In this document: positions 1 to 64,000 of the stretch, piece after piece
Numbering within the stretch: position 1 is the stretch's first letter
How the letters are laid out: each line of letters begins with the position of its first letter
IMG/VR virus record: IMGVR_UViG_3300033148_003679
Coordinates: 1-64,000 of that record
Strand: one strand, 5' to 3'
Source of the DNA: a virus
Length of the DNA: 64,000 nucleotides
Position numbers and translations under genes: made by a program
The notes under the pieces: generated by a model
What the model saw: only the letters and a program-made list of their open reading frames with translations
Told to the model about the DNA's origin: nothing
The model's database searches: none

Positions 1-1335
1 ACCTGCTATCCATGGCGTTAGAATAAGCAAACTTTTTGACAGTAACACGCCAAATTTTAGTATAACTACACCCAGTTTCGTCATGGATAAAAGTGCGAGC
101 TGTGAACCAACCAATAAAAGAGGGCCAACAACAGAGGCAATAAAAGTAAAGGCTGCTGAAAGACGACCAATTCCTTTTGTCAATGCCGGACATGCTTCAG
201 TGATTTTTGTAATATAATCCAGAACTTCACTTAACATTGTATTCAGTTTCTTAACGTCTGGAATCAGTTCATCTGCAAACACTCTTTTCAGATCTTCCCA
301 TCTCTGTTTCGTTCGTCCCAACTGTTCGTTCAGACTCAACATCTGTCTGGCTACAAGTTTTTCCAACTTACTTCTATCGTTAAGACTGGCAATATAGTCG
401 TGCAACTCTTTTGTAGTCATTTTTACAATAGCAGCGTTACCTGTCAACGCTCTGACACCAAAGACATTTGACAGTGCAGCGTTGATCTGCTGTTCGGTCT
501 GCCCTTTAAGAGCGTCATTAAGTTCACCGATTATTGTTATCAGATCTTTGGCTTTACCTTCATAGTCAAAAGCACTTATATTAAGTTCCCGCAACTGTTT
601 CGACGCTTTATTACCTTCCATAGCCATATTGGCCAATGCTCGACGCATAGCTACACCAGCACGAGACCCACGTACACCTACATCGGCCATAATCGAGATA
701 GCTGCGACAGTTCTTTCCAGAGAATTGTTCATAAGATGAGCCTGGCCAGCGACAAAAGCCATCGCTTCAACAAGGTCATTCATAGTCTGGACAGATGTCG
801 AGAATCCAGCAGCTAATACACTTGCAACTCGGTTAGTCTCAGTAAACGGAATATCGAACGCTTTCATAACACGAATAACGCCTTTAGCCGTCTCTTCAAC
901 TTCTACCATACCACCTTTTATAAGTTTTGCTATATCAGGAAACGCTGCTAACGCTTCTTGTGCATTTAGACCGGCAAACCCTAACTGTTTATAGATTTCT
1001 GTAAGTTCAGACGCTTCAACATTAAGATCTTTTGACGTTTTGACTACAGAATTTTTCATCCGCATAAACTCTTTAGCAGTTGTATCTGTAGCCGCCGTTG
1101 CCCGACGCATAGCTTTGTCTAAACCGCCCCACGCCTTAGTGATTTTGACTAGAGCATATCCAGTCGTAGCACCCATAGCGGTTAATGCCATACTAAATTG
1201 ACGGACTTCCTGTGCAGTCTGTCTAATAGCTACGCGATTCTTTTTGAATTCTTTTTCTATTTTGTTAAGAGTTGCAGAGGCTTGGTTTTTAATAATAAAG
1301 TTAGTGACAATACCTCTAATGGTTAACATGTCCAT
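1..1335 (-). CDS. Phage tail tape measure protein (C-terminus missing)
   Basis: The frame opens at an ATG and runs unbroken past the left edge, so only the first 445 residues are present. The protein is long and alpha-helical. It starts with MDMLTIRG, followed by a helical region rich in Ala, Met and Lys of the TP901 tape-measure core type. A hydrophobic stretch lies near residues 405-430, as tape measures often have. It directly follows the tail chaperone pair, the standard place for this gene in siphoviruses. Family knowledge: the protein sets tail length and enters the host envelope at DNA ejection. A second in-frame ATG two codons later (1329) is an equally possible start. Confidence 0.85.
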   Translation of the reverse strand, partial: MDMLTIRGIVTNFIIKNQASATLNKIEKEFKKNRVAIRQTAQEVRQFSMALTAMGATTGYALVKITKAWGGLDKAMRRATAATDTTAKEFMRMKNSVVKTSKDLNVEASELTEIYKQLGFAGLNAQEALAAFPDIAKLIKGGMVEVEETAKGVIRVMKAFDIPFTETNRVASVLAAGFSTSVQTMNDLVEAMAFVAGQAHLMNNSLERTVAAISIMADVGVRGSRAGVAMRRALANMAMEGNKASKQLRELNISAFDYEGKAKDLITIIGELNDALKGQTEQQINAALSNVFGVRALTGNAAIVKMTTKELHDYIASLNDRSKLEKLVARQMLSLNEQLGRTKQRWEDLKRVFADELIPDVKKLNTMLSEVLDYITKITEACPALTKGIGRLSAAFTFIASVVGPLLLVGSQLALLSMTKLGVVILKFGVLLSKSLLILTPWIAG

Positions 1336-1343
1336 TTTGGTTT

Positions 1344-2020
1344 CTACTCTTTATTTTCTCGCACCATTTGACTTGCCTCGTTTTTATCACTTTTGCCAAT
1401 TGCTTTTAACATTGCCCAGTTTTCGTCAATTTCCTGTTGTCGAGTTTTACCAGTACGAAGGTTTACAAGTGTTCGTTCCATCTGCTGTAAAGCGTCTTTG
1501 TACACTTTGGGATTGTATGGTACAACCATAGCTAATGCCATACTATGTGTAAACTCGATTCGCTCTTCAAGTTTCACAATGTTCGCCTCTTTTAACAACA
1601 TTGCAAAAATGCGAGCGTCCATGTCCCACAACTGCTCTTCTGTAAATGTACCGGGGAAAGCCCGACAGATAAGACCTATTGATCTATATCGGGCTGAGAT
1701 TCGTTTCCCTCAGCACTCTGGTCAGTACCTGACAAATTGATACTTCTGAGAATATATAAAGCAACGTCCTGTTTCATCCGCCAATCTACGGATTTGAACG
1801 TTTCTGCATCTTTCCCGAAAACGATGCCAAGAAATTTGTTGATCATTTCGGGTTTCATATCGGTCTCAGTATCAGTTATTTCTTTACTGAATGCTAATAT
1901 CTGGGTGGCCATTTCATCCGAAACTATTTCGATCTTCCAGTCCTGTCCGGCAAACCCTTCAATTTCAATTGGCTCATACCTTGACTTATATGTTTTGTCA
2001 TTCAGATTTAACTTTGCCAT
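1344..2020 (-). CDS. Tail assembly chaperone fusion protein (gpGT-like) made by -1 frameshift
   Basis: The shorter chaperone ends at 1676, but the -1 frame is open from just upstream of that stop down to 1344. It begins right after an in-frame TGA. A GGGAAAC heptamer in the correct X XXY YYZ phase lies at codons 105-106 of the first frame. Slippage there would give 106 residues of the short product joined to 119 residues of the second frame, 225 aa in all. The second part contains CRAFPGTFTEEQLWDMD followed by helices. It has no good start of its own (only a TTG), which supports expression by frameshift as in lambda G/GT. Family role: binds the tape measure and recruits tail tube subunits. 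Confidence 0.82.
1676..2020 (-). CDS. Tail assembly chaperone, short form (gpG-like)
   Basis: 114 aa, starting MAKLNLNDKTY behind a GCAGGAAA ribosome site. The length, the acidic and polar C-terminus (ending QPDIDQ) and the position between tail tube and tape measure are those of siphovirus gpG-like chaperones. The N-terminal half is beta-rich (YEPIEIEGF) and the middle is helical. Most ribosomes should stop at 1676, and a minority shift to make the long form. The name comes from gene order plus the frameshift architecture, because sequence identity in this family is low. Confidence 0.78.
   Translation of the reverse strand: MAKLNLNDKTYKSRYEPIEIEGFAGQDWKIEIVSDEMATQILAFSKEITDTETDMKPEMINKFLGIVFGKDAETFKSVDWRMKQDVALYILRSINLSGTDQSAEGNESQPDIDQ
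1703..1709 (-). other. GGGAAAC slippery heptamer for programmed -1 frameshifting
   Basis: Read on the minus strand, codons GAG GGA AAC place the heptamer G GGA AAC exactly in X XXY YYZ phase. The -1 frame has a TGA six bases upstream and is open downstream to 1344, so this is close to the earliest possible slip point. Lambda uses the closely related GGGAAAG at the same place. Confidence 0.85.
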
Positions 2021-2082
2021 TTTCCTGCTTTTCCTTGTCTTTCAGTTGTGGATACATGGACACCCACTTTCTACACCGCTAC

Positions 2083-2670
2083 TTATGATGTTTGTCCATA
2101 ACCGACAGCCCACAGAGCGTCGGCGGCATAGGTTTCACTGTTAGGAGTGTTAGTGTCAGTTGTAACTTCACTCGCAAGTACAGGGAACCCTACAAACACC
2201 ATTTCGTAGATTCTTTGTCCTTCCGCATTAAACGTCAGCGAAAGGTTTCTGCGTGGCGCGGCTTTGAACACGGTTAACCACTCTTTCTCGTCGGCAGAAG
2301 CTGTAGTTCCGGTCTGTTTCTTGAGAATAAGTGCACCTGCATAGTCGCGCATTGATGTACCTACAACAGTATTGACCATCAACTCGTCGCCAGTAACAAC
2401 TATGCTACTGTTAATAGAACACGATTCGAGTTGAGCCAGCGTCGTAACTGTTAGTTGTACGGTGGCCGTACAGCTGGTACCGGTATATATCTCATCGTAA
2501 TTACCTGTACCATGCTGTGCTGTCTTTACAGGTGCCGTGTCGTCAGAAGACTCGAAAGTAACTTCCATATTGTACCCAAGGCTATCATCAGATGTAATAT
2601 CACCAGCAAGGGTACTGGCTTTCCACAACACCTCGCAAGGACCTAGTGGCCCCATTGGAAAATTCGACAT
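2083..2670 (-). CDS. Major tail tube protein
   Basis: 195 aa. The start chosen is the ATG at 2670 (MSNFPMGPLGPC), with a GGAG site 12 bases upstream; a TTG nine bases earlier is less likely. The sequence is beta-rich with many Thr and Ser and resembles siphovirus tube proteins in length and composition. A central segment repeats short hydrophobic strands (TATVQLTVTTLAQL) and the C-terminus ends AVGYGQTS. It sits between the tail terminator and the chaperones, the standard tube position. It should polymerise as stacked hexamers around the tape measure. Confidence 0.75.
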   Translation of the reverse strand: MSNFPMGPLGPCEVLWKASTLAGDITSDDSLGYNMEVTFESSDDTAPVKTAQHGTGNYDEIYTGTSCTATVQLTVTTLAQLESCSINSSIVVTGDELMVNTVVGTSMRDYAGALILKKQTGTTASADEKEWLTVFKAAPRRNLSLTFNAEGQRIYEMVFVGFPVLASEVTTDTNTPNSETYAADALWAVGYGQTS

Positions 2671-2704
2671 AATGTTCAATCTCCAGATGGTTGTCTAGTT
2701 TCAT

Positions 2705-3124
2705 TTATTGCAGTTCAAGATAGAGCGTAAGATTTACAGAAAATGTATACCGACTTTCTGCATCGCGGCCCAAGCTGAACGGTTCAGAACCTGTCGTCGA
2801 AATTGCGACATAACTATCTTCCCCTGTTGTTACTGCTGGCAAGCTAACATTCGTATTGTATTTTCCATAAAACAGATCATAGATCTCCCAAGCGGTATCC
2901 CGCGCAGACTGATAAGCGGTATCCCGCACAATAACTTGTATCGGTTTTACGGACAATGTGGGAACATAATAATTTTCGATGCCAGGCACTGACTCTAATA
3001 TAAAAACACAAATGTCAGGTCTATTTGTGTCGTCACCCTCTCCGGCAAAGAGATTAGTCCCGACAGTAAGACTGGCAATTTGTGTTTCAATATACTGTGT
3101 AATAGGTTTTATCACGTTACCCAT
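2705..3124 (-). CDS. Tail terminator / minor capsid protein
   Basis: 139 aa. It resembles the gpU-type and minor-capsid families that cap the tail tube. The N-terminal helix (MGNVIKPITQYIETQIASL) is followed by a Gly-Asp-rich loop, a beta core with the segment PIQVIVRDTAYQSARDTAWE, and a C-terminal strand pair typical of this fold (RYTFSVNLTLYLEL). It lies between the gp10-like gene and the tail tube gene. The expected role is to stop tube growth and join head and tail. Confidence 0.72.
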   Translation of the reverse strand: MGNVIKPITQYIETQIASLTVGTNLFAGEGDDTNRPDICVFILESVPGIENYYVPTLSVKPIQVIVRDTAYQSARDTAWEIYDLFYGKYNTNVSLPAVTTGEDSYVAISTTGSEPFSLGRDAESRYTFSVNLTLYLELQ

Positions 3125-3173
3125 TATCTAAACTCGTTTCTTTGTCATTCATATTCGTCTATTAACATATTTA

Positions 3174-3671
3174 TCATCTGCCAAACCGTCTTCGCAGTTC
3201 ATCTACGAAAACTTTTGCAGCGTTTGCCACATATTCTCTAACATATATTGTAATCTTACTTTCAAGATATTTGCTACCGGCTTCTCGCCATGTAAACCCG
3301 TGTTTAGGTTCTCTTTCATGCCATAACGCTGCATAAGGTTTGTTAAAAGTTATTGAAGCTACAGTTTCGTCCGGGGCAAGAGACGCGCCCGGCGACCGCG
3401 ACCTAGCTGCAATAGACTCCGCGTCAACATTACCCCATTTCGAGAAGTCATAAAAGTTGTTGTCTACATATACAATGCCAGACCCGCGTAACAGATGATC
3501 CCATACAGGTACCTGTGGCGTCTTATGAATAGCATCGTATAGTATCATCATGCCAGTGTCGCCACTAGCTTTTTCGGACGCAGGTTTTATACTCGTTTTA
3601 AGTTTGTTCATATCAATCAGAAAATCTTCGCAATCCAGTTCTACATTCGATTCACTACTTTGTGCTGGCAT
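3174..3671 (-). CDS. HK97 gp10-like neck / tail-completion protein
   Basis: 165 aa. The C-terminal half carries the family hallmarks: a Tyr-Ala-x-x-His-Glu element (YAALWHEREPKHGF), then a segment in which Lys-Tyr-Leu-Glu leads into a long basic C-terminal helix. The N-terminus is low complexity and acidic. It is separated by only five bases from the upstream head-closure gene, so the two are co-translated. Family members are part of the head-tail neck. Confidence 0.68.
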   Translation of the reverse strand: MPAQSSESNVELDCEDFLIDMNKLKTSIKPASEKASGDTGMMILYDAIHKTPQVPVWDHLLRGSGIVYVDNNFYDFSKWGNVDAESIAARSRSPGASLAPDETVASITFNKPYAALWHEREPKHGFTWREAGSKYLESKITIYVREYVANAAKVFVDELRRRFGR

Positions 3672-3676
3672 TCTGT

Positions 3677-3988
3677 TTACCTCACATAAACCCGTAAATA
3701 TGCAAACCCTGCATCACGTACCTTATGCCATGATATGATCGAATGCGTTGTACTGTCAAAAGTTAGTTTGTCGTCCATGTCAAGAGTTCTGTCCTCGATC
3801 TCTACCACAGCGTTACTTATAGCTTCGTTCCCTTTGTTATCGATTACTCGCCGATACTTATATTCAATTCGTCCTTTTAACGATACATCTGTGCCAGCAT
3901 CAGTTACAGTACCCCATTTATCTCGTGTAGGTTCTGGAGTAAGTATCACAGTATCCCTGAAATATGAACTGCGTGGACTGCTAGCCAT
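3677..3988 (-). CDS. Head-closure / head-tail joining protein
   Basis: 103 aa, small and beta-rich, starting MASSPRSSYFRDTVILTPEP. The pattern of an N-terminal strand, a central RIEYKYRRVID strand and a C-terminal strand ending in Arg fits head-closure proteins of the SPP1 gp16 / minor-capsid group. Its first eight bases overlap the stop of a glycosyltransferase-like gene, so translation of this virion protein is coupled to the inserted sugar cassette. Assignment rests mainly on length and order. Confidence 0.62.
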   Translation of the reverse strand: MASSPRSSYFRDTVILTPEPTRDKWGTVTDAGTDVSLKGRIEYKYRRVIDNKGNEAISNAVVEIEDRTLDMDDKLTFDSTTHSIISWHKVRDAGFAYLRVYVR

Positions 3989-4700
3989 TAAAATCCAATC
4001 CCCATGTAAACCCCATCATTGCTCTATGCTTTGCAAATTCTAAATCTTTTTTCACAATCGGTTTTCGTCTTTCATATTCCGCATCTTGCATACCAACATG
4101 TATCTCAGGACTATAATAGTCTACTATAGCATTTTTGTCTAGGGTAAACTTCGTCGGTGAAAAACTTTGGGCAAACCGTAAAAACTCGTTATGGAAATAG
4201 TTGTACTTATATGTAGGGCAAATAAGCTCTCTATCCTTATATCTGTCAAGAAACTTGTTGCCGATAAGAATAACTCTGGCCGGGTGGAATGTCGGGACAC
4301 AGAACTGTCGGATACCTACAATTCCGTCATAATCGGGATATTGAGAAAGTAGAGTTCTGTACGCGTGAGAAATGGCTGCATATTTAAATTCTACCAGCTC
4401 AGACGATAAAAGAAGATGTTCTCCAGCTTTTCTAGCATTTTTCGCAGCTAGATTATATGCGCCAACAATGCCCCAGTGTAAGTATGTACAGTCCAGAGAG
4501 AATTTGGGGTCGTTTGCATACAGCTTTTCAGCCCATTTCACTGCACGGTTACCAGATTTACCACCCACGCTTATAATGTTGACAAGAAAGCTGAAATCGA
4601 CCGGAACCGTCCATGGCAACGAATAAATTGCTCTCTGTAACATATCGTTTCTGTTACGAGTAGGAATTGCTATCCGAATTCGTCTCTCGATCTGTGCCAT
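3981..4700 (-). CDS. Glycosyltransferase-like protein (GT2-type N-terminus)
   Basis: 239 aa. The N-terminus IRIAIPTRNRNDMLQRAI has the pattern of family 2 glycosyltransferases: a hydrophobic strand, a short TRNR loop, then a helix ending in a Ser-Leu turn. A clear DxD is not visible, so donor binding may be unusual. The C-terminus is rich in Lys and aromatic residues. It is the last gene of the ten-gene sugar cassette and overlaps the head-closure gene by eight bases. The substrate is unknown; a sugar on a virion or host-surface acceptor is an inference. Confidence 0.55.
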   Translation of the reverse strand: MAQIERRIRIAIPTRNRNDMLQRAIYSLPWTVPVDFSFLVNIISVGGKSGNRAVKWAEKLYANDPKFSLDCTYLHWGIVGAYNLAAKNARKAGEHLLLSSELVEFKYAAISHAYRTLLSQYPDYDGIVGIRQFCVPTFHPARVILIGNKFLDRYKDRELICPTYKYNYFHNEFLRFAQSFSPTKFTLDKNAIVDYYSPEIHVGMQDAEYERRKPIVKKDLEFAKHRAMMGFTWGLDFNG

Positions 4701-4701
4701 T

Positions 4702-5352
4702 TTATTCCATTACGTTACCTGTCATCCAATATCTGGGTTTTCTGGTTTTTGCAAAAGATTTGTCTGGTGGCGGTGAAATTTTTAGTAAATCCCATACCGG
4801 TGCCAGTGTTTCGACAGGAGATTCCACCATTCTATCGTAACTTATAAACACTCCTCGGCCCGGGTTGTCAGAACAGAATTGGTTCCATTTTGCATTGTTA
4901 TGTATCCAGAACCATTCGTAAGGTTCAAACGGAACAACGCTACGCTGATAATCTTTGTCTTCGTTCCAATAACTGGCATGGTTATCCCACACGTTTCGGC
5001 CAATAAACACAAACTGTGCTTTCGGAAACACGTTGTTCAGACATATCCATTCCATACCTTTCACACCGGGATTGATAGCGAACTTTGCACCAAACCGTCC
5101 TTTATACAGACGTACCATTTCGCTAAACGTTTCTATAGGCCCGGTTACATGAGGAGTGTTAGCCAGACGTTGAAGCTGTGTTACAATCACCGCATGGTAT
5201 AATACATGAGGTTCAAACAATATATCATGTATGTCCGACGAGTCCATTATAAGTCTGCGCAAAAAGGATGTACCGGCTCTACGCATACCCACTATAAATA
5301 TAGGACTAATATCTTCTATTGGTTTCAGAAATGTTCCGCCCATGGGTTTCAT
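4702..5352 (-). CDS. Sulfotransferase family protein
   Basis: 216 aa. The 5' phosphosulfate-binding loop is clear at about residues 20-33 (FIVGMRRAGTSFLRRLI). A 3'-phosphate motif follows near residue 120 in VFIGRNVWDNHASYW, with the Arg and Ser positions expected. Family knowledge: transfers sulfate from PAPS to a hydroxyl or amino group, often on a sugar. It lies in an operon of glycosyltransferases, so a glycan is the likely acceptor (inference). It begins behind a GGAGAAA ribosome site. The length is near the lower limit for the family. Confidence 0.82.
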   Translation of the reverse strand: MKPMGGTFLKPIEDISPIFIVGMRRAGTSFLRRLIMDSSDIHDILFEPHVLYHAVIVTQLQRLANTPHVTGPIETFSEMVRLYKGRFGAKFAINPGVKGMEWICLNNVFPKAQFVFIGRNVWDNHASYWNEDKDYQRSVVPFEPYEWFWIHNNAKWNQFCSDNPGRGVFISYDRMVESPVETLAPVWDLLKISPPPDKSFAKTRKPRYWMTGNVME

Positions 5353-5364
5353 AACATTTTTCTC

Positions 5365-6132
5365 CTATCTAATTTCATGTTCGTCTTTCGGGAACCGCCA
5401 TAATCCACGACATATAAAATTGTCACGAACGAATTGGTTGCGAACCTGATTAAACCCTTTCTGGTTATGTAGCGCATACGAATCACCTTCTTCGTCCGAA
5501 TTATGCCATTTAGTTGCGGGTACAACATACATTTTACAGTCAGTATTAAACCGTGAAAGTTGGCGAACCCACCACAAATCGTCTAACAACCTGTTACATC
5601 CCGACATATCCGTGATAAAGTTTCTGCGAGCACCGAAATATAAACGACCTATAAAGTCTACTCGACCTATATGGGTGACTTTTGTAGCTGGCCCGTTCTT
5701 AAACTTTTTTCGAGCAGTGTAAAAAGTCTGGACGAGTTCCTGCATCTCGGCATCTTTGTCCTGGCGAATCTGATAATCTTTACCGAAAATCGAGACTATT
5801 TTCTCGTTTACAGGATAAGGAATACTGTTCCAATAAAATAGCAACTCGTCTACAAACCCTTCTTCCGGCACTATATCGTCATCTGCTATAAGTACAAGCT
5901 CGTTTTTGAGTAATATAGGTGCCATAAACTTGATCTGACCGCCATAGTTTTTGTTACCGGCAACTATCGTAATCTTATTGTTGGCAAACAGAGACAGATC
6001 GGGTTCCCATTCGCCAATAGAATTGTCCCATATCAGAAGTTCGTCTATTTGTGGCAACCATGCGTCGATAATCGCAGGAAGCGAATCAAAACGTTTATAC
6101 ACAGGAATTAAAAGAGAGATGTTGTTATCCAT
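5365..6132 (-). CDS. Glycosyltransferase, GT64/GT2-like
   Basis: 255 aa. Its N-terminus (ISLLIPVYKRFDSLPAII) and the motif LVLIADDDIVPEEGF, with three Asp for metal and nucleotide-sugar binding, mark a GT-A fold enzyme like the exostosin/GT64 group. A later Trp-His element (ATKWHNSDEEGDSY) may be the acceptor end. The start overlaps the end of the oxidoreductase gene by eight bases. Donor and acceptor sugars cannot be told from sequence. Confidence 0.72.
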   Translation of the reverse strand: MDNNISLLIPVYKRFDSLPAIIDAWLPQIDELLIWDNSIGEWEPDLSLFANNKITIVAGNKNYGGQIKFMAPILLKNELVLIADDDIVPEEGFVDELLFYWNSIPYPVNEKIVSIFGKDYQIRQDKDAEMQELVQTFYTARKKFKNGPATKVTHIGRVDFIGRLYFGARRNFITDMSGCNRLLDDLWWVRQLSRFNTDCKMYVVPATKWHNSDEEGDSYALHNQKGFNQVRNQFVRDNFICRGLWRFPKDEHEIR

Positions 6133-7159
6133 GATCTGTTTTGCTTTTTACCTCATTTAAGTTACATGTATCCGCGATAATTTTAGTTACTTCAACTGCT
6201 GTTGCAAGATTTGACGTACAGCAGGTAGAAAATCCCAGTTTTGCGTTTGTAACAATTCCACGAAAATAATTGACTGTATTAACCAGGTTATCGGCCTCGT
6301 TATAATAAAACGTCTCTTTCTCTTTAACCAGAAGAGGATCATTATTATTTCTTATTTGTCTGACAAAACGTGTTACGTTAAGAGACTCGTCTTTTTCCAT
6401 ACAATATTCCATGTTACCCGCCGTACCGAAAATCTTAACACCCATATATTTTGCGGGATATTCTATGGAAGCACAAAGCTGGCCGATAACACCACTGGAC
6501 AACAGAGAACGGAATCGAATAATACCTGTGTCAGATATAGAGTTGGTGTCAGTAGATACAGGCGAAAAAACAGGTTGGAAATCAATAGCTTTTATGTCTA
6601 CAAACATGTTAAGAACAGAGACAAGATGAGCGAATTTAGATGAGAGTAACTGGTTGACCGAAAAGCCTATACGTCGTGACGGGGTTACACGTCTCATTAA
6701 ACTCATCTCTATATAATTTAGTGTACCGATTTTGTTGCGTTTGTATAATGTGGCAGCTTTCTGTAAACCGGGCGAAAAGGTGTATGTAAAGTCTACTACC
6801 AGTTGTAACTCGTTCTGTACGGCTATGTCTCTTAACCGTTCGGCTTCTGACGGGACTAGAGCTAGCGGTTTTTCACATAGTACGTGTTTTCCGGCATGTA
6901 AAGCGTCCAGAACAACATTATAATGAGCGTCTATAGGCGTCGCTACAACTACAGCTTCTACATCTTTATCGTCCCATATGGTGGACAAATTGTTTATAAA
7001 ACGTCCTTCTGGTACTAACGACCGGCCAAACACATATTTGACGTCAAATCGTTCGTCCAGATACGGAAGAATTCGTGTACCCCAATATCCGTAACCAATA
7101 AGAGCTATTCGAGGAGTTGAATTGATTATGTTAGACAGAGGTCTTTGCGTCTGGCCCAT
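6125..7159 (-). CDS. Gfo/Idh/MocA-family NAD(P)-dependent sugar oxidoreductase
   Basis: 344 aa from the ATG at 7159, which has a GGAGA site eight bases upstream; an earlier ATG would overlap the preceding gene by about 80 bases. The Rossmann motif IALIGYGYWGTRIL is at the N-terminus and the family signature HVLCEKPLAL is near residue 105. Family knowledge: oxidises or reduces a sugar or nucleotide-sugar ring carbon. In this cassette it probably makes an unusual sugar, for example a keto or amino precursor. It could also act on a lipid or peptide-linked sugar. Confidence 0.8.
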   Translation of the reverse strand: MGQTQRPLSNIINSTPRIALIGYGYWGTRILPYLDERFDVKYVFGRSLVPEGRFINNLSTIWDDKDVEAVVVATPIDAHYNVVLDALHAGKHVLCEKPLALVPSEAERLRDIAVQNELQLVVDFTYTFSPGLQKAATLYKRNKIGTLNYIEMSLMRRVTPSRRIGFSVNQLLSSKFAHLVSVLNMFVDIKAIDFQPVFSPVSTDTNSISDTGIIRFRSLLSSGVIGQLCASIEYPAKYMGVKIFGTAGNMEYCMEKDESLNVTRFVRQIRNNNDPLLVKEKETFYYNEADNLVNTVNYFRGIVTNAKLGFSTCCTSNLATAVEVTKIIADTCNLNEVKSKTDHG

Positions 7160-8315
7160 ACCGATCTCTCCATGCGTTATTGATCTCGACTGCACATCTG
7201 TTACACCGTCCATTGTTCAGAAAACATATATCCGGGTTCCAGTTAGGTGACTGGTTGAGTTTGACCTGGTGCATAAACTTATCCATATCATCAGTAACTT
7301 TACCCAGTCTGTTAAATGCCATAGACGGAGACGCACAACTCGAACATCTATATACATATCCATCTGCCCCTAAAGTTATCTGGAAATAGCCGAACAGACA
7401 TTGTTTGTAGTTCATCTGGTCAATATCCTGCGCTTCTGGTGCGATCCAGAATATGAAAGGTTTGTCAGTAGCGTTTTCTGACAGGTACGGTTTAACCAGA
7501 TTGTAGTATGGAACCCGCATAGGTATTTCAACCTTCTTCTTATATTCGCGTACTTTATCAAAATCTCTGTTATAATTGTCATAAGGAATCGAGAACCGTA
7601 AAGAGTCTACACCGATTTCTTTTGCAAGTCTTACAATATTCTCAACCTCTTCCCTCGAACTGTTCCATTCGTTGAACAGGTATACAATACGCAGTTTCGG
7701 GAACGGTTTATCGCCCCGAATATCCGTAAACATTCTTAACCCGTCAATAATAGTATGAAAATGGTCGTGGTCTAACTGTTTACTAATCATATGGCTTTTC
7801 GCAAACCCAGCGTCAAGAGAACAGCTAAAATAATCTTGTGGCGAATCCGACAGTTCAACGTATTCTGTCATCAACCCTTGTTTTTGTTCCAGCTCAACCA
7901 GTTTCGACCCGTTAGAATGGCATCCGAAACAAGAACCGGTTTCTTTTGTTAACCGCATCAACGGCATAAGATCAGGGCTAAGAGTCGGTTCCGTATATTG
8001 GCCGCCTACAACAATAAACGGGATTCTACCGTCTAGCTGTCTGACTAACGAAAACATTTGGGGTATCCATGCAGTGTCTAATGTCTGTTGAAAATATCTG
8101 CCCTGACAATGCCGACAATGAAAGTTGCACCCCCGTCTACCGTCGCCCGGCAAATGAACGTCAAATTGACGCGGATAAATAACTTCGTCTTTAAACACGC
8201 GGTCGAAGTTACCGCCTAGATATTCTTTTAACAGTTCAAAATAATAGTAGCCTGACAATCCGTCATTGTCCGGTCGTTTAGTATCTATACTCATTACAAA
8301 ATCTTCTACTTTCAT
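7131..8315 (-). CDS. Radical SAM protein with Cys-rich C-terminal domain
   Basis: 394 aa. The CX3CX2C cluster is present at Cys63, Cys67 and Cys70 (RGCNFHCRHCQGRYF), followed by a glycine motif (VVGGQYTEPT). The C-terminal 90 residues hold at least six Cys in pairs (CSSCAS; CFLNNGRCNRC), a SPASM/twitch-like layout that would bind one or two extra Fe-S clusters. Family members modify peptides or carry out radical chemistry on sugars. The start overlaps the upstream stop as ATGA. In this operon a sugar or a virion-protein modification is the likely target (inference). Confidence 0.78.
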   Translation of the reverse strand: MKVEDFVMSIDTKRPDNDGLSGYYYFELLKEYLGGNFDRVFKDEVIYPRQFDVHLPGDGRRGCNFHCRHCQGRYFQQTLDTAWIPQMFSLVRQLDGRIPFIVVGGQYTEPTLSPDLMPLMRLTKETGSCFGCHSNGSKLVELEQKQGLMTEYVELSDSPQDYFSCSLDAGFAKSHMISKQLDHDHFHTIIDGLRMFTDIRGDKPFPKLRIVYLFNEWNSSREEVENIVRLAKEIGVDSLRFSIPYDNYNRDFDKVREYKKKVEIPMRVPYYNLVKPYLSENATDKPFIFWIAPEAQDIDQMNYKQCLFGYFQITLGADGYVYRCSSCASPSMAFNRLGKVTDDMDKFMHQVKLNQSPNWNPDICFLNNGRCNRCAVEINNAWRDRYGPDAKTSV

Positions 8316-9106
8316 TTCTCTGTTTCCTTACATAGAGCTGCACGTTGTTCTCGTTTCTGTGCCCATAACTTATTATCGCCAACCAGACGTTTGTTTTTCA
8401 CGTCTTTAGACATCTCGTTTATTGTCGCGCCATGTTTATGATAGACAAAAGAGTTAAAACATACCGCCGTTAGATAACCTGCTGCATGGACTTTATCGTT
8501 CATGTCGCCGTCACCTCGCCGGAACAAAAACCGTTTATCGTATCCGCCCAACTCGTCCCATACTATACTTTTGCGCATAAGAGAACAGAATCCGGGTACA
8601 ACCAAACGGTTAGTTTTCAAGGCACTGTCAATTGTATACACTTTGGTCGGTAGACTATGAAAAAAACGTTCAGGATCTTGTTTGCCATCATATCCCACAT
8701 ATTTCCCGGCTGCTCGATGTCCGCAAATGCCACTCATTGTATCGGCTACAGACGAGATAATCGCAATCTTGTCATTGGTATTTATGCCGGTTATAAGTCT
8801 GGTAAGCCAGTCGGGAGTAACCATAACATCATTATTCATTAACACAAAAAGGTCAGACCGAACTTTTGACATTCCAAAATGAACGGTAGGTCCAAACCCC
8901 CTATTTTTAGGGAACATATAAAATTCATGTATAGAAGGGCGGAAAGAGTTTAGAAGAGACCGCACTTTTTCTATACCATTTTTGTCAGGAGTACCATCGT
9001 CTATAAGTATAATACGGAAATCCCGTGTATATTTAACAATACTTTTCAGGCATTTAACGCTACAATCTATTGTCAGATATTGTGGAATCAAAATGTCAAT
9101 GGTCAT
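8312..9106 (-). CDS. GT2 family glycosyltransferase
   Basis: 264 aa from the ATG at 9106, which overlaps the end of the FkbM gene by eleven bases. It shows the full GT2 pattern: IDILIPQYLTIDCSVKCL, then RIILIDDGTPD, then a nucleotide-binding NNDV in the VLMNNDVMVTPDWL segment. A later aromatic-rich loop and the motif RRGDGDMNDKVHAAGY correspond to the catalytic base region (ED/GD). It resembles rhamnosyl- and N-acetylglucosaminyl-transferases of O-antigen clusters. The specificity is unknown. Confidence 0.83.
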   Translation of the reverse strand: MTIDILIPQYLTIDCSVKCLKSIVKYTRDFRIILIDDGTPDKNGIEKVRSLLNSFRPSIHEFYMFPKNRGFGPTVHFGMSKVRSDLFVLMNNDVMVTPDWLTRLITGINTNDKIAIISSVADTMSGICGHRAAGKYVGYDGKQDPERFFHSLPTKVYTIDSALKTNRLVVPGFCSLMRKSIVWDELGGYDKRFLFRRGDGDMNDKVHAAGYLTAVCFNSFVYHKHGATINEMSKDVKNKRLVGDNKLWAQKREQRAALCKETEK

Positions 9107-9842
9107 CGATTTCTGCCCGTTTACATAAGATTGAAACATGTCGTTCCGTACCAACCGCATTCTTTTCTATTAACCAGTCATTTGTTTTTGGTTGCATATC
9201 ATGTATATAACTGATAGTAAATCCCGAATCCCTTATAAACTGCAACATCTCTACAGGATCGTCTTCTGCGAGAACGATTAGAGACGGAAAAAACTCCATT
9301 ATCATAAATTCGATGTTGTTAATTTGTTCATCTAACCCTTTTAACGCTTTGAACTCATATCCTTCAATATCAAGTTTCAACAGCTTTATACTTGTATTCT
9401 GTGGTATGACTTCGCTACTTTTCTTTATCTCGACATCTGCCGATGCCATCCGTGGATCCCGTTTTGACAGACAATGAGCACCTTTGTTCCGCAGATCAAT
9501 GTAAAGAGTACCAGACTTGTTTGTATCCGAAACAGCACATCTAATTATCTTTACGTTCTGATACGGCAACATCGCAACGTTCGCTGTCAGAACTTTACAA
9601 TTTTCGGTTTCCGGTTCAACAGCATATACCATTCCTGTTTCTCCGACAGCGCGTGCCATTTCACATGTATGGACACCTATATTTGCACCGAAATCTATAC
9701 AGACGTCACCTTGTACTAGTATACTGTGCATAACCGCGTTTTCTTCTATTTCATACCCTCCTTTGTTTTTAACCTGTACAGAGACTATAGTATCTTTATC
9801 GTGTATCCAAAAATCGTTACCAAAAGATTTAACTTTTTCCAT
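9096..9842 (-). CDS. FkbM family SAM-dependent methyltransferase
   Basis: 248 aa. Motif I is VCIDFGANIGVHTCEMA near residue 50, and the FkbM signature is LLKLDIEGYEFKALKG near residue 140. The length matches the family. FkbM enzymes O-methylate hydroxyls on polyketides or on sugars, and in surface-sugar clusters they usually cap glycans. The end overlaps the next gene. O-methylation of the glycan built by the neighbouring transferases is the best inference. Confidence 0.85.
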   Translation of the reverse strand: MEKVKSFGNDFWIHDKDTIVSVQVKNKGGYEIEENAVMHSILVQGDVCIDFGANIGVHTCEMARAVGETGMVYAVEPETENCKVLTANVAMLPYQNVKIIRCAVSDTNKSGTLYIDLRNKGAHCLSKRDPRMASADVEIKKSSEVIPQNTSIKLLKLDIEGYEFKALKGLDEQINNIEFMIMEFFPSLIVLAEDDPVEMLQFIRDSGFTISYIHDMQPKTNDWLIEKNAVGTERHVSILCKRAEIDDH

Positions 9843-10531
9843 TATCGCTTTGCTTTTCTCTGTTTATACGTCTCATTCCAAACTTTTTCGTATAACGTAT
9901 ACCTTTCTACTCGCGACCCTCGATAGATAGCACTTTTCCCTTTTGCACAAGGTAAATGCCGCCACGCAGAAGACGGAACAACATATTTCGGAACGTCAGG
10001 CCAACATATATTACCTAACCATATATCATCTCCGGTTCGTACCATTCCACGGGTATCAAGATTCTTTAATACCCATCGTGGACACATGAACGTTATACCA
10101 ACCATGTCAACTTCTACAGGCTCTTTAACCCTACTCGATCTAAATCCTTTTGTGTTACCATCATATCGCGGCCCTTCAAACTGACGACCCATTACCGATA
10201 CAAATACATTATCGCCTAGATCATGGTAATGTTTATACATATCTTTTACCAAACCCGGTAGCGGTTCCATATCATCGTCAGCAAAAATCAGAAGGTCACC
10301 GTCTGTAGCGTATGCCATTGCATAATCGCCACGAGTATGTATACTTTTAGGTACTCGTATATGTTCTACACGAGGGTCAGACGTATCGAACTTTGCGCCG
10401 TTTCCGCCGTCAACAACCCATATTTGATCTACAGGCTGATCTCTCCATCCTTTAACTGCACGGTCAAGAGTCTCGTACCGTTCAAGATGATATGTATTAA
10501 AAAGTACACTAATAGTTTTACCGTCAATCAT
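9842..10531 (-). CDS. Glycosyltransferase with DDD motif
   Basis: 229 aa. It has a GT-A layout: a strand SVLFNTYHLERYETL, then IWVVDGG, and a metal-binding DDD in DLLIFADDDMEPLPGL at about residue 85. A short acidic loop (RTGDDIWLGN) may supply the catalytic base. It overlaps the next downstream gene by one base (TAATG), so translation is coupled. It resembles the 5365-6132 gene in its motif set, and the two may be distant paralogues. Confidence 0.7.
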   Translation of the reverse strand: MIDGKTISVLFNTYHLERYETLDRAVKGWRDQPVDQIWVVDGGNGAKFDTSDPRVEHIRVPKSIHTRGDYAMAYATDGDLLIFADDDMEPLPGLVKDMYKHYHDLGDNVFVSVMGRQFEGPRYDGNTKGFRSSRVKEPVEVDMVGITFMCPRWVLKNLDTRGMVRTGDDIWLGNICWPDVPKYVVPSSAWRHLPCAKGKSAIYRGSRVERYTLYEKVWNETYKQRKAKR

Positions 10532-11472
10532 TGTCCTAGAGCCTCCAGAATCTTTTTACATCGATGTGTATACGTATAGTTGTTGAGCACATGTTTTCGG
10601 ATAGACTGTCGTAACTGCTTTCTTAACACAAGATTGTTGCGCAATTCATTAACCTTATCCGCTGTCTCTTCTCTATTATACGAGAACAATACATGTTCAC
10701 CATCTACAAACTCGTTTTCAATACCATCTACATATTCGACCACACATGCACCACCAGCAGCACCCATAAGATAGATTCTGTTACTCCAATAGTTCTGGAC
10801 GCCATATTCAGGTTTTGGCACATAAACTGCCGATGATTGAGCACATATCCGGGTTAACTGGTTACCGAATACACGGCCATGGAATGTTGCCAAGGGTGCC
10901 ATTGCACGACATTTCGTAACTCCACAATATAATGCGTTAAATCGGGTTGATAGGTATTGGAACGTTTCTGTCCTGTTATAACCAGTTCTGAGCATACCTC
11001 CAAACATCACATCGTATTGTGGTTCCATATCGTAATCGGGAGTTATAGAGAAATCTGTTTCGTCTACACCTTGCATTAAATGCAAATATCGTTTAACATA
11101 TTTTTCCCATGGTATAGAATGGTCTGTTGTAGCCACCAGATCCCAATACTGTGCCATTTTCATGAGACCATTATATAATTCTTCTTTTTGCCATCCGTAT
11201 TTAGGATTAAGACAGTCAAAAGTCCATAACACCAGTTTTGCGTCATCTCTCTTTTTCCGTACTATTTCTGCAACCTTATCCGCGTTCCGTGGTTTCAAGA
11301 TACTATGCGCACTAAAAATAATGTCAAATTGACGTATATCGCTAACAGGCTTTTCTACATCACAACAAAAGACTTCATGACCGAGATTTCTAAAAGCATC
11401 GGCTACCCGATATTCGTTTAGTCGTCTAATCCCACCACTTTTTCTCTCTTCTGCACTAATTAGTATTCGCAT
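10528..11472 (-). CDS. GT4/CgeB-like glycosyltransferase
   Basis: 314 aa. The GT-B N-terminus begins MRILISAEERKSGGIRRL. The C-terminal domain holds the usual nucleotide-sugar binding end (IYLMGAAGGACVVEYVDGIE, then the GEHVLFSYNREETADKV element) found in CgeB-like and DUF3880-linked transferases. The C-terminus ends in a long helix. Family members transfer sugars to spore-coat or protein acceptors. The start overlaps the upstream gene region within the tight cassette. Confidence 0.75.
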   Translation of the reverse strand: MRILISAEERKSGGIRRLNEYRVADAFRNLGHEVFCCDVEKPVSDIRQFDIIFSAHSILKPRNADKVAEIVRKKRDDAKLVLWTFDCLNPKYGWQKEELYNGLMKMAQYWDLVATTDHSIPWEKYVKRYLHLMQGVDETDFSITPDYDMEPQYDVMFGGMLRTGYNRTETFQYLSTRFNALYCGVTKCRAMAPLATFHGRVFGNQLTRICAQSSAVYVPKPEYGVQNYWSNRIYLMGAAGGACVVEYVDGIENEFVDGEHVLFSYNREETADKVNELRNNLVLRKQLRQSIRKHVLNNYTYTHRCKKILEALGQ

Positions 11473-11508
11473 TTTAGTGTAACCGTATTTTCTTTTCCTG
11501 TTTGCCTG

Positions 11509-12312
11509 TCATGTAGCATTTCTATGTCGAAACCGATTATCTCTAAACTCCCAATCCGGTTTTAGTAAAGTATCTTGTCGTAATACCCCATATTCATGAA
11601 GTATCTGTGCAATTCTGTCTGGATCAGTAATGTCAGCTTCAGAAGTTAGTTGCCGGGGCGAATAACTCGTAGGATTTTTACTCTGCTTTAACTCTCTGGT
11701 ATTCGTACCGTGTTTAACAACACACACCTTGTTTTTGTCCGGTAACATTTCAGTACCAAGTAGTCTGCGCATAGGAGCGGCATGTGCTACAAATGCCGCC
11801 TGTTTAAACTTATCCCAGTCTTTGTACATATCTTTAGAAAAAATACGAGTTGTAAACGGTGTTGGCAACTTACGTATATGTTTACCAATAAACCCGTAGT
11901 TTCTATCCCATAAAAGGTTCTGACCGAAACTAAACGACGCGACTTTATCAACACGTTTTTTACGTTCAGAAAGGTCTCGTATAGTCTGGAGTGTAGACAA
12001 ATGGTATAGATCGTCGGAATCCAGACGTGAAATTGTAAGCCAATCATCGTCTATTTCATAAGTACGTTGTTCACCTCTATCGAATATCAGTTCTACTTTC
12101 CTGTGCCAAGGTAGCTGTGCAACATAGTCTCTGTTATTTTTGTCGCATACAACCCATAAATCGAAATCGTCATGGTACTGGTTTAGAATCGAACGTAACG
12201 TGAATTTCTGGAACAAATCGAATCGAATATCTATCCATTGATGACTTTTTATTATAGGGCCGCCGTGTATATATCGGTCAATCGCAAACAAGATCATTAT
12301 TACATGTCGCAT
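11509..12312 (-). CDS. Putative rhamnosyltransferase-like glycosyltransferase
   Basis: 267 aa. It resembles the putative rhamnosyl transferase family (PF11316-like): an N-terminal helix and WIDIRFDLFQKFTLRSIL, then a DLWVVCDKNN strand, then the donor-binding RLDSDDLYHL. This DSDD is the best support. The remaining C-terminal 130 residues have no motif I recognise. It lies between the MptE-like fusion and the CgeB-like gene and is part of the cassette. Confidence 0.68.
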   Translation of the reverse strand: MRHVIMILFAIDRYIHGGPIIKSHQWIDIRFDLFQKFTLRSILNQYHDDFDLWVVCDKNNRDYVAQLPWHRKVELIFDRGEQRTYEIDDDWLTISRLDSDDLYHLSTLQTIRDLSERKKRVDKVASFSFGQNLLWDRNYGFIGKHIRKLPTPFTTRIFSKDMYKDWDKFKQAAFVAHAAPMRRLLGTEMLPDKNKVCVVKHGTNTRELKQSKNPTSYSPRQLTSEADITDPDRIAQILHEYGVLRQDTLLKPDWEFRDNRFRHRNAT

Positions 12313-12319
12313 TTTATTT

Positions 12320-13606
12320 CTATCTACTCCTTTTTAACCGTCTACTAGCTTGAAAGTGTTTAACAACAGGATTCGACACCAGACTATCCATAATTTTGTC
12401 AATAGCAAGGTATTCTGGCGGTAACCCTACAGTATTTACTCTGTTTCTGCTCTCTAAAACGTCTCGTAACGCAAGCTGGTTGCCGATATTGGGATATTCT
12501 TTATCTTTTTCGACCCATTGTTTAACAATTTCGATAGATTCTGCTTGTCTGTTACCAAAAAATACCGTACCGGTTCCAGGTTCGTCTGGCTTCTGTTTTC
12601 TATGGGGAATGTCACTAGCATTTAACCAATAAACAGCTACAGATGGTCTGGAAAGGCACAATCTATCGAACATCTCTGGATATTGGACAATTTCAGCGTC
12701 AGAATCCAGCCATACAACCGGTTTATCATGGAATTTGTATAACATTTCGAGTATAAACCGAGTTTTCTCCTTTATATTAGCAGACCACGAACCTTTACTA
12801 GGCCGACCTTCGATATAATGTTCCAGTCCAAACAGGTGTAACGATTTATGTAACCGTCCGATCTCGTTCTCATATCCATTATCAATAGTATAATACGATA
12901 TTACCATAGGTCGCTCGATCCTGTCAATTCTTTCCTGTTCCCATGTCGAACGCCGGAACGATTCCAGTGCACTGTCAGGATTGAGATTGACAATTTCCGC
13001 CCGTTTGTTTATATCTTCTTCTACAACTTTAAACGCTTGTCTAAATTTACAATACACTTTGTCTTTTTGTGGCCATTTATATCCAGAATGGAAATTAGCT
13101 TGTGCCCCGTCTTTACCAACCATATCGAATCCCAACAAATAGATAGGGGACGCGCCCAGACATAGAGCGAGGTTGATCGCGCCAAACCCCGTATTTTCTC
13201 CGTTTCCGAGACCGTCTTTTAACGAACGCGGCATACACCTATTTTTCTGGTGCCGTTTTATAGTATAACAGTATGGAGTCGGTGCAGGAGTTTTTCCGCT
13301 CTGGAGGTATAGACAATATCCGCCAAAAGCTCTTATTTTGTTACGAGCAGCAACAGATCCTTCTATATCTTTAGGGTCGATTGCGCCTTTATCAGTCTCA
13401 ATAAAAACACGATCATCCTGTGCAATTATAATAGACGGGTCACAGTATTCATGAGCACGGTTAATAGCAATAACAAGTTCACCGTTTAGTTTCGACCAGT
13501 CAAAAGTTTTAAGAGACAGACCGCCACCTACTACAAAACAACGGTGCCCAGTCCATATACCGTCTTTTACATAGTCGATAAACTGAACGCTTTTTCCCTT
13601 ATCCAT
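12320..13606 (-). CDS. MptE-like (DUF115) domain fused to a glycosyltransferase
   Basis: 428 aa, two domains. Residues 1-210 resemble the MptE/DUF115 Rossmann-like group: FVVGGGLSLKTFDWSKLNG, then INRAHEYCDPS, and later NLALCLGASPIYLLGFDM with an aromatic cap. Residues 215-428 form a second domain with MVISYYTIDNGY, a long helix and PVVWLDSDAEIVQYPE, where DSD looks like a GT-A metal site. In bacteria MptE-like domains occur with flagellin or glycan modification. Two steps of one pathway on one chain is a reasonable inference. It is the first gene of the cassette, 25 bases from the head-tail adaptor gene. Confidence 0.68.
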   Translation of the reverse strand: MDKGKSVQFIDYVKDGIWTGHRCFVVGGGLSLKTFDWSKLNGELVIAINRAHEYCDPSIIIAQDDRVFIETDKGAIDPKDIEGSVAARNKIRAFGGYCLYLQSGKTPAPTPYCYTIKRHQKNRCMPRSLKDGLGNGENTGFGAINLALCLGASPIYLLGFDMVGKDGAQANFHSGYKWPQKDKVYCKFRQAFKVVEEDINKRAEIVNLNPDSALESFRRSTWEQERIDRIERPMVISYYTIDNGYENEIGRLHKSLHLFGLEHYIEGRPSKGSWSANIKEKTRFILEMLYKFHDKPVVWLDSDAEIVQYPEMFDRLCLSRPSVAVYWLNASDIPHRKQKPDEPGTGTVFFGNRQAESIEIVKQWVEKDKEYPNIGNQLALRDVLESRNRVNTVGLPPEYLAIDKIMDSLVSNPVVKHFQASRRLKRSR

Positions 13607-13630
13607 TCCATACTGTTCCGCAAACTTGCT

Positions 13631-14335
13631 TTACGGTATATACCCCGGCATATATCCCCATACACCGTTTACGGCAAACCCGCCTGCACGTAACAGTTGA
13701 AGTGCACGAGGAGCTATAAAAACTTTCTCGACATCTTTATATGTTTCACCATAGACTTGTGATTTTGTAACACCTTGCGATACCAACTGTTCTCTAGCTT
13801 CTGCACCGGTATCTATAAGATGGAACAATACCTGTTCACAGATAGCTGCTTCAACAGCGTCGGGAAACAAAGTCGCATCGTCGGCAGCGTTTGGCATAGG
13901 ATGTGGCAATACGAACAGATGAGACATATACAATTCCAGTTGAGCTGTACGCAGTTTATCGTCTTTGTCAACACCGGTTACCCAATAATCGGTTGCATCC
14001 CGACGAGTACTAAAATATGTGTCGGCAGCAACAGACGTTACCCATTGGTTGGAAAAGGTGATTGTACCTGCCGTATATGTGGTTGTACCACTGTTCACAG
14101 CTTCAATGGAATAGGTATAGCTTATACCATATTCAACACCCGTAAACGTATGTTTGTATATCCCGCTATCCTCGATAACCTGTGTCATGCCAGTTGCGTC
14201 AGGTACAACAACTTCATAATTGTCAGAACGGCGGACACCATAAACTTCGTTTTCGTCCGAAAGGGTCATAGAAGACGGTTCGACCAAATCCCCGTCAACT
14301 CGGTTCTCTGCCCAAATCGTAAATGTTATTGGCAT
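13631..14335 (-). CDS. Head-tail adaptor with N-terminal Ig-like domain
   Basis: 234 aa from the ATG at 14335, which follows a strong AGGGGGG ribosome site. Residues 1-110 are beta-rich and Ig-like. The C-terminal half has the adaptor pattern: YFSTRRDATDYWV, an alpha-helical LRTAQLELYMSHLFVL, then a conserved Leu-Leu helix that ends near the C-terminus. This matches the DnaT-like/gp6-like adaptor group that docks under the portal. It is the last normal head gene before the sugar cassette. Confidence 0.62.
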   Translation of the reverse strand: MPITFTIWAENRVDGDLVEPSSMTLSDENEVYGVRRSDNYEVVVPDATGMTQVIEDSGIYKHTFTGVEYGISYTYSIEAVNSGTTTYTAGTITFSNQWVTSVAADTYFSTRRDATDYWVTGVDKDDKLRTAQLELYMSHLFVLPHPMPNAADDATLFPDAVEAAICEQVLFHLIDTGAEAREQLVSQGVTKSQVYGETYKDVEKVFIAPRALQLLRAGGFAVNGVWGYMPGYIP

Positions 14336-14366
14336 AACAACCCCCCTGTATTCAACCTCTAATTGT

Positions 14367-15062
14367 TTATTTACGGAAAAACACGTCAATATACCCTATA
14401 CTAGTTGCACCAGCGTTTGAAACTGCAAGGTCTAACGGGCCAATCCAACATGGAAAAACGTCAGGTGCATATGTTAGACATATACTACCGGCATCAACGG
14501 TACCGTCCGGACTCAAATATATACCATTTGTATAACTGGCATTTAATTCCAAAGTAGTAGGCGAAAAGTATACTGAATCGTCACATATGTATAATTCTGC
14601 AATTATCGTATCGCCGGTCGAACCTGTTAGACTATCGTATACGGTTACAATTCCGGCGGTTGTAGCAGGTTTTGTAATACATACTGTATTAAGTTTACCT
14701 TTTCCACGCCGGATCAATGTACCGCCGTCTAATACATCCCATCGTGTATACATATTACAAACAGCAGGTACACGGAAATGTTTACTAACACTGTTTGACA
14801 AATCCGTACCCGCTCCGCCCAACACATCGAATCCTAACGAATCTGTTAGAGTTATATCGTAACCGTCGGTAGGTTGAGTACCGGAATCTGTATTAGGTCG
14901 AAATGATACCAGTTCAACTGTACCGGCAATACCACCGATATTTGCCAACGTACAGTTACCGTCACCGTCTGACAACCATGTAATAGTCCGACACGCCAAA
15001 TTACCTAACCGCGGATTTCCGCTACTTCGACTTGTAATTGTTACTGTACCAGTATCGGCCAT
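14367..15062 (-). CDS. Structural protein, probable capsid decoration or fibre
   Basis: 231 aa and unusually rich in Thr, Gly, Ser and Asp. It is beta-rich with no transmembrane segment and no recognised motif. It starts behind a clean AGGAGG site. Its position between the major capsid protein and the adaptor, and its composition, suggest an exposed head protein. If so, it is a possible acceptor for the sugars made by the adjacent cassette (inference). Confidence 0.5.
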   Translation of the reverse strand: MADTGTVTITSRSSGNPRLGNLACRTITWLSDGDGNCTLANIGGIAGTVELVSFRPNTDSGTQPTDGYDITLTDSLGFDVLGGAGTDLSNSVSKHFRVPAVCNMYTRWDVLDGGTLIRRGKGKLNTVCITKPATTAGIVTVYDSLTGSTGDTIIAELYICDDSVYFSPTTLELNASYTNGIYLSPDGTVDAGSICLTYAPDVFPCWIGPLDLAVSNAGATSIGYIDVFFRK

Positions 15063-15097
15063 AACTTTAACCCTCCTGGGTCACTCATAAATGACCG

Positions 15098-15736
15098 TTA
15101 ATCAGCCTTTGAACTGCGGATAACCATGTCCAATGTTTTAGAAGCGTCCGGGGTACCGGCAATAACATATGTATTATACGTTGCACTGATTGTACCGGCA
15201 TCGGTCGCATTGTTAAAGTTATGGACGAGAACGTCAGCGGATTTGCCAATTTTACATCCAAGACCATAAGTTTTTGCAAACCCGAAAGTATATGCATCGT
15301 TAGTATCACAGTCTTCGCCATCACCCGTCACAACAGTAAACGATAGAGTTGTAAGAGACGAATATGCGTGTAGACACGTTGCGGTCCATGTATCTACCCC
15401 ACCTGTAAACGATAATGTTGCGGCTATATCCGTATCGTTTTCAGTCCGGCCAAACTGATCTGTACCAACTACGGTCATTGTAACAGACGTCCACGAATCG
15501 TCGCCACTAGCTTTATCGTTCGTAACATATAATACGGGACATACCGGATGGTTAGGCGCAACAGATTTTGTCATACTTGCAGCAGCTAGTGTAAACGTGG
15601 TTGTTGCCGACAGAGCTGTAGACGTTTTGAACCAGTCTACATCAGCTGCCAACGGCGCAAAATGAAATTCTGTGTTTACCTGATCGCGCCATATTTTTCT
15701 GAATCGCGGATCCCAGATTCTTGGTCCTGTAGGCAT
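15098..15736 (-). CDS. Structural protein downstream of the major capsid protein, probable decoration
   Basis: 212 aa. The N-terminal 20 residues are basic and aromatic (MPTGPRIWDPRFRKIWRDQV); the rest is Thr/Ala/Ser/Asp-rich beta sequence with a long Thr-Ala segment. Nothing beyond a likely beta-sandwich can be claimed. It shares operon and composition with the next gene, so the two may be relatives or partners. A role on the outside of the capsid is likely but not shown. Confidence 0.5.
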   Translation of the reverse strand: MPTGPRIWDPRFRKIWRDQVNTEFHFAPLAADVDWFKTSTALSATTTFTLAAASMTKSVAPNHPVCPVLYVTNDKASGDDSWTSVTMTVVGTDQFGRTENDTDIAATLSFTGGVDTWTATCLHAYSSLTTLSFTVVTGDGEDCDTNDAYTFGFAKTYGLGCKIGKSADVLVHNFNNATDAGTISATYNTYVIAGTPDASKTLDMVIRSSKAD

Positions 15737-15888
15737 TGTACTTTTCCTTTTCCATGTAGGGGGCAGATTTGTACGTTTATTTCAACAATACTATCTACCC
15801 CCGTTCGTTCCATGAACTTGTTTCTCTATTTTATGTTCCTGTTTTCGTTTCCGTTTAACTTCTGTTTATTTTTTACTGTTAACACCCA

Positions 15889-16842
15889 TTAACTGGTTGA
15901 AAGACTTTCGATTAGCCCGTGATACTTGTACGTGAAATAATCGATTCCAAATATACAGAACAACATTTCGCGGTCACCTGCACCGAGTTTTGCTAACGGT
16001 TGCGTAAAGATAGGCGGTAACCCGTCAACAATACCAAATCCAGGCCGGAAATATTCCAGGTCAACGAACAAGATATCGTCAGAAGCCAGAACCGGATCGT
16101 ATACTACACCACATTCGCCTGCAACTGGCAGAACGATTCGTTCAAGATTCACGCCGCCAACGTTACGAGATTGCGGCTGGAACCCATATAGATCCGAAAT
16201 AGCCTGATACTGATGTGCTCCACATGCAAGAACCATATCATTGAATTCCGCACCAAGACCTGCCATCCGTTCAATTTCGGTGTTAATATGTTCGGTTGTA
16301 AGATCTGATCCGCCAGCATCGGTCGATGCAACAGCGTTGATAGCAGTTACAAGTCCCTGCGTCTGACCGGCAGTTGCAGCGTTCGTCCACGCTTGTCCAG
16401 TACCACGTAACGCTGAATATTCGAGGTCTCCGACCAACTGTTTCATATGAGCTTTGCGCTGTATAGGCATACCAGCGATTTGTGCAAACACATCGTTAAT
16501 GTTCGCTACTCCGCCAATTACTTTGTTAAGAGCACGAGCTGCATAAGAGACTATATACTGTAACTCGTGGATTTCAGCGTAATTGGTTTCCTGTGAAGCT
16601 GTATAGCTCGTAGCAGTAATAGTAGTAATCGAAGCGTCTTCAGTAACAGTATTCTGTGCAGCCGCATTAGGTGTAATCGCATTCGACATAGAATATTGGC
16701 TACCGGTTAGAATACGATAACCTCGTGTCAACCCTGCCATCGAAAGCAATGGAGATAGACCAAACGCTGCACCAATATAAAGCACTTCACCAGTGTAATT
16801 TGTTACATCGGTAGTTGTGATTGGTTCTGATTGAGATGCCAT
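15889..16842 (-). CDS. Major capsid protein, SU10/DUF5309-like HK97 fold
   Basis: 317 aa. The sequence has the DUF5309 layout: a short Ala-rich N-terminus, then TNYAEIHELQYIVSYAA at about residue 90, the KAHMKQLVGDLEYSALRG segment that continues the spine helix, and later strands (NVGGVNLERIVLPVAGECG). The length suits the family. It sits between a coiled-coil scaffold gene and the structural proteins. The coat has no extra N-terminal delta domain, because scaffolding is provided by a separate gene. Confidence 0.82.
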   Translation of the reverse strand: MASQSEPITTTDVTNYTGEVLYIGAAFGLSPLLSMAGLTRGYRILTGSQYSMSNAITPNAAAQNTVTEDASITTITATSYTASQETNYAEIHELQYIVSYAARALNKVIGGVANINDVFAQIAGMPIQRKAHMKQLVGDLEYSALRGTGQAWTNAATAGQTQGLVTAINAVASTDAGGSDLTTEHINTEIERMAGLGAEFNDMVLACGAHQYQAISDLYGFQPQSRNVGGVNLERIVLPVAGECGVVYDPVLASDDILFVDLEYFRPGFGIVDGLPPIFTQPLAKLGAGDREMLFCIFGIDYFTYKYHGLIESLSTS

Positions 16843-16882
16843 TAGTTTTTACCTTTTTATACCGACAGTACCACTCGCCCGA

Positions 16883-17656
16883 TTATATAAATTGTTGTTT
16901 CACGCCTTTAGCTTCATTTTCTCTCAGTGTTTTGAGCCTTAGACTCTCACCGAAATCTCCTTCAGCCACGGCTTTAGCAATTTGCGCATCCAGACTAAGA
17001 GATTCTGTAGGCTGTTTAGTTTTACCGCCCTTCTGACCAGGTGCAGGACCAGTATCCATCAACTCGGCTTTAAACCGTTCAACTTCCGCTTTTACACGTT
17101 CGTCCATTACTTTGGTAAACCCGTCAATAAAATCGGCAAGTTCTTCAAGAGAATCGTCTTCCACTTTTACAAGATGATAGAAATCATGAAACTCAACGGG
17201 GATTTCTTTCCGTGTTAACAACTTGTCAACATTTTCACGCTTTCTTATAGCATCAAGTTCTGCCTGTTTTTCTGCAAGTTGCCTTGTTCGTTCTTCTAAC
17301 AGTTCACCTTGTTTGTTTTCAGCTAACAACAAATCTTCACGAGCTTTTTGTTCAGCCCTTTGCGTAGCCTTCAACTCAGCTTCTTGCCGTTCTCGCTCGA
17401 ACTTTTTCCGCGCCTGATTCACGCGGCGGTCAGTTTCAGATTTTTCATGGGCTATGATAGCAGCAGTCTTCTCTTCAGTAGACGCATTCTCAAATCCCAT
17501 TATATCAGCAACACTAACATTTGGATTAGACTCTATCATTTCCGATAAAGTCATGGACGGAGTTTCAGTGCTCTGTTCCTGCGCCCCTTCGTTCAGGGTT
17601 TCAGAACCAGAGTCCTGTGTACCTACACTTACGTTATTTCCGAGTTCCGACGTCAT
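16883..17656 (-). CDS. Capsid scaffolding protein
   Basis: 257 aa from the ATG at 17656, behind GAAGAGG. Residues 25-75 are acidic and Ser/Thr-rich; residues 75-170 are a highly charged coiled coil (a run with RRVNQARKKFERERQEAELK); the C-terminus is basic. This is the usual shape of phage scaffold proteins. It is encoded just upstream of the major capsid gene in transcription order. It has no visible protease, so capsid maturation may not use a phage protease in this window. Confidence 0.78.
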   Translation of the reverse strand: MTSELGNNVSVGTQDSGSETLNEGAQEQSTETPSMTLSEMIESNPNVSVADIMGFENASTEEKTAAIIAHEKSETDRRVNQARKKFERERQEAELKATQRAEQKAREDLLLAENKQGELLEERTRQLAEKQAELDAIRKRENVDKLLTRKEIPVEFHDFYHLVKVEDDSLEELADFIDGFTKVMDERVKAEVERFKAELMDTGPAPGQKGGKTKQPTESLSLDAQIAKAVAEGDFGESLRLKTLRENEAKGVKQQFI

Positions 17657-17860
17657 TTTACCGTACCTCTTCAATTAACCTGTATTCTGTGTTGTACGTT
17701 CTGTCTTTTGCCAGCTACTACAAATCTTACAACACCGCAGAAAGGTAATAACGGTTTAACCCTTGTCTGTCACTATCTACACTGGATTCACCCACTATAT
17801 CTACCTATCTGCACCTTGCTCTACCACAAGACCGTCACATAATCTTGTGTTTTATAAATC
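17657..17860 (-). other. Gene-free spacer with hairpin between portal and scaffold genes
   Basis: About 200 bases without a convincing reading frame. On the minus strand a CACAAGA arm and a TCTTGTG arm enclose about ten bases just after the portal stop (near 17830-17855). It has no T-run, so a classic terminator is not supported. It could lower scaffold or capsid transcription or stabilise the transcript end. Confidence 0.4.
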
Positions 17861-19399
17861 TTAAACTGCTGACCCAGGTGTATTATCACCCTCTTTCATG
17901 TCTTTGTCAAATATTACCTGCTCAGACTGTACTGGTTTTCGGGAATCCAACATCTCTTTACGTTTAGCTTTCGCGGCTTCAGCCGAATCCCGCACCTTAG
18001 GTATAAGCCTGATCCTGTCTTCCAATGACAACGTTTTTTCCAGACTTGGCATGGCACCATAAAGCTCGATTTCGTTAACAGGTATATTGGGGAAAAATGT
18101 AATGTCAAAATCTGTCAACAGAGGTTCTCCGTTTAGCATCCATATAGCGTTAAACAGATCAATTTCTTCCCGAATACCTACACTAAAGTTCTCTTTAAAC
18201 GTGCCAGTCTGTTCGATTTGCGGTTGTAACTTGAGTTTAAGAGCAATTCCTGACGCCTGTCCTGTTGCACCGAGAATAGCGTCTATATCACATATTTTCA
18301 ACATACGGTGTAACGCGCCACGAGTGAGTTCGAGGTCAAAAGCAACTTTTTTCTCGTCGTTACCTTTTGTAAGAAACTCTGCATGGCCGCCCGGTAAAAG
18401 CGGTAGAAGTTTCAGATCTTTTATCATTTTTGCAAACGTTTCGCCAGCTTCGTTCTCTTCTAACAGAGCGTCTACACTCGGCATTCCTATAATAGCCAGC
18501 ACAGCGTCTACATTATACTTTACATCGTCGGCGTTATACGACCGGACTTCGTTATAGATGTCCTGTTGTCCCATAATTGCCGGGGTAATAAACGAAGCAT
18601 ACGATGAAAGTACCGGATATACAGCTATTGGCACCCGACCATACATATGTTCTGTCCGGCTTGATGTAACACGAGCGTCAGTAGACACGTTTTCTTTACC
18701 CGACCCACTCTCGACCTTATACGTGTATATATACCGAGAATCGTATGCTGTATAGAATGTTGCACCGGTTTTACTAACCTTTTCACCGTCCCACGTTCCT
18801 TCCGGTATTTCCCATCGGTATATGGCGACCACAATCTGACCGTCTATATCGTACATGAACCCCCAGTTTATTGGTGTATAGACCGTAGTGGATATACCGT
18901 TATCTTCCGACCATGAATGCAGGCTGATTGACATGCCATAGAGAATAGCGTTTTCCAGATGTTCCCGCCGTTGCCGATCAAGGTTAAGTGCATTTGAAAG
19001 TTCGTCATAGTTTTTAAGAGCCGTTTCAACTTCCACCTGTTTCTCTGTACCTCTTATATAAGGTGCAGGAGTTAGTTCAGGCGGTTCGTACAGGATAAAC
19101 CCTACATGTTTAGAAATACCATATTCAATGAAGTTTGTAACAACTTTAGACCTTGCACGACCGTCTATCCGGTCGTCTGCAACGTCGAGAATAGCCTGTT
19201 GACCGGAATAATAGTTTGCACGTTTTATATATCCGTTACGTATATCGGCGTCATTATCCCAAATATCTTTTATCTCGGCAAACGATAGAGTTGGTAGAAT
19301 AGACGGTGTTTGTAAAGCTGGCCGTCGTTTAGCCATTTGTTGTTTACCAGTCACAGTCTTTAGTTTTAGAGGTTGCAACCATTTCATAGTCATGTTCAT
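17861..19399 (-). CDS. Phage portal protein, SPP1 gp6-like
   Basis: 512 aa. It shows the portal pattern: N-terminal helix IKDIWDNDADIRNGYIKRAN, then IEYGISKHVGFILYEPPE, a central domain ending VDALLEENEAGETF, the stem-crown region QASGIALKLKLQPQ, and an acidic C-terminus. A segment GRVPIAVYPVLSSY is typical of this group. Twelve copies would form the DNA entry ring bound by TerL. The gene follows TerL with 60 bases between. Its ribosome site is AGGAATCT before ATG 19399. Confidence 0.85.
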   Translation of the reverse strand: MNMTMKWLQPLKLKTVTGKQQMAKRRPALQTPSILPTLSFAEIKDIWDNDADIRNGYIKRANYYSGQQAILDVADDRIDGRARSKVVTNFIEYGISKHVGFILYEPPELTPAPYIRGTEKQVEVETALKNYDELSNALNLDRQRREHLENAILYGMSISLHSWSEDNGISTTVYTPINWGFMYDIDGQIVVAIYRWEIPEGTWDGEKVSKTGATFYTAYDSRYIYTYKVESGSGKENVSTDARVTSSRTEHMYGRVPIAVYPVLSSYASFITPAIMGQQDIYNEVRSYNADDVKYNVDAVLAIIGMPSVDALLEENEAGETFAKMIKDLKLLPLLPGGHAEFLTKGNDEKKVAFDLELTRGALHRMLKICDIDAILGATGQASGIALKLKLQPQIEQTGTFKENFSVGIREEIDLFNAIWMLNGEPLLTDFDITFFPNIPVNEIELYGAMPSLEKTLSLEDRIRLIPKVRDSAEAAKAKRKEMLDSRKPVQSEQVIFDKDMKEGDNTPGSAV

Positions 19400-19459
19400 A
19401 GATTCCTATAACTTTCGTTTAAAACATTTATACCGTTCAAAACACTTATACTTATATTT

Positions 19460-21049
19460 CTAAACACCTATTTTGTTTCGTGGAAACGGAAAACAAATTT
19501 GCCCTTCTTTTAGAAACATGTATGCACCTACAACAGCGTCAACCAGATCGTCATGCGAACCTTTTGGAAACTCTTTTACCTGTTGCAACCATAAATCCGT
19601 CCATTTGTTGTTGACTATTACATGTACGTTACCGGCTTCAAAAATAGGTTCGACGTTTTCTGCCCGTACAACTTTGTCTCCTTTTCCTATAGGCGTCCAT
19701 TCTCTTACACATATTATACCTGCAAGCACATCTGCAAGACGTGTAGACGCGTCTTTATACCCGCCAACAGATTCTTGTACTTGGTATACGGACGCTCCGT
19801 CGTTTAAAGCTGTAGCTTGAATAATACGGTCTCGTTTAGGAGCGGCCCATTGACCTGCTACAATATCTTTAATCCATAGATGGGGTATACGAAGGTCGCC
19901 CACAGTTTTAAATGTTACACATACAAGTGCACCAGCCGTATAATCGGGATCGGTTTTGCCAACCTGTTTTTCTGTAGATGCTAAATCCCAGAACCGAACG
20001 TATCGCGAGTTTGTAGGAAAAGATTTATCGTTTTTATGATATTTTATCCGGTCAATATCAAAAAGGTTACCTTTTAGAACCGTAGGCGAACAGTCGAGCA
20101 ACCCGGCAGACGCATAACGACCAAGTGCAGCATATTGACCTTCATACCAATTGTCTGAAATTCGTTCTGAAAATAAAAACCTGCTCTTATACTTTATTTT
20201 TTTACCACACGCATATGCAGGCCCTTTAGCAGAAAACTTCATAAATTCAAACATAGGAAAATCGGGATCTTCTTTTATCTGCTTTTTAATTCGACCGAAC
20301 GGATCGTCCATATGCCATGGAGTAGCAGATATAATGGTTATCGATACCGGTGCCCGACGAGTCAAAAATTCGTTTACAATTGCATCCCAAACCCTTTCAC
20401 GGTACACTATGGACTCGGCTTCTTTACGATTCTTAAAAAAATCGTCTACAACTCCGATTACATAACCGGAACCTGTTAGACCACCTGTTAGACCTGTAGA
20501 CACTATATCGCCGGTAGATTCCTGCCATTCTTTTTTCACTTGATCATAATAGTCCGTTCGCCAAAGAGCATCGGTTCGTTTTTTCACACTTAACCGCACG
20601 TTCGGAAACAGTTTATGATATTGCGGCGACTGAACAATGTTGCGAGCTTTACGAGAAAACTTATGTACGAGATTAGCACCATATCCTGTAAACATCATGT
20701 CAGGTTGCATAAACGCTAGTCTACCTGCCATATACGGTGGCAAAGCACAAGAAACCATATCCGATTTTCCTGCCCTAAAATGAGTTTTAATAGCCAGAAA
20801 TGTATCATATCCGTCTAACAGATCTTCAACGGCCTGGTCAATACGTGCGGCAATAATCCTTGTATGTAACCCTTCACAAAACGGTTGCGGCATCCACCAT
20901 ACATATTTCATGAAATCAAGGAAATGGGTACGGGCACGGGCACGACGACGCAACTCTCGTGCAGCGTCTAACAACTTTCGATCTTCATGCGCGCTCATCT
21001 GCCGTTTCGCCGCAGTTTCAACGCTGCTGACAGGGATACTATTGGCCAT
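19460..21049 (-). CDS. Terminase large subunit
   Basis: 529 aa. The ATPase half has the motifs of TerL: FLAIKTHFRAGKSDMVSCAL near residue 85 as Walker A, and GYVIGVVDDFFKNRKEAESI as Walker B. The nuclease half has an acidic metal motif in RFWDLASTEKQVG and the C-terminal GSHDDLVDAVVGAY. All expected parts are present. It packages DNA into the procapsid and cuts concatemers. The start lies within the TerS end, so the pair is translationally coupled. Confidence 0.9.
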   Translation of the reverse strand: MANSIPVSSVETAAKRQMSAHEDRKLLDAARELRRRARARTHFLDFMKYVWWMPQPFCEGLHTRIIAARIDQAVEDLLDGYDTFLAIKTHFRAGKSDMVSCALPPYMAGRLAFMQPDMMFTGYGANLVHKFSRKARNIVQSPQYHKLFPNVRLSVKKRTDALWRTDYYDQVKKEWQESTGDIVSTGLTGGLTGSGYVIGVVDDFFKNRKEAESIVYRERVWDAIVNEFLTRRAPVSITIISATPWHMDDPFGRIKKQIKEDPDFPMFEFMKFSAKGPAYACGKKIKYKSRFLFSERISDNWYEGQYAALGRYASAGLLDCSPTVLKGNLFDIDRIKYHKNDKSFPTNSRYVRFWDLASTEKQVGKTDPDYTAGALVCVTFKTVGDLRIPHLWIKDIVAGQWAAPKRDRIIQATALNDGASVYQVQESVGGYKDASTRLADVLAGIICVREWTPIGKGDKVVRAENVEPIFEAGNVHVIVNNKWTDLWLQQVKEFPKGSHDDLVDAVVGAYMFLKEGQICFPFPRNKIGV

Positions 21050-22010
21050 CTCGCATCTTTCTTATCCGTCGTCCTACATCTTTAATCAGGTTGGGTCGAG
21101 GATCAACGTCGGGACTCTTTTTCTGTTGCGGTTCTGGTATATCCATATCCGAATCGCCAACATTCCAATCATCGTCTTCTTCTATTATATCTTCTGTATA
21201 CAAAGACTCTTCTTCACCATACATAATTTCATCGCCAACGTTTTCAACCTCGAACCCGTCATCCAAATCTGCAAAAACGTTTTCCATTATATCGCTAAAC
21301 TCTTGATCTTCTTTTGGGGTCAAAGTGGTTTTAGTTGGCAAAGTTTCGGGCGGTGGAATCTCTATGTTTAACCCCTGTTTCTTCGCAATTGACGTTATAA
21401 GATTGTGTAAAAAAGCGTCACTCTGGCTAGACGTTTCGAGACTACCGTCAGTCCGCGATATACCTATACCAAGATGTTTTGCAAGCGTTTTTAGAGCTTC
21501 TGGTTTAGAATACAGCTTTACTGTAGTAGTAGTTTTACCGGATTTGTCAATCACCTGTTTGATTTCGCTGATTGCAGCAGCAACGTCTTCTGGCAGATCA
21601 GCTGAAGGAATAAGTCGAATCCATTCACTGACTGTCCCGGTTTTCTTTTCATCGTCCTGCGAACTCTCTGTACGTCCCCACTGTATAACATCAGTAATCT
21701 TTACAAATGCCAGTCGAGCAAGTTCTTCTACAACTTTATCAGCTGATACAAACGTTCTTCGCATACGTTCAGCTTTAGCGTCCGCAATAGCGTCAAGAAT
21801 CTTCTGCTGTTTGATTAACGCCAGTCCTGTCCGACGTGCAGTTTTAGGAGAATATCCGGCACGAAGAGCAGCTTTCGGTGCACTCATATCTATTAGATAT
21901 TCGTATACAAATCTCTGTTGTAAACCTGATATGCCAGTTTGCTCTTGATCTATTTCAGGTTTAGACCGCGACTTGGGTCTGTTAGATTTGTTATTAGACT
22001 TGTTTGCCAT
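21039..22010 (-). CDS. Terminase small subunit, long form
   Basis: 323 aa, about twice the usual size. Residues 30-100 carry the Terminase_2 helix-turn-helix (GLQQRFVYEYLIDMSAPKA, then AALRAGYSPKTARRTG). The C-terminal half is acidic and low complexity (many Glu and Asp in the last 110 residues), which probably is disordered or contacts TerL. It overlaps TerL at one end, and its start shares TAATG with the stop of a small upstream gene. It recognises the packaging site. Confidence 0.85.
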   Translation of the reverse strand: MANKSNNKSNRPKSRSKPEIDQEQTGISGLQQRFVYEYLIDMSAPKAALRAGYSPKTARRTGLALIKQQKILDAIADAKAERMRRTFVSADKVVEELARLAFVKITDVIQWGRTESSQDDEKKTGTVSEWIRLIPSADLPEDVAAAISEIKQVIDKSGKTTTTVKLYSKPEALKTLAKHLGIGISRTDGSLETSSQSDAFLHNLITSIAKKQGLNIEIPPPETLPTKTTLTPKEDQEFSDIMENVFADLDDGFEVENVGDEIMYGEEESLYTEDIIEEDDDWNVGDSDMDIPEPQQKKSPDVDPRPNLIKDVGRRIRKMRDGQ

Positions 22011-22189
22011 TATTCTGGTGTTTCTCCTCGTCGTTCCTGATCTTTCTGAATAGCATAGCCTTGAATACGCGCCCGTCGTTCAGCCTCTTTTCGAGCAGCT
22101 TCGTTTCCGAGCGTATATGTATAACACTTTCCTGTTTTACCCCATCGGAATCCAGGTTTGCCATCTTTTCTACATGGTTGGACAGGCAT
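22010..22189 (-). CDS. Small conserved phage protein next to terminase
   Basis: 59 aa. The start is an ATG behind GGAGGT. The sequence reads MPVQPCRKDGKPGFRWG followed by a KCYTYTLGNEAARKEAERRA type helix and an Arg/Gln-rich tail. Small proteins with the pattern GKPGF/YRWG..GKCY are common beside terminases in phages, role unknown to me. Its stop codon shares a base with the TerS start, which argues it is a real, coupled gene. Confidence 0.72.
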   Translation of the reverse strand: MPVQPCRKDGKPGFRWGKTGKCYTYTLGNEAARKEAERRARIQGYAIQKDQERRGETPE

Positions 22190-22214
22190 ATTTTAGTACC
22201 TCCATTTCGATGCT

Positions 22215-22832
22215 CTATTCTTCTATTTTGGTGTTAAGCAACGGCAAAGCTAACGGTGAACGGGTTTCAACACGTTGTAAAAAACTTTTTGGAGCGTCGT
22301 ATATGAGTGTCGGTGCTGTAACAGTTATCCTGTCAACTTCATCGTTAATATCTTCGAGAGATGTTTCTGCGCCATCGTCTTTATTTGTGCTGTCGTCTTT
22401 GTTCTTGTCATCCATCTTATTATCGTCACTGCCATGAATATCGCCAGACTTTACTGCCATCTGTTTTGTTGGCAACATAATTGTAGACACACTAGACGAT
22501 ATATCGGCATCGTCGTAACCTACCAGAGTGTTGCGCGACACGGCATGGTCACCTGTCGGGCCTATAGTTAGAGCCGAGCCAATACCTACTCCAAGAGCGT
22601 TGAGTGCCGAACCTATCCCGACAGATACCGGGTTAAGAGTTGAAGCTGAAATTTCCAGAAACTTTTCAACAGGTCTTACAGCAGATTCAACTACTTTTAC
22701 TATAACACTATCTGTTTCCGGTGCTCTATACACGTGCGTAGTCTGGACAGCTTTCCTGTCTGTACGAAACGTAGCACAGCTAATAGACAATAGAAGAGTA
22801 ACACATAACATAACATAAACTTGTAACTTCAT
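22215..22832 (-). CDS. Probable lipoprotein of unknown function
   Basis: 205 aa with an N-terminal signal: MKLQVYVMLCVTLLLSISC, where LSIS-C at residues 16-19 is a weak but plausible lipobox. The rest contains a Gly/Ala/Val-rich central part and an acidic linker with many Asp and Lys (near residues 133-150). In a phage this position and signal raise the possibility of an outer spanin-like or envelope protein. No partner spanin or endolysin was found, so lysis is only a guess. Confidence 0.55.
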   Translation of the reverse strand: MKLQVYVMLCVTLLLSISCATFRTDRKAVQTTHVYRAPETDSVIVKVVESAVRPVEKFLEISASTLNPVSVGIGSALNALGVGIGSALTIGPTGDHAVSRNTLVGYDDADISSSVSTIMLPTKQMAVKSGDIHGSDDNKMDDKNKDDSTNKDDGAETSLEDINDEVDRITVTAPTLIYDAPKSFLQRVETRSPLALPLLNTKIEE

Positions 22833-22837
22833 TTGGT

Positions 22838-23401
22838 TTAACCTCTCTTCTTTCTTTTTCGTAAAGCCGCCTGTACCCTCTTGTTCTGTGTAAGTCGGGA
22901 CAATGCTCTAAGAGGATGCGAATAACCAGCCGCTTTAACAGCTTTAAGAGGGTCTAACCCTTCGCGACGATATATCACATAGAGAGCCTGTTTTTCGGTC
23001 AAATCTTTGTATTGAGACAGTTCCGTTATCTTGACCTCTGGTTTATCAGTATAATCGGATTCCTGAAACTTATTCACATCCAGTTTACCGGCTAACGTTT
23101 CGGCGACAACCCGCATCCGCTGATTGACTTTTATCTGTTTTTCGAGCGGTATATCAACTTTGCTGTTCTTGAGTTTATGTGACATGTCTCGTAGAAGTTT
23201 GGACACAACCTCTTCGTACCGGAAATTTATCTCGTCACCTTCAATTTCTTTCGCTATCTTTTTAAACGATTCCTGGGCTAACCGTCTGACAAACAATCTA
23301 TACCGTATTGGACATTTTTTGATAAGTATTACGAGATAACTTACAAGAAAAGTACTGACAATCCCGATAGGAAACAAATGTTCTACAATCCATTCTATCA
23401 T
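22838..23401 (-). CDS. Membrane-anchored protein with TerS-like helix-turn-helix tail
   Basis: 187 aa. Residues 9-28 form a clear membrane helix (PIGIVSTFLVSYLVILI), then a basic, helical middle. The last 50 residues (LTEKQALYVIYRREGL, then AVKAAGYSHPLRALSRL) resemble the N-terminal Terminase_2 domain of the TerS gene four genes away, with the same Ala-Gly-Tyr-Ser turn. A small-terminase-like DNA-binding tail on a membrane anchor is unusual. The first gene after the DUF5320-like peptide in the virion operon. Function unknown. Confidence 0.6.
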   Translation of the reverse strand: MIEWIVEHLFPIGIVSTFLVSYLVILIKKCPIRYRLFVRRLAQESFKKIAKEIEGDEINFRYEEVVSKLLRDMSHKLKNSKVDIPLEKQIKVNQRMRVVAETLAGKLDVNKFQESDYTDKPEVKITELSQYKDLTEKQALYVIYRREGLDPLKAVKAAGYSHPLRALSRLTQNKRVQAALRKRKKRG

Positions 23402-23435
23402 TTTTTATATTCTCCTGCTACTATATACATGTTTA

Positions 23436-23588
23436 TCAACGACGCCGGTTACGCGGTCTACCACGACGAACCGTTCCGCGACGACTTGTTCCACGACGCG
23501 AAACATTTAAGCTCCGTCTAGTACCGGTCCTACACGGGCCTAACCCGCGTCCAGTACGAGGACCTGCACCGTTCGGGCCTGTCCCATC
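23436..23588 (-). CDS. DUF5320-like small Gly/Arg-rich protein, N-terminus shifted
   Basis: 50 aa from ATG 23588 (MGQGPNGAGPRTGRGLGPC, then Arg-rich). The DUF5320 signature normally begins MPxxDGTGPxGxGP. A frame 13 bases upstream, starting at ATG 23601 behind AAGGAGGTG, reads MPNRDGT and then leaves this frame because of one extra A in GGGACAAGG. So either the later start is used or a single base was inserted (mutation or assembly error). It is the first gene after the virion promoter. Confidence 0.6.
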   Translation of the reverse strand, partial: DGTGPNGAGPRTGRGLGPCRTGTRRSLNVSRRGTSRRGTVRRGRPRNRRR

Positions 23589-23640
23589 TCTATTGGGCAT
23601 ACTTTTTCACCTCCTTGTTATTGTTGTCCGACTCTAACTC

Positions 23641-23665
23641 CTGTGTACTACCTACATACAACGTC
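23641..23665 (-). repeat. Leader box TAGGTAGTACACAGG in the virion-operon leader
   Basis: On the minus strand GTAGGTAGTACACAGGAG lies about 40 bases before the DUF5320-like start. A degenerate copy (ATAGGTAATATACAGGA) sits at about 23697-23713. The same box follows several other promoters in the window (29.2, 30.1, 31.2, 46.1 kb). Confidence 0.7.
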
Positions 23666-23720
23666 TTTTTTCAGTTCATTGTTCATTATTCCTGTATATT
23701 ACCTATGTACCGTCACTTTA

Positions 23721-23749
23721 CATATATCACAAAAAACAGGTTTTGTCAA
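23721..23749 (-). promoter_or_regulatory. Leftward promoter of the virion operon
   Basis: Minus strand TTGACA (23744-23749), 17-base spacer, TATATG (23721-23726). The -10 is weaker than those of the early promoters. The direction fits transcription of 23 kb of packaging, head, sugar and tail genes. Timing is inferred, not shown. Confidence 0.62.
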
Positions 23750-23764
23750 ATGTATATTCGTGAT

Positions 23765-23794
23765 TTAACTTTTTGATCTTATTTATGATATAAT
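23765..23794 (+). promoter_or_regulatory. Rightward promoter pointing into the ribonucleotide reductase 3' end
   Basis: TTAACT, 18-base spacer, TATAAT, surrounded by the same sequence as the 29.2 and 31.2 kb promoters (ACTTTTTGAT, then TTATGATATAATAGAT). It reads antisense to the reductase gene, with only a 15-codon reading frame (23845-23892, MARLIQRYRGELLVC) after it. Possible antisense control or a relic. Confidence 0.55.
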
Positions 23795-23928
23795 AGATTA
23801 GAAGTTGAATGCAGGGGAATGTTAGATAAAGAAAGAGAAGAGATATGGCAAGGTTAATACAGAGATATAGGGGTGAATTGTTGGTTTGTTAGTCTGCTGG
23901 TTTATTGGCCTGAAAGATTAGACTTGGT

Positions 23929-26151
23929 TTACGAACATTTACTCCAACCACATTCCAGACATACACGACAACCGCCTTCAGAAACCAATTGGCTATCGCA
24001 TAGAGGACATGTATCGGGAACTTGCTGTAAAGTGTCGTACGATATATCTGACGTATTATCTGTGCAATTGTTAGAACTGTTATTATTGTTCCAGAAATGT
24101 TCTAACGCCCGGCCAATAGCGTCTGGACATGACAATACTTTTAATTGTTTACCTTTACAAGACAGACATCGGATACCGCGCAGTTGTTCGATCACGTCCG
24201 TAACATTTACACCTGCACGTAAAGCTAACGATACGATTCTGCTAATAGCCTCGCTTTGCGCCGGACACCCGCCGGCTTTACCAAGGATAGTAAACACTTC
24301 ACAGATTCCGTCGTTGTCTTTGTTGACGGTAACGTATAGCGTACCACAAGCGACTCTAAACTTTGTAGTTGTACCTTCTGTAACCTGGTCACGGACACGT
24401 GGACTGATAGACGTTAGACTAGTACTACTGGAAATGTTTTGAGATTGAGACGATGAAGTAAGTATCTGTGTTTCTTTACATCCGTCCCGGAACACTGTAA
24501 CACCTTTACACCCCATTTTATATGCCATTATATACGTATTTCTCACATCTGCTACAGTAGCATTATGCGTAAGATTGACAGTTTTTGAAATTGAATTGTC
24601 CACATATTTCTGGAACGCCGCTTGCATAAGCACATGAGATGAAGGGTCTATATCATGTGCAGTTTTGAACACTTCTTTTGTTCTGTCAGGGACACCGTCC
24701 ATATTCTGTATACTACCACCAGCTTCCGATAACTTGTCAAAGAAGTTTTCAATCCCCCAATACTGGTTCTTCTTTGCATATCGTTCAAATACGGGGTTGA
24801 CCATCTGGACATATTCGTCGTCGATTTTCCGGTTGTATATAAGTGCATAGTTAGGTTCGATACCAGACGAACAGTTTGCAAGAAGAGAAAGGGTGCCAGT
24901 AGGTGCAACTGTAGTACATGCAGCGTTCCGCATATTTGCAAATTCACGGTACCATTCGCTCCCTTCAAACCCGTCGAAACTGCTACGACTCGCACCCAGA
25001 GATGCAGACGCTGTATGTGCCAGATTAGAAATAATTCTCATAATTTCCGAACCTAATTCCCGAGCTTCTACAGAATCGTATGGGATTTCCAGCATATACA
25101 AAACGTCTGCAAACCCCATAACGCCTAACCCGATCTTTCTATTACGTAGTGTAGCCGTCCTGATCTCGTTTGTAGGGTATACGTTTACAGATATTGTATC
25201 ATCGAGAAATCGTACACATGTGGAGACAGTTTTGGACGCAAGTAGTTTCGAGAAGTCAAATGAACGGGTAGATTCATTTACAAATTTCGTGAGGTTTATA
25301 GAACCCAGACAACAGCTTTCGTTTGCTAACAAAAACTGTTCGCCACACGGGTTACACGCTTCGATTCTACCGAGATTTGGTGTAGGATTAGTCGCGTTTA
25401 CTTTGTCAATAAACAGTATACCGGGATCGCCGCAAGCGTGGGCTGTAGAACATATCAGGTTCCATAATTCGACGGTTTTTACAGATTTGTATACTTTACT
25501 GCCAAATTTCAGGTTGAATGTCTCTTTACCGGACAATAGATGATCCATAAACTCGTCTGTAACCGATACAGAAATGTTAAACGCTTCAAGACCGCCATTC
25601 CTTTTACACTGGACAAACTCTTCGATGTCAGGATGGTCGATACGTAGAATACCGATGTTGGCACCTCGACGCATACCACCCTGTTTTACCCGCTGGCAAA
25701 AAGAATGGATAGCTTGCATGAAACTTATCGGGCCGGAAGCTACTCCGTTAGTGGTTTTGACCCGTGCACCGCGTGGCCGTAACTGTGAAAAGTCGAACCC
25801 TACACCACCGCCAAGTTTCTGGATTATAACCGCTATAGAGTTAGCATCGAGGATACCTTGCATAGTATCCGGCACGTTTACAACAAAACATGCCGATAAC
25901 ATGGATGGTGAACCTTCCCGACCAGCGTTGAATAGTGTAGGTGAATTGGGCAGAAATGTACCGGATTCCATTAGAGAATAGAACTTGTTCTCCCATTTTG
26001 TTTGATATGGTTCCAGTTCAGCTTCTGCAATATATCTGGCTACCCGCCGCCATAACATGTCTGGAGATGTTTCAACAAGTATATAGTTTTCGTCTCGAAC
26101 CAAATATCGTTTTTCGAGTAAAGATTTTGCAAGTTTTGTTAATTCTGCCAT
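23929..26151 (-). CDS. nrdJ: Ribonucleotide reductase, class II (adenosylcobalamin-dependent)
   Basis: 740 aa, full length. Reductase motifs in order: FLPNSPTLFNAGREGSPS, SACFVVNVPDTMQGILDAN, LGGGVGFDFSQLRPRGA, an active-site region NPCGEQFLLANESCCLGSIN, then LRNRKIGLGVMGFAD and PTGTLSLLANCSSGIEPNY. The C-terminal 130 residues hold the class II tail with Cys pairs ending in a zinc ribbon (CPLCDSQL, then CRVCLECGW). It makes deoxynucleotides for phage DNA without oxygen or a second subunit, using B12 from the host. The start has an AAGGAGAA site. Confidence 0.93.
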   Translation of the reverse strand: MAELTKLAKSLLEKRYLVRDENYILVETSPDMLWRRVARYIAEAELEPYQTKWENKFYSLMESGTFLPNSPTLFNAGREGSPSMLSACFVVNVPDTMQGILDANSIAVIIQKLGGGVGFDFSQLRPRGARVKTTNGVASGPISFMQAIHSFCQRVKQGGMRRGANIGILRIDHPDIEEFVQCKRNGGLEAFNISVSVTDEFMDHLLSGKETFNLKFGSKVYKSVKTVELWNLICSTAHACGDPGILFIDKVNATNPTPNLGRIEACNPCGEQFLLANESCCLGSINLTKFVNESTRSFDFSKLLASKTVSTCVRFLDDTISVNVYPTNEIRTATLRNRKIGLGVMGFADVLYMLEIPYDSVEARELGSEIMRIISNLAHTASASLGASRSSFDGFEGSEWYREFANMRNAACTTVAPTGTLSLLANCSSGIEPNYALIYNRKIDDEYVQMVNPVFERYAKKNQYWGIENFFDKLSEAGGSIQNMDGVPDRTKEVFKTAHDIDPSSHVLMQAAFQKYVDNSISKTVNLTHNATVADVRNTYIMAYKMGCKGVTVFRDGCKETQILTSSSQSQNISSSTSLTSISPRVRDQVTEGTTTKFRVACGTLYVTVNKDNDGICEVFTILGKAGGCPAQSEAISRIVSLALRAGVNVTDVIEQLRGIRCLSCKGKQLKVLSCPDAIGRALEHFWNNNNSSNNCTDNTSDISYDTLQQVPDTCPLCDSQLVSEGGCRVCLECGWSKCS

Positions 26152-26167
26152 AAGGCTGGGTTCTCCT

Positions 26168-26242
26168 TTAGCCGAGTCTCGTTCGTAATTCGTTCAACCA
26201 CTTGCGAAACGTCTGATCTGCTATAGTAGTAGGTTTAGTCAT
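26168..26242 (-). CDS. 24-residue peptide coupled between methyltransferase and reductase
   Basis: MTKPTTIADQTFRKWLNELR and four more residues. The ATG overlaps the methyltransferase stop (ATGA) and the stop lies inside the reductase ribosome site (TAAAGGAGAA). This layout is typical of a coupling peptide, or a small real gene. Chance cannot be excluded. Confidence 0.4.
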   Translation of the reverse strand: MTKPTTIADQTFRKWLNELRTRLG

Positions 26243-27594
26243 AGATCGAGTACCCCTTGCCGGGACCAATGTTCAATCCGCTGCCGCGCGATCTCACAAT
26301 ACTGTTCGTCCTTCTCGATCCCAATAAACGAACGGTTCTCCAGATAAGCGGCAATACCAGTTGTACCGCTACCCATGAAAGGATCGAGTACCGTGCCGCC
26401 TGTTGGCATACGGGTCAATCGGCACAGATATCGCATAAGAGGGACATTTTTCACTGTGGGATGCCCGTTACGATGGCATCTTACTTTTTGACCTTTATCA
26501 TTTAGATGGTGCGTTGAATCCAGTTGGCCACATTTCAAACATGGCAGATGACCTATAAGTCCTTGTTCTCGTTCAGACCGAGACGCTTTACTAGTATAGC
26601 ATATTCGTTTAAAGTAGCGGGACACACCACCAATGCCCGGATACCGTGTAGTTACTACTCCTCCACCGATATTGATCGCGCTACCCTTGTTCTTCCCACC
26701 ACCGGTTTTATAATTACCTTCAGTTGTAATTTCACTCTGCTCGTCCACCATCTCGGCAGCCGTCTCGTCCAAGATTAGATTCGCAGGCCAGCGACCTTGT
26801 ACTGTCTTTTCTGCTGCCTCCATCCCAATTTTATTCCATCCATCATCATTTAAGTTTCTATTCTTAGTCAATCCTGGCTGGTATGTATGCTCTTCCTTCC
26901 CTATCCGCGCCCCGTCAATCCATAACCCGGCAACTCCCCACTTTTCGGCATTCTGCGCGAACGTACCGTCCAGCGGTTTCATCGCTAACACAATTGGCTC
27001 GTATGCAGGTTTGAGTGCCGTCCCATACCCGTCCCACTGCTTAGCGAGATCAGTTGCAGGAGCGGTGATGTCAACACCATGACCAAAAGATTCTGATGTA
27101 CCATAACCACTGTTTTGACTATGTATTGTATAATTTGTGTCACGGCCTTGTTCTCGAAATTGGATTGACTGTGTTTTGCCAATTACTTCCCTCTCAACCC
27201 CTGCTGCCTTATCAATCGCCTTGCTAATATCATGCGATTTCGGAAAGCCTGACCCGTACACCCAAAGTAACGGCCCGTACAGAAATCCCATACAATCCCG
27301 TATCTCCCACCCTGCATCTTCGATAGCGCACGTCAACCGATGATATGTACGGGTACCGCCAAACGCTATAAGCATCGCACCTGGTTTGGCTACGCGGAGA
27401 GCTTCGTGCCATAGTTCAACATTTGCGGCAGGATTGTCCTTTGGTTTATCAAACTCTTTTGCCATGAACCCTATCATATACGGCGGATCGCAGATTATCG
27501 TGTCTACACTATTCTCCGGCATCTCGCGCATAACGGTCAAACAGTCATCGTGATACAGGATCGTCTTCCCATACTCATAATACGGTTCAGCCAT
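26239..27594 (-). CDS. Site-specific DNA methyltransferase (N6-adenine or N4-cytosine)
   Basis: 451 aa. Catalytic motif DPPYMIGFMAKEFD near residue 37 and the SAM motif LDPFMGSGTTGIAAYLENRS near the C-terminus: this order is that of beta-class methyltransferases. A large central insertion carries two Cys-x2-Cys/His groups (CLKCGQLDSTHH, RCHRNGHP), perhaps a zinc module for target recognition. No restriction endonuclease is adjacent, so it is an orphan enzyme, probably protecting phage DNA. It ends by overlapping the 24-residue peptide. Confidence 0.86.
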   Translation of the reverse strand: MAEPYYEYGKTILYHDDCLTVMREMPENSVDTIICDPPYMIGFMAKEFDKPKDNPAANVELWHEALRVAKPGAMLIAFGGTRTYHRLTCAIEDAGWEIRDCMGFLYGPLLWVYGSGFPKSHDISKAIDKAAGVEREVIGKTQSIQFREQGRDTNYTIHSQNSGYGTSESFGHGVDITAPATDLAKQWDGYGTALKPAYEPIVLAMKPLDGTFAQNAEKWGVAGLWIDGARIGKEEHTYQPGLTKNRNLNDDGWNKIGMEAAEKTVQGRWPANLILDETAAEMVDEQSEITTEGNYKTGGGKNKGSAINIGGGVVTTRYPGIGGVSRYFKRICYTSKASRSEREQGLIGHLPCLKCGQLDSTHHLNDKGQKVRCHRNGHPTVKNVPLMRYLCRLTRMPTGGTVLDPFMGSGTTGIAAYLENRSFIGIEKDEQYCEIARQRIEHWSRQGVLDL

Positions 27595-27720
27595 AATTCA
27601 AATATTACCTTCTATCATATAGCTAGCTAGCACTCAACTATCAACACAATCATTATATATGTCGAACCAGTTTACGCATCGTTGTTGCTATATCCTCCTA
27701 ACAAGAACTAACAAGAATTA

Positions 27721-27776
27721 CCCCGCTCAGAGCTTTTTATGGCAAGCCGGACCTTTTTACTATAAATCGAGCGGGG
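27721..27776 (-). other. Long hairpin with CCCCGCTC / GAGCGGGG arms
   Basis: Eight-base perfect arms enclose about 40 bases. On the minus strand the structure lies in the leader of the methyltransferase gene, after the 27786-28094 gene. An AGGAGG site and a 16-codon frame (MRKLVRHIMIVLIVEC) follow it. It may be a processing site, an attenuator or a terminator; the lack of a following T-run makes simple termination less likely. Confidence 0.45.
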
Positions 27777-27785
27777 TAACAGACT

Positions 27786-28094
27786 CTATTTTTTCTTTTT
27801 CTCTGACGGTTTCCGTTTCGCTTTTGCTTTTTTCTTTGATTTAACACATTTTAACTCACATCTACTCAAAATCGCTACTTTAGGTATCTTTACCAACCCG
27901 TCTACTATACCACTATTCGGTTCCTGTGTCAGTACAACCATTACATAAACATTGTCTTCTGCATAAACCTGACCTACCGTAACCATCTCGAAAGGATCAC
28001 CCTCAAAAAACTTTTCGGCTTCCTCTTTTGTAAACCATCTCATGTTGTCCGGCGAATTCGCGTCTATCCATTCAATTCTTTCTACTGGTAACAT
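27786..28094 (-). CDS. Hypothetical protein with Lys-rich tail
   Basis: 102 aa. A beta-rich body (EMVTVGQVYAEDNVYVMVVL) is followed by about 20 residues of Lys, Arg and Ser, suggesting nucleic acid contact. I recognise no family. It starts close after the end of the 56-residue gene, so it belongs to the same small-gene operon. Confidence 0.6.
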   Translation of the reverse strand: MLPVERIEWIDANSPDNMRWFTKEEAEKFFEGDPFEMVTVGQVYAEDNVYVMVVLTQEPNSGIVDGLVKIPKVAILSRCELKCVKSKKKAKAKRKPSEKKKK

Positions 28095-28097
28095 GGT

Positions 28098-28268
28098 CTA
28101 TGCCTTATCTGTTTCTTTTCTATTGTTATACTGTCTATGGCCAACAGAATACTTTGTCACATGCAAATTTCGTTTCCATGCAGGCCAACTCTTTATCGTC
28201 GCTCGGGCTACACTGGCCAGTTTCCAGAAATCCATATTCTCAACATTAATACGTTTGGTTATTGCCAT
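28098..28268 (-). CDS. Small conserved basic phage protein
   Basis: 56 aa: MAITKRINVENMDFWKLASV, then a segment with SWPAWKRNLHV and a basic tail. The Trp-Pro-x-Trp-Lys-Arg pattern is found in many short phage proteins of unknown role. The start codon overlaps the stop of the next upstream gene as TAATG, which supports a real gene. Confidence 0.65.
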   Translation of the reverse strand: MAITKRINVENMDFWKLASVARATIKSWPAWKRNLHVTKYSVGHRQYNNRKETDKA

Positions 28269-28474
28269 TACTTTTTCCCGTCACTTGCATATAACCCGTC
28301 TCTATCTTCCCACTTAAAACTAGACTCCTGCTGAAACTGTCGTTTAAGACAGAGCCGACAATGCCGGTGTTCTCGTCCACGCTGAGTCCACGATTTACCA
28401 TCATATTTCCACCAATGTCCGTATATAGCACAGATTTCGCCATTAAGAGCCATTTCCTGTACAGATGTCGCCAT
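28268..28474 (-). CDS. Small Trp/Cys/His-rich protein
   Basis: 68 aa, with GHWWKYDGKSWTQRGREHRH and a Cys-x2-Cys (HCRLCLKRQ). The Cys/His cluster suggests a zinc site. It has a good GAGGAG ribosome site and overlaps the downstream gene by one base. Function unknown. Confidence 0.65.
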   Translation of the reverse strand: MATSVQEMALNGEICAIYGHWWKYDGKSWTQRGREHRHCRLCLKRQFQQESSFKWEDRDGLYASDGKK

Positions 28475-28519
28475 TTTTGTATTCTCCTCTACACGAAGTC
28501 TGTAGGTTTTGCAGTAAGT

Positions 28520-28807
28520 CTATAGGTCTTGTAACAAATCGTTTACCCGGTTATGTATTATTACTAACGGTGGTTCGGGCGGATCATGTAAGGGTTCGAT
28601 AAGCCCGCCCCCGCCACACGTCTGGCAAAACGGGTTATGTCCGTCACAGTCGGGACACAACTCTAACACAAACGGGTTACACCAACAAGGGGTGTCAACA
28701 TAGTTGGTATGTTCCTTTATATCTGTCCTTGGCGACGGCATTATATGTACAATATCGTCTCGTTCTTTATTAGCCCATTCCCATCCAGAACAGAATCTTG
28801 TGCACAT
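28520..28807 (-). CDS. Zinc-ribbon-like Cys-rich protein
   Basis: 95 aa. Cys pairs are packed in the centre: CWCNPFVLELCPDCDGHN, then FCQTCGGGGL, which resembles the DnaJ Cys-rich zinc module (CxxCxGxG). The N-terminus is Trp- and Arg-rich. It is expected to bind zinc and probably nucleic acid or protein. The rest cannot be assigned. Confidence 0.65.
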   Translation of the reverse strand: MCTRFCSGWEWANKERDDIVHIMPSPRTDIKEHTNYVDTPCWCNPFVLELCPDCDGHNPFCQTCGGGGLIEPLHDPPEPPLVIIHNRVNDLLQDL

Positions 28808-28822
28808 GTTCCTGCTATTCCT

Positions 28823-29050
28823 TTAAGTAGTAAGGTGGCTATACTTATGCTTCAGCAACCACTCTTGCGAGTCGTCGATCCAAGCGTATGTCACGAATTC
28901 GCCGCTGTGATCCATAAAGGATAAAGTGTCATTATCCCCTTTGGCTGTAGTTATTAGCCGAATTGAGAAGTCGCAGGATTGATACGCCTGAATGATTATC
29001 TTCTCTGCCTTATTGTGGGTCATTTTTGTTGGTAATTCGTGAATATCCAT
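28823..29050 (-). CDS. Hypothetical protein
   Basis: 75 aa from ATG 29050 (MDIHELPTKMTHNKAEKIII), which has a GAGAGGAAT site; an upstream in-frame ATG at 29116 lacks one. It has a helix then a mixed domain with FMDHSGEFVTYAWIDDS. It is the first gene after the promoter at 29.22 kb. No family is recognised. Confidence 0.6.
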   Translation of the reverse strand: MDIHELPTKMTHNKAEKIIIQAYQSCDFSIRLITTAKGDNDTLSFMDHSGEFVTYAWIDDSQEWLLKHKYSHLTT

Positions 29051-29220
29051 TTTCTGATTATTCCTCTCAAATATCGTCTTGTTTCTCTGCTCTTTTAACA
29101 AGAAAAATAGTAGCAAGGCGATGCTCGATGCCGTACACAGAAAGGAGGAGGAAAGAGTAGAGGGACATCACATAACCTTGCTACTATAATTATTTCCTAT
29201 GTACTACCTACGCATGATCT

Positions 29221-29250
29221 ATTATACCATAAACAAGAGCAAAAAGTCAA
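29221..29250 (-). promoter_or_regulatory. Leftward promoter for 29.05-26 kb genes
   Basis: Minus strand TTGACT (29245-29250), 18-base spacer, TATAAT (29221-29226) with TG before the -10. The leader continues with GCGTAGGTAGTACATAGG. Nearly identical to the promoter at 31.22 kb. Confidence 0.75.
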
Positions 29251-29417
29251 ATTACAACTATACCCGCACCCGCCACTATTACCGCTCTTTCCTGCGCACT
29301 CCTTGATAACTTCTTGCCATTGTTATCATTTGCCGCTGGGGCGAACAATCCTGTAGAAAATTTTTGGCCTATACAAAAAGCTGACAGAACAGTGAAAAAA
29401 GAGGTGGGGGTGAGTGA

Positions 29418-29471
29418 TATACTAACCTTATACTAATTTCATACTAATTCATACTAATTTAGTATATCCAA
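29418..29471. repeat. Tandem tactaat direct repeat, left copy
   Basis: Several 10-11 base units of the kind CATACTAATT in tandem, ending AGTATATCCAA. A second, 43-base copy at 29981-30023 matches it except for one unit. They flank the lone gene at 29546-29950. Confidence 0.75.
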
Positions 29472-29545
29472 GTACTGCTGGCAAAACTGTCAACCATTAA
29501 TATTGTCCTCTTCGGGGTGTGACAAAAGAATAAGCAAAAGGATAA

Positions 29546-29950
29546 CTATTCGCTCCGGAACTCCAGTGTTACAATCAGTTTGCCGTATGCTCTCTCGATA
29601 TTGTCGAGCCACCACTCATCTTCAAACTGTTCCATGCACTCATTGGTCTGTAAGGGATCCATGTCAGATAGAATTGAAACGACAAGCTGTGCAAATCCGC
29701 CGGACTCGGGATCTGTGATGATATAGAGAAAGGCTTCCGATATTGAAATGTATTTGCCAGCATTCCGAAAGATGTCACCTAGTAAGACTAACAGGAACCG
29801 ATTTTTTTCAATAAACGAGACTACAGCGTCGCGTTCGCGGAATATGAAACATGTTTCAAGTGAGTCTATCGTGGATGCAGTAGCTTTTTGTCGAAGGAAA
29901 TGAGGAATTGCAACATTCTTAAAGTGATAATGCCGGTTGAAAAGGAGCAT
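29546..29950 (-). CDS. Hypothetical protein in a repeat-bordered cassette
   Basis: 134 aa, starting MLLFNRHYHFKNVAIPHFLR. It has a hydrophobic helical middle (RFLLVLLGDIFRNAGKYISI) and an acidic C-terminal third (EQFEDEWWLDN). I do not recognise a family. The gene is isolated and bordered on both sides by the same direct repeat, which suggests gain by recombination. A membrane-associated or helical soluble protein are both possible. Confidence 0.55.
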   Translation of the reverse strand: MLLFNRHYHFKNVAIPHFLRQKATASTIDSLETCFIFRERDAVVSFIEKNRFLLVLLGDIFRNAGKYISISEAFLYIITDPESGGFAQLVVSILSDMDPLQTNECMEQFEDEWWLDNIERAYGKLIVTLEFRSE

Positions 29951-29980
29951 CGAGTTTACCGCCTTTTGTTGTATTCTCTT

Positions 29981-30023
29981 TATACTAACCTTACACTAAT
30001 TCATACTAATTTAATATATCCAA
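29981..30023. repeat. Tandem tactaat direct repeat, right copy
   Basis: 43 bases, TATACTAACC then ACTAATTCATACTAATTT and ATATATCCAA; partner of the 29418-29471 copy. It could be the scar of an insertion, or operator/iteron-like sites. Confidence 0.75.
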
Positions 30024-30046
30024 ACTTATTTAAACTCCTTTGTGGT

Positions 30047-30076
30047 CTGACTTTTTAATTTTGTTTATGGTATAAT
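30047..30076 (+). promoter_or_regulatory. Rightward promoter pointing into the D12 methyltransferase 3' end
   Basis: CTGACT, 18-base spacer, TATAAT, then CATACGTAGATAGTACACAGG. It is antisense to the methyltransferase gene and forms, with the promoter at 31219-31248, an inverted repeat of about 53 bases around that gene. Confidence 0.6.
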
Positions 30077-30107
30077 AGATCATACGTAGATAGTACACAG
30101 GCAAATT

Positions 30108-31196
30108 TCAGGATCCCTTTTCAAGTAAAAACAGGAACTCTTTATTAGGTTTCTGTACATCTCGTAACCATTGATTAGTCCATTTCATGCCTGCCATCAC
30201 ATTCTTCTTGTAGTCGAGTTCCACGACTTCCAGAACCTTGCCGTTACTTTGCAGAATATCGTTGAGTTCATTAGCTGTTGCTCGACCACCAGAACTGTAG
30301 GACAGGATGATCCACCGGGCTTGAGTTGTTTTAATCAATCTCTCGATTGCCTCGACTGCAATGAAACGCCCGCTGACGCTACGTCGAAAGTTCTCAAATA
30401 CAGATACAGCCACCTTGTCCGACGTGTCCTTGCGACGATTCGCCTTGCCGAACAAAACAGGCTTGTCGAAGAGGCAGATGCTCGTCCAGACGTGGTAGTA
30501 GGATGCATACCGGACTCGCGAAGGTGGCATCTTCTCGTTGTTCGATCCGTAGGGCGGGTCGAAGTAGGCAAGGTCTACGGACACACGTGGGACGAGATCA
30601 AAGATGTCACTTCGGAACACTTGGTGTTCTCGTGATGCCTTAAAGACATCCGGCACCTTGAGCATCAGTTCCTTGTATGAACGAGCAGACCAGTCCTTGA
30701 GATACGAAACGAAATGGCCAAGGGTATTATCCACCCGATCCAGTGCCAATATGAGACTGGTAAGAGCCACGGCCCGATCAACACCATCAAGATCGAGTGA
30801 GTCTATCTCCTGCCGGATAGCATCCAGTTTTCGCGTATTGTGTACTTGCCAAGGTTTCTTGAGACCGTCCTGCTGGACTGCACAGCCCCCGTTGGGTTTT
30901 CCACCGTAGTGCTCTGTGAACCAACCATCAACGGGGGATACGGCATTAAGATGAGCGATTAACTCCTGATACTGCCAGGGTTGTTTCTGATTGAGAAGAT
31001 AGCAGGTGCCAAAGACTTCCGACCAAACCGCAAGATCGTTGCACAGAACCCTATATCCAGACTTTGCTAAAGCCTGTGATACACGCGTAGTCCCAGAGAA
31101 TCCATCCAGTATCGTGCGCGCATTAACACGCTTAACAAGTTGAAGTATCTGCGGAATTAGCTTCGCTTTTGAACCTATATACTTAATACTTTCCAT
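30108..31196 (-). CDS. D12-class adenine-N6 DNA methyltransferase
   Basis: 362 aa. Starts MESIKYIGSKAKLIPQI (the YIGSK element that opens this class), then the SAM motif ILDGFSGTTRVSQALAKSGY and the catalytic FDPPYGSNN near residue 210. Length and order fit D12 enzymes such as those of type II systems. Its base composition is more GC-rich than its neighbours, suggesting transfer. No endonuclease is adjacent. The ATG lies directly at the end of the leader box, so the leader is very short. Confidence 0.88.
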   Translation of the reverse strand: MESIKYIGSKAKLIPQILQLVKRVNARTILDGFSGTTRVSQALAKSGYRVLCNDLAVWSEVFGTCYLLNQKQPWQYQELIAHLNAVSPVDGWFTEHYGGKPNGGCAVQQDGLKKPWQVHNTRKLDAIRQEIDSLDLDGVDRAVALTSLILALDRVDNTLGHFVSYLKDWSARSYKELMLKVPDVFKASREHQVFRSDIFDLVPRVSVDLAYFDPPYGSNNEKMPPSRVRYASYYHVWTSICLFDKPVLFGKANRRKDTSDKVAVSVFENFRRSVSGRFIAVEAIERLIKTTQARWIILSYSSGGRATANELNDILQSNGKVLEVVELDYKKNVMAGMKWTNQWLRDVQKPNKEFLFLLEKGS

Positions 31197-31218
31197 GTGT
31201 ACTACCTGCGCATGATCT

Positions 31219-31248
31219 ATTATACCATAAACAGAATCAAAAAGTCAA
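31219..31248 (-). promoter_or_regulatory. Leftward promoter of the D12 methyltransferase
   Basis: Minus strand TTGACT, 18-base spacer, TATAAT, then GATCATGCGCAGGTAGTACAC and the ATG. The leader is only about 15 bases. Confidence 0.75.
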
Positions 31249-31434
31249 AAACGCACTACAAATAAAACACTGCATATAAGACACTGCATACTGTAAATAA
31301 AGCACTTTATAAACAAGGTACTACCTGCAAATAAAGCACTATAACGCAATACGAAAAAGAATGCGGAGCGTCAAGTGGCTGGGGTTTGGGATTTGAGATG
31401 AGAATATGGGAGAGGGTGAATGGTCACCCCCCCC

Positions 31435-31860
31435 TGTCAAGAGAAAACAGGTTGACGCACCTTTTGTCAACAGATAACAGGAAACAGGTTGCACTGGTAG
31501 TTGTCAAGAGAAGGGTTTGCACTTGTTTACTAGTTTCTGGTGTATGTCAAGGGAGTGGTTTGCGCTGGGAGGGTACGAGGTTGTCAACTGTTTACATTAT
31601 TCTGTTCTGGTTGTAGGTGTCAAGGAAGGAGTTGCGGTGTCTATTGCTGGTGTTTGTCAAGAGAAGAGTTTGCGTTTGTTTTAGCAGTTCTAGTAAGAGA
31701 GAGGGTTGAGCGCGGAAAGTATGAAAATGTATGTACTTGTCAAGAGAAAAGGTTGTACTGGTTGTAGTGGTGGTAGTAGTGGTTGTCAAGTATAGAGGTT
31801 GCATGCGGGTGGAACGCGGTATGGTGAGGTAGTGTCAAGAAATGAGCGTGCAATGGCTGG
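31435..31860 (+). repeat. About ten TGTCAAGAGAA-RGGTTTGC motifs
   Basis: TGTCAA begins near 31435, 31465, 31502, 31555, 31582, 31618, 31655, 31738, 31783 and 31833. Most copies continue as AGAGAARRG then GTTTGCR or GTTGCA. Spacings (27-83 bases) are irregular, unlike CRISPR. Candidate iterons or operators. Confidence 0.7.
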
Positions 31861-32152
31861 TTTAGAGTGGAGCAAGTATCGTGCCGTGGCGTGAGGGACG
31901 CGAGGTTGGCGCGTAGCAGGCGAACTCGAAAACGCTATATGATCTATCGCTGAAATCTGGTAAACTTGGGTATGATACTTGCTAGCGGCAGCAAGAAACA
32001 TACCAGTCGAATCCGACCAGGGCAAGAGCACTTGAGCCGGCATAAACCGTTGATATTACTGTACTTATGGCAGAAACGCTCAAAAGGGCACGATATGCGG
32101 TATGTTTGATAGCTATGTAACTTGTTGAGTGGTAAGGACTTACAGATTCGGC

Positions 32153-32181
32153 TTGACAACGCATACAGGGCGTGGTATAAT
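32153..32181 (+). promoter_or_regulatory. First rightward early promoter
   Basis: TTGACA, 17-base spacer, TGGTATAAT. The first of seven near-identical promoters in the right arm. Confidence 0.78.
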
Positions 32182-32222
32182 TAGGTATGATGAAGATGAT
32201 GAAATGAAAGGAGGTGAGATTG

Positions 32223-32480
32223 ATGGAGAACCAAAGCGCAAAGGTAGCAAAAAGGAGAAAGATTATGATAACCACTGAGTATATTGAAGGAGTTAGTGAA
32301 AGAGTCAAGGCGTCTTATCGCACCGCATGGAACTACTTCAGAGATATAAGAGATGACGCGACACGCGCAGAATTGAAAGCGGTGGGAACGCGGATTGACC
32401 GATACAGGGATCAGCTTGCAACGCTTGAGCATATGCGCCAAGTGAAGTTGTTGAATATGGGATCAGACAAAAGGAGGTGA
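32223..32480 (+). CDS. Small basic early protein
   Basis: 85 aa from ATG 32223, behind AAAGGAGGTGAG. Helical and charged: a basic N-terminus (MENQSAKVAKRRKIMITTEY), helices, and a Lys/Arg-rich end. Possible DNA-binding or inhibitor protein; no family recognised. First gene of the first early operon. Confidence 0.6.
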   Translation: MENQSAKVAKRRKIMITTEYIEGVSERVKASYRTAWNYFRDIRDDATRAELKAVGTRIDRYRDQLATLEHMRQVKLLNMGSDKRR

Positions 32481-32485
32481 ACGAA

Positions 32486-32737
32486 ATGAAAGACGTGAAA
32501 GAGATTAAGGTAGCGGTATGGGCAGAGCAAACGGGTTTTCGTGCAGGCACGCGATGCCTCGACACGGATCTCTATGACGACGACAACGATGATGTGAACG
32601 TCTACCGAGGCACCGCGAAAGAGCTACTTGATGTTGCAGCCGCCTACCGTCGGAACGCGGCACAGGACGCTGCTCATACCCACACGTACGAACTGCGAGT
32701 TGCACGAATTCTAGAGGAAGAAGTAGCAAATACTTGA
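32486..32737 (+). CDS. Hypothetical early protein
   Basis: 83 aa from ATG 32486 behind AAAAGGAGGTGAAC. It contains a short acidic stretch (DLYDDDNDDVNVYRG) followed by an Ala-rich helix. It overlaps the ribosome site of the preceding gene's end, so the pair is coupled. No known fold. Confidence 0.55.
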   Translation: MKDVKEIKVAVWAEQTGFRAGTRCLDTDLYDDDNDDVNVYRGTAKELLDVAAAYRRNAAQDAAHTHTYELRVARILEEEVANT

Positions 32738-32804
32738 AAACTCGACACTGGATCACTGGATTAGCTGGACCAGAAAGTTTAGATTACATTTGTAATCCAA
32801 TAAG

Positions 32805-32870
32805 ACAGTGACTATAGTTATAGTTTACAACTATGGTCATAGTTCACGACTATGATTATAGTTCATACTT
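32805..32870. promoter_or_regulatory. Palindromic operator cluster, copy 1
   Basis: Units such as ACTATAGTTATAGT, AACTATGGTCATAGTT and ACTATGATTATAGT, each a two-fold palindrome of 7-base arms around two bases. Cluster sits between the first two early operons; two further units recur at 34150-34190. Confidence 0.6.
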
Positions 32871-33014
32871 GGAGAATGAAGTAAAGAGAGGACACGAAAA
32901 CGTAATTTGGTTGCAGAAACGTAATTCGATTACGAGAATGTAATCTGGTTACGAGAATGTAATCTGCGCCTTGTGTGCCTTGTGCGTGTGCCTTGTGCTG
33001 CACGTAAACTCAAT

Positions 33015-33043
33015 TTGACAAACAGTACTGAATGTGGTATAAT
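33015..33043 (+). promoter_or_regulatory. Early promoter
   Basis: TTGACA, 17-base spacer, TGTGGTATAATATA. Followed after 68 bases by the 33112 gene. Confidence 0.75.
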
Positions 33044-33111
33044 ATATGTAAGGAAGAAGAAAAACAACCAGACGAATTAGAATGCCAAGGACAAGGAGGT
33101 GAAATAGAGAA

Positions 33112-33438
33112 ATGGATGAACAGAAAGAGAAACAAGTGTTTATGGCAGAGCCAAACACAACACCCGACCAAATTGTAAAACTGAGATACTGTGACATACC
33201 GAGTGAAGCTACTGCCGGTATACTGTTGATCGACGACAATCAAGAACTCAGTGTCAAAGACAAGGCATTACGCACATTGAAGATTGAACGACGTGACGGT
33301 GACTCGCACCTAAAAGCGTGGATTCGCGCAATGTGTATAGAGAACGGATTCGAGTATACCGAACCTGCGCCACGTGAAATTACAGACTCGATTCTTAATA
33401 ATGCTGCTGCTAGTCGGTTTATGTTCGTCATTGCATAA
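33112..33438 (+). CDS. Hypothetical early protein
   Basis: 108 aa with a strong AAGGAGGTGAAATAGAGAA site. The sequence is helical (IVKLRYCDIPSEATAG) and ends FMFVIA. No motif is recognised. First gene after the promoter at 33.02 kb. Confidence 0.6.
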   Translation: MDEQKEKQVFMAEPNTTPDQIVKLRYCDIPSEATAGILLIDDNQELSVKDKALRTLKIERRDGDSHLKAWIRAMCIENGFEYTEPAPREITDSILNNAAASRFMFVIA

Positions 33439-33475
33439 ACAAGGAATTTAGAAGTACAAGGAGGTGAATAGAGAA

Positions 33476-33673
33476 ATGAACAAAAATCAGCAACAGACAA
33501 TTCAAGAAATGATAGGTCGTCGTGTTCGTGTAAACGATTATGGTGATATATATCATGGCAAAGTTTATGCAATTGTGCAAGGACCAAGCGATGAGCCTGT
33601 GGTACGTCTTCGATTGGATGACTCAAACATGAGGTTTGAAGCATTATTGAGCGAATGTGCTAGAGTAAGTTGA
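33476..33673 (+). CDS. Small hypothetical protein
   Basis: 65 aa from ATG 33476 behind AAGGAGGTGAATAGAG. A beta-rich middle (VRVNDYGDIYHGKVYAIVQG) is typical of a small SH3-like or OB-like fold, but this is weak. Transcribed with the neighbouring gene. Confidence 0.55.
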   Translation: MNKNQQQTIQEMIGRRVRVNDYGDIYHGKVYAIVQGPSDEPVVRLRLDDSNMRFEALLSECARVS

Positions 33674-33730
33674 CTTGTATATGTCAGATATAGACGTAAA
33701 CCGTTTTACCCGTATAAGGTGACACAAAAA

Positions 33731-33895
33731 ATGAATAGCAACAAGCAGGATACGACAATCGAAGAGTGTATGCCACAGGACTGGGCAGAGTGTCAGTATT
33801 GCGGTACTTTGTTTCTGACAATCGACAAGGCAGACATGTTCTGCTCGGAAGATTGCGAAATCCGGCACGATTGTCTGGATGAGGACTATAGCTAA
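33731..33895 (+). CDS. 54-residue zinc-ribbon protein
   Basis: MNSNKQDTTIEECMPQDWAE then CQYCGTLFLTIDKADMFC and SEDCE: a Cys-x2-Cys plus Cys-x3-Cys knuckle. The 33931 gene has the same pattern and is a paralogue. Possibly DNA-binding or regulatory. Confidence 0.6.
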   Translation: MNSNKQDTTIEECMPQDWAECQYCGTLFLTIDKADMFCSEDCEIRHDCLDEDYS

Positions 33896-33930
33896 CGAGG
33901 ACTATAGCTAACAGAGAGGAGCACCAGAAA

Positions 33931-34128
33931 ATGGACCAGAAACAACTCCAGAAATGCGCCTATTGCAAACGATTATTTGAGCTCGACGACTGGTCGGACG
34001 TTTACTGCTCACCCGAATGCGAAGAACAGGCAGCTTTGAGCGCAACATGCGACGCAGAACTGGTTTACAATCTGATGGAGTCAATCGGTTTGAGCTATTC
34101 AGACGCAGTTTCGATCACGATATCGTAG
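33931..34128 (+). CDS. Zinc-ribbon protein, paralogue of 33731 gene
   Basis: 65 aa. N-terminal Cys pairs CAYCKRLFELDDWSDVYC then SPECE match the 54-residue neighbour. The C-terminal part forms a helix (AELVYNLMESIGLSYSDAVS). Ribosome site GAGAGGAG. Such paired knuckles often act as small transcription or anti-host factors (inference). Confidence 0.65.
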   Translation: MDQKQLQKCAYCKRLFELDDWSDVYCSPECEEQAALSATCDAELVYNLMESIGLSYSDAVSITIS

Positions 34129-34149
34129 CAACTATTACACTTGTAATAC

Positions 34150-34190
34150 AACAACGACTATGGTCATAGTTCACGACTATAATTATAGTT
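34150..34190. promoter_or_regulatory. Palindromic operator cluster, copy 2
   Basis: Two units, ACTATGGTCATAGT and ACTATAATTATAGT, of the same kind as at 32.8 kb. Confidence 0.6.
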
Positions 34191-34418
34191 CAACCACGAA
34201 ATTGTGGTTAGGGCATGTAAATGGTTGGACGTGTGTGCCTTGTATGTGGCGCACATACGTTTGTGTGTATATTTTACATGTGTATACTTTGTGTGTGCCT
34301 TGTATACAGTTCACATGTATACAGAATTGAGGTTGGAATGAACCGTGCATTCTTGACAGGTATAGTTGTGTGCGTTGTGTTGTGTGAGCGAACATGAAAT
34401 TGAGAGGAGTAGCCATAA

Positions 34419-34748
34419 ATGAAGCACAAACAATACTTGAAAGTTGGCAAGATGGCAAGTGGTGAAGAAGCATGTGTTACTGTTTCACTTGTTACGTCAG
34501 CCTTGGGGGATTATTGGACAGCGCGGAGGTTGAAACGAGATCTCGACCCTGACAGTCTGTTTGGTGAAACAATTGACAAAACAGTGGACTATATTGAGTA
34601 TACTCCATCTGACAGTCCGTTGCGACATCCGAAAGTTCAAGAGTTACTTGCTAGTATTGTGGATGTGGTAAGTGAAGGTTGGCAGGAGCCAAGAGCACCA
34701 GCATGGATCGCGTTTGATCTTGGCTGGACACCGAACACAGAAAGCTAA
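34419..34748 (+). CDS. Hypothetical early protein
   Basis: 109 aa with a GAGAGGAG site. N-terminal region KQYLKVGKMASGEEACVTVSL, then helix-rich. C-terminus EPRAPAWIAFDLGWTPNTES. No motif recognised. It follows about 290 bases of T/G-rich spacer with repeated GTGTGCCTTGTA words. Confidence 0.55.
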   Translation: MKHKQYLKVGKMASGEEACVTVSLVTSALGDYWTARRLKRDLDPDSLFGETIDKTVDYIEYTPSDSPLRHPKVQELLASIVDVVSEGWQEPRAPAWIAFDLGWTPNTES

Positions 34749-34768
34749 CAGAGAAGGAGATTAAGGAA

Positions 34769-35413
34769 ATGAAGGTCGTACTAACAAAAAGTCAGTTACA
34801 CATTATTGGCGGTGCACTTACGGAAGGAGAACTTGTACTTAGAAACGTACACATTACTCCACAGTTTTTAGAGGTCATAAACGGAAATACATGGTCGAGA
34901 GTATACATTGACGAAGGTATGGCCCGAGCCGAAGCTGTACCTGGTGATAATGAGCCGGAAAGCATTCTTCTTTGCGTTGACGATTTGCGAGACGCGCAGA
35001 AGTTAGCAAAACAGACTGGTAAAGTTCAACGGGTTGTAGTGATCACGGCAACAGAACATGACAAACCTGTTGAGATCTCGATTGTCGAGATTAGTAGTGG
35101 AGTTGTTTTATCTCTTGAAACGGTCGAAGAGTTTGGCAAAGTAAAGTCTCGGTCAATAGTTGATGTACCGGTTGGATCGTACCCCGATATTGTCAAAAGT
35201 TATCCACTTGACTATGACGATAGAGATTTTGCAATTGCACGTCTTGACGCTGGTTTGTTGATCAATTTACTTTGCTCAACGCAAGCTAAGCATATAGATT
35301 TTATGATCCGGGCTAATCCTGTTGAGAGAAATAGTGTTATACGGATTCGCAATCGCAATGTCAATACTAATGACCCGAGATTTGAAGCTATACTTATGCC
35401 GGTCAGGACTTGA
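34769..35413 (+). CDS. Hypothetical beta-rich protein
   Basis: 214 aa, alternating strands throughout (VVLTKSQLHIIGGALTEGEL; VVVITATEHDKPVEISIVEI). This regular two-domain beta pattern resembles sliding-clamp-like folds, but no clamp signature is recognised. It lies 20 bases after its neighbour, behind AGAAGGAGATTAAGG. Confidence 0.55.
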   Translation: MKVVLTKSQLHIIGGALTEGELVLRNVHITPQFLEVINGNTWSRVYIDEGMARAEAVPGDNEPESILLCVDDLRDAQKLAKQTGKVQRVVVITATEHDKPVEISIVEISSGVVLSLETVEEFGKVKSRSIVDVPVGSYPDIVKSYPLDYDDRDFAIARLDAGLLINLLCSTQAKHIDFMIRANPVERNSVIRIRNRNVNTNDPRFEAILMPVRT

Positions 35414-35448
35414 TTAAAGCGCGAAAAGTGAAAGGAGAATTTGAGATA

Positions 35449-35667
35449 ATGGCAACAGAGAAGATTGAGCGCAAGTCTACAGAACTAGTCCAGAGCGGAG
35501 AAACTTATATAAGGAAACATATAGCACATAAACTGCTAGTGTTGTGTGCTTTTTGCCATGAACCGTTGGAATGGACACAAGGTGATTTTTGGTATTTGTC
35601 GCCGGACGATAGCGTGAGGTGTCCTGTGTGTGGAAACAGGATCCCTGTTCGCGAGTTGCAGTGGTAG
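35449..35667 (+). CDS. Zinc-finger protein
   Basis: 72 aa from ATG 35449, behind AAAGGAGAATTTG. Two Cys pairs: CAFCHEPLEWTQGDFW, then VRCPVCGNRIPVREL. The second is a classic rubredoxin/ribbon type. A nucleic acid role is likely. Confidence 0.6.
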   Translation: MATEKIERKSTELVQSGETYIRKHIAHKLLVLCAFCHEPLEWTQGDFWYLSPDDSVRCPVCGNRIPVRELQW

Positions 35668-35707
35668 AACGTTAGCAGGCAGATTGCTGACAAAAGGAGA
35701 CAGGACA

Positions 35708-36166
35708 ATGGAAGCATTTAGAAAGGTGGTACGTATTGGAACGAGTGAAACATATGGCGGTAGACGGTACTCTGTATATTGTAAGATCGAATATGATGAG
35801 AACGGTAGATTTACAATATCCGGGGTTGAGGGTCCGCTTGCAAACGGAAGATGGCTGGGTGGTTGTGGTCAGATTAACGCGCACGATTGGAATATAGTCA
35901 AATATGCTCCGGGCTGGAATGAATCGAAAGAAATGGAGTTCCGTAAAATATGGGAAAGATGGCATCTCAACGATTTGACACTCATGTGTGAACATCAACG
36001 CGCACGCGGTGAGACTTACCCAACGCATCCGAATGCCATATGCCCTGAATGCGGGTATGCACCCGGTACCCAATCGTTGTTTGAAGATGTACCTGACAAT
36101 GTGCTGCGGTGGTTGCAGGATTTGCCAGACGCTGATCGTGTCCCTGCCTGGGTGTCATTGACATGA
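35708..36166 (+). CDS. Hypothetical protein with zinc-type Cys pair
   Basis: 152 aa from ATG 35708, behind AAAAGGAGACAGG. The N-terminal domain is beta-rich (RYSVYCKIEYDENGRFTI), the centre has a Cys/His group (MCEHQRARGETYPTHPNAIC, then PECGYAPGT), and the end is acidic. A zinc site is likely. Role unknown. Confidence 0.55.
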   Translation: MEAFRKVVRIGTSETYGGRRYSVYCKIEYDENGRFTISGVEGPLANGRWLGGCGQINAHDWNIVKYAPGWNESKEMEFRKIWERWHLNDLTLMCEHQRARGETYPTHPNAICPECGYAPGTQSLFEDVPDNVLRWLQDLPDADRVPAWVSLT

Positions 36167-36538
36167 ATTGCCGTTAGGATAAGGCAAGATATTTCTATGT
36201 AAAAGAGAAGTGTAGACGACCGACTGCAAAGAACATGGCAAGGGACTATGCCGAAACGTGTGTGCCTATGTGTGCATAACTGTGTGTGTACTTGTGTGTG
36301 TACTGGACATGTGCTATGCGTATGCAACTATATATATCTCGAATGATTTGACTTTTTGCCGCGAATGTGGTATAATAAGATATAAGAGTAGGTATAGGGG
36401 TGTGTAAATATGTGCGTATATACATAAGACCATGTGTGCTCTTATCTATAGAATGTAACAATGTAACAATGACATTCTATGGCAAAGAGAACCGAACTGT
36501 TTTTATTGCGTTGTGTGGTTACAAAAGAGGGTTGAACG
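36167..36538 (+). other. Gene-free leader with promoter and hairpins
   Basis: Promoter at 36348-36376, then ATAAGAG/CTCTTAT arms around about 45 bases and a perfect TAGAATGT/ACATTCTA hairpin (near 36449-36479) before the 36539 gene. Upstream of the promoter is GT-rich simple sequence. Confidence 0.6.
36348..36376 (+). promoter_or_regulatory. Early promoter
   Basis: TTGACT, 17-base spacer, TGTGGTATAATAA. Drives the 36539 gene after about 160 bases of structured leader. Confidence 0.72.
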
Positions 36539-36856
36539 ATGGACTTTCTGACGGATAATGAAAATCGGATATTGGCAGGAGGTTGCGGTCAGTTGGCTGT
36601 TATTGACACTGTTCCTCCAGACTGGCAGCAGTTACCAGATCATAGCTACGAGTATAGAGTATTAGACAGAAACGTACTCGCTGTTGTTTCAATAAACAGT
36701 GCTGTCGGAGATTGTGCAGTTTACATTGGTGCTGTGCCGGGCCATGACCATGACAATGAATGGCAAGCTGTCGCTGCGGTTGGTAGCAAGGTGAGCGAGA
36801 CAATTGCTCTGGCGATATTCCCGTGGCTGAAAGAGTATGAGTACAGAGATTTCTAA
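36539..36856 (+). CDS. Hypothetical early protein
   Basis: 105 aa. It starts MDFLTDNENRILAGGCGQLA; a hydrophobic strand pattern in the middle (VLAVVSINSAVGDCAVYIGA) suggests a compact alpha/beta fold. It ends in a short acidic helix. Ribosome site is weak (AGAGGG). No known family. Confidence 0.55.
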   Translation: MDFLTDNENRILAGGCGQLAVIDTVPPDWQQLPDHSYEYRVLDRNVLAVVSINSAVGDCAVYIGAVPGHDHDNEWQAVAAVGSKVSETIALAIFPWLKEYEYRDF

Positions 36857-36896
36857 AAGATGAGAAAATGGTGGGCGTGAAAGGTTTTGCCGCGAC

Positions 36897-36926
36897 TTGA
36901 CAAATGGTACTCGAATGTGGTATAAT
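36897..36926 (+). promoter_or_regulatory. Early promoter with short upstream frame
   Basis: TTGACA, 18-base spacer, TGTGGTATAATAG. A 12-codon frame (36983-37018, MAKHINNWYEI) with GGAGAAGGGG before it lies in the leader; it may be a coupling or leader peptide. Confidence 0.7.
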
Positions 36927-37051
36927 AGTAGTGCGGTGGTGGAAGATAATGTTACGAAGCTAGTGGAGAAGGGGATGTAACCATGGCAAAACATATAAAC
37001 AACTGGTACGAGATTTAGTAAAAAGGCAGAACAGATAAGGAGTACAGGGAA

Positions 37052-37354
37052 ATGAAAATTTACTGTGAAGATTGTATATGGGTCAAACCAGCAGAAAATG
37101 TGCAACCAGGAAAAGAAATGCTCTTTGCCAAATGTGGTTGCCCGGAAGCTGGAGTAGGGCCATATGTTACGAGAAAAGAGAGTAAAGAATACTGTTCTGT
37201 TGTAAACCATTTTGGCCGATGCCGACACTATGAGTCTGAGTTTAGACCGCGGTTATCGGTATGGCATAGGTTGTTCTCGTTTCTGCACCGCGACAAACAG
37301 ATAGAACTCGGGAGTGTTACTATACGGAAAGGTGGTAACGATGTTGTTGAATAG
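37052..37354 (+). CDS. Cys-rich small protein
   Basis: 100 aa behind AAGGAGTACAGGG. Cys residues cluster in the first 45 residues (CEDCIWV, CGCPEAGVG, then YCSVV), suggesting one or two zinc sites, followed by an aromatic and basic C-terminus (RPRLSVWHRLFSFLHR). It overlaps the next gene by a few bases. Function unknown. Confidence 0.6.
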   Translation: MKIYCEDCIWVKPAENVQPGKEMLFAKCGCPEAGVGPYVTRKESKEYCSVVNHFGRCRHYESEFRPRLSVWHRLFSFLHRDKQIELGSVTIRKGGNDVVE

Positions 37355-37562
37355 AAAGGCTGTAAAGGAGTATGCAAAAACGGTACGGCCAGGGATAAGG
37401 GTTAGTACAGACTATATCGAGGCGTTAAACAATAACGTTGCCGAGATAATAGCTGCCGATATACGTATTAACGGAGGTCGTAAGACATTAACGGGTGAGG
37501 TGATTCGGTATTGTAAGAAGTTCAATGCGTTAGCCACACCAAGACGGAGGAACAGACGATGA
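37341..37562 (+). CDS. Histone-fold-like small DNA-binding protein
   Basis: 73 aa from ATG 37341, behind GAAAGGTGGTAACG. Two helices around RVSTDYIEALNNNVAEIIA and a helix ending in GGRKTLTGEVI match the histone-fold pattern: RxS...A...L....EII....GRKT. The final RKTLT element resembles the conserved RKTV/RKT loop of archaeal histones and bacterial one-histone-fold proteins. A basic tail (TPRRRNRR) follows. It could condense phage or host DNA or bind as a dimer. The call is by pattern only. Confidence 0.58.
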   Translation: MLLNRKAVKEYAKTVRPGIRVSTDYIEALNNNVAEIIAADIRINGGRKTLTGEVIRYCKKFNALATPRRRNRR

Positions 37563-37984
37563 AAACCTGTACGGATTCTGTACCGAATTTTAGTATGAGC
37601 AATCTGGAATATGCAGACGAGTATAACGAACCGGCACTAACATTCGAGCAAGAGGATGAGGTTGCCGAAATGATGGAACAACAGAAAACGGCAGAATGTG
37701 AAATGTGTTTTGGACTCGAAGAGCATGGCAACATGATAACTCGACATTTCTATATTGGAGATACCCGCAGCTATCCCTACGAGATTCAACTATGTCCGAG
37801 ATGTTGTGACCGTTGGGACAACACTCCTACCGGCAACTATAACCGATGTATAGTCTGCCATGAAGGATGTTCTGTACCGGGCGAAGATTGTGTAGAAGTG
37901 GTCGCACATGAGATACCAGCGAACCAGCAACATGTATTTGTACGAGGTGTATTGTGTGCGGAATGTTGTGACAGAATGTTATGA
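37559..37984 (+). CDS. Zinc-binding Cys-rich protein
   Basis: 141 aa, overlapping its neighbour's stop. The C-terminal half has five Cys-x2-Cys type groups (ECEMCFG; LCPRCCDRW; CIVCHEGC; LCAECCDRM), so two or more zinc sites. The N-terminus is acidic. In phages such proteins are often inhibitors or transcription factors, but none is named here. Confidence 0.62.
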   Translation: MKTCTDSVPNFSMSNLEYADEYNEPALTFEQEDEVAEMMEQQKTAECEMCFGLEEHGNMITRHFYIGDTRSYPYEIQLCPRCCDRWDNTPTGNYNRCIVCHEGCSVPGEDCVEVVAHEIPANQQHVFVRGVLCAECCDRML

Positions 37985-38031
37985 CGTTTGGGAAAATGTG
38001 GTATAAGTAACGAGTAAAGGTAGGTGGGCAT

Positions 38032-38382
38032 ATGAAGTTTGTAAAGAAAGATTCAACACTGTCTCGGGTAGAAGTGACGCGAACATTTCTGGAACTGTCC
38101 GTGTCCGAACAGGTCAAGCTGTGGAGCGCACTTGAACTGCTCCAAAGGATAAAAGAACGGTTAGAAGCTGCTGGTTATGGTACAAGTTGTTGGATGTTTG
38201 ATGCGGGAGAAGTTGAGTGGCTTCGAGAACGATATGGTATAAATGGATTTGAGGTTGACTTTAGGCAAAAAGGAATAGAAGATGCAGAAGTTGCTGCTAT
38301 AGTGAAAAAGGTTATAGAAAATGACATGGATCGGACTGGGACGACGAGGAAAAAGGTAGGAGGTGATTCAGTGGCAAAATAA
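38032..38382 (+). CDS. Hypothetical helical protein
   Basis: 116 aa. It contains helices VEVTRTFLELSVSEQVKLWS and a later amphipathic helix, then a Lys/Arg-rich tail. A weak promoter-like GTGGTATAAGT lies at 37996-38010. No motif recognised. Confidence 0.55.
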   Translation: MKFVKKDSTLSRVEVTRTFLELSVSEQVKLWSALELLQRIKERLEAAGYGTSCWMFDAGEVEWLRERYGINGFEVDFRQKGIEDAEVAAIVKKVIENDMDRTGTTRKKVGGDSVAK

Positions 38383-38445
38383 CTACACGGCAAGTCTGTA
38401 TGTCTATAGCAAGCAAGAAACACGTACAAATAAGGAGTATATGTC

Positions 38446-38640
38446 ATGTCTCTTTCAGAAGCGCGATATCTTTTACAGCTATCCCCACACGCTACATTAC
38501 GGCAGAGCGCATGTGCCGGTGAAGAGTCTCGGTGGTGTATTAGGTTAGTACCAGACGGTCCTGAAATATGGGGGTTTGACATGGGGTTGAAACGAATAAG
38601 AGAGACGCAAGAAACTCGGGATGTTCTTGTACCAGCTTGA
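38446..38640 (+). CDS. Small hypothetical protein
   Basis: 64 aa behind TAAGGAGTATATG. N-terminal MSLSEARYLLQLSPHATL is a helix-turn-helix-like start, then a Trp/Cys loop. Too short for more than that. Confidence 0.5.
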   Translation: MSLSEARYLLQLSPHATLRQSACAGEESRWCIRLVPDGPEIWGFDMGLKRIRETQETRDVLVPA

Positions 38641-38666
38641 CAAACTGGTATGGTTTGTGGTATAAT
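38637..38666 (+). promoter_or_regulatory. Early promoter
   Basis: TTGACA, 18-base spacer, TGTGGTATAATAG. It overlaps the stop of the preceding gene and drives the 38703 operon. Confidence 0.75.
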
Positions 38667-38702
38667 AGGTGTGTAAGGTGGAAGCAGAAAGGAAATAAGT
38701 TC

Positions 38703-38897
38703 ATGATTGATCGGAAACGATCTGCTTTCCTGATTCAAGATTGGCGGTCAACAGTACGGTTACGGCGTTTAGATTCGCAGTTACACCGAGAAATACGGGC
38801 GAACGCTGAACAGATAACTGAACTTCGTAAACAGCTGGAATCTCTTCGTGTACAACATCTTGCATTGTTAAAGTATATAGATGCAAGAGAGGAATAG
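38703..38897 (+). CDS. Small coiled-coil protein
   Basis: 64 aa from ATG 38703 behind AGCAGAAAGGAAAT. It is one long charged helix (RLDSQLHREIRANAEQITEL) with heptad spacing. Possible oligomerisation or anti-factor role; not assigned. Confidence 0.55.
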   Translation: MIDRKRSAFLIQDWRSTVRLRRLDSQLHREIRANAEQITELRKQLESLRVQHLALLKYIDAREE

Positions 38898-38901
38898 GAC
38901 A

Positions 38902-39348
38902 ATGGATAAACAAGAGTGGCGTACGTGGCCGAAAAATAAAGGCCCTAAAGATATATGGCTGTTAGAACGAAAGATACGTTTGCTACAACAAGGAATACAG
39001 GAAGCGAGTAAAGTAATAGAAAAGTTGGGAGAGATTTGCAAGTTAATGAACGAGAGGACGGAATCTCTTCGTGAAAAAAACCGTTCATTGTTAGAACAAT
39101 GGGATGATGCCCGGTCTCGGTATGTGGAAGAGACGTTAGCGTTGAGTAAAGAGAATGATCGATTAGCCAGAAAAGTAGAAGAACAGCGGGCAGTTATAGG
39201 TTTCTATGCAAGCGAATATCATTGTAGACGGCAAAGCGAAGGTGTGCAACAAGACGATTCCGAGAGACTTTTGTGTTGGTGTAATGATGAACTTGGTCGA
39301 GAAGATTTCGTCGGAATCAAGAGGACACGGAACAATGATACAGGTTAA
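38902..39348 (+). CDS. Coiled-coil protein
   Basis: 148 aa from ATG 38902 behind AGGAATAGGACA. Residues 20-110 are a charged coiled coil (KLMNERTESLREKNRSLLEQ; ETLALSKENDRLARKVEEQ). The last 40 residues, with CNDELGRE, overlap another frame that reads into the next gene, so the C-terminus is less sure. Confidence 0.6.
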   Translation: MDKQEWRTWPKNKGPKDIWLLERKIRLLQQGIQEASKVIEKLGEICKLMNERTESLREKNRSLLEQWDDARSRYVEETLALSKENDRLARKVEEQRAVIGFYASEYHCRRQSEGVQQDDSERLLCWCNDELGREDFVGIKRTRNNDTG

Positions 39349-39604
39349 AGTCGATATAGAAGGTGTACAAGTTGCAATTGTAAATATCGTGGATATTGGG
39401 TGGAAATTAGGATGTAACGGTTTTGGCTATTATGGGATAAAAGGGTACGAATTTCGGAATGAGTTCGGTTCCCAGTTCGGTTCTCTTAGAGAATACACTG
39501 CTGAAGGGCGGTTACTTTATGCTCGTGACGACGAACCTATACCGATACTTGAATTTGTACTGGCAGTATTAAAAGAGTTAACCAAAATACCAAAAAAGGA
39601 ATAG
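39335..39604 (+). CDS. Hypothetical protein
   Basis: 89 aa from ATG 39335, behind GAGGACACGGAACA. The same frame is open 129 bases further upstream, inside the neighbouring gene, so a longer form or another start cannot be excluded. It has DIEGVQVAIVNIVDIGWKLG and is rich in Gly and Tyr. Confidence 0.5.
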   Translation: MIQVKVDIEGVQVAIVNIVDIGWKLGCNGFGYYGIKGYEFRNEFGSQFGSLREYTAEGRLLYARDDEPIPILEFVLAVLKELTKIPKKE

Positions 39605-39613
39605 TTAAATAAA

Positions 39614-39976
39614 ATGGATGAAAAGCTTCAGAACAAGTTGTTTAAGATTATATTGACAACATTACTTTTATCTTGGATTTGTACAAGTTCCCTATTTCTT
39701 GCTTGTATACGTCTTGATAAAAAAGTTACAGAACTCAGTGCCACATATTACGAGACGCAAGCGGAATATGAAACTACACGTCTGGCGGATCTGTCTGCGT
39801 ATCATGCTGAGATTAAAGCCGTTCAAGACGCACAAAACGAGTTTAGCCAAGAGGTGCAAAAAAGGTTTGATGCGCTCATAGTGACAGAAAACGAACATAT
39901 TGCTATAACAGAAAAGCTCACAGAACTTGTAAAGAAGATTGCAAAAGAGAACGACGAAATGGAAAAATGGAGGTAG
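39614..39976 (+). CDS. Membrane-anchored coiled-coil protein
   Basis: 120 aa. Residues 12-31 are a membrane helix (ILTTLLLSWICTSSLFLACI), then a long charged coiled coil (ELSATYYETQAEYETTRLAD). The shape recalls i-spanins and other envelope anchors, but early-gene placement argues for another role, such as superinfection exclusion (inference). Confidence 0.6.
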   Translation: MDEKLQNKLFKIILTTLLLSWICTSSLFLACIRLDKKVTELSATYYETQAEYETTRLADLSAYHAEIKAVQDAQNEFSQEVQKRFDALIVTENEHIAITEKLTELVKKIAKENDEMEKWR

Positions 39977-39981
39977 AAACG

Positions 39982-40221
39982 ATGGCTGGCATGAATATCG
40001 CGTTCACACAACAGGAAGCCTTGTACGAAGCTGACGATATAATCTTTCGACTTAACCAGGCATTATCTATACACGATGCCAGACTCGTTTATGAAGCTCG
40101 GAAAAGTTTACAACAGTTGGTTAACGATCTGTTCGAGTCCGGTCTCTACAGTGGCAGTCTACGCGATGTCCTGACAAAAATCGATTATAACTTGTGGGTT
40201 GAACATATGAATTTTGTTTGA
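39982..40221 (+). CDS. Small helical protein
   Basis: 79 aa from ATG 39982 behind GGAGGTAGAAACG. Contains QQEALYEADDIIFRLNQALS and RDVLTKIDYNL. All helical. No family recognised. Confidence 0.58.
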   Translation: MAGMNIAFTQQEALYEADDIIFRLNQALSIHDARLVYEARKSLQQLVNDLFESGLYSGSLRDVLTKIDYNLWVEHMNFV

Positions 40222-40312
40222 CAGGATTGGTGCTAACGACAAATCTATAGTAGTAATCGAAGATGGTGAAGTTCTTGAAGTGCGTCAACTCGTTATAACA
40301 GGAGATAGCTAG
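40214..40312 (+). CDS. Possible 32-residue peptide (TTG start)
   Basis: TTG start overlapping the end of the previous gene, then a chain with RIGANDKSIVVIEDGEVLEV ending before the next start (TAG then AGATG). Protein-like composition and coupling favour it; no ribosome site is clear. Confidence 0.35.
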   Translation: MFDRIGANDKSIVVIEDGEVLEVRQLVITGDS

Positions 40313-40314
40313 AG

Positions 40315-40734
40315 ATGACAGAGTTTTTTGGACAACCAATAAAGACATGGGGTGGATTGAAGTTTTGGAAGGGTAAATCCAAAGGGTTTAAGAATATGAA
40401 CGACGTACTGGTAGAACGAATAGAGAAGTTGGAGACAAGGATAAGGTCTCTTGAAAAGTCTGCTCCATGTGTTTGTGACCATTGTGGAAAACCGGCTATT
40501 GTGAGATATGACGCTGTAAGCTGGGAAATTCCTCTTCAGCTAACACTATTACTGTCTGGAAAATGGCAGAGTAAAGCTAGAGTTGTCTTACATTATGACT
40601 GTGTTGGAAGGTCAAAACAAAACAGGCGAAAGAAAGACAGACGTGCAAAAAGTACCTACAGTCCAAACGATAGACGTGTTGCTAACAGACGACGACGGCA
40701 GAAGAAAGTTACACGTAAACCGAAACCGAAATAG
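40315..40734 (+). CDS. Basic zinc-binding protein
   Basis: 139 aa. A coiled-coil N-terminus (ERIEKLETRIRSLEKS), a Cys pair (CVCDHCGKPAIVRYDAV), and a Lys/Arg-rich C-terminal 35 residues (RRVANRRRRQKKVTRKPKPK). It probably binds nucleic acid. Confidence 0.6.
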   Translation: MTEFFGQPIKTWGGLKFWKGKSKGFKNMNDVLVERIEKLETRIRSLEKSAPCVCDHCGKPAIVRYDAVSWEIPLQLTLLLSGKWQSKARVVLHYDCVGRSKQNRRKKDRRAKSTYSPNDRRVANRRRRQKKVTRKPKPK

Positions 40735-40767
40735 TCTAACAAGGCAAGACAAAAAGAGGATATAGAT

Positions 40768-40998
40768 ATGAGTTTCTTTTATGCTACTCGATCTCCGCGA
40801 CATCGTGCTCATGAAGTGTATAGGTTCAGATCGAGAGAGTCTCGTTCTGAATGGGTTCGGAAATTAAAAGGTAAATCTGTCCGGCCACAGAACCCGATTG
40901 TGCGGTACGCCGTAAAAGAGAATGATTGGACTTGGCGTGGATCTGCTGGCAACAAGTACCAGATTGCTTATGTTGGTAAATATGTAGTAGAACAATAG
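40768..40998 (+). CDS. Small basic protein
   Basis: 76 aa, starting MSFFYATRSPRHRAHEVY. Arg-rich with several aromatic residues. A beta-rich end (NKYQIAYVGKYVVEQ). Not recognised. Confidence 0.55.
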   Translation: MSFFYATRSPRHRAHEVYRFRSRESRSEWVRKLKGKSVRPQNPIVRYAVKENDWTWRGSAGNKYQIAYVGKYVVEQ

Positions 40999-41047
40999 TT
41001 GAACGTTGTATGTAAATAAGTATACAGGAAAGTAGGTGGTATATAGA

Positions 41048-41506
41048 ATGGATGATATGCAGGCAATTGTTCGTAAAATGGTTGTGTCTGTTGTAGACGA
41101 CCGAATGCAAGGTATAAATGTTCAGCTCAAAACATTGTGCCGGAAAATTTCGGTTATTTGTAACGAGTTGCAGTCTGTTCATGAAAAGAAACTTGAACGT
41201 ATTCGGGAAATAGCAACGAGCGACAAAGAGGGTGTACGAGCTACAGATATAAGCGAATCTGTCCGAGACGTGTTTGCAGACTTTTTTGACAGTAAAGACG
41301 ATCCTTTGGCAGACGTTGTTTCTAAACGGTCTGACAAAAAAGAGGATGACGGCAAGAAAGTTAAACCTGGTGTACTTGATATAGCGGAAACGAGTATAAA
41401 AAGTAAACCGACAAAACAGAATGTTGTACCTGCAAGCAGTTCGAGTTTAGCGTCTCAGTTTGGAAAGTTTGACGGTGGTAACGGCGAGATTCAGCAGATA
41501 GTGTGA
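41048..41506 (+). CDS. Coiled-coil protein with acidic and basic segments
   Basis: 152 aa from ATG 41048. It has a helical N-terminus (MQAIVRKMVVSVVDDRMQGI), a charged middle and a Ser/Lys-rich tail. Early-box CAGG motif and GTAGGTGG lie just upstream. The last gene before the first GGTNN array. Confidence 0.55.
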   Translation: MDDMQAIVRKMVVSVVDDRMQGINVQLKTLCRKISVICNELQSVHEKKLERIREIATSDKEGVRATDISESVRDVFADFFDSKDDPLADVVSKRSDKKEDDGKKVKPGVLDIAETSIKSKPTKQNVVPASSSSLASQFGKFDGGNGEIQQIV

Positions 41507-42164
41507 GACGAGTGTAGAGTGTTATGTGATACATTGCAGTAGGGTGTGGTGAGGTCGGATAGGGTCGTGTCGGGTGAGGTAAGGTATGGTGCAATGGGGT
41601 AAGGTCAGGTGAGGTAAGGTGCGGTAGGGATTGGTCTTTCTTCAATAAAGGAATGGTATTAGATAAAAGGAACGAAGTAAGCATTAGAATTTGATAGAGT
41701 AATGTCAAGTAGAGTCGGGTCTGGTCAGGTGCGGTGATGCAAGGTGAGGTGCGGTCGGGTTAAGTACGGTGCGGTGTGGTCATGTCGGGTACGGTCTGGT
41801 GCGGTGCGGTCGGATCTGGTGCGGTAAGATAAGGTGAGGTAAGGTTACTTTTTTTCTAGTAAAGGAATGATAGGCAGTAAAGGAGTGCAAATTAGAGTGT
41901 AACATTCAATATGGTGAGGTATGATAGGGTGGAGCGGGGTCTGGTCGGGTCCGGTCAGGTATGGTGTGGTATGGCGAGGTCCGGTATGGTCAGGTGAGGT
42001 ATGGTACGGTGCGGTGGGGTAGGGTTTGGAACACAAACTCACAATGACCATGATAAAATGCGATGGCAAGTACAAAGAAAGGAGAACGCTTATAAGACAA
42101 CGAATGTGGTGTGGTTGGTTTTGGGAATAGAAGAACGAAAAATAAGTAGAAAGGTAGGTAGCCA
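41507..42164 (+). repeat. GGTNN arrays 1-3 with spacers
   Basis: Three arrays (41541-41637, 41712-41847, 41913-42029) of a strict 5-base GGTNN repeat in phase for up to about 27 units. Between them are conserved spacers with (T)TTTCTT then AAGGAATG or AAAGGAGTGCAA. Reading frames across the arrays are artefacts of the repeat. No gene is claimed. Confidence 0.85.
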
Positions 42165-42770
42165 ATGTATCAATCTGTGAATGTAAAAATAAAGGGTGTG
42201 GCTCCAGTTATGTTTCACAACCCGCAACTTGCAAATCCTCTTAACTCGTTTACACAGGGAATCAAGAAAATCTCTGCAAAACGAAACAAGACAGAAGAAG
42301 ATTTTAAAGAGATGTCCAGACTGGAATTTTTGGGCGGTCTCTATGTAGACGACAAAGGTAAGGTAATCGTTCCGGCAGAAATGCTGGAAGCGTCTCTACT
42401 GTCTGGTGCCAAGAAGAAGAGACGTGGTGCTAAGTTTAAGGCGGCGGTTTTGGTGCCGGAATCAGCTCGTTTGATTTATGACGGGCCGAAAAATATCGAG
42501 AAGTTGGGACGGGACTCTCAGTTTGTCGATATTCGGAACGTTACAATTCAGCGTAATACAATTATGAGAACTCGACCTGTTTTTAAGACATGGCAAGCTG
42601 AGTTTATGATAATGTTTGATTCTACCCTAGTTAATAAGAACGAGGTGGAAGAAGCATTGAACGATGCTGGGCAGCAGTGCGGGATTGGAGATTATCGGCC
42701 AAGATACGGACGGTTTATGGTAGAAAGTTTCGATGTACTTGGCCCTGCAAACGAAGCTGTTACGGTATAG
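42165..42770 (+). CDS. Conserved phage protein of early regions
   Basis: 201 aa. The pattern IKGVAPVMFHNPQLANPLN at the N-terminus, EFLGGLYVDDKGKVIVPAEM, MRTRPVFKTWQAEFMI, and CGIGDYRPRYGRFMVESF at the end is found in many phages. The function is unknown to me. It is flanked by GGTNN arrays on both sides, with its own GTAGGTAGCC start region. Confidence 0.7.
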   Translation: MYQSVNVKIKGVAPVMFHNPQLANPLNSFTQGIKKISAKRNKTEEDFKEMSRLEFLGGLYVDDKGKVIVPAEMLEASLLSGAKKKRRGAKFKAAVLVPESARLIYDGPKNIEKLGRDSQFVDIRNVTIQRNTIMRTRPVFKTWQAEFMIMFDSTLVNKNEVEEALNDAGQQCGIGDYRPRYGRFMVESFDVLGPANEAVTV

Positions 42771-42784
42771 TTAAACAAGTTTGC

Positions 42785-42832
42785 CTCTGCTCTATTGCGT
42801 GAAAGTTTATAGACAAGCGTAATAGGGCAGAG
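42785..42832 (+). terminator. Strong hairpin after the 42165 gene
   Basis: Arms CTCTGCTCTATTGCG and CGTAATAGGGCAGAG (15 bp with two G-T pairs), 18-base loop. No T-run follows, so it may be a processing or attenuation structure instead of a classic terminator. Confidence 0.5.
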
Positions 42833-42863
42833 ACAAATAAATATAATCACGAGGTAAATACAA

Positions 42864-43340
42864 ATGAGTAAGACGAAAGCTATAGTACAGAGTACTTATG
42901 AAGGTCTCGATTTTACAGAGTTACGAAAAGGTGACATTATTTCGGTAGCTGAACTGGAACGTCTGTTTGGCTTTTCCCGTTCTATGAACGCATATTCTCT
43001 TGCAACCATGCAACTCTGTAATGATATTTCGAGATATTTCAGAAGTATCGGTGAAATTGTAACTGTGTGTACAAGAGATTATGCGATTCATATTCTACGC
43101 GATTCTGAAGCTGCCGAGTATAATGCACTGAAGTTTAAACACGGAATTGACACGGCTGACAGAGCACATGAACGCGCTTTAGCCGTTGATATTGGCAACC
43201 TGAAACAGGAAGAGGTTTTAAGACATGACCGTAAGTTGTATATTCAAGGTCGTATATTACAGAGTATACGGGTAGCAAGAAAGAAAGCATGTCGTGTTGT
43301 AGCACATCATAAGGGTGAAGGGATGTTGGTGTTGGAATAG
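42864..43340 (+). CDS. Hypothetical phage protein
   Basis: 158 aa. N-terminal MSKTKAIVQSTYEGLDFTEL, central helix-turn-helix-like pattern (VAELERLFGFSRSMNAYSL), then basic helices ending with two adjacent His. Ribosome site CACGAGGTAAAT. It lies between array 3 and array 4. Confidence 0.55.
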   Translation: MSKTKAIVQSTYEGLDFTELRKGDIISVAELERLFGFSRSMNAYSLATMQLCNDISRYFRSIGEIVTVCTRDYAIHILRDSEAAEYNALKFKHGIDTADRAHERALAVDIGNLKQEEVLRHDRKLYIQGRILQSIRVARKKACRVVAHHKGEGMLVLE

Positions 43341-44128
43341 ACGTGGGTTTTGTTGAAGTCTAGTAATGCAGGATAAGGTAGGGTGGGGTGCGGTACGGTG
43401 TGGTGCGGTCCGGTCTGGTCTGGTGAGGTAAGGTCGAGTTGGGTCGGGTAGGGTATGGTGCGGTACGGTTTGGTATGGTGATGTTAGGTAGGGTCTGGTT
43501 AGATCGGGCCTGGTGATGTAAGGCAAGGTTGGGTAGGGATAGTCTTTCTTTAAGTAAAGGAGTGCAAAATAAAGTGCAAACAAAAAGTGTTGTCGACTGT
43601 TGTGATATAAGGTCAGATCAGGTGAGATCGGATGAGGTCGGGTGATGTCGGGTGATGTCGGGTTGAGTGAGGTCGGGTATGGTCTGGTTCGGTGCGGTCA
43701 GATCTGGTGAGGTATGGTAGGGTTACTCTTTTTCTAGTAAAGGAGTGCAAGTGAAAAGAGTGTAAAAAACATAATTGCAATGAGATTCAATATGGTGAGG
43801 TGAGGTTTGGTATGGTGAGGTGAGGTCTGGTGAGGTCGGGTGAGGTATGGCTTGGTGGAGTCGGGTCTGGTCGGGTGTGGTGGGGTGGGGTTAGGTAGGG
43901 TATGGTGCGGTTAGGTTCGGTAGGGTTTTTTCCATAAAGGAGTGTAGAATAAAATGCAAACAAAAAGTGTTGTCGATTGTTATTGATATGAGGTCGGATG
44001 GGATTGGGCGCGGTGCGGTCGGGTCGGGTAGGGTTTGGTGGGGTGGGGTGAGGTTTGGTCGGGTAGGGTTTCTCTCTCACATAAACGAATACAAACAAAG
44101 GAGCGAGCAAGTAAGGGAACACAACGTC
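43341..44128 (+). repeat. GGTNN arrays 4-7 with spacers
   Basis: Arrays at 43371-43540, 43611-43734, 43793-43926 and 43991-44069. Two spacers (43541-43610 and 43927-43990) share AAAGGAGTG then a GTG/ATG start and CAAACAAAAAGTGTTGTCGA, giving a tiny frame MQTKSVVDC. No other gene. Confidence 0.85.
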
Positions 44129-44653
44129 ATGGACAATCACTCGGAAATCAAAGAAGGGTACAAAGTGTGCAGAGTTGTCGATGGCAACAAACTGGTCTCG
44201 GCCACATTTTGTGCTGCGGGTGGACAAGTCAGTTACCATGTTGATACATGGACGTATCCGTTAGTTGGTTGTGGGCCATTAACTGTATTTGATTCATGGG
44301 ACAATGCCAAGAACTTTCAGGAACGAGTACCGAAAAATATCGAACGGATTTATAATGTGTCGATGGTGGTGAAAGGATTTTCGTTTCTTGTTATTAGAAG
44401 ATGTTCATATATACTGTCGCTCGAAAATAAAATATGGATTCAGAGTATGTTGTTTCATTATGATCAGTTATATAATAGAGATATATATACACGGGAAGTT
44501 CTTGTAAACGACTTGCCGCCTAGCACTGTACTTGACAATCAGTTATATAATAGAGATATATATATACGGGAAGTTCTTGCAAATGATTTACCGCATGGTA
44601 CTATACTTGCTGACAGAGTTAAGTTGCACAGATTAGATAAAAGGGAAGTGTGA
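44129..44653 (+). CDS. Hypothetical protein with internal tandem duplication
   Basis: 174 aa from ATG 44129; an open frame continues upstream through array 7 but lacks a ribosome site. It shares CGPLTVFD and the following helix with the next gene, so the two are paralogues. Near the end about 24 codons are duplicated (QLYNRDIYTREVLVNDLPP, then QLYNRDIYIREVLANDLPH). Function unknown. Confidence 0.6.
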   Translation: MDNHSEIKEGYKVCRVVDGNKLVSATFCAAGGQVSYHVDTWTYPLVGCGPLTVFDSWDNAKNFQERVPKNIERIYNVSMVVKGFSFLVIRRCSYILSLENKIWIQSMLFHYDQLYNRDIYTREVLVNDLPPSTVLDNQLYNRDIYIREVLANDLPHGTILADRVKLHRLDKREV

Positions 44654-45159
44654 TGGACAGTAGCATAAGAGATAAAGAAATTAAAAAATGTTGTGAAGGG
44701 TTTAAAGTATGTACAATTACAACGGATAATCTTCTGATTTCAGTTGCACCTTATAGCTTGTACGCTCTTTCACCTCGTTTGGAAGAAGTTACATATCCGC
44801 TTGGTGCATGGGCATATCCACCACCTAATTGCGGCCCTCTAACCGTATTTGACACGTTTAATAATGCTGAAAGTTTCCAGACAGAAATACAGAAAGTTAT
44901 AGAAGAACTCAAGGAACTTTTGAGTGACCGTAATTATTCAGGTACGGTTATTGGCCGTTGTTTTTATATGCCATCACAAGAATCTTGTATATGGTTTCCG
45001 TGTATACCAGGTTTCCGTCCAGTTCGGGGTGGAGGTGTTCGTCTTGGCAAACCGGGCAATTATATAACTGCAAAAAATGATTTACCTCAAGGAACTATTC
45101 TTGCCAGTTCTGTTAAAGTGTACAGCTTAATAGGTTCTGATTATGACGAAAAAAAATAA
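44653..45159 (+). CDS. Hypothetical protein, paralogue of the 44129 gene
   Basis: 168 aa from ATG 44653, overlapping the previous stop. Shared elements: KVCTITTDNLLISV, NCGPLTVFDTFNNAESFQ. The DLPQGTILASS element is the single-copy version of the repeat duplicated in the neighbour. Unrelated to known families as far as I can see. Confidence 0.6.
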   Translation: MDSSIRDKEIKKCCEGFKVCTITTDNLLISVAPYSLYALSPRLEEVTYPLGAWAYPPPNCGPLTVFDTFNNAESFQTEIQKVIEELKELLSDRNYSGTVIGRCFYMPSQESCIWFPCIPGFRPVRGGGVRLGKPGNYITAKNDLPQGTILASSVKVYSLIGSDYDEKK

Positions 45160-45171
45160 ACCGCGCTCAAC

Positions 45172-45201
45172 TTGACAAACCGTTCTTGTTTATGGTATAA
45201 T
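45172..45201 (+). promoter_or_regulatory. Early promoter with long structured leader
   Basis: TTGACA, 18-base spacer, ATGGTATAATAG. A 240-base leader follows before the 45443 gene. Confidence 0.75.
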
Positions 45202-45232
45202 AGATGTAGTGTTAAGGAAGCAACTGAGTGCC

Positions 45233-45406
45233 ATGTACTTGGCTAAAACAAGTACGGAACGGAAGGGTATGCGGCAAGTGTGTTGATGGACACTGGTAAA
45301 AAGATTTCGAGAAGAGAGAATGTTAGCTCAGTGATAAGAACCGGTATACGTACAATTAAGATATAATCTGGTATGAGCTATAGATTATTTATGCCGCATA
45401 CCCTTC
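45233..45406 (+). ncRNA. Structured leader RNA (candidate cis-regulatory element A)
   Basis: A GTACTTG/CAAGTAC hairpin (45233-45253) is followed by perfect 15-base arms GAAGGGTATGCGGCA (45262-45276) and TGCCGCATACCCTTC (45392-45406) that close a 115-base domain containing an AGTGT/ACACT hairpin. It lies between a promoter and the 45443 start. Not a tRNA. Confidence 0.55.
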
Positions 45407-45442
45407 TATACGTATAGGTGGCACACAGGTAGGGGTAATATA

Positions 45443-46027
45443 ATGAAAAGAAGCCGTCGAGATAAACGGAAACCGGCTGATAGAAAACCTGCACAGAAAA
45501 GGCGGGCTCAAAATCGTAAACGTGCAAAAACCGATCCGTATGGTGTAACCCGTCGTCTAATATATCTCGATCATATAAGTTGGGTACAGGCTGAACGGAT
45601 GGCATATGCAGCGCAACAGTACCTTACGTCACAGTATAGTACAAGTGTTCGGAACATTAGTGCAAGTGCTGTTGTACGTATGGCGTTAGACTTTCTCTTG
45701 GTTACGTATAATGGTGCAACTGATGTAGAGAAAGCCAAGATGTTGAACAAGTTGGGTGAACGAAGGCGAAATTCTAAATCTGTAGATGGAGAAAAAAGCA
45801 GGATGGGTAAAGAACGTTCGACCGAGATAAAGACAGAGAAAATAGATGTGCCAAGAAAAGACGATATAGACCGTGCGATTGAAATAAGCAGAAAAAGGGG
45901 GTTTATGCAAGAAGCTAAAAAAGAGATTAGACGTGACGGAGTAAGGATTAGTCGGCCTATTTCGCCGAATGAAAGCCATAAACGGAAATTTCCGGATTCG
46001 TTTATAAGACAGAAAGATGCAGATTGA
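45443..46027 (+). CDS. Basic protein, possible DNA-binding
   Basis: 194 aa. The first 35 residues are highly basic (MKRSRRDKRKPADRKPAQ), then a helical domain (RLIYLDHISWVQAERMAYAA) of ribbon-helix-helix-like shape, and a charged tail. A role on nucleic acid is likely. The gene follows structured leader A. Confidence 0.58.
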   Translation: MKRSRRDKRKPADRKPAQKRRAQNRKRAKTDPYGVTRRLIYLDHISWVQAERMAYAAQQYLTSQYSTSVRNISASAVVRMALDFLLVTYNGATDVEKAKMLNKLGERRRNSKSVDGEKSRMGKERSTEIKTEKIDVPRKDDIDRAIEISRKRGFMQEAKKEIRRDGVRISRPISPNESHKRKFPDSFIRQKDAD

Positions 46028-46053
46028 CAAACGATACTCTAATATGTTATAAT
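46024..46053 (+). promoter_or_regulatory. Early promoter with leader box and structured leader
   Basis: TTGACA, 18-base spacer, ATGTTATAATAG, then GTAGGTAGTACACAG. Leader continues to 46280. Confidence 0.75.
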
Positions 46054-46097
46054 AGATCGTGCGTAGGTAGTACACAGAAGATGTAAATGGTATACAG

Positions 46098-46253
46098 GAA
46101 CAGAGAATCGTCGCAAACTATTTCTTCTCATCTTCTAATACAAGTCGTCTCGATGCGGGTTAGCGGTTTTGCTCCTTTCCCGCTTGGGAAATGTTTTGTC
46201 CTCCCTTCATTTCCCATATAGCTGCATTTTGACGGCAAGGCGATTCTCTGTTC
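46098..46253 (+). ncRNA. Structured leader RNA (candidate cis-regulatory element B)
   Basis: Perfect 13-base arms GAACAGAGAATCG (46098-46110) and CGATTCTCTGTTC (46241-46253) enclose 130 bases. Inside, GGGAAA (46186-46191) can pair either with TTTCCC (46176-46181) or, as GGGAAATG, with CATTTCCC (46208-46215): a mutually exclusive, switch-like layout. It lies directly upstream of the nuclease start. Confidence 0.6.
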
Positions 46254-46280
46254 TGCTACACTATCATAAAAGAGAGGTAA

Positions 46281-47285
46281 ATGTTCGACATGGAATGTCC
46301 GTATAAAATACCTAGTACAACGAGTTTTTGTCATCATCATATACCAGACGACTCATTTCGGGACGCGCCCGGATTCTGTGCTGCCGGCCATCATTTTTTG
46401 TGTGAAGAAAGAGTTGCGAGTTGTACGTTGGTAATGAGCCAGTCACAAGTTAAAACGTATTATGAATGTAAAATGAAGTATTGGCTTCGGTACATATACG
46501 GGATCAGACGTAAAAAGAGTACACTTTCACCTGCTATAAAGATGGGCGCAATTTGGGACAAGTTTGTAGCGAGCAAATATAATGATATTGAGCTGAACCT
46601 TGAATCGTTATTGAAAGAGTATGCAGTAAAAGATGTTGATAGAGCTAAACTATGTGCGTTAATGGACGCATGGGATTCGTTGGAAATCAAGTTGAAACTT
46701 AACGGGTTCCTGTCATGTCAGGCAGAAGTAGCGCAACGGTTTGACCAGACAGATGGCCGACAGTTAATTGTACGCGGATATGTGGACAGACTTTATGATA
46801 CATGGTTTGCAGAAACTAAACTTACAAAAGATCCGAACAGATATGATAATATATGGGATTTACACAGTCAGATCGGTACATACTTTTTGTTAATGCCGAA
46901 CATTAACGAATGTGTTATGGAGATTACACGGACTCCGCAATTAAAACAAGGTAAACGGGAGACTATAGACGATTATTATAGAAGGATATTCGGAGATATT
47001 ATTGCACGTCCTGGCTTTTATTTTATAGGGTGGGACGCTAACACCCGACAGTTTGGCCGACCGCCATATTATCGGAACGAGATGCGGTTGGAAACGGTTA
47101 AAAACAGGTATAGATGGATAACGCAGGAGATTGCTGAAAGAACAGAACGGGGTACATGGTATTGTGAACAGGGCTATATATGTTCCCCTTATTATAGAGA
47201 TTGTGACTATAAACCTGTATGCGTAATCGGCGGTGTAGGCCATGGAGTAAACGAAGTGTTGTACGAGAGACAGAAAAGGAGATGA
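46281..47285 (+). CDS. PD-(D/E)XK nuclease, RecB/Cas4-like
   Basis: 334 aa. Core SQSQVKTYYECKMKYWLRYI, then IVRGYVDRLYDTWFAETKLT where Asp-Arg and Glu-Thr-Lys are the nuclease triad, then HSQIGTYF. The C-terminus holds a Cys group (GYICSPYYRDCDYKPVC) like the Fe-S/zinc site of RecB/Cas4. The N-terminal 45 residues carry extra Cys/His. It precedes a Sak4-like ATPase, so it fits a recombination/end-processing role. The gene ends AGATGA, overlapping tatA. Confidence 0.78.
   Translation: MFDMECPYKIPSTTSFCHHHIPDDSFRDAPGFCAAGHHFLCEERVASCTLVMSQSQVKTYYECKMKYWLRYIYGIRRKKSTLSPAIKMGAIWDKFVASKYNDIELNLESLLKEYAVKDVDRAKLCALMDAWDSLEIKLKLNGFLSCQAEVAQRFDQTDGRQLIVRGYVDRLYDTWFAETKLTKDPNRYDNIWDLHSQIGTYFLLMPNINECVMEITRTPQLKQGKRETIDDYYRRIFGDIIARPGFYFIGWDANTRQFGRPPYYRNEMRLETVKNRYRWITQEIAERTERGTWYCEQGYICSPYYRDCDYKPVCVIGGVGHGVNEVLYERQKRR
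47248..47270 (+). repeat. 23-bp direct repeat, left copy, flanking the Tat cassette
   Basis: TAAACGAAGTGTTGTACGAG plus three bases, inside the nuclease 3' end; identical copy at 47887-47909. It borders the tatA and Tat-substrate genes. Confidence 0.9.
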
Positions 47286-47488
47286 TAAGAGTGTTTGGAA
47301 TTGGCGTGACAGAACTGTTAATTATTCTTGGTATAATGATTCTAATTTTTGGAGGCAAAAAAATTGCAGGGCTAGGTAAAGGTGTCGGTGAATGTATAAA
47401 AGAGTTTCGGCACGCATTTAAAGATGCAGATGAAGTTACAGTAGAAATTGCAAAGGAAGTTGAACAATGCAGAAAGAAAAAGAGGTAA
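47282..47488 (+). CDS. tatA: TatA-like twin-arginine translocase subunit
   Basis: 68 aa. Starts MIRVFGIGVTELLIILGIMI: a short N-terminus, a polar Glu (E11) at the start of the membrane helix, then LIFGGKKIAGLGKGVGECIK (hinge FGGKK at 23-27 and amphipathic helix) and EFRHAFKD, exactly the TatA/MttA plan. The length and the missing long tail fit TatA/E. The start ATG is inside the nuclease stop (ATGA). It precedes a gene with a Tat signal. It could boost the host Tat export or act alone. Confidence 0.88.
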   Translation: MIRVFGIGVTELLIILGIMILIFGGKKIAGLGKGVGECIKEFRHAFKDADEVTVEIAKEVEQCRKKKR

Positions 47489-47883
47489 GTAGGCGTGGAT
47501 TTTTAGGTGTTGCTGGTAAACTAGCTGGTGCTACGGTTGCTATTAGTACAATTACTAGACCAACCGAAGCTCACGTGAAAGAGTTGGCCGAACACGGATC
47601 GTTAAAAAGTAAAGTTCCGTTAATTGGTACAACGGCAGAAATTGATTTTGTTTCAGAAGATTCGATGATATTAAAACCAACAGATTTTAATGTTGACAGC
47701 TCTGTCCCTATGTGGGATTTATCAAAAGAATCAGTTGTTTTGTTGTTGCCAGATGGCACTACTTTTGATGCCAAACTTCTATGGCATAAATACGTACTCC
47801 CTATAGAAACAAATAAAAGGTTCAACATTTTTAATTTAAGCCTAACATTAAGCGTGTCTGACAAAAGGTATCGAAAAGGTTAG
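47467..47883 (+). CDS. Tat-signal protein (putative exported Tat substrate)
   Basis: 138 aa. The signal has SRRGFLG at residues 8-14 (Tat consensus S-R-R-x-F-L-K), a moderate hydrophobic core (VAGKLAGATVAISTI) and a possible cleavage near TEA-H (residue 35). The 100-residue mature part is beta-rich (IGTTAEIDFVSEDSMILKPT; VVLLLPDGTTFDAKLL) with no family I recognise. It overlaps tatA by 22 bases, so they are a pair. The exported protein is expected to fold before transport. Confidence 0.82.
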   Translation: MQKEKEVSRRGFLGVAGKLAGATVAISTITRPTEAHVKELAEHGSLKSKVPLIGTTAEIDFVSEDSMILKPTDFNVDSSVPMWDLSKESVVLLLPDGTTFDAKLLWHKYVLPIETNKRFNIFNLSLTLSVSDKRYRKG

Positions 47884-47886
47884 AAA

Positions 47887-47909
47887 TAAACGAAGTGTTG
47901 TACGAGAGA
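47887..47909 (+). repeat. 23-bp direct repeat, right copy
   Basis: Identical to 47248-47270. It lies after the Tat-substrate stop, before an unrelated gene. Confidence 0.9.
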
Positions 47910-47925
47910 AGTGGGACAAAAAAAC

Positions 47926-48168
47926 ATGATTGATGAAACAACTCCTGAAATTTATTCTCCGTTTCTGATTAGGTTCTCTAAAGGAGAATCGATAAAGTAT
48001 CCGCGTTCTAACGTTAAAGGGCACAGGTACTTCGCAACTATTGTTACGACCGTAACTGGTGAAGTGTTGTTAAAAGTAAGTATAGAAACCTTTTTGTATC
48101 TGCCAATAGCTTTGTACCGAAACTGGACAAGTATAGAGATGAGCGAGGAAGAAGTTCAGAAACTGTAA
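47926..48168 (+). CDS. Small hypothetical protein
   Basis: 80 aa from ATG 47926 (MIDETTPEIYSPFLIRFSKG); an ATG a few codons upstream is also possible. Beta-rich with a Thr/Val segment (ATIVTTVTGEVLLKVSIETF). It lies just after the right direct repeat. Confidence 0.52.
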   Translation: MIDETTPEIYSPFLIRFSKGESIKYPRSNVKGHRYFATIVTTVTGEVLLKVSIETFLYLPIALYRNWTSIEMSEEEVQKL

Positions 48169-48202
48169 AAAGTGTACATAAATCACAAGGAGATATAAAC
48201 CA

Positions 48203-49021
48203 ATGGAATTCATTTCTGGCGTAGACATACAAGAGTCAACTGGTTTGTTCGCGTTCATATACGGTGGTACAGGGGTTGGTAAATCCACTTCATTGATCCA
48301 ATCGTTACCAGACCCGATCCTCTATATCATGACCGAACCACGTGACCCGGCAGCGTTCCAGGCGGCAGCTAACAGACCGGGCGTAGAGATATATTATGGC
48401 CAATACGAAAACTGGTACGATTTAATAAATCTTACTGCAAACCCATCGAATTTTGACGGGTATAATTCCGTTGTAGTAGATTCTATTACGTATCTAATGA
48501 AAGTGCGGCTTACAGGCGAGATAACTAACGAGAGTTATGAAGCGTTGCCGGCAGACAAAAAGTCGCGCCGTTCTCTTGTAACACAGACTCGTATGGCTCT
48601 TGACGATTGGGGCGGTATGGCAAATCAGATGTTCCGGTTGTTTGAAGACTTGGGCACTCTGTCAACTACAGGTAAATGCGTTGTAGTTACGGCTTTACTT
48701 ACATCACATCCTAAATGGTCGCCACAACACGAATATGCACCTGCTCTTGCCGGAAACCAGTTTAGTGAAGGTATGCCGAGTGGTGTAGACCTGATCGGTT
48801 GGGTTCGGGACTCTAATGTGGTTGACCGGAATACAGGACAGAATACAGGTGAAATTACATGGCCGCCTATAGTAGATTTCAGGTCTAACGCAACTCATAT
48901 CGGTAAATGGACTGGTATACGGCCACAAACCGGTGTGATATTTTACTTGAACATGAAAGATATTATAGAGGCTAAAGGGTGCGAGTTTAAAAGTGCAACA
49001 GAAATAGGCCGACCGTTATAG
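48203..49021 (+). CDS. Sak4-like AAA/RecA-type ATPase (recombination mediator)
   Basis: 272 aa. Walker A GGTGVGKST at residues 21-29, Walker B VVVDS near 90-94, followed by a conserved Gln-rich sensor region and TTGKCVVVTALLTSHP. The size and order fit phage single-strand annealing/recombinase proteins of the Sak4 type and the AAA_24 group. It follows nuclease and precedes the ssDNA-binding-like gene, the usual recombination module. Expected to load or act on ssDNA. Confidence 0.8.
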   Translation: MEFISGVDIQESTGLFAFIYGGTGVGKSTSLIQSLPDPILYIMTEPRDPAAFQAAANRPGVEIYYGQYENWYDLINLTANPSNFDGYNSVVVDSITYLMKVRLTGEITNESYEALPADKKSRRSLVTQTRMALDDWGGMANQMFRLFEDLGTLSTTGKCVVVTALLTSHPKWSPQHEYAPALAGNQFSEGMPSGVDLIGWVRDSNVVDRNTGQNTGEITWPPIVDFRSNATHIGKWTGIRPQTGVIFYLNMKDIIEAKGCEFKSATEIGRPL

Positions 49022-49074
49022 TGGTGGCTTTCAGGAATTTTACGCTAATGATGTTTAGAAAGGAATGAATCTAC

Positions 49075-49422
49075 ATGAGACTTGAAGATGTATACATGCC
49101 GTTTGGAGATGAAACCGTATGGGGTGGGGCGTGGCAGTATTATATAGTACAAGTATGCGACGAAGAGGGATGCTGTTTCTTAACGCCAGAAGGAAAGAGA
49201 CAACGAGATCCATGTCTTATGGGAAAGAAAGTGGCAGAAGATTGCGAAGTTATATATAGAGATGAGATGGATAATCATGGACTTCATCTTAAAGTGCTGC
49301 CAGCCATTATTAGGGTTGGATATACTGTTGCAGAGAGACAGCGAGATCACTTTCAACTGGAATCCTATAATAAGCTAATACGTATATTGAAAGAGGCATT
49401 GGAGATACCAAGAGATAAATAA
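49075..49422 (+). CDS. Hypothetical protein
   Basis: 115 aa. Contains YIVQVCDEEGCCFLTPEGKR and a long C-terminal helix. A ribosome site GAAAGGAATG is present. No family recognised; sits between the ATPase and the ssDNA-binding gene. Confidence 0.55.
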   Translation: MRLEDVYMPFGDETVWGGAWQYYIVQVCDEEGCCFLTPEGKRQRDPCLMGKKVAEDCEVIYRDEMDNHGLHLKVLPAIIRVGYTVAERQRDHFQLESYNKLIRILKEALEIPRDK

Positions 49423-49477
49423 ATTTCTCCATCTTAAAGACAACGATATGTGACGGTATAGTAATAGTAGCAGGCAA

Positions 49478-49653
49478 CCGAGTACGAGTACGAGTACGAG
49501 TACGAGAAAGGATGGTGATTAAAATGCGGTGAAACTAAACACCTTCGTATGCTACTGTCTGGTATACGAAGTCAGGTTCTGGAACCTGAAACAACTTCGC
49601 GAAGGGTGAAAGTAACAGAAACATTTTATACAAGAAGAAAGGTAGATCTACAA
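49478..49653 (+). other. Spacer with GAGTAC repeats and palindromic hairpin
   Basis: GAGTAC tandem units (49478-49505), then a hairpin TCAGGTTC/GAACCTGA near 49570-49590, then CTTCGCGAAG. It is followed by the ribosome site for the ssDNA-binding-like gene. Possible leader element. Confidence 0.5.
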
Positions 49654-50247
49654 ATGGGTATAGCAGATTTTGCAAACACCGAGTATACTGCACCGCCATT
49701 GCCAGACGGCGAATATATATGGCAGTTTGAAGCACCTATAGAATTGCAGAGCGGTGAAAGTGACGATGGACGACAATATCAGTATGTTGTTCTGAACGGT
49801 AGAATTATTGGTGGTGAACATGATGGCCGTCAGTTTACTCACAAGATCTTTACGACCAGTGATTATCCTAGCAGGAACCCGGCAGCAGATTTCTTCGGAT
49901 TTCTGGTATCAGCTGGTATGGCTCCGCAACTAGATATAGCCGGGGTAACACTTGAAACGGCGTTTCATCCCAACACAATGCTTATTGTATCGTCACAGTT
50001 GCCGGGACGAACCGTAAAAATCTCTGTGGCTCAGAAGACCAGTTCTCGTGGTACATTTCCGCGAATTATTAAAGTTGCACCGAATGTAGCTGGCGCGGCT
50101 ACGGCACCACTAGCAGGTCAACCGGTACCGCAAGTACCAGGTGCTGCTTCTGTACCGCCGTCTCCGGCTGGTAATGTACCGCCTCCTGTACCAAACGTGT
50201 CGTCAACACCGAATATACCACGTGTACCACCGGCACCAGTAGGTTGA
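49654..50247 (+). CDS. DUF669-like ssDNA-binding / annealing protein
   Basis: 197 aa from ATG 49654 with AAGAAAGGTAG. Beta-rich core starting MGIADFANTEYTAPPLPDGE, then SDDGRQYQYVVLNGRIIGGE, typical of DUF669 proteins. The C-terminal 50 residues are Pro/Ala/Val-rich and disordered, a common feature in SSB-like proteins for partner contact. It follows the Sak4-like ATPase. Confidence 0.68.
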   Translation: MGIADFANTEYTAPPLPDGEYIWQFEAPIELQSGESDDGRQYQYVVLNGRIIGGEHDGRQFTHKIFTTSDYPSRNPAADFFGFLVSAGMAPQLDIAGVTLETAFHPNTMLIVSSQLPGRTVKISVAQKTSSRGTFPRIIKVAPNVAGAATAPLAGQPVPQVPGAASVPPSPAGNVPPPVPNVSSTPNIPRVPPAPVG

Positions 50248-50305
50248 TAACGTAGATGGTACACAGGGGGTAGAAGTTAGAAGATAGTATAACAGGTTAA
50301 AAGGT

Positions 50306-50423
50306 TATGGGCGGTATAGAAATTCCAGCAAACAAATTAGGTAGTATATAGAAACCACGAATACAGAACATGCTAAACCCCAACTCGTTATAACAGTAAC
50401 CGGAATAGTATATGCCGCCCATA
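50306..50423 (+). ncRNA. Structured leader RNA (candidate cis-regulatory element C)
   Basis: Arms TATGGGCGGTATA (50306-50318) and TATGCCGCCCATA (50411-50423), 13 pairs with one G-T, enclose 92 bases before the 50447 gene. Same layout as elements A and B, without sequence identity. Confidence 0.5.
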
Positions 50424-50446
50424 CAAAAAAACTGGGCAATCATAAT

Positions 50447-50998
50447 ATGAAAATAATTGATCTTACAGGAAAACGGTTTGGTAAACTTGTCGTGTTAGGC
50501 ATGTTGCCGAAATCCGGAAAAGGTATACCGATAAAATGGGAATGTCAATGCGATTGTGGTAACATTACGTCTGCGTTGGGTGGTAATCTACGTGGCGGTA
50601 GACGTGTATCGTGCGGGTTATGTAAACTCGAAAGAAAACGTGGGCCGGATTCGCCACTTTTTATAGACCGTGTAGGTGAACGGCACGGAAAACTTACTGT
50701 AAAGAAGTATGAAGGGGTTGTTACGACTAAAAGTAATAGACGTATACACCAATGGTTATGTCAATGCGATTGCGGTCAATATCGTATAGTTGGAAGTCCG
50801 TCACTCCGTAAGGTATCGTCTTGTAAGGCGTGTACACATAAACTTAAACCGCATGAAGTTAAGTTTATTAGAGAGAAGTACCAGAAAGGTGATAGAGAGT
50901 ATGGCGGAGCGGGGTTGGCGAAGACTTTTGGTATAAGCGAAAGTTATGTTAGTAGGATTATGAAAGGCACTAGATTGAACGGAGCGATGTATGAATAA
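50447..50998 (+). CDS. Zinc-motif protein with tandem domains and C-terminal HTH
   Basis: 183 aa. Two homologous units: GKRFGKLVVLGM..ECQCDCGN..CGLC and GERHGKLTVKKY..LCQCDCGQ..CKAC. The C-terminal helix-turn-helix (AKTFGISESYVSRIMKGTRL) resembles the DNA-binding end of phage HNH/homing proteins. No HNH catalytic motif is visible. It probably binds specific DNA. Confidence 0.62.
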   Translation: MKIIDLTGKRFGKLVVLGMLPKSGKGIPIKWECQCDCGNITSALGGNLRGGRRVSCGLCKLERKRGPDSPLFIDRVGERHGKLTVKKYEGVVTTKSNRRIHQWLCQCDCGQYRIVGSPSLRKVSSCKACTHKLKPHEVKFIREKYQKGDREYGGAGLAKTFGISESYVSRIMKGTRLNGAMYE

Positions 50999-51077
50999 GA
51001 GTTTAATCTCAGCATTTTTGTTAATAGTTCTGTTCTTATACCTGGTTATGTACGTTACGAAAATGTTTATGAAATGA
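50991..51077 (+). CDS. 28-residue single-span membrane peptide
   Basis: MNKSLISAFLLIVLFLYLV then MYVTKMFMK: one membrane helix. It overlaps the previous stop, so it may be translationally coupled. Too short to identify. Confidence 0.4.
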   Translation: MNKSLISAFLLIVLFLYLVMYVTKMFMK

Positions 51078-51193
51078 GGGGTTGGGTATAAAAGAAAAGT
51101 ACTGGTATTAGAAGTCGGTATTAGACCGAGGCGCGAAAATCGTTGAATGTTATATGTAAGTAGTATACAGGTTATAGAGATGTTTACGAGATA

Positions 51194-51919
51194 ATGGCAA
51201 CCAAAAAGTCTGTCAAAAAGTCTAAACGCAAGTCTGTGAAACGTAAACGAGGTACAAAGTCTCGGCCAAAAGGCGTTGCGTCTTATGCAAGAACTTCATG
51301 GACTCAAAACATGTTTGAATCTCCTGTTTCTATACCAAAAGGATTTATACTTGCAATTGACACCGCTGAACAGAAACCTTTGTTTATACCAAAACGAATT
51401 GCAGACGGTGAACAGATTGTTTTACCGTCCGGGTTAACATGTCAAGGTAGAGTTCTGCCAGACGGCGATTATAGTGTAATAGGATTGGAACGGGTAGTAG
51501 CCGTTGAACTTAAACGAATGAGTGACATGTTGTTGTATATAGGGAAAGAACGAATAGCTAAAACTATCCCGAAACTCAGACGGTTACAGAACTATTGGTG
51601 GGCGGCTGTAGTTGTCCAAGAGTCAGAACGTGACATTATATCTGTTAATACAATATACGAGACGCAGATGACACCTAATAAGGTACGCGGTTTTTTTCGG
51701 TCACTTCATGTTCATTACGGTATTCATAGCTATTTTAATCGAGAAGCAGAACGATGCGAATACTGGATACTAGAACACTTGACTTATGCCTTTACAAAAC
51801 TGTTAAAACAAGAATGCCAAGATTTGTGGCGTCGAAAACGAGATGGTATAATTGCTGCTACAGATTATGTTCCGCTTCCTGAACCGTCTGTACGCGGTAA
51901 GAATGTTGGTTGGAAATGA
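51194..51919 (+). CDS. ERCC4-type nuclease
   Basis: 241 aa. A Lys/Arg-rich 30-residue N-terminus, then FILAIDTAEQKPLFIP, VLPDGDYSVIGLERVVAVELKR near residue 100 (the ERCC4 metal site GDYS...vE(L/R)K), then SDMLLYIGKERI. The C-terminal helical domain has no HhH motif that I see. Expected to cut branched or flapped DNA. Belongs to the replication/recombination module. Confidence 0.7.
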   Translation: MATKKSVKKSKRKSVKRKRGTKSRPKGVASYARTSWTQNMFESPVSIPKGFILAIDTAEQKPLFIPKRIADGEQIVLPSGLTCQGRVLPDGDYSVIGLERVVAVELKRMSDMLLYIGKERIAKTIPKLRRLQNYWWAAVVVQESERDIISVNTIYETQMTPNKVRGFFRSLHVHYGIHSYFNREAERCEYWILEHLTYAFTKLLKQECQDLWRRKRDGIIAATDYVPLPEPSVRGKNVGWK

Positions 51920-51955
51920 TTGGAACGTAGACGGATGAAACGGAATGGTATAAAT

Positions 51956-52207
51956 ATGAGCAAAAATGATAAAGATAAGGGAATGAAGTTTGTTGTACAT
52001 ACCAATGATGGCAGGAAAAAGATACGAGATTGTTGTACTTATGCGTCCATATCCGAAACCTTTTTATTAACATTAGCTGGAACGGAAGTTAACGTAATAC
52101 CTGTCAAAAACATTGTACTCTTACAAGCATTTAGATGTACTGTAACACATAAGTATAGTGCTGACCAGATTATATTCGAGCCCGTGCAACTAAATTCAAA
52201 TTCTTAG
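51956..52207 (+). CDS. Hypothetical protein
   Basis: 83 aa from ATG 51956 (an earlier ATG at 51935 is possible). Mixed alpha/beta, MKFVVHTNDGRKKIRD. Not recognised. Confidence 0.5.
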   Translation: MSKNDKDKGMKFVVHTNDGRKKIRDCCTYASISETFLLTLAGTEVNVIPVKNIVLLQAFRCTVTHKYSADQIIFEPVQLNSNS

Positions 52208-52237
52208 CATAGAGTATATGGGAAAGGAACTTAGCTG

Positions 52238-52474
52238 ATGGGTATAAGGGACGTAGCGCGTACAGATTTCATGTCAAAACAAACTGTGCCAGAACTTAAC
52301 GCAAAAGAAATGGCAGCGGCTAACGAATGTGCCGAAGTTCTTCGTACAGTAGCAGACAATAAACGCGGATTATATATATGGGAGATTTGTAACGAGTATG
52401 ATGTAGACCATCATAAAATTGCCAGACATCTTGCACAGAGAGCTAACAGTAGACGTGCTAAGAATAAATTATAA
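52238..52474 (+). CDS. Small winged-helix-like protein
   Basis: 78 aa. The segment LYIWEICNEYDVDHHKIARH and a basic end (NSRRAKNKL) suggest a small HTH protein. Ribosome site GGGAAAGGAACT. Weak call. Confidence 0.5.
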   Translation: MGIRDVARTDFMSKQTVPELNAKEMAAANECAEVLRTVADNKRGLYIWEICNEYDVDHHKIARHLAQRANSRRAKNKL

Positions 52475-52488
52475 GGATAGAAAATGCC

Positions 52489-53067
52489 ATGGCCAAAAGA
52501 AAATCAATTGCAGATAATGCTAACATGGAATTTATAACCGATTCCGGTTGGGATAAAGGGACACAACGGCGGGAACATTTGAGAGGTAAAGTAATAAACG
52601 CTTTTAGAAAAGGAGTTGTAGCTTCTGATAAAAGAGGCCATTTTCAGCAGATAGGATTCAAAATCCAACCTATTTTTATAGATCTTCTACATAAAGTGGC
52701 TGGTATAATGCCGGACGCTTTCTGGTATCGGAAAGGTCGAAAATCTCAGTCTGCTATTTATAGAACCATTTTTGTTATAGGTATCGAGACGGCGTTGAAT
52801 TATGTGGAAGAAGAAGGGTTGTTAGACGATCCTGCTCTTAAAGAGATACATGACCAGCTCGAAACTGCCGAAACGTTGTCTGCTATTGTAAATATAGCGG
52901 AACAACGGCAGGAAGTCGAAGCGTTACAAAAACGGTTACTTTCCAGCGCGAACATAAATGAGATAAGTCAACATGGCCCTAGATTGGCTCGTAGTATTAA
53001 GACCTTGAATGAGATTGAAGATGGGTTGGTCGAGATGCTGGGTACTAAAGGTAACGCACGGAAATAG
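52489..53067 (+). CDS. Hypothetical protein
   Basis: 192 aa. N-terminal basic segment (MAKRKSIADNANMEFITDSG), a hydrophobic helix, then long helices with RRRLLSS-like Arg pairs. All helical; possible DNA-binding structural protein. No known motif. Confidence 0.55.
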   Translation: MAKRKSIADNANMEFITDSGWDKGTQRREHLRGKVINAFRKGVVASDKRGHFQQIGFKIQPIFIDLLHKVAGIMPDAFWYRKGRKSQSAIYRTIFVIGIETALNYVEEEGLLDDPALKEIHDQLETAETLSAIVNIAEQRQEVEALQKRLLSSANINEISQHGPRLARSIKTLNEIEDGLVEMLGTKGNARK

Positions 53068-53078
53068 GTAAACCAAGC

Positions 53079-53462
53079 ATGAATTTTCGTAGTCCTCTCA
53101 GTGTAATCCGCCATTTCTGTCTTTCATGTACTGGTGGCGGTATAAAAGATATACGAGAATGTACTGGTAACAGACCGTTTGGCAGCAGACATGCTCCTTG
53201 TATTTTGTACCCGTACCGTATGGGACACAGGCCGGGACGATGGGATACAACACTTTTTGGCAAACGGTATAGTGCTAGACGAGCTATACAACTAGAATGT
53301 AAACGGTGTCAGAATACACGAGAGCGCGACGTTGTACTTGATTGTACGAGCCAAGACTGTCCGTTATGGAAATGGCGGTTAGGCACTCCACCCGAGTATA
53401 AGAAACGTATTGATAAAGAGCGGTTACAAAAACATGCTCGGTCAATCCGCCAGAAGAAGTGA
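53079..53462 (+). CDS. Phage zinc-binding protein with tandem Cys motifs
   Basis: 127 aa. Two copies of a phage pattern: CLSCTGGGIKDIRECTGNRP then APCILYPYRMGHR, and CKRCQNTRERDVVLDCTSQD then CPLWKWRLGT. The motif CxxCxG....EVxxC....CPLYPYR is known from single-domain phage proteins. Probably a zinc protein contacting nucleic acid. Confidence 0.66.
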   Translation: MNFRSPLSVIRHFCLSCTGGGIKDIRECTGNRPFGSRHAPCILYPYRMGHRPGRWDTTLFGKRYSARRAIQLECKRCQNTRERDVVLDCTSQDCPLWKWRLGTPPEYKKRIDKERLQKHARSIRQKK

Positions 53463-53720
53463 AAAGTCTGTTACTTTCATGTCAAAAAACGCCACTGTTA
53501 CAAGAGATATTGGCGTAGAATCCATTTTTATTGAGAAAAGGTAGTAGGACACTACGGAAAGGCGCGTCTCGGAAATTAGGGCAAATTAGGGTAAGGCAAA
53601 GAGTGGTTGGATACAGAAAAAAGGAACGGTATGGAAAGGTGGCGTTTCGGAAATTGATATAGAGCGTTCATGAATACTATGTAAATCGAACTATATAGAT
53701 ATGAAGAATAAAAAAAGATA
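53463..53720. other. Gene-free spacer with near-duplicate segments
   Basis: Two related 25-base segments (GGAAAGGCGCGTCTCGGAAATT and GGAAAGGTGGCGTTTCGGAAATT type, near 53560 and 53636) and a CGCCACTG/..TGGCG pair. No gene found. Confidence 0.45.
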
Positions 53721-53999
53721 ATGAAACGCATTAAACAAGTAAAGCCGAAAAAGCGACAAATGAAGTCTAATAAGCCTGCACGGGACTCGGAAATAGTGAT
53801 TTCCAGAAACGGTACAGAGTATCAAGTTGCTCCGTCTGGTTCATGGCATAGAATCACTCGTAAACTCAGCAAAAGACAGGTTAGAGAACGAGAGGCAAGA
53901 CGGTTGACACAACTGCAAGAATCAAAGCACAGGTTAGGCCTTGACAAAGACAATAATAGTGATGGTCATAAAGATAAAGAAGATAAAGGAGTAGAATAA
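53721..53999 (+). CDS. Basic hypothetical protein
   Basis: 92 aa. Starts MKRIKQVKPKKRQMKSNKPA, then a beta-like middle and an Arg-rich helix (RKLSKRQVREREARRLTQLQ). Likely nucleic acid-binding. Confidence 0.55.
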   Translation: MKRIKQVKPKKRQMKSNKPARDSEIVISRNGTEYQVAPSGSWHRITRKLSKRQVREREARRLTQLQESKHRLGLDKDNNSDGHKDKEDKGVE

Positions 54000-54270
54000 G
54001 GTTACCGAGCATGAAAAAGCAAAATGATAACTTCATGAGCAAGTATACAACATCTAATACCATACCTACGTTATAAATTAAATGATAACTTATAACCTGA
54101 TTTTTCAGGTTACCAGTCTTTAGACCCACTGATATAGGACGAAAAGTCGTGGATAACTTGGAACAGAAGTTTTCAAGTACATTTTTTAGCATTACGGTCA
54201 ACAGTAAACAAGAGTTTTTGTAAACTATCGCGTTTAGTTTTCTGAACATAGGAAGGATTTGGTAACTACT
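54000..54270. other. Gene-free spacer with hairpin
   Basis: AACCTGA/TCAGGTT hairpin (about 54096-54113), loop three T. Downstream no T-run. No gene is supported until 54271. Confidence 0.45.
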
Positions 54271-54444
54271 ATGCTGGGTTTTCCTTACTTTTGTCTACAG
54301 AGAATAGTAGTTGTAAACTTAAGCGAGAAGTTAGATAACTTGGCCGATACATGTTATATAACAACGGCGAAATGTTTACCTGTCTGTAACCAAGAAAAAG
54401 GGTGGATGTCTGTCAATAGTAAACCAGGAGAAATAGCAGGGTGA
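54271..54444 (+). CDS. Small hypothetical protein before the helicase
   Basis: 57 aa from ATG 54271 (MLGFPYFCLQRIVVVNLSEK), with two Cys-x3-Cys type pairs later. It overlaps the helicase start by four bases, which supports coupling. Ribosome site AGGAAGG at about 18 bases. Confidence 0.42.
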   Translation: MLGFPYFCLQRIVVVNLSEKLDNLADTCYITTAKCLPVCNQEKGWMSVNSKPGEIAG

Positions 54445-56108
54445 TAGAACAGATAGAACAAAAAGGTCTCGACATTTCCGCCGATATAATTGAAGAGACG
54501 CGTAAATCTTTCTCGAATTTTCGGGACAAGGAGTATAGACCTTATCAGCGTGAAGCGATAGAGTTTATAATGAATAGCAACAAAAAGGTTACCGTAATAG
54601 AAGTTCCTACCGGTTCGGGCAAGTCGCTTTCTGGTATGGTAGCTGGCAAAATGTGGGGTGATATGATATATCTGTGTTCCAGTATTCCACTCCAACACCA
54701 GCTCCAGCATGATTTCCCGGAAGCCGAGATGTTGAAAGGTCGGTCAAATTATCCATGCTTGCGGTTGCCGGTAAAAGGTATGAGCGCGGCAGATTGTAAT
54801 CATAGCAAATCTAATCCTTGCGTGTTCAAGGGTAGTACATGTCCATATCATAGACAGAAAGAAATTGTATTAGCACATCCATTACGAATACTCAACTATT
54901 ACTATTGGCTGAACGAGTGTTTTCATGTCGGCAGGTTTAAGGACAAAAATAAAAAGCGAATAATTATTGCTGATGAAGCCGACACTTTTGAAGATATAAT
55001 GTTGGATTTCGTGAGTTTAACATTTTCATCTTATGTTCTTTCCAGATACAACATTCCGATACCAGAACGGTTAACAGCTACAGATGGTCGGGTATCGTAT
55101 TGGGTTGATTGGGCCGAGACTGTGAAGAATAAAATGGACGATTATTTTGCCGGTCTTGCTCTTAGAATCGAAGTGTTGGAAGAAGATGGAGAAATAGAAT
55201 CGCCGGAAGCTGTTGACGTGTTAAAGGAATATAAACAAGTTGAATCGATATTAACGCAACTGTCAATGTTTCTAAGTTATGTGGATGATACATGGATATT
55301 TGACCGGCAAAAACGAAAACATGGCGAGTATTGGACGTTTAAGCCAACATGGATTTCGTCTAAAATAGCTGAAAAGTTTTTTCTCGATAATGGTTCAAAA
55401 TTCGTTTTAATGAGCGCACATCTACCGCCACTTAAAGTTCTATCCCAGATGCTCGGTATAAAGCTGGTAGATATGGATTATTTTTCTGCACCGTCCCTGT
55501 TTGTTCCTGAACGACGTAGAATATTTTTGCAGCCTGTTGCCAGTTTAACCAATAGAACATGGGATACATCGTTACCATCTATTCTCAAATATATAGAGAT
55601 GTTAGCTGAACGATATATGAATTACAAAGGACTTATCCATACAGTAAGCTATAAACTGCGTGACGCCATTATGGCTCTCAACAATCCACGGTTTATAACC
55701 CACGAAGGGGCAAAAGATCGCGTTGAAATGTTGAAAAAGTTTGAGCAGTCGCCCGATCCTTTAGTCATGGTCTCGCCGTCAATGGAACGTGGAATAAGTC
55801 TTGAACACGAAAAGTGTCGATGGATCGTGTGGCCGAAAGCACCTTGGCTGAATAAAGGTGATAAACAGGTAAAAGCGCGGTTGTATACGGGTGGTAAAAA
55901 CGGTATAGGCCAAGAATGGTATAATGCCATGATGGCCGCAAGTGTCGTCCAAGGATGTGGCCGTGGCACTCGGTTCGATACAGATTGGTGTGATAGTTGG
56001 TTGTTAGACCAACAGATATATAACTTGGTGACAGGAAAATATAGTTGCGAATATTTCCCGCCATGGTTTAGAAACGCGTTGGTGTACCCTTCGACAAAAA
56101 ACAAGTAA
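54441..56108 (+). CDS. DinG/XPD-family superfamily 2 helicase
   Basis: 555 aa with a GTG start behind AGGAGAAATAGCAGG. Walker A PTGSGKS at residues 56-62; four Cys in a spaced group (YPCLRL; DCNHSKSNPCVFK; TCPYH) as the XPD-type Fe-S cluster; IIADEAD near residue 179 as Walker B; then later motifs ending ERGISLEHEKCRWIVWPKAP and a helicase motif VI region (QGCGRGTRF). The expected role is 5'-3' unwinding during recombination or replication. Confidence 0.86.
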   Translation: MIEQIEQKGLDISADIIEETRKSFSNFRDKEYRPYQREAIEFIMNSNKKVTVIEVPTGSGKSLSGMVAGKMWGDMIYLCSSIPLQHQLQHDFPEAEMLKGRSNYPCLRLPVKGMSAADCNHSKSNPCVFKGSTCPYHRQKEIVLAHPLRILNYYYWLNECFHVGRFKDKNKKRIIIADEADTFEDIMLDFVSLTFSSYVLSRYNIPIPERLTATDGRVSYWVDWAETVKNKMDDYFAGLALRIEVLEEDGEIESPEAVDVLKEYKQVESILTQLSMFLSYVDDTWIFDRQKRKHGEYWTFKPTWISSKIAEKFFLDNGSKFVLMSAHLPPLKVLSQMLGIKLVDMDYFSAPSLFVPERRRIFLQPVASLTNRTWDTSLPSILKYIEMLAERYMNYKGLIHTVSYKLRDAIMALNNPRFITHEGAKDRVEMLKKFEQSPDPLVMVSPSMERGISLEHEKCRWIVWPKAPWLNKGDKQVKARLYTGGKNGIGQEWYNAMMAASVVQGCGRGTRFDTDWCDSWLLDQQIYNLVTGKYSCEYFPPWFRNALVYPSTKNK

Positions 56109-56131
56109 AAAGTGTTGAGAAGGAGGTTAAA

Positions 56132-56338
56132 ATGAATTGTGGTCTACTACGCTTCATGACAAGTACCTTATACTTGGTAGTCTTAGTTGTTTTGGTTGTG
56201 GCAATCCTGTTTTTACTTACTCCTATAATAGCGGTTGGCTTAATCTTTGGCGTTCCTATACTAATTGTCTGTGCACTTATTGTAGGATGGTCACAGCTAA
56301 TATCATGGGCACTTGAACTAAACGAAAAAAAGTCTTGA
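56132..56338 (+). CDS. Two-span membrane protein, holin-like
   Basis: 68 aa with two hydrophobic stretches (LVVLVVLVVAILFLLTPII and VGLIFGVPILIVCALIVGW). GAGAAGGAGGTTAAA site. Holin is a guess from size and topology; no endolysin is adjacent. Confidence 0.5.
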   Translation: MNCGLLRFMTSTLYLVVLVVLVVAILFLLTPIIAVGLIFGVPILIVCALIVGWSQLISWALELNEKKS

Positions 56339-56345
56339 AAGGGGG

Positions 56346-56375
56346 TTGACAAACCGCTCTTATTTATGGTATAAT
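56346..56375 (+). promoter_or_regulatory. Early promoter
   Basis: TTGACA, 18-base spacer, ATGGTATAATAG. Last of the strong promoters in the right arm. Confidence 0.72.
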
Positions 56376-56436
56376 AGAATGTTGAAAGTTAATGAGGGAA
56401 GAAAAAAGTTGTGAGTAATCAGAAAGGAAATCTTTG

Positions 56437-56916
56437 ATGAGTAACAACGGACAAGATATGTCTCTTGCAAATCTTCAACGGCAATCCACTATGGACGTCG
56501 AATCACATTATAGACTACAGGCAGTTAAATGTCGAGATGACGAGGTTCTTCTGGCAATTATCGTGGCGCAAACTGGTGACCAAATGAAAATGGCTACCAA
56601 AATGATTAAAATTGACAAGAAGTTTGCGAAACTGGCACAAGACGATGGTATGATGTTCCAAATCGCTATTCTTCCATATGGTGTTCTTTGTCTATGGGGG
56701 TCGTTGTACGGAACACTTTTAGAAGAATGGCAGGTTGCGCTCATAAACGGGGTAAAAGGCGATACAATAAAATCTGTTATAGAAAATGTGGTGTCCGCCT
56801 TGCATATTGCTAAGCTCAACAAAAAGGTCGGACAAGGTGACGGGAATGAAGATGGTGATAAAACAGATGAAGACGATCAAACGGATAACGAGAAGTTTCC
56901 ACATCTTATTGTATGA
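56437..56916 (+). CDS. Hypothetical protein with acidic tail
   Basis: 159 aa from ATG 56437. Two hydrophobic helices in the middle (MFQIAILPYGVLCLWGS; LLEEWQVALINGV) and an acidic, disordered C-terminus rich in Asp, Gly and Lys. Not recognised. Confidence 0.55.
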   Translation: MSNNGQDMSLANLQRQSTMDVESHYRLQAVKCRDDEVLLAIIVAQTGDQMKMATKMIKIDKKFAKLAQDDGMMFQIAILPYGVLCLWGSLYGTLLEEWQVALINGVKGDTIKSVIENVVSALHIAKLNKKVGQGDGNEDGDKTDEDDQTDNEKFPHLIV

Positions 56917-56929
56917 AAGGTGAAACGAG

Positions 56930-57283
56930 ATGAAGTTCCCGAAAGTTCTTAAAGAATTGGGTGCATGTTTTGAAGGACAAGACTGGGTCGGCTACCATGG
57001 CATGAAATGGGCTTGGGAAAACTGCGAATATCCTGGATGGATGCTATGGTTTCTATATAGAGTTTGTGAAATAATCGCGGACGAATTTTCTTCATGGCCA
57101 GAATTATCACAGATTGAAGATTTGGAGGTCAAGATTGAGCTTAAGTATTCGATGCCACGTTCAACACCTTTTCGTCCATGGTATCTCGATTGCAGCGGTC
57201 CTGAAAACGAATATGCGTGTAACTATATTCGTAAACATGTAAAGTTGGGCAAACTATCGGAAGTGGTTAGAGCGATAAAATAA
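56930..57283 (+). CDS. Hypothetical protein
   Basis: 117 aa. Trp-rich (VGYHGMKWAWENCEYPGW; MLWFLYRVCEIIADEF). No motif known to me; a compact helical protein is likely. Confidence 0.5.
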   Translation: MKFPKVLKELGACFEGQDWVGYHGMKWAWENCEYPGWMLWFLYRVCEIIADEFSSWPELSQIEDLEVKIELKYSMPRSTPFRPWYLDCSGPENEYACNYIRKHVKLGKLSEVVRAIK

Positions 57284-57294
57284 GGGTATGGGGC

Positions 57295-57639
57295 ATGACA
57301 AATAAACGACTTCTAGTATATGTTGCAGGGCCATACTCTGCTCGATGGTGGTGGCAGAAACTATGGAACGTCTGGCAGGCATGGCGGGTTGCAAGAGATG
57401 TATGGCAACATGGACATATGGCACATTGTACTTATATCGAGACTGTGTTTCTGGACAATGTTATGTCGCATGACGAATGGTTGACACGAGATTTGGTTAT
57501 CCTTACTCGATGTGACGCTATGATAATGTGTCCAAGATGGAGAACGAGTAAAGGTGCTGTAAAAGAACATAACTTTGCTGTTGAACGAAACATGCCAATC
57601 TTTTATAATGCCGATAGATCGCCGAAAGTAGATGGATAA
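57295..57639 (+). CDS. DUF4406 / nucleoside deoxyribosyltransferase-like protein
   Basis: 114 aa. N-terminal LLVYVAGPYSARWWWQKLWN matches the AGPY(S) start of the family, and RTSKGAVKEHNFAVERNMPI carries the SxGA...E of deoxyribosyltransferases. The Glu could be the catalytic nucleophile. Family knowledge: cleaves or swaps the glycosidic bond of deoxyribonucleosides; it may help nucleotide salvage. Confidence 0.68.
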   Translation: MTNKRLLVYVAGPYSARWWWQKLWNVWQAWRVARDVWQHGHMAHCTYIETVFLDNVMSHDEWLTRDLVILTRCDAMIMCPRWRTSKGAVKEHNFAVERNMPIFYNADRSPKVDG

Positions 57640-57911
57640 TGAAAAAGATTACAATCAATAGACTAATAGCAGATAACCGAGTAGAATCGTCAACCATAAA
57701 GTTGCCTGACAGTATTGATCCCGTTACTTTTATCGAGTTTATACATTTTATGGCAGACGGGTTACGGCATGGAGAAGAAACGTATGGGGCTATGTCGTAT
57801 ATGAACAAAAATTTGCAGGATGAAATAGGAGAAGAATGGCGGGATACTGCAACTTGGGCGTTTCTCGGATGGGACAGAATGAGACGAATACAAGATAGTA
57901 GAGAAGAGTAA
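57639..57911 (+). CDS. Hypothetical phage protein, nucleotide-metabolism neighbour
   Basis: 90 aa. Overlaps the previous stop (ATAATGA). Segment RHGEETYGAMSYMNKNLQDE, then DTATWAFLGWDRMRR. Similar short proteins occur in phages and may be MazG-like helices, but the catalytic residues are not clear. Confidence 0.5.
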   Translation: MKKITINRLIADNRVESSTIKLPDSIDPVTFIEFIHFMADGLRHGEETYGAMSYMNKNLQDEIGEEWRDTATWAFLGWDRMRRIQDSREE

Positions 57912-57923
57912 AGGAATAATACA

Positions 57924-58370
57924 TTGTCTAGTATATTAGAAATGAATAGAGAAGATTTTGAGAATGTACCGTGTTGTGAGGAAAAATATAAGACAACATC
58001 GCCCAGGATGATTTGCGATAGTCTTGTTATTCTGCCAATAGAATATCGACCTAAAAACTCTAGCGGATTTGGATATGTAGATGTTATAGCTGTGCGAGGT
58101 GAAGAAGCTGTTTGTCGGTATAAAGGCGGAGTTGATATGTTGAATATGGTGAACAAAAGTCCGTCCCAAAACATGAAAATTGTATGTGGTTCTTTCCAAG
58201 CATACAAAGCGTATAGCCCGGCAGATTGGGCCATAGACTTTTTGCCTATAAGTGGTTTAGTACGGATACACCCTCTTGTTCATCGTATACTCTGTGTTCC
58301 AACATTAACCACGCTTATGTTATATCCAGTAGAATGGGAGGAAGGATACGACGATGGCAATTTGTGTTAG
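57924..58370 (+). CDS. Hypothetical protein (TTG start)
   Basis: 148 aa from TTG 57924 with AAAGGA upstream, or ATG 57942. Mixed alpha/beta with several Cys. C-terminus acidic. Not recognised. Confidence 0.48.
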   Translation: MSSILEMNREDFENVPCCEEKYKTTSPRMICDSLVILPIEYRPKNSSGFGYVDVIAVRGEEAVCRYKGGVDMLNMVNKSPSQNMKIVCGSFQAYKAYSPADWAIDFLPISGLVRIHPLVHRILCVPTLTTLMLYPVEWEEGYDDGNLC

Positions 58371-58602
58371 ATGTAGTCAATGTGACAGGATATTAGTAGT
58401 AGAGCAGTGTGAGATCAATGACAATGGCGACATTAGTCTGGCTGTTGAACCTTGTCCCGGCTATTTTCTTGAAGGGTATAAAGCTGGATGTAAGATTTGT
58501 GAGTTTGGCAAGATATATGAAGTTGATAAGATTACTAAAGATTTAACAATGGCGTTAGGCAGGTGGAGCGAAGGAAAACCTGGGAAAGTGGAGAATAGTT
58601 AA
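58354..58602 (+). CDS. Zinc-binding small protein
   Basis: 82 aa. Cys pattern CVRCSQCDRI, then VEPCPGYF, later CKIC. Together with the 59427 gene it follows a repeated scheme: CxxCxxxxxVExCxxxxxGDI..VEPC. The two are paralogues. A zinc knuckle is likely. Confidence 0.6.
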   Translation: MAICVRCSQCDRILVVEQCEINDNGDISLAVEPCPGYFLEGYKAGCKICEFGKIYEVDKITKDLTMALGRWSEGKPGKVENS

Positions 58603-59343
58603 ATGAACTCAAAACCACTTACAAGACAAGAAGTTCTTGCTGTCGTATGGTCTAAAAAATATGGAACACGGAGCGATTTTCGAGGGAGAAATCTGCGGGG
58701 AATTGACTTATCTTATGGAAATTTGAGTTATATTGATTTACAACAGGCAGACTTATGCAATGCAAATTTACGAAACGTTAACTTGTATAAAGCAAATTTG
58801 CGCAACGCAAACTTACAGTATGCTAATTTACGATACGCCACATTACAGCATAGTCATTTGTTTAATGCCGATTTATTTAATGCAAATTTACAAAATGCAA
58901 ACTTGCAATGTGTCAACTTGCAAGATGCTATATTGCAGTACGCCAATTTATCCGGTGCCAATTTGAGTGGTGCTAAAGGGTTACTAGATTCAAGTACATT
59001 TTTGACAAAACATTTTGCTTCGGACGATTTTGGTATAATTGTATACAAAATCTTTGGCAGAATGTTTTATTCTAAACCAGATTATTGGCAAGAAAAAATC
59101 GGGGCTGTAATAGAAGAGGTCGTAGATTCGTGCCGTACTATAGATTGTGGATGCGGGATAAACTGTGCAACATGGGAATGGTGCCAGATTCTTAAAGCGT
59201 GGAGGGATACAAGGATGATAGATACAAGGATATGGAAATGCAGGATTCGATGGATAGATTTGGCTGATGTTGTTGTGCCGTATAATACAGATGGAAAGAT
59301 ACGGTGCGGTAGATTAGAGTTGATTGAAAGAGTTGGGATGTGA
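58603..59343 (+). CDS. Pentapeptide-repeat protein with C-terminal DUF5758-like domain
   Basis: 246 aa. Residues 25-125 are a run of A(N/D)LxX pentapeptides (DLSYGNLSYIDL; NLRNANLQYANL), forming a right-handed quadrilateral beta-helix. The C-terminal 120 residues start DDFGIIVYKIFGRMFYSK, resembling DUF5758. Pentapeptide proteins mimic DNA or protect gyrase in some cases. Here the substrate is unknown. Starts exactly at the stop of the previous gene. Confidence 0.78.
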   Translation: MNSKPLTRQEVLAVVWSKKYGTRSDFRGRNLRGIDLSYGNLSYIDLQQADLCNANLRNVNLYKANLRNANLQYANLRYATLQHSHLFNADLFNANLQNANLQCVNLQDAILQYANLSGANLSGAKGLLDSSTFLTKHFASDDFGIIVYKIFGRMFYSKPDYWQEKIGAVIEEVVDSCRTIDCGCGINCATWEWCQILKAWRDTRMIDTRIWKCRIRWIDLADVVVPYNTDGKIRCGRLELIERVGM

Positions 59344-59426
59344 ATGGAACAGTGGGAATGGTCGGGAAAGAAATAGATATGGCGGTATTGAAATTGAAGC
59401 AAAGAGCATGAATGGAATAACAGAAA

Positions 59427-59873
59427 ATGTTTACAACAATAGAATGCGTTAAATGCGGTGGTGACGTGAAAGTTGAAAGTTGTCAGATAGATGCTCATGG
59501 AGACATTACGGTTTTATTGTCTCCGTGCAAACAGTGTGTCAAAGAAGCAAAGCAAGAGGGGTATGGCAAAGGGTTCTTACATGGATCGTGTCCTCCTCTT
59601 CCCCCTAGGACGCGACAAAGAGAACGCGATAAGGACAGCAAGTCCGAGCCTGTCGCGGCATATTATGGTGTACGTGATAAAGAAGGGAGATGGTGGAATA
59701 GAGATACTTTGCTGGCAAAGAACCCTTACTTACTCGATCATGCTACTGCCGCGCAGGAGATAATTAACCAGCAGACATATGGATTTGTTACCTGTATGAA
59801 GCCCAAGATTATCGCTTTTGACAAGGACAGGCAGGAGATTGTCGGAGCTGATGAAACCGTATGGCGCGGGTGA
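59427..59873 (+). CDS. Zinc-binding protein, paralogue of the 58354 gene
   Basis: 148 aa. N-terminal IECVKCGGDVKVESCQIDAHG and SPCKQC repeat the Cys scheme. Then a Lys/Glu-rich linker and an acidic C-terminus. Codon use becomes more GC-rich here, the start of the right-end block. Confidence 0.58.
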   Translation: MFTTIECVKCGGDVKVESCQIDAHGDITVLLSPCKQCVKEAKQEGYGKGFLHGSCPPLPPRTRQRERDKDSKSEPVAAYYGVRDKEGRWWNRDTLLAKNPYLLDHATAAQEIINQQTYGFVTCMKPKIIAFDKDRQEIVGADETVWRG

Positions 59874-59885
59874 AGGAGAGAACGA

Positions 59886-60098
59886 ATGAGCAAACCGAAA
59901 CCAGAAGAGACGTTGAGCGACGGGACGGTCGTGGTGCTTGAGGGTTACACATGGCGTAGAGCTTTGTACGATGATGGTTATGGTGCGCTACGAATCGACG
60001 AACAGGCTGCGGAATCGGCATGTGATGCAGACGAACAAGTTGTAGAAGTCTGGGTAGCAAAGGCAGAGGCGAATGAAGAGAAGGAGGCAGAGACATGA
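59886..60098 (+). CDS. Small acidic protein
   Basis: 70 aa with GAAGGAGAGAACG. Contains DGTVVVLEGYTWRRALYDDG and a Glu/Ala-rich tail. Not recognised. Confidence 0.52.
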   Translation: MSKPKPEETLSDGTVVVLEGYTWRRALYDDGYGALRIDEQAAESACDADEQVVEVWVAKAEANEEKEAET

Positions 60099-60469
60099 AG
60101 ATTAAAGAGGGATTAGACGCGGATTGGCAACAATACGTTGAAGTTAATAGCGATCTTTATGGATCTGCTACTGTACAGTATGCTCAACGGTGGGCAGAAC
60201 TGATGGAAGAACGAATGAGTGCCGGTGAATCCATCGCAGAGGGAATGGCTAAAGAAACTTCGCATGCGGCAGATACGGATGGGATTACAGTTTTTATGTA
60301 TGGTGCCGCTGTAAGTATCTTGTCCCATTTCTGGGAGTACGGAGAAGAGTTGCGGCAATGGCATAACCTTTCCACTCAAATTGGTGATGAGGGCGAGAAA
60401 GCGAATGAAGATGGAGAGGTTTTGAATCCAGCGTTGTTAAGTTTTGGAAAGGCAAACGCGAGCAAGTAA
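60095..60469 (+). CDS. Hypothetical protein
   Basis: 124 aa overlapping the previous gene by one codon (ATGA). Helical, DADWQQYVEVNSDLYGSATV. Acidic. Ribosome site GAAGGAGGCAGAG. No family recognised. Confidence 0.55.
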   Translation: MKIKEGLDADWQQYVEVNSDLYGSATVQYAQRWAELMEERMSAGESIAEGMAKETSHAADTDGITVFMYGAAVSILSHFWEYGEELRQWHNLSTQIGDEGEKANEDGEVLNPALLSFGKANASK

Positions 60470-60481
60470 GGAGATCGAGAA

Positions 60482-61039
60482 ATGAAGAAGTCGAAAGTTG
60501 TAGTGATAGGTGTTGCAGTTCTGGTTGGAGCGGTGCTTGGATTTGGCTGGGCGTGGCTGCCGGGCGGGTTGGAGTATCGGGCTGCCCAGGCGCAAGCCGA
60601 ACCAGAGTTGCCGGCCAACACGAAACTGACAAGTCAGGCGGTCGATATTGTCGTTCGGGTCGCTGCCGATCTGTCAGCCCGATATGACGTCGATAAAGTC
60701 AACATCTATGTTCAGCCGCTCGGCGGCGACTGGGAACTGATATACACGGAAGAAAACGTGTTGCCAGGCGATGAGGTGCCGTTTACCGTCAATATGGCTG
60801 AAGGTACAGTCTGGTTGGTTGGCGCGACGTTGGTTGACCCCGCAGGCAAAGAAAGTGTGATGAAAGGTACATTGCGTTATCCCGGACAAGACGAGCCTCT
60901 GTACCTAGAATGGGACACGACTCCGCCGCCAGCACCTGATGTACTGTTACTTGGCTCGGCAGACGTGAACGGCGACAAGTTTGTGAACGCTATTGACATC
61001 CAGCTTGTAATCAACGCGGTATTGGGATACGTTGCGTAA
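60482..61039 (+). CDS. Secreted protein with a C-terminal dockerin-like half-domain
   Basis: 185 aa. Residues 1-39 are a signal peptide: a basic start, a hydrophobic core (VVVIGVAVLVGAVLGFGWAW) and a cut after AQAQA. A beta domain follows (residues 45-140). The C-terminal 26 residues, ADVNGDKFVNAIDIQLVINA, carry the dockerin calcium loop DxNxDxxxxxxD and helix; only one of the usual two. Dockerins dock to cohesins in extracellular complexes. Phage dockerins are rare, so this may be a captured host gene. Confidence 0.72.
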   Translation: MKKSKVVVIGVAVLVGAVLGFGWAWLPGGLEYRAAQAQAEPELPANTKLTSQAVDIVVRVAADLSARYDVDKVNIYVQPLGGDWELIYTEENVLPGDEVPFTVNMAEGTVWLVGATLVDPAGKESVMKGTLRYPGQDEPLYLEWDTTPPPAPDVLLLGSADVNGDKFVNAIDIQLVINAVLGYVA

Positions 61040-61073
61040 AAGAATTTAAGAGAAGTGCGCGAAAGGAATAAAA

Positions 61074-61244
61074 ATGAAACCATATCTGTTGGACGATGAA
61101 CCTGTAACATCAAATGAGCTTATTGACGCTGCAAGGCGAATTGATCCCGTCTTCGGTCAAGATGGATTTCTAACAACTTCTGGTGCCGCACGCATACTTA
61201 GAAGTGCTGGCTATGAAGTAGAAGAAAACGAGAGGCACACATGA
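61074..61244 (+). CDS. Small conserved phage-like protein
   Basis: 56 aa behind GAAAGGAATAAAA: MKPYLLDDEPVTSNELIDAA then GQDGFLTTSGAARILRSAGY. A helix-turn-helix-like two-helix protein common in phage genomes (by pattern). Function unknown. Confidence 0.65.
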   Translation: MKPYLLDDEPVTSNELIDAARRIDPVFGQDGFLTTSGAARILRSAGYEVEENERHT

Positions 61245-61246
61245 AC

Positions 61247-61318
61247 GGAATAGACACCGATAAACATAGCGGCGGTTGACATCCAACTCGTAATCAACGC
61301 TGCACTGGGGTACGCGTA
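61247..61318 (+). pseudogene. Dockerin relic 1
   Basis: After the 56-residue gene the DNA resembles the dockerin end: GTTGACATCCAACTCGTAAT then CAACGCT(G), giving AVDIQLVINAALGYA in one frame, but the calcium loop is out of frame (N-G-I-D-T-D) and 7 bases longer. No start or ribosome site. It is a decayed copy of the end of the 60482 gene. Confidence 0.6.
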
Positions 61319-61415
61319 AATAATGATTCTGTTTTACGAACAATGGTGACCGGCTTCGCCAACTGACGTTCACATTAGACTGAACCCGTTGTTCGCGCAT
61401 AAAAAGGAGAGACTC

Positions 61416-61895
61416 ATGATGCGGTATATCATAACGCAAGCGCATCTTGACGCTGCTCGAAACGCACATGCATGCGAGTCCAGGCTGAACCTATACCATG
61501 CTGGCGACAACCTGTTTGACAAACTGACGTACGACGATGCGGTTTGGATTGAAGATAATTTGCCGGGCAATGCAAAATCGATATTGAATGCTTTCGGCGT
61601 ACCGCTTTACGCTATGGCGCGCGACGGCTGCGGCTACGGCCACGGTTACGGCTACGGCGACGGCAATGGCTATGGCTATGGTTACAGCTCCGGCGACGGT
61701 TACGGCTACGGCTATGGCTATGGCTACGGCGACGGCTCCGGCTCCGGCTCCGGCGACGGTTACGGCTACGGCTATGGCGACGGCTACAGCTCCGGTTCCG
61801 GCTTCGGTTCCGGCTTCGGCCACGGCTCCGGCTCCGGCTACGGCTATGGCGACGGCTATGGCGACGGCTACGGCTATAGCTACTGCGACAATTAA
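61416..61895 (+). CDS. Gly/Tyr-repeat protein, copy 1
   Basis: 159 aa from ATG 61416 behind AAAAAGGAGAG. Residues 1-70 form a helical head (RYIITQAHLDAARNAHACES; LFDKLTYDDAVWIEDNL; ending PLYAMARDG). Residues 70-159 are a low-complexity run of GYG, GDG, GSG units, probably disordered or adhesive. Nearly identical head to the 62297 gene. A dockerin relic follows the stop. Confidence 0.65.
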   Translation: MMRYIITQAHLDAARNAHACESRLNLYHAGDNLFDKLTYDDAVWIEDNLPGNAKSILNAFGVPLYAMARDGCGYGHGYGYGDGNGYGYGYSSGDGYGYGYGYGYGDGSGSGSGDGYGYGYGDGYSSGSGFGSGFGHGSGSGYGYGDGYGDGYGYSYCDN

Positions 61896-61935
61896 CATCG
61901 GGTTTGTGATCAACGCGGTGCCGGGATGGGTATAG
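61896..61935 (+). pseudogene. Dockerin relic 2
   Basis: Just after the copy-1 stop, the +1 frame reads TINIGFVINAVPGWV. ATCAACGCGGT is exact to the dockerin end of the 60482 gene. Lies out of frame with the Gly/Tyr tail. Confidence 0.55.
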
Positions 61936-61994
61936 GCGACACGTTGGATGATAATGTTGTTGGACGAAACAAAACGAACATGAGGAGACAAACG

Positions 61995-62291
61995 ATGACT
62001 AACAAAAAGAGACATGTAATTGTGACCACAGACTCTAGCCGACGAGGGGTATTTTTCGGAACGCTCAAATCGGGTGATGTCGGTAGCCCGGTAGAGTTGA
62101 CAGATGCTCGGATGATCGTCTATTGGTCTGCCGCCACACATGGGGTACTTGGCTTGGCGGCGACAGGCCCGGCAGATGGGTCGAGAGTGGGGCCCAGTGT
62201 ACCACAAATCCGGCTCGATGGTGTAACGGCGATCATCGAGTGTACACCAGAAGCTGTTGCACGATTTGCAAGCGGTGAACTCTGGAGTTGA
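61995..62291 (+). CDS. DUF6948-like conserved phage protein
   Basis: 98 aa from ATG 61995 behind GAGGAGACAAACG. VIVTTDSSRRGVFFGTLKSG, then LTDARMIVYWS and LGLAATGPADGSRVG, then IIECTPEAV. This matches a widespread phage protein whose role is unknown to me. Confidence 0.65.
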   Translation: MTNKKRHVIVTTDSSRRGVFFGTLKSGDVGSPVELTDARMIVYWSAATHGVLGLAATGPADGSRVGPSVPQIRLDGVTAIIECTPEAVARFASGELWS

Positions 62292-62296
62292 AAACG

Positions 62297-62662
62297 ATGA
62301 TGCGATACATCATAACGCAGGCGGATATTGACGCTGCCAGAACAGCACGTGCATGTGAAAATAGACTGAACCTATACCATGTTGGCGACGATCTGTTTGA
62401 CAAGCTGACGTATACAGATGCAGTCTGGATCGAAGATAAATTGCCGGACAGTGCAAAAACGATATTGAATGCTTTTAGCGTACCGCTTTACGCTATGGCG
62501 CGCGACGGCTGCGGCGACGGCTTCGGCTACGGCGACGGCTCCGGCTTCGGCTTCGGCTATGGCTACAGCTCCGGTTCCGGCTTCGGCTCCGGCTTCGGCT
62601 ACGGCTACAGCGACGGTTCTGGCGACGGCTTCGGCCACGGCTACGGCAGCGGCGACAATTAA
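62297..62662 (+). CDS. Gly/Tyr-repeat protein, copy 2
   Basis: 121 aa from ATG 62297, behind CTCTGGAG. The head RYIITQADIDAARTARACEN, then LFDKLTYTDAVWIEDKL, is about four-fifths identical to copy 1. The Gly-rich tail is shorter (about 45 residues) and Phe replaces many Tyr. Tandem duplication with tail divergence. A dockerin relic follows its stop. Confidence 0.65.
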   Translation: MMRYIITQADIDAARTARACENRLNLYHVGDDLFDKLTYTDAVWIEDKLPDSAKTILNAFSVPLYAMARDGCGDGFGYGDGSGFGFGYGYSSGSGFGSGFGYGYSDGSGDGFGHGYGSGDN

Positions 62663-62702
62663 CATCGGGTTTGTGATCAACGCGGTGCCGAGATGGGCAT
62701 AG
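62650..62702 (+). pseudogene. Dockerin relic 3
   Basis: GCGACAATTAACATCGGGTT then GTGATCAACGCGGTGCCGAG: near-identical to relic 2 and overlapping the end of copy 2. Reads TINIGFVINAVPRWA in another frame. Confidence 0.55.
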
Positions 62703-62716
62703 CATGAAAGGATGAA

Positions 62717-62971
62717 ATGATGGATTGGGAATATATAAATACTTGGGTACGGGCGATGTCTCAAGAGTTCGGCGGCATTGTGTATGATAAAGAAGACGGA
62801 AACAGACGCCTTGATTGGGGGCAAGCATTATGTCGCCAAGTGTTCGGGATTGATTGGATGAACAATCCTGCATGGCGAGATGCTGACAATTCGCCGACAG
62901 TTCCCCTTGAGGTATGGAAAGCTGCGAAAAAATGGCGTCATGGCGATTGGCCTGAATGGGCAGAGGTATAA
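62717..62971 (+). CDS. Small hypothetical protein
   Basis: 84 aa with GAAAGGATGAAATGATG. Trp-rich: WEYINTWVRAMSQEFGGIVY; PLEVWKAAKKWRHGDWPEWA. Not recognised. Followed by the AACTTTTGCAGCCAGCGG repeat. Confidence 0.55.
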   Translation: MMDWEYINTWVRAMSQEFGGIVYDKEDGNRRLDWGQALCRQVFGIDWMNNPAWRDADNSPTVPLEVWKAAKKWRHGDWPEWAEV

Positions 62972-62981
62972 ACCAATGAAA

Positions 62982-63145
62982 TAACTTTTGCAGCCAGCGG
63001 CGGCGCGATGGCGCGTCGGTAAGGGTATGCGCTCTTGCTATCAGGATTAGTGGTGCGACGACAGCCCATGTAAAGGTCGGAAAAGGCGTATACGTGAAGG
63101 GAAGTACGGTGGGGTAACCGTACCTGCTGGCCGCGCATGAAAGGA
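62982..63145. repeat. Intergenic repeat element, copy 1
   Basis: TAACTTTTGCAGCCAGCGG at 62982-63000 and CCTGCTGGCCGCGCATGAAA at 63123-63142. CAGCCAGC and GCTGGC are complementary, so the element can form a long hairpin or bubble; internal GC-rich. It sits between the 62717 and 63151 genes. Confidence 0.6.
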
Positions 63146-63150
63146 AACGG

Positions 63151-63324
63151 ATGATGATACAGACATTGAACGGAGTTTTAATTCCCGAAACCATAGCTGA
63201 GGCAGAGTTTCTATATGATGGGACAAACGATATTTCCGATCTCGACAATCCCGACAAGACATCTGCCGAGGCCGTAGCAAGACACCTTGCAGAACAAAAG
63301 GCAAAATACGGAATAAGAGACTGA
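63151..63324 (+). CDS. Small hypothetical protein
   Basis: 57 aa, MMIQTLNGVLIPETIAEAEF then an acidic loop and a helix ending KAKYGIRD. Ribosome site GAAAGGAAACG. It lies between two intergenic repeat elements. Confidence 0.55.
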   Translation: MMIQTLNGVLIPETIAEAEFLYDGTNDISDLDNPDKTSAEAVARHLAEQKAKYGIRD

Positions 63325-63328
63325 CCAT

Positions 63329-63407
63329 GCGGCCAGCGGCGATCTGGCATGTAGCACAATTCTAGATCGATGCTTGGCCAGATTCCTGCTGGCCGCGCAT
63401 GAAAGGA
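63329..63407. repeat. Intergenic repeat element, copy 2
   Basis: GCGGCCAGCGG at 63329 and CCTGCTGGCCGCGCATGAAA at 63385-63404, the latter identical to copy 1. ATGCGGCCAGC pairs with GCTGGCCGCGCAT. Followed by a leader like that of the 62717 gene. Confidence 0.6.
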
Positions 63408-63411
63408 TGAG

Positions 63412-63636
63412 ATGATGAGAAGAGATTTGATATTCAAAGTGCATGAGACTTGCCGAGATAAAAAATATCCAGGCGTAGCTGATCTTTTCGCTTTCAACGA
63501 AACTATTGATGCTGGGATTGGCAGTGCTTATACTTCAGTAACAATGGATCTTCTTGAAGATCTTGATACTGAACTTGCCACAAGAGTTATGGCTGGAGAG
63601 ACAATAAGATGTCGATTGGAAATTGTAACTGACTAA
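63412..63636 (+). CDS. Small hypothetical protein
   Basis: 74 aa, with GAAAGGATGAG before it. MMRRDLIFKVHETCRDKKYP, then acidic helix MDLLEDLDTELATRVMAG. Not recognised. Confidence 0.52.
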   Translation: MMRRDLIFKVHETCRDKKYPGVADLFAFNETIDAGIGSAYTSVTMDLLEDLDTELATRVMAGETIRCRLEIVTD

Positions 63637-63652
63637 CTTTTGCAGCCAGTGG
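63634..63652. repeat. Intergenic repeat element, copy 3 (partial)
   Basis: TAACTTTTGCAGCCAGTGG, one base different from copy 1. It overlaps the end of the preceding gene. Confidence 0.55.
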
Positions 63653-63692
63653 CAACGTATAAACTCAACGCGGCAAAAGAGGGGTGTACAGA

Positions 63693-63965
63693 ATGAGAAT
63701 AGCAACACTACCTAATTGCAGTGAATGTGGGCGATTTTGTATCCCACAAGATAGCGGCACAATGTATGGTAGTTATAATGATTATGAGCCGCCCGAAGAT
63801 GTTCTGTTGTGCCCACGTTGTGCCGATAGAAAGATGGCAGAAGCGATAAGGGCCCCCGCAACAATCATAGTCGGGTGTTGGTGGAGGAAACCGGATTATG
63901 TATCTGTAGCAAAAAGTATTTTACGCCACAGAAGGAAACATGGCAATGTTCAAGACCCTAAGTGA
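63693..63965 (+). CDS. Zinc-binding hypothetical protein
   Basis: 90 aa from ATG 63693. Cys pairs NCSECGRFCIPQDSG and LLCPRCADRK suggest a zinc ribbon; the rest is basic (LRHRRKHGNVQDPK). Ribosome site GAGGGGTGTACAG. Confidence 0.56.
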   Translation: MRIATLPNCSECGRFCIPQDSGTMYGSYNDYEPPEDVLLCPRCADRKMAEAIRAPATIIVGCWWRKPDYVSVAKSILRHRRKHGNVQDPK

Positions 63966-63999
63966 TACGAAGTATATTGGTGTTGACCCGGGATTGTAA
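63940..63999 (+). other. 19-codon frame ending at window edge, RuvC-like start?
   Basis: MAMFKTLSDTKYIGVDPGL then a TAA, behind AGAAGGAAAC. IGVDPGL is how RuvC/RNase H-fold resolvases often begin, yet the TAA ends the frame. Either chance, a base error, or a broken gene; the window stops one base later, so it cannot be decided. Confidence 0.25.
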
Positions 64000-64000
64000 C

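What the first reader, a model, noticed from the sequence alone, without database searches (positions are those of the whole stretch)
46098..46253. Switch-like structured leader before the nuclease gene
Seen: perfect 13-bp closing stem over 130 bases and two mutually exclusive hairpins sharing GGGAAATG. It lies between a strong promoter and the start codon. Inference: a phage riboswitch, thermosensor or protein-binding leader controlling the recombination operon, possibly including the Tat pair downstream.
Basis: seen in the sequence. Interest (0 to 1): 0.75.

Follow-up and report, generated by a model that had tools for sequence, protein, structure and literature searches.

The report
Clamped structured leader in phage mRNA
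The untranslated front of a phage messenger RNA folds into an unusually stable, clamped structure just before its DNA-recombination genes; it does not look like an on/off switch, more probably it is a processing, stabilising or protein-docking element, and at least three (perhaps four) other genes of the same phage carry a similar clamp.

Summary
The structure is real. The 13-bp perfect stem over 130 nt extends to 16 bp with G·U pairs (46097-46112/46239-46254). The 156 nt fold at -54.7 kcal/mol (z -5.9, 0/200 shuffles), the strongest leader among 28 gaps of this phage. The interior alone is also structured (z -4.4).

The switch reading is not supported. The "exclusive" hairpin 46176-46191 has probability 0.00 at every transcript length. 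The ribosome-binding site lies outside the clamp and stays open with or without it (opening cost 0.95 vs 1.4 kcal/mol) and from 15 to 50 °C. No Rfam family matches.

No homologue of the leader or its gene was found in IMG/VR, GenBank phages, plasmids or GTDB genomes, so covariation could not be tested.

Best guess (0.35): a constitutive cis-acting mRNA processing/stabilising leader, RNase III-type. Main rival (0.25): an autogenous protein operator, T4-gene-32-like. Real but moderate.

The parts
46024..46053 (+). promoter TTGACA-N18-TATAAT with TGn extended -10
   Evidence: 12/12 consensus match
46060..46078 (+). recurrent leader box, copy 1 (TGCGTAGGTAGTACACAGA)
   Evidence: one of 9 strong matches in the genome, all intergenic
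46080..46098 (+). recurrent leader box, copy 2 (GATGTAAATGGTATACAGG)
46097..46112 (+). 5' arm of closing clamp P1
   Evidence: 16 bp incl. 2 G·U; 13 bp perfect Watson-Crick
46239..46254 (+). 3' arm of closing clamp P1
46113..46143 (+). 31-nt mostly unpaired pyrimidine-rich stretch on the 5' side
   Evidence: MFE and centroid
46144..46236 (+). structured interior: helices 46144-46149/46231-46236 and 46152-46156/46224-46228, then a three-way junction with hairpins 46157-46181 and 46182-46222
   Evidence: interior 46113-46238 alone z -4.40, 0/200 shuffles; coordinates
46185..46216 (+).
   Evidence: pair probability 1.00 once transcribed; rival 46176-46191 probability 0.00
46270..46277 (+). Shine-Dalgarno AAGAGAGG, outside the clamp, mostly unpaired
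   Evidence: mean unpaired probability 0.82 with P1, 0.64 with P1 blocked
46281..47285 (+). PD-(D/E)XK nuclease gene (PF12705), first gene of the operon
   Evidence: Pfam E 1.3e-8
45261..45407 (+). second clamped leader (16 bp, unrelated sequence) before the gene at 45443; interior not structured
29107..29187 (-). third clamped leader (13 bp) before the gene starting at 29050 (-)
50306..50423 (+). fourth clamped leader (13 bp with one G·U), between the gene ending at 50247 and the gene at 50447
27717..27780 (-). fifth, weaker clamped leader (13 bp with 2 G·U) upstream of the methylase gene 26239-27594 (-)

Best explanation
The leader is a constitutive cis-acting RNA element. Transcription starts near 46060 (inferred from the promoter). 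Once the 3' arm is made, the leader closes into a 16-bp clamp that continues into helices 46144-46156/46224-46236, leaving the ribosome-binding site free in a short single-stranded tail (shown by folding computation only). Its most likely job is to set the fate of the operon mRNA: the long, nearly continuous double helix is cut by host RNase III, trimming the leader to about 30 nt before the start codon, and/or shields the mRNA from 5' exonucleolytic decay (inferred). Plain clamps in at least three other leaders of the phage would do the same. It is not a metabolite or temperature switch.
For: Fold far beyond chance. Clamps of 13-16 bp in several unrelated leaders, each with 0/50 shuffles reaching the score; in the four best ones the start codon lies 23-57 nt downstream of the clamp. 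Strand signal: extra pairs at stem edges are G·U on the transcribed strand and none on the other (small numbers). RBS accessible in every computed state. Clamp sequences are unrelated while the architecture recurs, which suits a double-strand reader better than a sequence-specific aptamer. Precedent: RNase III acts in mRNA turnover, and 5' stem-loops stabilise mRNA (PMC3997798 and work cited there).
Against: No transcript, cleavage or stability data. The clamp lies about 37 nt from the inferred 5' end, not at it. The host is unknown, so its RNases are unknown; the phage itself has no RNase III match. The structured interior (z -4.4), absent from the other clamps tested, is not explained by a simple processing site. 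Other phages also carry long-loop stems in non-coding DNA (17 of at least 12 bp per 764 kb), so the excess here is only about twofold.
Confidence: 0.35

Rival explanations
1. Autogenous translational operator: a recombination or ssDNA-binding protein of the operon (or another phage protein) binds the folded leader and then covers the free ribosome-binding site, as T4 gp32 does on its own mRNA.
For: Layout matches: folded element followed by an unstructured RBS segment (T4 layout from PMC535899, and PMC3014915). The operon encodes nucleic-acid-binding proteins (Sak4-like, nuclease). Leader A alone has a structured interior, as a specific binding site would.
Against: First gene is a nuclease, not the binding protein; no UUAAA-type repeats before the start codon in the sequence; the candidate pseudoknot-forming 8-bp pairing 46076-46083/46129-46136 is at chance level (z -1.27 and 0.02).
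Confidence: 0.25
2. Riboswitch, attenuator or thermosensor that toggles between exclusive folds.
For: An early hairpin (46070-46143) that holds the clamp's 5' arm in its loop is predicted before the 3' arm is transcribed, probability 0.93-0.99; two overlapping hairpins exist as sequence.
Against: That early hairpin is no better than shuffles; blocking the clamp changes the RBS opening cost by only 0.45 kcal/mol; the terminator-like hairpin has probability 0.00 and terminator-like sites are at chance number; RBS unpaired 0.68-0.89 from 15 to 50 C while the clamp never melts; no Rfam match.
Confidence: 0.08
3. By-product: inverted repeats left by template switching or slippage in fast-evolving intergenic DNA, with no function.
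For: This phage's gaps are full of degenerate repeats; clamp sequences share nothing; a 13-bp stem at 15059-15224 is not kept in the relative L007; interiors of three clamps are unstructured.
Against: Clamps sit between promoter or previous gene and start codon; edge pairs are G·U on the transcribed strand; the interior of leader A is independently structured.
Confidence: 0.17
4. DNA-level element (single-strand hairpin or cruciform used in replication, recombination or packaging).
For: Both strands fold well; the phage encodes an annealing protein and nucleases.
Against: Several unrelated copies all in 5' leaders; G·U bias to the transcribed strand.
Confidence: 0.08
5. The folded interior is a trans-acting small RNA released from the leader.
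For: Interior folds on its own; strong promoter 40 nt upstream.
Against: No convincing terminator after it, no Rfam match, targets unknown.
Confidence: 0.07

Closest known systems
RNase III-processed phage leaders (coliphage T7 early mRNA, lambda N leader, Bacillus phage SP82; from general knowledge)
   Same: long double-stranded element between promoter and start codon, free RBS downstream
   Different: no cleavage data here; the clamp encloses 126 nt with a three-way junction in leader A; sequence unrelated to any known one
T4/RB69 gene 32 translational operator (PMC535899, PMC3014915)
   Same: folded 5' element followed by an unstructured RBS segment, in a phage recombination/replication transcript
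   Different: no pseudoknot above chance, no UUAAA repeats, first gene is a PD-(D/E)XK nuclease
5' stem-loop mRNA stabilisers (work cited in PMC3997798)
   Same: stable 5' structure upstream of an accessible RBS
   Different: not at the extreme 5' end; effect on decay untested
Candidate structured RNAs of human microbiomes (PMC8040213)
   Same: unassigned structured RNA near phage genes
   Different: those rest on comparative evidence; here no homologue was found to compare

Membership tests
any Rfam family (incl. known riboswitches, T-box, 6S, ribozymes) | covariance-model match at gathering score | tested here: not met
   0 matches in the window; best sub-threshold match near the leader has E 4.3, a snoRNA model outside this leader
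riboswitch | aptamer conserved across homologues | not testable with these tools
   no homologous leader found
riboswitch / attenuator | expression platform: alternative fold masks RBS or forms a terminator | tested here: not met
   opening cost 0.95 vs 1.4 kcal/mol; hairpin 46176-46191 probability 0.00; terminators 5 found vs 4.1 expected
RNA thermosensor | RBS paired when cold, freed when warm | tested here: not met
   SD unpaired 0.68 at 15 C, 0.82 at 37 C, 0.89 at 50 C; clamp intact throughout
T4 gene 32-type operator | folded element upstream of unstructured RBS | tested here: met
T4 gene 32-type operator | pseudoknot | tested here: inconclusive
   crossing 8-bp complement exists but the hairpin is at chance level
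T4 gene 32-type operator | bound by the encoded protein | not testable with these tools
   needs a binding assay
RNase III leader site | uninterrupted double helix longer than about one turn near the RBS | tested here: met
   16 bp plus further helices of 6 and 5 bp
RNase III leader site | cleavage in the helix | not testable with these tools
   needs RNA 5'-end mapping
retron ncRNA | a reverse transcriptase gene | tested here: not met
   no RVT_1 (PF00078) in the 84-kb record

The most novel reading that the evidence does not exclude
A phage-wide post-transcriptional regulon: a shared 19-nt leader box plus leader-specific clamps of free sequence that loop out the insert and bring box and ribosome-binding site together, read by a phage factor that recognises box and duplex rather than clamp sequence, with the nuclease leader carrying an extra folded sensor domain.
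Probability: 0.1. Interest if true: 0.65.

Novelty: new member of a known kind. Interest (0 to 1): 0.36.

Why it matters
If confirmed it adds a sequence-novel structured leader to the few known in phages, in front of a recombination operon, and shows one phage using the same clamp architecture with unrelated sequences at several genes. That would be a direct test case for how far structure alone, without conserved sequence, is enough for post-transcriptional control. If the clamps are by-products of repeat turnover, it is a warning about calling switches from inverted repeats.

Tried and rejected
Riboswitch, attenuator, thermosensor: no expression platform. Retron: no reverse transcriptase. 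Phage-encoded RNase III: none. Known RNA family: none. Pseudoknot from the 5' end into the leader: chance level. A sixth clamp at 32617-32550(-) was dropped because it lies inside a plus-strand gene. A 13-bp stem at 15059-15224 was dropped because it is not kept in L007. Anti-Shine-Dalgarno mimics in the loops (CCTCCTTTCT in the 29-kb leader, CCTCCCTT in this one) are each unique in the genome but post hoc. Homologue searches for covariation with the nuclease, Sak4, helicase, terminase, two methylases and the box all failed to give the leader. One script timed out and was rerun smaller; two others failed on a coding slip and were rerun.

Full report
Setting. The window is the first 64 kb of an 84,323-base virus record whose ends repeat over 114 bases, so it looks like a complete phage genome. 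The host is unknown. The leader lies between the gene ending at 46027 and a PD-(D/E)XK nuclease gene at 46281-47285 (Pfam PF12705, E 1.3e-8). Downstream are a TatA-like protein (PF02416, E 1.2e-14), a protein with a twin-arginine-type N-terminus, a small gene and a Sak4-like annealing protein.

The promoter at 46024-46053 matches the consensus at 12 of 12 positions. The closing stem has 13 perfect pairs over 130 nt and 16 pairs with G·U at its edges, 46097-46112 with 46239-46254. The 156 nt fold at -54.7 kcal/mol against -32.3 (sd 3.8) for shuffles, z -5.85, 0 of 200. It was the strongest of 186 windows over 28 gaps of this phage. In a sample of 330 non-coding windows from other phage contigs, best of two strands, only one scored lower after refinement (-6.31) and three scored below -5, so this is about a top-1% structure, not a unique one.

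Interior. Taken without the clamp, 46113-46238 still folds better than all 200 shuffles (z -4.40). Helices are 46144-46149/46231-46236, 46152-46156/46224-46228, then a three-way junction with hairpins 46157-46181 and 46182-46222.

No switch. The Shine-Dalgarno sequence 46270-46277 lies outside the clamp. Its mean unpaired probability is 0.82 with the clamp and 0.64 with the clamp's 5' arm blocked; the cost to open 46268-46285 changes from 0.95 to 1.4 kcal/mol. From 15 to 50 °C it stays 0.68-0.89 unpaired while the clamp is intact. Terminator-like sites are at chance number. An early hairpin that presents the clamp's 5' arm in its loop is predicted but is no better than shuffles. Rfam gives nothing.

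A recurring architecture. A scan of 44 leader intervals for the best helix enclosing 30-250 nt, G·U allowed, put three leaders far above their own shuffles: this one (z 8.7), 45261-45407 (z 8.1) and 50306-50423 (z 7.4); 27780-27717(-) (z 5.3) and 29187-29107(-) (z 3.1) follow, all with 0 of 50 shuffles reaching the score. One more hit, 32617-32550(-), lies inside a plus-strand gene and was dropped. The clamps share no obvious sequence. Their interiors, where tested (45.3, 29.1 and 50.3 kb), are not more structured than shuffles (z 0.50, -0.44, -0.17), so leader A is special in having both clamp and folded interior. At the edges of the five stems the extra pairs are G·U on the transcribed strand (2, 1, 1, 1 and 2), while the antisense search of A, B, D and E gains none; for C the antisense search found a different stem. 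This hints at RNA-level selection, but numbers are small and the leader at 50.3 kb was itself found by a sense-strand fold. As a sober control, 764 kb of other phage contigs hold 17 non-coding perfect stems of at least 12 bp with 30-250 nt loops, about 1.9 per 84 kb, against 4 here.

A shared box. A 19-nt motif, TRYGTAGRTAGTAYACAGG, has 9 strong matches, all in or at the edge of intergenic leaders, two of them in this leader (46060-46078, 46080-46098); the best score in null genomes was 17.9 bits against 22.7-31.2 for the nine. All but one (30083+) point the same way as the next gene. In leaders without a clamp it mostly lies within a few tens of nt of a start codon; in the leaders at 46, 29 and 50 kb the clamp lies between box and start. 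That a clamp loops out an insert and restores proximity is an idea, not a result. In the relative L008 the two boxes at 23.7 kb are only partly kept.

Homologues. None was found for the nuclease, its leader or its neighbours in IMG/VR, GenBank phages, plasmids or GTDB genomes; these searches see mainly close relatives. Relatives L007 and L008 (about 82-85% identical) cover only 12-26 kb.

Interpretation. I favour a constitutive processing or stabilising leader (0.35): long helix, open RBS, architecture without sequence conservation. The autogenous operator (0.25) explains the structured interior better and resembles the T4 gene 32 layout (PMC535899, PMC3014915), but its pseudoknot and repeats are not seen. 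A non-functional by-product (0.17) is plausible in a genome full of degenerate intergenic repeats. All functional steps are inference; only the folding statistics and positions are shown.

Noticed in passing
window 41754-44069: Long mostly non-coding arrays of degenerate GGTNN pentamers (periods 5, 10, 15, 20, 25) between genes: fixed GGT with two variable bases.
   Followed up: no
window 29190-31249: The D12-class adenine methylase gene (30108-31196, -) is flanked by inverted copies of the same promoter plus box (58 nt, 88%), one driving the gene and one antisense to its end; each carries GATC right after the -10.
   Followed up: partly
window 29139-29148 (-): CCTCCTTTCT, resembling the 3' end of 16S rRNA, occurs once in the genome, in the loop of the clamped leader at 29.1 kb.
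   Followed up: partly
window 47282-47883: TatA-like gene followed by a gene whose product starts with a twin-arginine-type signal (SRRGFLGVAG), inside a phage recombination operon.
   Followed up: no
window 32811-32966: Intergenic tandem 19-nt repeats (ACTATGGTTATAGTTCACA and GTAATCCGATTACGAGAAT) that fold well on both strands.
   Followed up: no
window 61624-62656: Hexamer ACGGCT-type repeat arrays.
   Followed up: no
window 44463-44609: 75-bp tandem duplication, 87% alike.
   Followed up: no
window 15059-15224: 13-bp inverted repeat that would pair the start codon region of the gene at 15062 (-); not kept in relative L007, so probably chance.
   Followed up: yes
window 3981-13606: Cluster of genes on the minus strand that look like glycosyltransferases, a radical-SAM-type protein and a methyltransferase, judged from the translations only.
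   Followed up: no

What the first reader, a model, noticed from the sequence alone, without database searches (positions are those of the whole stretch)
60955..62702. Repeated dockerin-end relics follow several genes in the right-end array
Seen: one intact dockerin half (ADVNGDKFVNAIDIQLVINA) at the end of a secreted protein, and three decayed copies (61247, 61896, 62650) after other genes, sharing DNA such as ATCAACGC. The relics 2 and 3 are out of frame. Inference: a dockerin-coding tail served as a repeated homology segment for gene shuffling or duplication.
Basis: seen in the sequence. Interest (0 to 1): 0.75.

Follow-up and report, generated by a model that had tools for sequence, protein, structure and literature searches.

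The report
Phage half-dockerin gene and its ghosts
A virus that probably infects the uncultured bacterial phylum Hydrogenedentota carries a gene for a small exported protein ending in half of its host's protein-docking tag, and behind three neighbouring genes lie the decayed 3' ends of similar genes, apparently scars of dockerin genes that were overwritten.

Summary
The window is part of an 84,323-base tailed-phage record. Four copies of a dockerin-coding 39-mer (60993, 61276, 61892, 62659) are the four best matches in the whole record, both to the intact tail and to the tail of a related phage; chance gives at most 26 of 39, the copies score 28 or more.

The inference is only partly supported. 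In each case the preceding gene (a 56-aa gene and two glycine-rich 'GYG' genes) takes its stop codon, out of frame, from inside the relic. Relic 1 differs from the intact tail by 5 synonymous changes of 6, so it descends from another working dockerin gene. In a related phage the same GYG gene ends in the relic of a different neighbour. The relics look like scars of overwritten genes; nothing shows that they mediated shuffling.

More interesting is the intact gene. Four phage contigs encode exported proteins of about 165-185 aa with a probable beta-sandwich and one C-terminal dockerin repeat. The exact motif occurs only in Candidatus Hydrogenedentota (8 of 8 hits among 84,980 species), where cohesins and two-repeat dockerins are widespread. 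I infer, untested, that the protein docks on host cohesins.

The parts
60482..61039 (+). Intact gene: predicted exported protein of 185 aa (N-terminal hydrophobic helix, beta-sandwich, PPPAP linker, one dockerin repeat at the very C-terminus)
   Evidence: Pfam Dockerin_1 above its cut-off, second half of the profile only. AlphaFold model: helix 3-25, seven strands 53-142, helix 170-181, low confidence overall.
60959..61036 (+). Half-dockerin coding tail of the intact gene (ADVNGDKFVNAIDIQLVINAVLGYVA)
   Evidence: Sequence.
61074..61244 (+). 56-aa gene whose TGA stop lies inside relic 1; no relatives found, no obvious export signal
61240..61319 (+). Relic 1: remnant of a second dockerin gene (encodes DIQLVINAALGYA out of frame with the preceding gene)
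   Evidence: 33/39 identical to the intact tail; 5 of 6 codon changes synonymous.
61416..61895 (+). GYG1: gene with a conserved 73-aa N-terminal region and a long Gly-X repeat; TAA stop lies inside relic 2
61887..61935 (+). Relic 2: dockerin-tail remnant, out of frame with GYG1
   Evidence: 29/39 to the intact tail and 29/39 to the related phage's tail.
61926..62291 (+). DUF6948 gene; next to a GYG gene in both this phage and its relative
   Evidence: Pfam PF22253 72.7 bits; synteny with L039.
62297..62662 (+). GYG2: second copy of the GYG gene; TAA stop lies inside relic 3; orthologous by position to the GYG gene of L039
62654..62702 (+). Relic 3: dockerin-tail remnant; homology with relic 2 ends at its TAG, after which a leader GCATGAAAGGATGAAATGATG begins that is shared with the next intergenic repeats

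Best explanation
This is the early-gene array of a tailed phage that most likely infects Candidatus Hydrogenedentota. Its intact gene makes a small exported protein with a beta-sandwich body and a single host-type dockerin repeat at its C-terminus; I infer that the repeat lets it dock onto host cell-surface cohesins, where it may mask or modify the surface (for example to exclude other phages). The three relics are the 3' ends of further dockerin genes that once stood at the same place. Other small genes (the 56-aa gene and the GYG genes) were joined onto them by recombination at gene ends, out of frame, each taking its stop codon from inside the old tail; the GYG copy with its scar was then duplicated. 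Shown: homology, junction positions, frames, synonymous pattern of relic 1, the relative's different scar, the four-phage family, the host motif. Inferred: overwriting as the mechanism, the host, cohesin docking and its purpose.
For: Four tail copies far above chance. Relic 1 differs from the intact tail by 5 synonymous changes and 1 other, so it diverged while still coding for a dockerin. The stop codon of the preceding gene lies inside the relic in 3 of 3 cases, and the GYG gene of relative L039 likewise ends at an out-of-frame remnant of the neighbouring coil gene's tail (36/45 identical). L039 has, at the same place, its own exported half-dockerin gene, DUF6948 and GYG. Two further phages, L057 and L056, encode the same architecture; L039's contig and L056's carry phage capsid, tail or tape-measure genes. 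Motif VNA[IVM]DIQLVINA: 8 of 8 hits in Hydrogenedentota. In that phylum dockerins occur in 56 of 68 genomes and cohesins in 58 of 68. All 21 host C-termini examined have two repeats, all four phage proteins one. Most host repeats share A at position 10 and V, I or L at 11 with the phages; PMC8063739 names these positions as specificity determinants.
Against: No Hydrogenedentota genome carries a relative of the phage terminase or of GYG, so the host rests on the dockerin motif alone. One repeat may not bind a cohesin: known dockerins use two. The structure model is poor (mean pLDDT 55.6) and the fold matches are weak (best E 0.004). Overwriting was not seen directly: no intermediate phage with an intact dockerin gene at the position of relic 1, 2 or 3 was found. 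The start of relic 1 aligns only loosely.
Confidence: 0.58

Rival explanations
1. One reading: the dockerin tail is a short repeated homology segment through which genes in the array recombine, shuffle and duplicate.
For: Tails sit exactly at gene ends. GYG1 and GYG2 lose homology just after the tail's stop. Relics 2 and 3 are closer (2/49) than the gene bodies (34/220). Other gene-end repeats exist in the array.
Against: Relics 2 and 3 came with a gene that offers far longer homology of its own. Relic 1 behaves like an independent dockerin gene. L039 has the same GYG junction with another tail and no dockerin relic. No recombinant across the tail was seen.
Confidence: 0.2
2. The 56-aa gene and the GYG genes once encoded dockerin-tagged proteins; frameshifts or small deletions cut the tags off.
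For: A 14-nt deletion would turn the intact DNA GGCGACAAG...TTGAC into something close to the relic GGCGACAATTAAC (sequence). A Gly-rich linker before a dockerin is plausible.
Against: Neither protein has an obvious export signal, and a dockerin tag is useless inside the cell. The GYG gene of L039 ends in a remnant of a different gene.
Confidence: 0.1
3. The relics are functional: a transcription terminator or RNA element, or an alternative C-terminus reached by +1 frameshifting inside the GYG repeat.
For: Relics 2 and 3 are 96% identical, more than the gene body. The +1 frame is open from the repeat through the tail in both copies.
Against: Predicted RNA folds are no better than shuffles (z -0.87, -0.18, -0.17) and no terminator-like site lies there. 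A GGCNNC repeat is open in all frames anyway. The two differences between relics 2 and 3 both change the residue in the tail frame. L039 lacks the tail.
Confidence: 0.06
4. Chance resemblance of GC-rich sequence.
For: Region is GC-rich and repetitive.
Against: Best chance match 26/39 in 300 simulated genomes, against 28-33 observed at three sites; an independent tail finds the same sites.
Confidence: 0.01

Closest known systems
Type I dockerin (Pfam PF00404) of cellulosomal and non-cellulosomal cohesin-dockerin systems
   Same: Calcium-loop residues D-N-D...D, recognition positions A-V/I, C-terminal position, score above the Pfam cut-off for this phage and L039.
   Different: Only one of the two repeats is present; carried by phages on a small exported protein with no recognised enzyme domain. 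Truncated dockerins in Ruminococcus flavefaciens were suggested to act by a single-binding mode (PMC2930009).
Two-repeat C-terminal dockerins of Candidatus Hydrogenedentota
   Same: Each host repeat (e.g. ADVNNDGVVNAIDIQLVINAALG) is nearly identical to the phage half.
   Different: 21 of 21 host C-termini have two repeats, the phages one; matches are mostly limited to the tail region, not the phage protein's body.
Promoter early stem-loops (PeSL), the mobile regulatory cassettes of T4-type phages
   Same: Repeated short segments between small genes at places of gene shuffling (concept as cited in PMC4503421).
   Different: The dockerin relics have no hairpin and no recognised promoter; they are decayed coding ends. 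The GCGGCCAGCGGC...GCTGGCCGC elements next door are a closer parallel in form.
Illegitimate recombination at gene boundaries in mosaic tailed phages
   Same: Junctions at gene ends with truncated remnants of a neighbour (general knowledge, not tested).
   Different: Here the same gene family left several remnants and supplied the stop codons of the newcomers.

Membership tests
Type I dockerin (PF00404) | Profile score above the curated cut-off | tested here: met
   25.4 bits (window) and 26.3 bits (L039) against 22.9. L056 20.1 and L057 14.0 fall below it.
Type I dockerin (PF00404) | Two tandem F-hand repeats | tested here: not met
   Only profile 35-57 or 30-57 (or 2-23, 2-20) matched; one repeat in all four phage proteins.
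Type I dockerin (PF00404) | Calcium-binding loop residues intact | tested here: met
   D161, D165, N169 and D172 invariant in the four phage proteins; third loop position N or D. The loop is absent or broken in the relics.
Type I dockerin (PF00404) | Protein is exported | tested here: inconclusive
   Hydrophobic N-terminal helix and AQA-like site by eye, helix 3-25 in the model; no signal-peptide predictor available.
Type I dockerin (PF00404) | A cohesin partner binds it | not testable with these tools
   Cohesin domains are present in 58 of 68 Hydrogenedentota genomes; binding needs an experiment.
PeSL-like mobile regulatory cassette | Stem-loop in the repeated segment | tested here: not met
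   Relic folds no better than shuffles.
PeSL-like mobile regulatory cassette | Early promoter in the repeated segment | tested here: not met
   The only plus-strand sigma-70-like site near the tails is at window 60883-60911, inside the intact gene's body; none falls in a relic, and counts equal shuffles. Other promoter types are not covered.
Diversity-generating retroelement target | Reverse transcriptase in the phage | tested here: not met
   No PF00078 match in the 84-kb record; controls ring. The record may be incomplete.

The most novel reading that the evidence does not exclude
Phages of Hydrogenedentota encode a family of exported half-dockerin proteins that hijack the host's cohesin-dockerin surface system by single-repeat docking, as surface masks or superinfection-exclusion factors. 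The locus is a turnover site where successive dockerin genes are gained and overwritten, leaving readable ghosts.
Probability: 0.33. Interest if true: 0.75.

Novelty: new variant of a known kind. Interest (0 to 1): 0.55.

Why it matters
I found no dockerin in 50,697 annotated phage genomes with the queries used and saw no paper on phage-encoded dockerins in the library searches. If the half-dockerins bind host cohesins, phages exploit a bacterial surface-docking system in an uncultured phylum, the single-repeat protein is a natural test of whether half a dockerin suffices for docking, and the motif becomes a handle for assigning phages to Hydrogenedentota. The ghosts give a fossil record of how small phage genes replace one another at gene ends.

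Tried and rejected
Chance similarity: rejected. Relics as terminators, promoters or structured RNA: folds and site counts at shuffle level. Diversity-generating retroelement with the tail as a homing site behind the variable GYG repeats: no reverse transcriptase, and the variable codons are mostly single-step neighbours of TAC, not A-specific changes. In-frame dockerin tags lost later: kept as a rival, weak. GYG or terminase relatives in Hydrogenedentota: none in 68 genomes, though an empty answer has no positive control. Early scans with single-sequence queries and exact DNA patterns in viral contigs found no dockerin relative; the two-sequence alignment then found L039's contig, L056 and L057. 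PHROGs and NCBIfam gave no informative match. The N-terminal region of GYG could not be modelled with confidence.

Full report
WHAT WAS CLAIMED AND WHETHER IT IS THERE. The window belongs to a virus record of 84,323 bases with tailed-phage genes such as a terminase, which matches terminases of known phages at about 25-30% identity. At 60482-61039 an ORF of 185 aa ends in ADVNGDKFVNAIDIQLVINAVLGYVA; Pfam calls this Dockerin_1 above its cut-off but only over the second half of the profile. Three further copies of the tail's DNA lie at 61276, 61892 and 62659. In an ungapped scan of the whole record, the intact 39-mer finds the four sites with 39, 33, 29 and 28 matches; the next best site has 23, and the maximum in 300 simulated genomes was 26. 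The tail of a related phage, used as an independent query, finds the same four sites first with 28-29.

ANATOMY OF THE RELICS. Relic 1 begins at the end of a 56-aa gene; the gene's stop codon TGA is part of the relic's GTGAACGG-like start, out of frame with the dockerin reading. Relics 2 and 3 follow two copies of a gene with a long Gly-X repeat (GYG1, GYG2); their TAA stops lie inside the relic's ATTAACATC. So in all three cases the newcomer gene stops inside the old tail. Relic 1 and the intact tail differ in six of twelve aligned codons, five of them synonymous. Neutral decay does not do that: the sequences diverged while coding for a dockerin, so relic 1 is the end of another dockerin gene. 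Relics 2 and 3 carry several residue-changing differences from both known tails (D to N, Q to G, L to P), as expected of a decayed piece. They differ from each other at 2 of 49 bases, against 34 of 220 in the gapless part of the gene body (Fisher p = 0.036); this hints at later copying of the 3' end, but the numbers are small. None of the relics folds better than shuffled sequence.

A RELATED PHAGE. IMGVR_UViG_3300033149_002282 (L039, with L058/L059) carries DUF6948 followed by a GYG gene, collinear with the window over 677 nt at 75%. Just upstream stands an exported half-dockerin gene of its own (1432-1971), 75% identical to the window's over the 24-residue tail but weakly similar in the body. 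Behind its GYG gene there is no dockerin relic. Instead there is an out-of-frame remnant of the tail of a neighbouring coiled-coil gene (36 of 45 identical), and the GYG stop codon lies at the start of that shared stretch. The same thing has therefore happened with another gene family: GYG ends are fused to whatever tail stood there. This is why I read the relics as scars rather than as a dedicated shuffling signal.

THE INTACT GENE IS A PHAGE FAMILY. A scan with the two tails found two more viral contigs, L057 (3300033141_003386) and L056 (3300037247_000117). Each encodes an exported protein of 164-175 aa (179 aa if L056's upstream start is used) with the same plan: hydrophobic N-terminus, beta-rich body, linker, one dockerin repeat at the C-terminus. 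The fetched parts of these two contigs show no DNA similarity to the window. L056's contig carries tape-measure and tail genes and L039's a capsid and minor tail protein; L057 carries RecT and a DnaC-like loader. The L056 body resembles a bacterial Ig-like domain (Big_13, 18.9 bits, below cut-off). The AlphaFold model of the window protein is poor overall (pLDDT 55.6) but its middle is a seven-strand sandwich at about 60-78; PDB matches are weak and include several fibronectin type III domains.

HOST. The pattern coding for VNA[IVM]DIQLVINA was scanned over one genome for each of 84,980 species. All eight hits are Candidatus Hydrogenedentota. In that phylum 56 of 68 genomes have dockerins and 58 of 68 have cohesins above the Pfam cut-offs, against 2 and 1 of 14 control genomes. 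All 21 distinct host C-termini examined have two repeats, whereas each phage protein has one. The phage alignment matches host proteins mostly over the tail only. The host is thus likely but rests on this motif; no Hydrogenedentota genome carries the phage's terminase or GYG.

HOW IT MOST LIKELY WORKS. The phage protein is exported during infection and, through its half-dockerin, attaches to cohesin-bearing surface proteins of the host. Positions 10 and 11 of a dockerin repeat, named as specificity determinants in the literature (PMC8063739), are A and V/I in all four phage proteins, as in most of the host repeats. A truncated dockerin acting by a single-binding mode has been suggested for Ruminococcus (PMC2930009). 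Masking or remodelling the cell surface, for instance against superinfection, is my guess at the purpose. The locus turns over: dockerin genes have stood here repeatedly and were overwritten by other small genes that borrowed their ends.

OTHER REPEATED JUNCTIONS. The array has at least two more kinds of repeated gene-end segment: a GC-rich inverted-repeat element behind relic 3, and a segment around GAAGAGCGGAAAGGTCATAACGATGAGCGAACA at 65908, 67808 and 68308. The PeSL cassettes of T4-type phages are the nearest published parallel for the stem-loop elements (cited in PMC4503421), not for the dockerin relics.

LIMITS. One close relative only; low-quality models; the host is inferred; no binding test; viral-contig scans were exhausted, so the family may be larger.

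Noticed in passing
window 62989-63157, 63320-63417, 63634-63655 (partial); L004 5-148, 391-434, 577-605 (record 64005-64148, 64391-64434, 64577-64605): A second family of intergenic repeats with terminal inverted repeats GCGGCCAGCGGC...GCTGGCCGC, ending in a leader like GCATGAAAGGATGARATGATG just before a start codon; one copy folds into a strong hairpin (z -3.99). Its core is absent from L039's contig, L056 and L057.
   Followed up: partly
L004 1900-1940, 3800-3840, 4300-4340 (record 65900, 67800, 68300): Three otherwise different genes share the same 3' end and the start of the next gene (GAAGAGCGGAAAGGTCATAACGATGRGYGAAYA), a third kind of repeated gene junction.
   Followed up: partly
window 60095-60469; L004 9258-9725 (-): A Tad4-like gene (Type I Thoeris inhibitor, Pfam 106.6 bits) directly upstream of the dockerin gene, and a second, similar-looking protein on the other strand in the right part of the record.
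   Followed up: no
window 61416-61895 and 62297-62662; L039 2683-3159: GYG proteins: a conserved N-terminal region of about 73 aa followed by a Gly-X repeat in which X is almost always Tyr or a single-base neighbour of its codon (Asp, Ser, Phe, His, Asn, Cys). No relatives found outside these two phages.
   Followed up: partly
window 58603-59343: Pentapeptide-repeat protein gene (Pfam 96.4 bits) in the same array, possibly a DNA mimic.
   Followed up: no
L004 5406-6095; L039 3479-4099 and 5020-5740: A family of paralogous proteins (LAWHFL..DRRLG..DGRLV) with low-complexity, Ala-rich C-terminal repeats, again varying mainly at the 3' end.
   Followed up: no
window 3981-13606 (-): A run of about ten glycosyltransferase-, methyltransferase-, sulfotransferase-, oxidoreductase- and radical-SAM-like genes among the structural genes, unusual for a phage of this size; judged by eye only.
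   Followed up: no

What the first reader, a model, noticed from the sequence alone, without database searches (positions are those of the whole stretch)
62982..63652. Gene-repeat-gene cassette structure at the right end
Seen: intergenic repeats with complementary CAGCCAGC/GCTGGC arms and an identical CCTGCTGGCCGCGCATGAAA leader separate small unrelated genes (62717, 63151, 63412, 63693). Inference: modular cassette array maintained by repeats, reminiscent in layout of integron cassettes or phage moron exchange, though attC hallmarks are missing.
Basis: seen in the sequence. Interest (0 to 1): 0.7.

Follow-up and report, generated by a model that had tools for sequence, protein, structure and literature searches.

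The report
Repeated hairpin leaders in phage genes
A bacterial virus carries several worn copies of one short DNA unit, a folded-back stem followed by a ribosome-binding site, in front of a row of tiny unrelated genes; similar gene-start repeats are known in other phages, so it is a new variant of a known arrangement and not a new kind of gene cassette system.

Summary
The window belongs to an 84,323-base phage record with a 114-base terminal repeat. Between 62.98 and 64.61 kb I find six whole or partial copies of one unit, all on the + strand, each between a stop codon and the start of the next small gene. The unit is a left arm (TGC[A/G]GCCAGCGGC), an unrelated interior, a right arm (C[C/T]GCTGGCCGC) and a leader GCATGAAAGG ending in ATGATG. 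Three copies have both arms (E1, E2, E4); three are broken (E3 left arm only, E5 right arm lost, E6 right end only). Genes and interiors are not related to each other. The 3' tail of one gene recurs as a fragment beside another copy, a trace of past recombination. No integrase, resolvase or Y1 transposase was found; a Sak4-like annealing protein is present. The only exact leader hits elsewhere, one in IMG/VR and four in genome contigs, look like chance. No relative covers the locus, so swaps cannot be tested. Best reading: a start-associated stem-loop leader, comparable to ESAS of cluster K mycobacteriophages but different in sequence, with a much longer interior and no promoter match. Cassette exchange is possible but unproven.

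The parts
62717..62971 (+). gA, 84-aa gene of unknown function; same GCATGAAAGG-ATGATG leader (62702-62722) but no hairpin
   Evidence: leader; no PHROGs match at 0.1, no phage tblastn match
62982..63144 (+). E1: complete unit, 146 nt between arm ends (62989-63134), then leader and gene gB
   Evidence: closing stem in the fold, whole-fold z -1.88
63151..63324 (+). gB, 57-aa gene of unknown function
   Evidence: no phage tblastn match
63325..63407 (+). E2: complete unit, 69 nt between arm ends, near-continuous long hairpin, then leader and gene gC
   Evidence: z -3.8; z -5.0, 0 of 200 shuffles as stable
63412..63636 (+). gC, 74-aa gene of unknown function
   Evidence: no relative in phages or viral contigs
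63622..63637 (+). 3' tail of gC (ATTGTAACTGACTAAC), recurring as a fragment 63993-64008 in front of E4
   Evidence: 15 of 16 identical, 0 of 1000 shuffles as good
63634..63653 (+). E3: left arm only, no right arm, no leader
63693..63965 (+). gD, 90-aa protein with paired cysteines (zinc-ribbon-like by eye); the one gene of the row without the leader
   Evidence: distant match in a 91,976-base viral record, 39% identity; no phage tblastn match
63993..64000 (+). Start of the gC-tail fragment before E4; E4 (64011-64137), E5 (64394-64422), E6 (about 64578-64593) and genes gE, gF (frame broken), gG lie past the window
48203..49021 (+). Sak4-like single-strand annealing protein; candidate driver of recombination between short repeats
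   Evidence: PHROG 124, E 3.5e-14

Best explanation
The repeats are copies of one start-associated leader: an inverted repeat that can close a stem, followed within 15-20 nt by a Shine-Dalgarno sequence and the start codon of a small non-structural gene. Shown: position, single orientation, the conserved arms and leader against unrelated interiors and genes, confinement to 1.6 kb. Inferred: in the polycistronic message the stem isolates each small gene from upstream ribosomes and gives a stable or processed 5' end next to its ribosome-binding site, so each gene is translated on its own. The copies spread by duplication and by homologous or annealing-driven recombination between themselves, which also explains the broken copies and the stray gene tail; that spread is a by-product, not a dedicated exchange system.
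For: Each copy lies between a stop and an ATG; in the three complete copies the right arm ends 15-20 nt before the start codon. The leader GCATGAAAGG or GTATGAAAGG precedes 6 of 7 genes in the row. Right arm plus leader is identical over 19 nt or more in the three complete copies while interiors are no more alike than shuffles (3 of 3 pairs) and 15 of 15 gene pairs show no clear relatedness. E2 folds far better than shuffles. A tail fragment of gC is duplicated before E4. Phages with repeated inverted repeats at gene starts in their right parts are described (PMC3203893; PMC7302621).
Against: Whole folds of E1 (z -1.88, 7 of 200 shuffles as good) and E4 (z -0.74, 40 of 200) are weak. There is no covariation set: with three complete copies the arm pairs hardly vary, and E1's left arm has a mismatch at the A of TGCAGCC. 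Perfect stems of 11 or more pairs occur at 10 places in the record, E4 being one, so a stem alone is not remarkable. E3, E5 and E6 lack a full stem although their genes remain. gD has no leader and gA no hairpin. No expression data exist.
Confidence: 0.5

Rival explanations
1. Recombination module like the PeSLs of T4-type phages: the units are dispersed homologies through which phages swap small genes between genomes, and carrying the expression signals makes any captured gene work at once.
For: Alternation of unrelated small genes with near-identical borders; E3 joins an E4-like upstream tail to an E1-like arm (and sequence), as expected from recombination; a Sak4-like annealing protein is encoded. 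Recombination between short repeats causing gene gain or loss is described for cluster O mycobacteriophages (PMC4351075).
Against: No relative with a different gene content at the same place was found. The shared borders are short (about 20 nt). No promoter-like site lies in the units on the + strand.
Confidence: 0.25
2. Remnants of plain tandem or segmental duplication in a region of little function, now decaying, without a role of their own.
For: Three of six copies are broken; neighbouring DNA is full of other duplications, such as a dockerin-tail fragment in 4 copies and a duplicated glycine-rich gene; gF has a broken frame.
Against: Arms and leader are nearly unchanged while interiors are unrelated, which uniform decay would not give; the genes between are not clear paralogs.
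Confidence: 0.15
3. Small non-autonomous mobile element with terminal inverted repeats (MITE or IS200/IS605-derived).
For: Terminal inverted repeats, several copies in one genome.
Against: All copies have the same orientation and shared flanks, including the ribosome-binding site; no Y1 transposase in the record; no convincing copies in the collections scanned.
Confidence: 0.06
4. Site-specific cassette array like an integron.
For: Gene-then-hairpin layout only.
Against: No tyrosine or serine recombinase found; the conserved part goes with the downstream start codon, not with the 3' end of a gene; no GTTRRRY core seen by eye (core recalled, not from a call).
Confidence: 0.03

Closest known systems
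[quoted passage not shown] PMC11373665 passages)
   Same: Short conserved motif at the ribosome-binding site of several non-structural genes; about half of them with an imperfect inverted repeat and variable spacer just upstream; almost always one orientation; restricted to the right half of the genome.
   Different: Sequences differ. ESAS spacers are mostly 4-13 bp; here the interiors are 43, 91 and 120 nt. ESAS of Adephagia contain SigA-like promoters; none is seen here. SAS occur 11-19 times per genome; here six whole or partial copies in one cluster.
Start-associated inverted repeats of Microbacterium clusters EF and EG (PMC7302621, passages)
   Same: Repeated motif upstream of start codons; in EG an 18-bp inverted repeat 14-22 bp before starts at the right genome end.
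   Different: EG repeats are compact palindromes (consensus with a 2-nt centre) without an interior.
PeSL elements of T4-type phages (Arbiol 2010, Comeau 2014: not held; known here from a passage in PMC4503421)
   Same: Stem-loop elements in regions of intense gene shuffling, credited with that shuffling.
   Different: PeSLs contain an early promoter; here no promoter match in the units and no exchange shown.
17-bp repeats of cluster O mycobacteriophages (PMC4351075, passages)
   Same: Dyad repeats; recombination between copies held to explain gene gain or loss.
   Different: 34 copies across the Corndog genome, about a third inside genes, not tied to start codons.

Membership tests
SAS/ESAS (cluster K mycobacteriophages) | 13-bp motif GGGATAGGAGCCC at the start codon | tested here: not met
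   Leader is GCATGAAAGG followed by ATGATG
SAS/ESAS (cluster K mycobacteriophages) | imperfect inverted repeat with variable spacer immediately upstream of the start motif | tested here: met
   E1, E2, E4, but spacers are much longer
SAS/ESAS (cluster K mycobacteriophages) | SigA-like promoter inside the ESAS (reported for Adephagia) | tested here: not met
   No + strand consensus match in the units; 7 in 7 kb against 7.7 expected; other promoter types not covered
PeSL (T4-type phages) | early promoter plus stem-loop | tested here: not met
   Stem present, sigma-70 promoter match absent
PeSL (T4-type phages) | different gene content between units in related phages | tested here: inconclusive
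   No relative covering the locus
Integron gene cassettes | tyrosine recombinase acting on the sites | tested here: not met
   PF00589 absent in the record, control 14 of 14; a recombinase in the host cannot be excluded
Integron gene cassettes | attC sites attached to the 3' end of each gene | tested here: not met
   The conserved part includes the ribosome-binding site of the downstream gene
IS200/IS605 or MITE elements | copies at unrelated flanks, transposase | tested here: not met
   Shared flanks; PF01797 absent, control 5 of 14
RNase III processing sites of T7 type | cleavage of an intergenic hairpin in the early message | not testable with these tools
   Needs RNA; hairpins predicted only
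Any Rfam family | match at gathering score | tested here: not met
   None in the window; in the array only one match with E up to 1, a microRNA model at E 0.81

The most novel reading that the evidence does not exclude
An integrase-free cassette system: hairpin-bordered leaders that carry their own ribosome-binding site serve as landing sites for annealing-driven capture of unrelated small genes, so that a captured gene is expressed at once.
Probability: 0.15. Interest if true: 0.6.

Novelty: new variant of a known kind. Interest (0 to 1): 0.3.

Why it matters
It adds a phage from a poorly sampled lineage to the genomes known to carry repeated inverted repeats at gene starts, here with long unrelated interiors between conserved arms. 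If the arms prove to be recombination borders, the array would let one test how phages gather small unique genes without an integrase.

Tried and rejected
Rfam families: no match in the window at gathering score, none in 44.9-46.4 kb, one chance microRNA match at E 0.81 over E2.

Elsewhere in public data: leader 18-mer in viral contigs, 1 hit (L006), with no second copy of the leader nearby; left-arm patterns, 0 hits; leader 19-mer in genome contigs, 4 hits, each a single isolated match, about what I estimate chance gives for that size of collection. DNA of 61390-64000 in phages matched only through the glycine-rich repeats, by the positions covered in the 20 of 138 rows shown; 62972-63690 in plasmids, none. 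Cassette proteins gA, gB, gC, gD, gE, gG in phages by tblastn: 0 of 6 with a match.

Relatives: the terminase finds 5 viral contigs (93 to 38% identity) of 7.5-27 kb; the left-arm core was in 0 of 6 records searched, these five and L006. The helicase at 54441 found none. The protein next to the array (64981-65733) is a common phage protein, 594 relatives, best 80 kept at 31-45% identity, too distant to compare the array. The record behind L096, a distant gD match, lacks this terminase; the 10-kb locus L096 shows no repeat of this kind among the families listed.

Covariation: a shared inner hairpin in E1 and E4 looked likely from the alignment, but the interiors match no better than shuffles, 842 of 1000; dropped.

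A rough scan for start-associated 12-mers in the 80 loci plus L004: 10 of 81 had a hit, L004 among them. I looked by eye at two of the nine others, L069 and L062.

Rows dropped: one search printed no pairs starting within 60 nt of each other and none inside the glycine-rich stretch; one search left out 61600-62660.

Full report
Setting. The window is bases 1-64000 of an 84,323-base virus record. Bases 1-114 and 84210-84323 are identical, as in a complete phage assembly. It encodes a portal protein, both terminase subunits, a ribonucleotide reductase and DNA methyltransferases, and a Sak4-like annealing protein. The nearest terminases in viral contigs are 93% identical but lie on fragments of about 11 kb; in the phage collection all 349 matching records are below 60%.

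The unit. I read the array past the window end. Six copies, whole or partial, lie between 62982 and about 64593: E1 62982-63144, E2 63325-63407, E3 63634-63653, E4 64011-64137, E5 64394-64422, E6 about 64578-64593. They are absent from the rest of the record by the searches made. E1, E2 and E4 have both arms, 146, 69 and 117 nt from end to end. Their interiors are 120, 43 and 91 nt and are no more alike than shuffled sequence in 3 of 3 pairs. E3 has only the left arm, E5 runs from the left arm into the leader, and E6 has only the right end and leader.

Position. All copies are on the + strand. In E1, E2 and E4 the right arm ends 15-20 nt before the start codon, and the bases between contain AAAGG, a plausible Shine-Dalgarno sequence, then ATGATG. 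The leader precedes 6 of 7 genes in the row: gA (without hairpin), gB, gC, gE, gF, gG; gD lacks it. Six intact proteins were compared with each other: of 15 pairs the best was reached by 32 of 500 shuffles, so none is clearly related. gF is broken by a frame change. None of the six has a convincing PHROGs match or Pfam match at the limits used.

Chance. The 23-nt identity between the E1 and E2 leaders would be expected about 5e-5 times in a random sequence of this length, and BLAST within the record gives 1.9e-6 for two further places. The arms as such are less remarkable: 10 perfect stems of 11 or more pairs occur in the record. E2 folds far better than shuffles, E1 moderately, E4 not, E3 and E5 not.

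Signs of rearrangement. I compared the 45 nt upstream of the left arm in five copies, ten pairs. E3 and E4 share ATTGTAACTGACT(A/G)AC (0 of 1000 shuffles as good). Before E3 this is the end of gC and its stop; before E4 it stands alone after the stop of gD, so it is probably a leftover gene tail. E1 and E5 share a weaker match (6 of 1000, marginal after ten tests). The remaining eight pairs are at 49 of 1000 or more. E3 joins an E4-like tail to an E1-like arm, which suggests recombination at the unit. This is a reading of short sequences.

Search for exchange. Pattern scans of viral contigs for the leader and both left-arm types gave one chance hit, none and none, and genome contigs gave four isolated hits. 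Protein searches with neighbours did not reach a relative of this locus. The record has no match to the families of tyrosine recombinases, Y1 transposases or serine resolvases.

Mechanism. The conserved part, arms plus leader, is what lies at the start codon; interiors and genes are free to differ. I take this as a leader that helps each small gene to be translated or its message to be processed (inferred). The recombination traces suggest that copies have moved or been duplicated, and a Sak4-like protein could anneal such short homologies (inferred). A sigma-70-like promoter is not seen in the units.

Known relatives in kind. [quoted passage not shown] the authors saw little support for RNA hairpins. 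PMC7302621 (passages) describes similar but unrelated motifs in Microbacterium clusters EF and EG, PMC4351075 (passages) recombination between repeats in cluster O, PMC11373665 (passages) promoters within ESAS, PMC12699233 (passages) a survey of 188 cluster K genomes. PeSLs were seen only through a passage in PMC4503421. The present unit is not a member of any of these by sequence; it occupies a similar place. I made six paper searches and saw no description of this unit in their listings; I did not search for its sequence in print.

Verdict. Real, and more than chance; a new variant of start-associated inverted-repeat leaders, with cassette exchange possible but unshown.

Noticed in passing
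45255-45412: Intergenic stretch closed by a 15-bp perfect stem (45262-45276 with 45392-45406), folding far better than shuffles (z -5.0), about 35 nt before a gene start at 45443; no Rfam match. Same layout as the units here but unrelated sequence.
   Followed up: partly
46092-46265: Second intergenic stretch closed by a long stem (13 bp perfect), z -6.3, just before the gene at 46281; no Rfam match.
   Followed up: partly
60482-61039: Phage gene with a dockerin type I C-terminal half (Pfam E 1.6e-5); its 3' tail recurs as three degraded fragments at 61276, 61892 and 62659.
   Followed up: partly
61416-61895 and 62297-62662: Duplicated gene (82% identical DNA over 300 nt) with a long Gly-Tyr/Ser/Asp repeat tail; the repeat DNA resembles genes of Rheinheimera, Iodobacter and Eggerthella phages.
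   Followed up: no
38633, 45172, 56346: Three copies of a TTGACAAAC...TATAATAG sequence, a likely sigma-70-type phage promoter.
   Followed up: no
29174-29251, 30040-30104, 31172-31249, 23752-23798, 46043-46077: Another intergenic repeat family in both orientations (81-91% identical).
   Followed up: no
60076-60461 and record 73281-73663 (-): A stretch duplicated in inverted orientation, 73.6% identical.
   Followed up: no
L069 407, 1015, 1240, 1880: Another viral contig with a repeated gene-start leader, TAGCC(A/C)ATAGGAGGCA followed by a start codon, four copies.
   Followed up: partly
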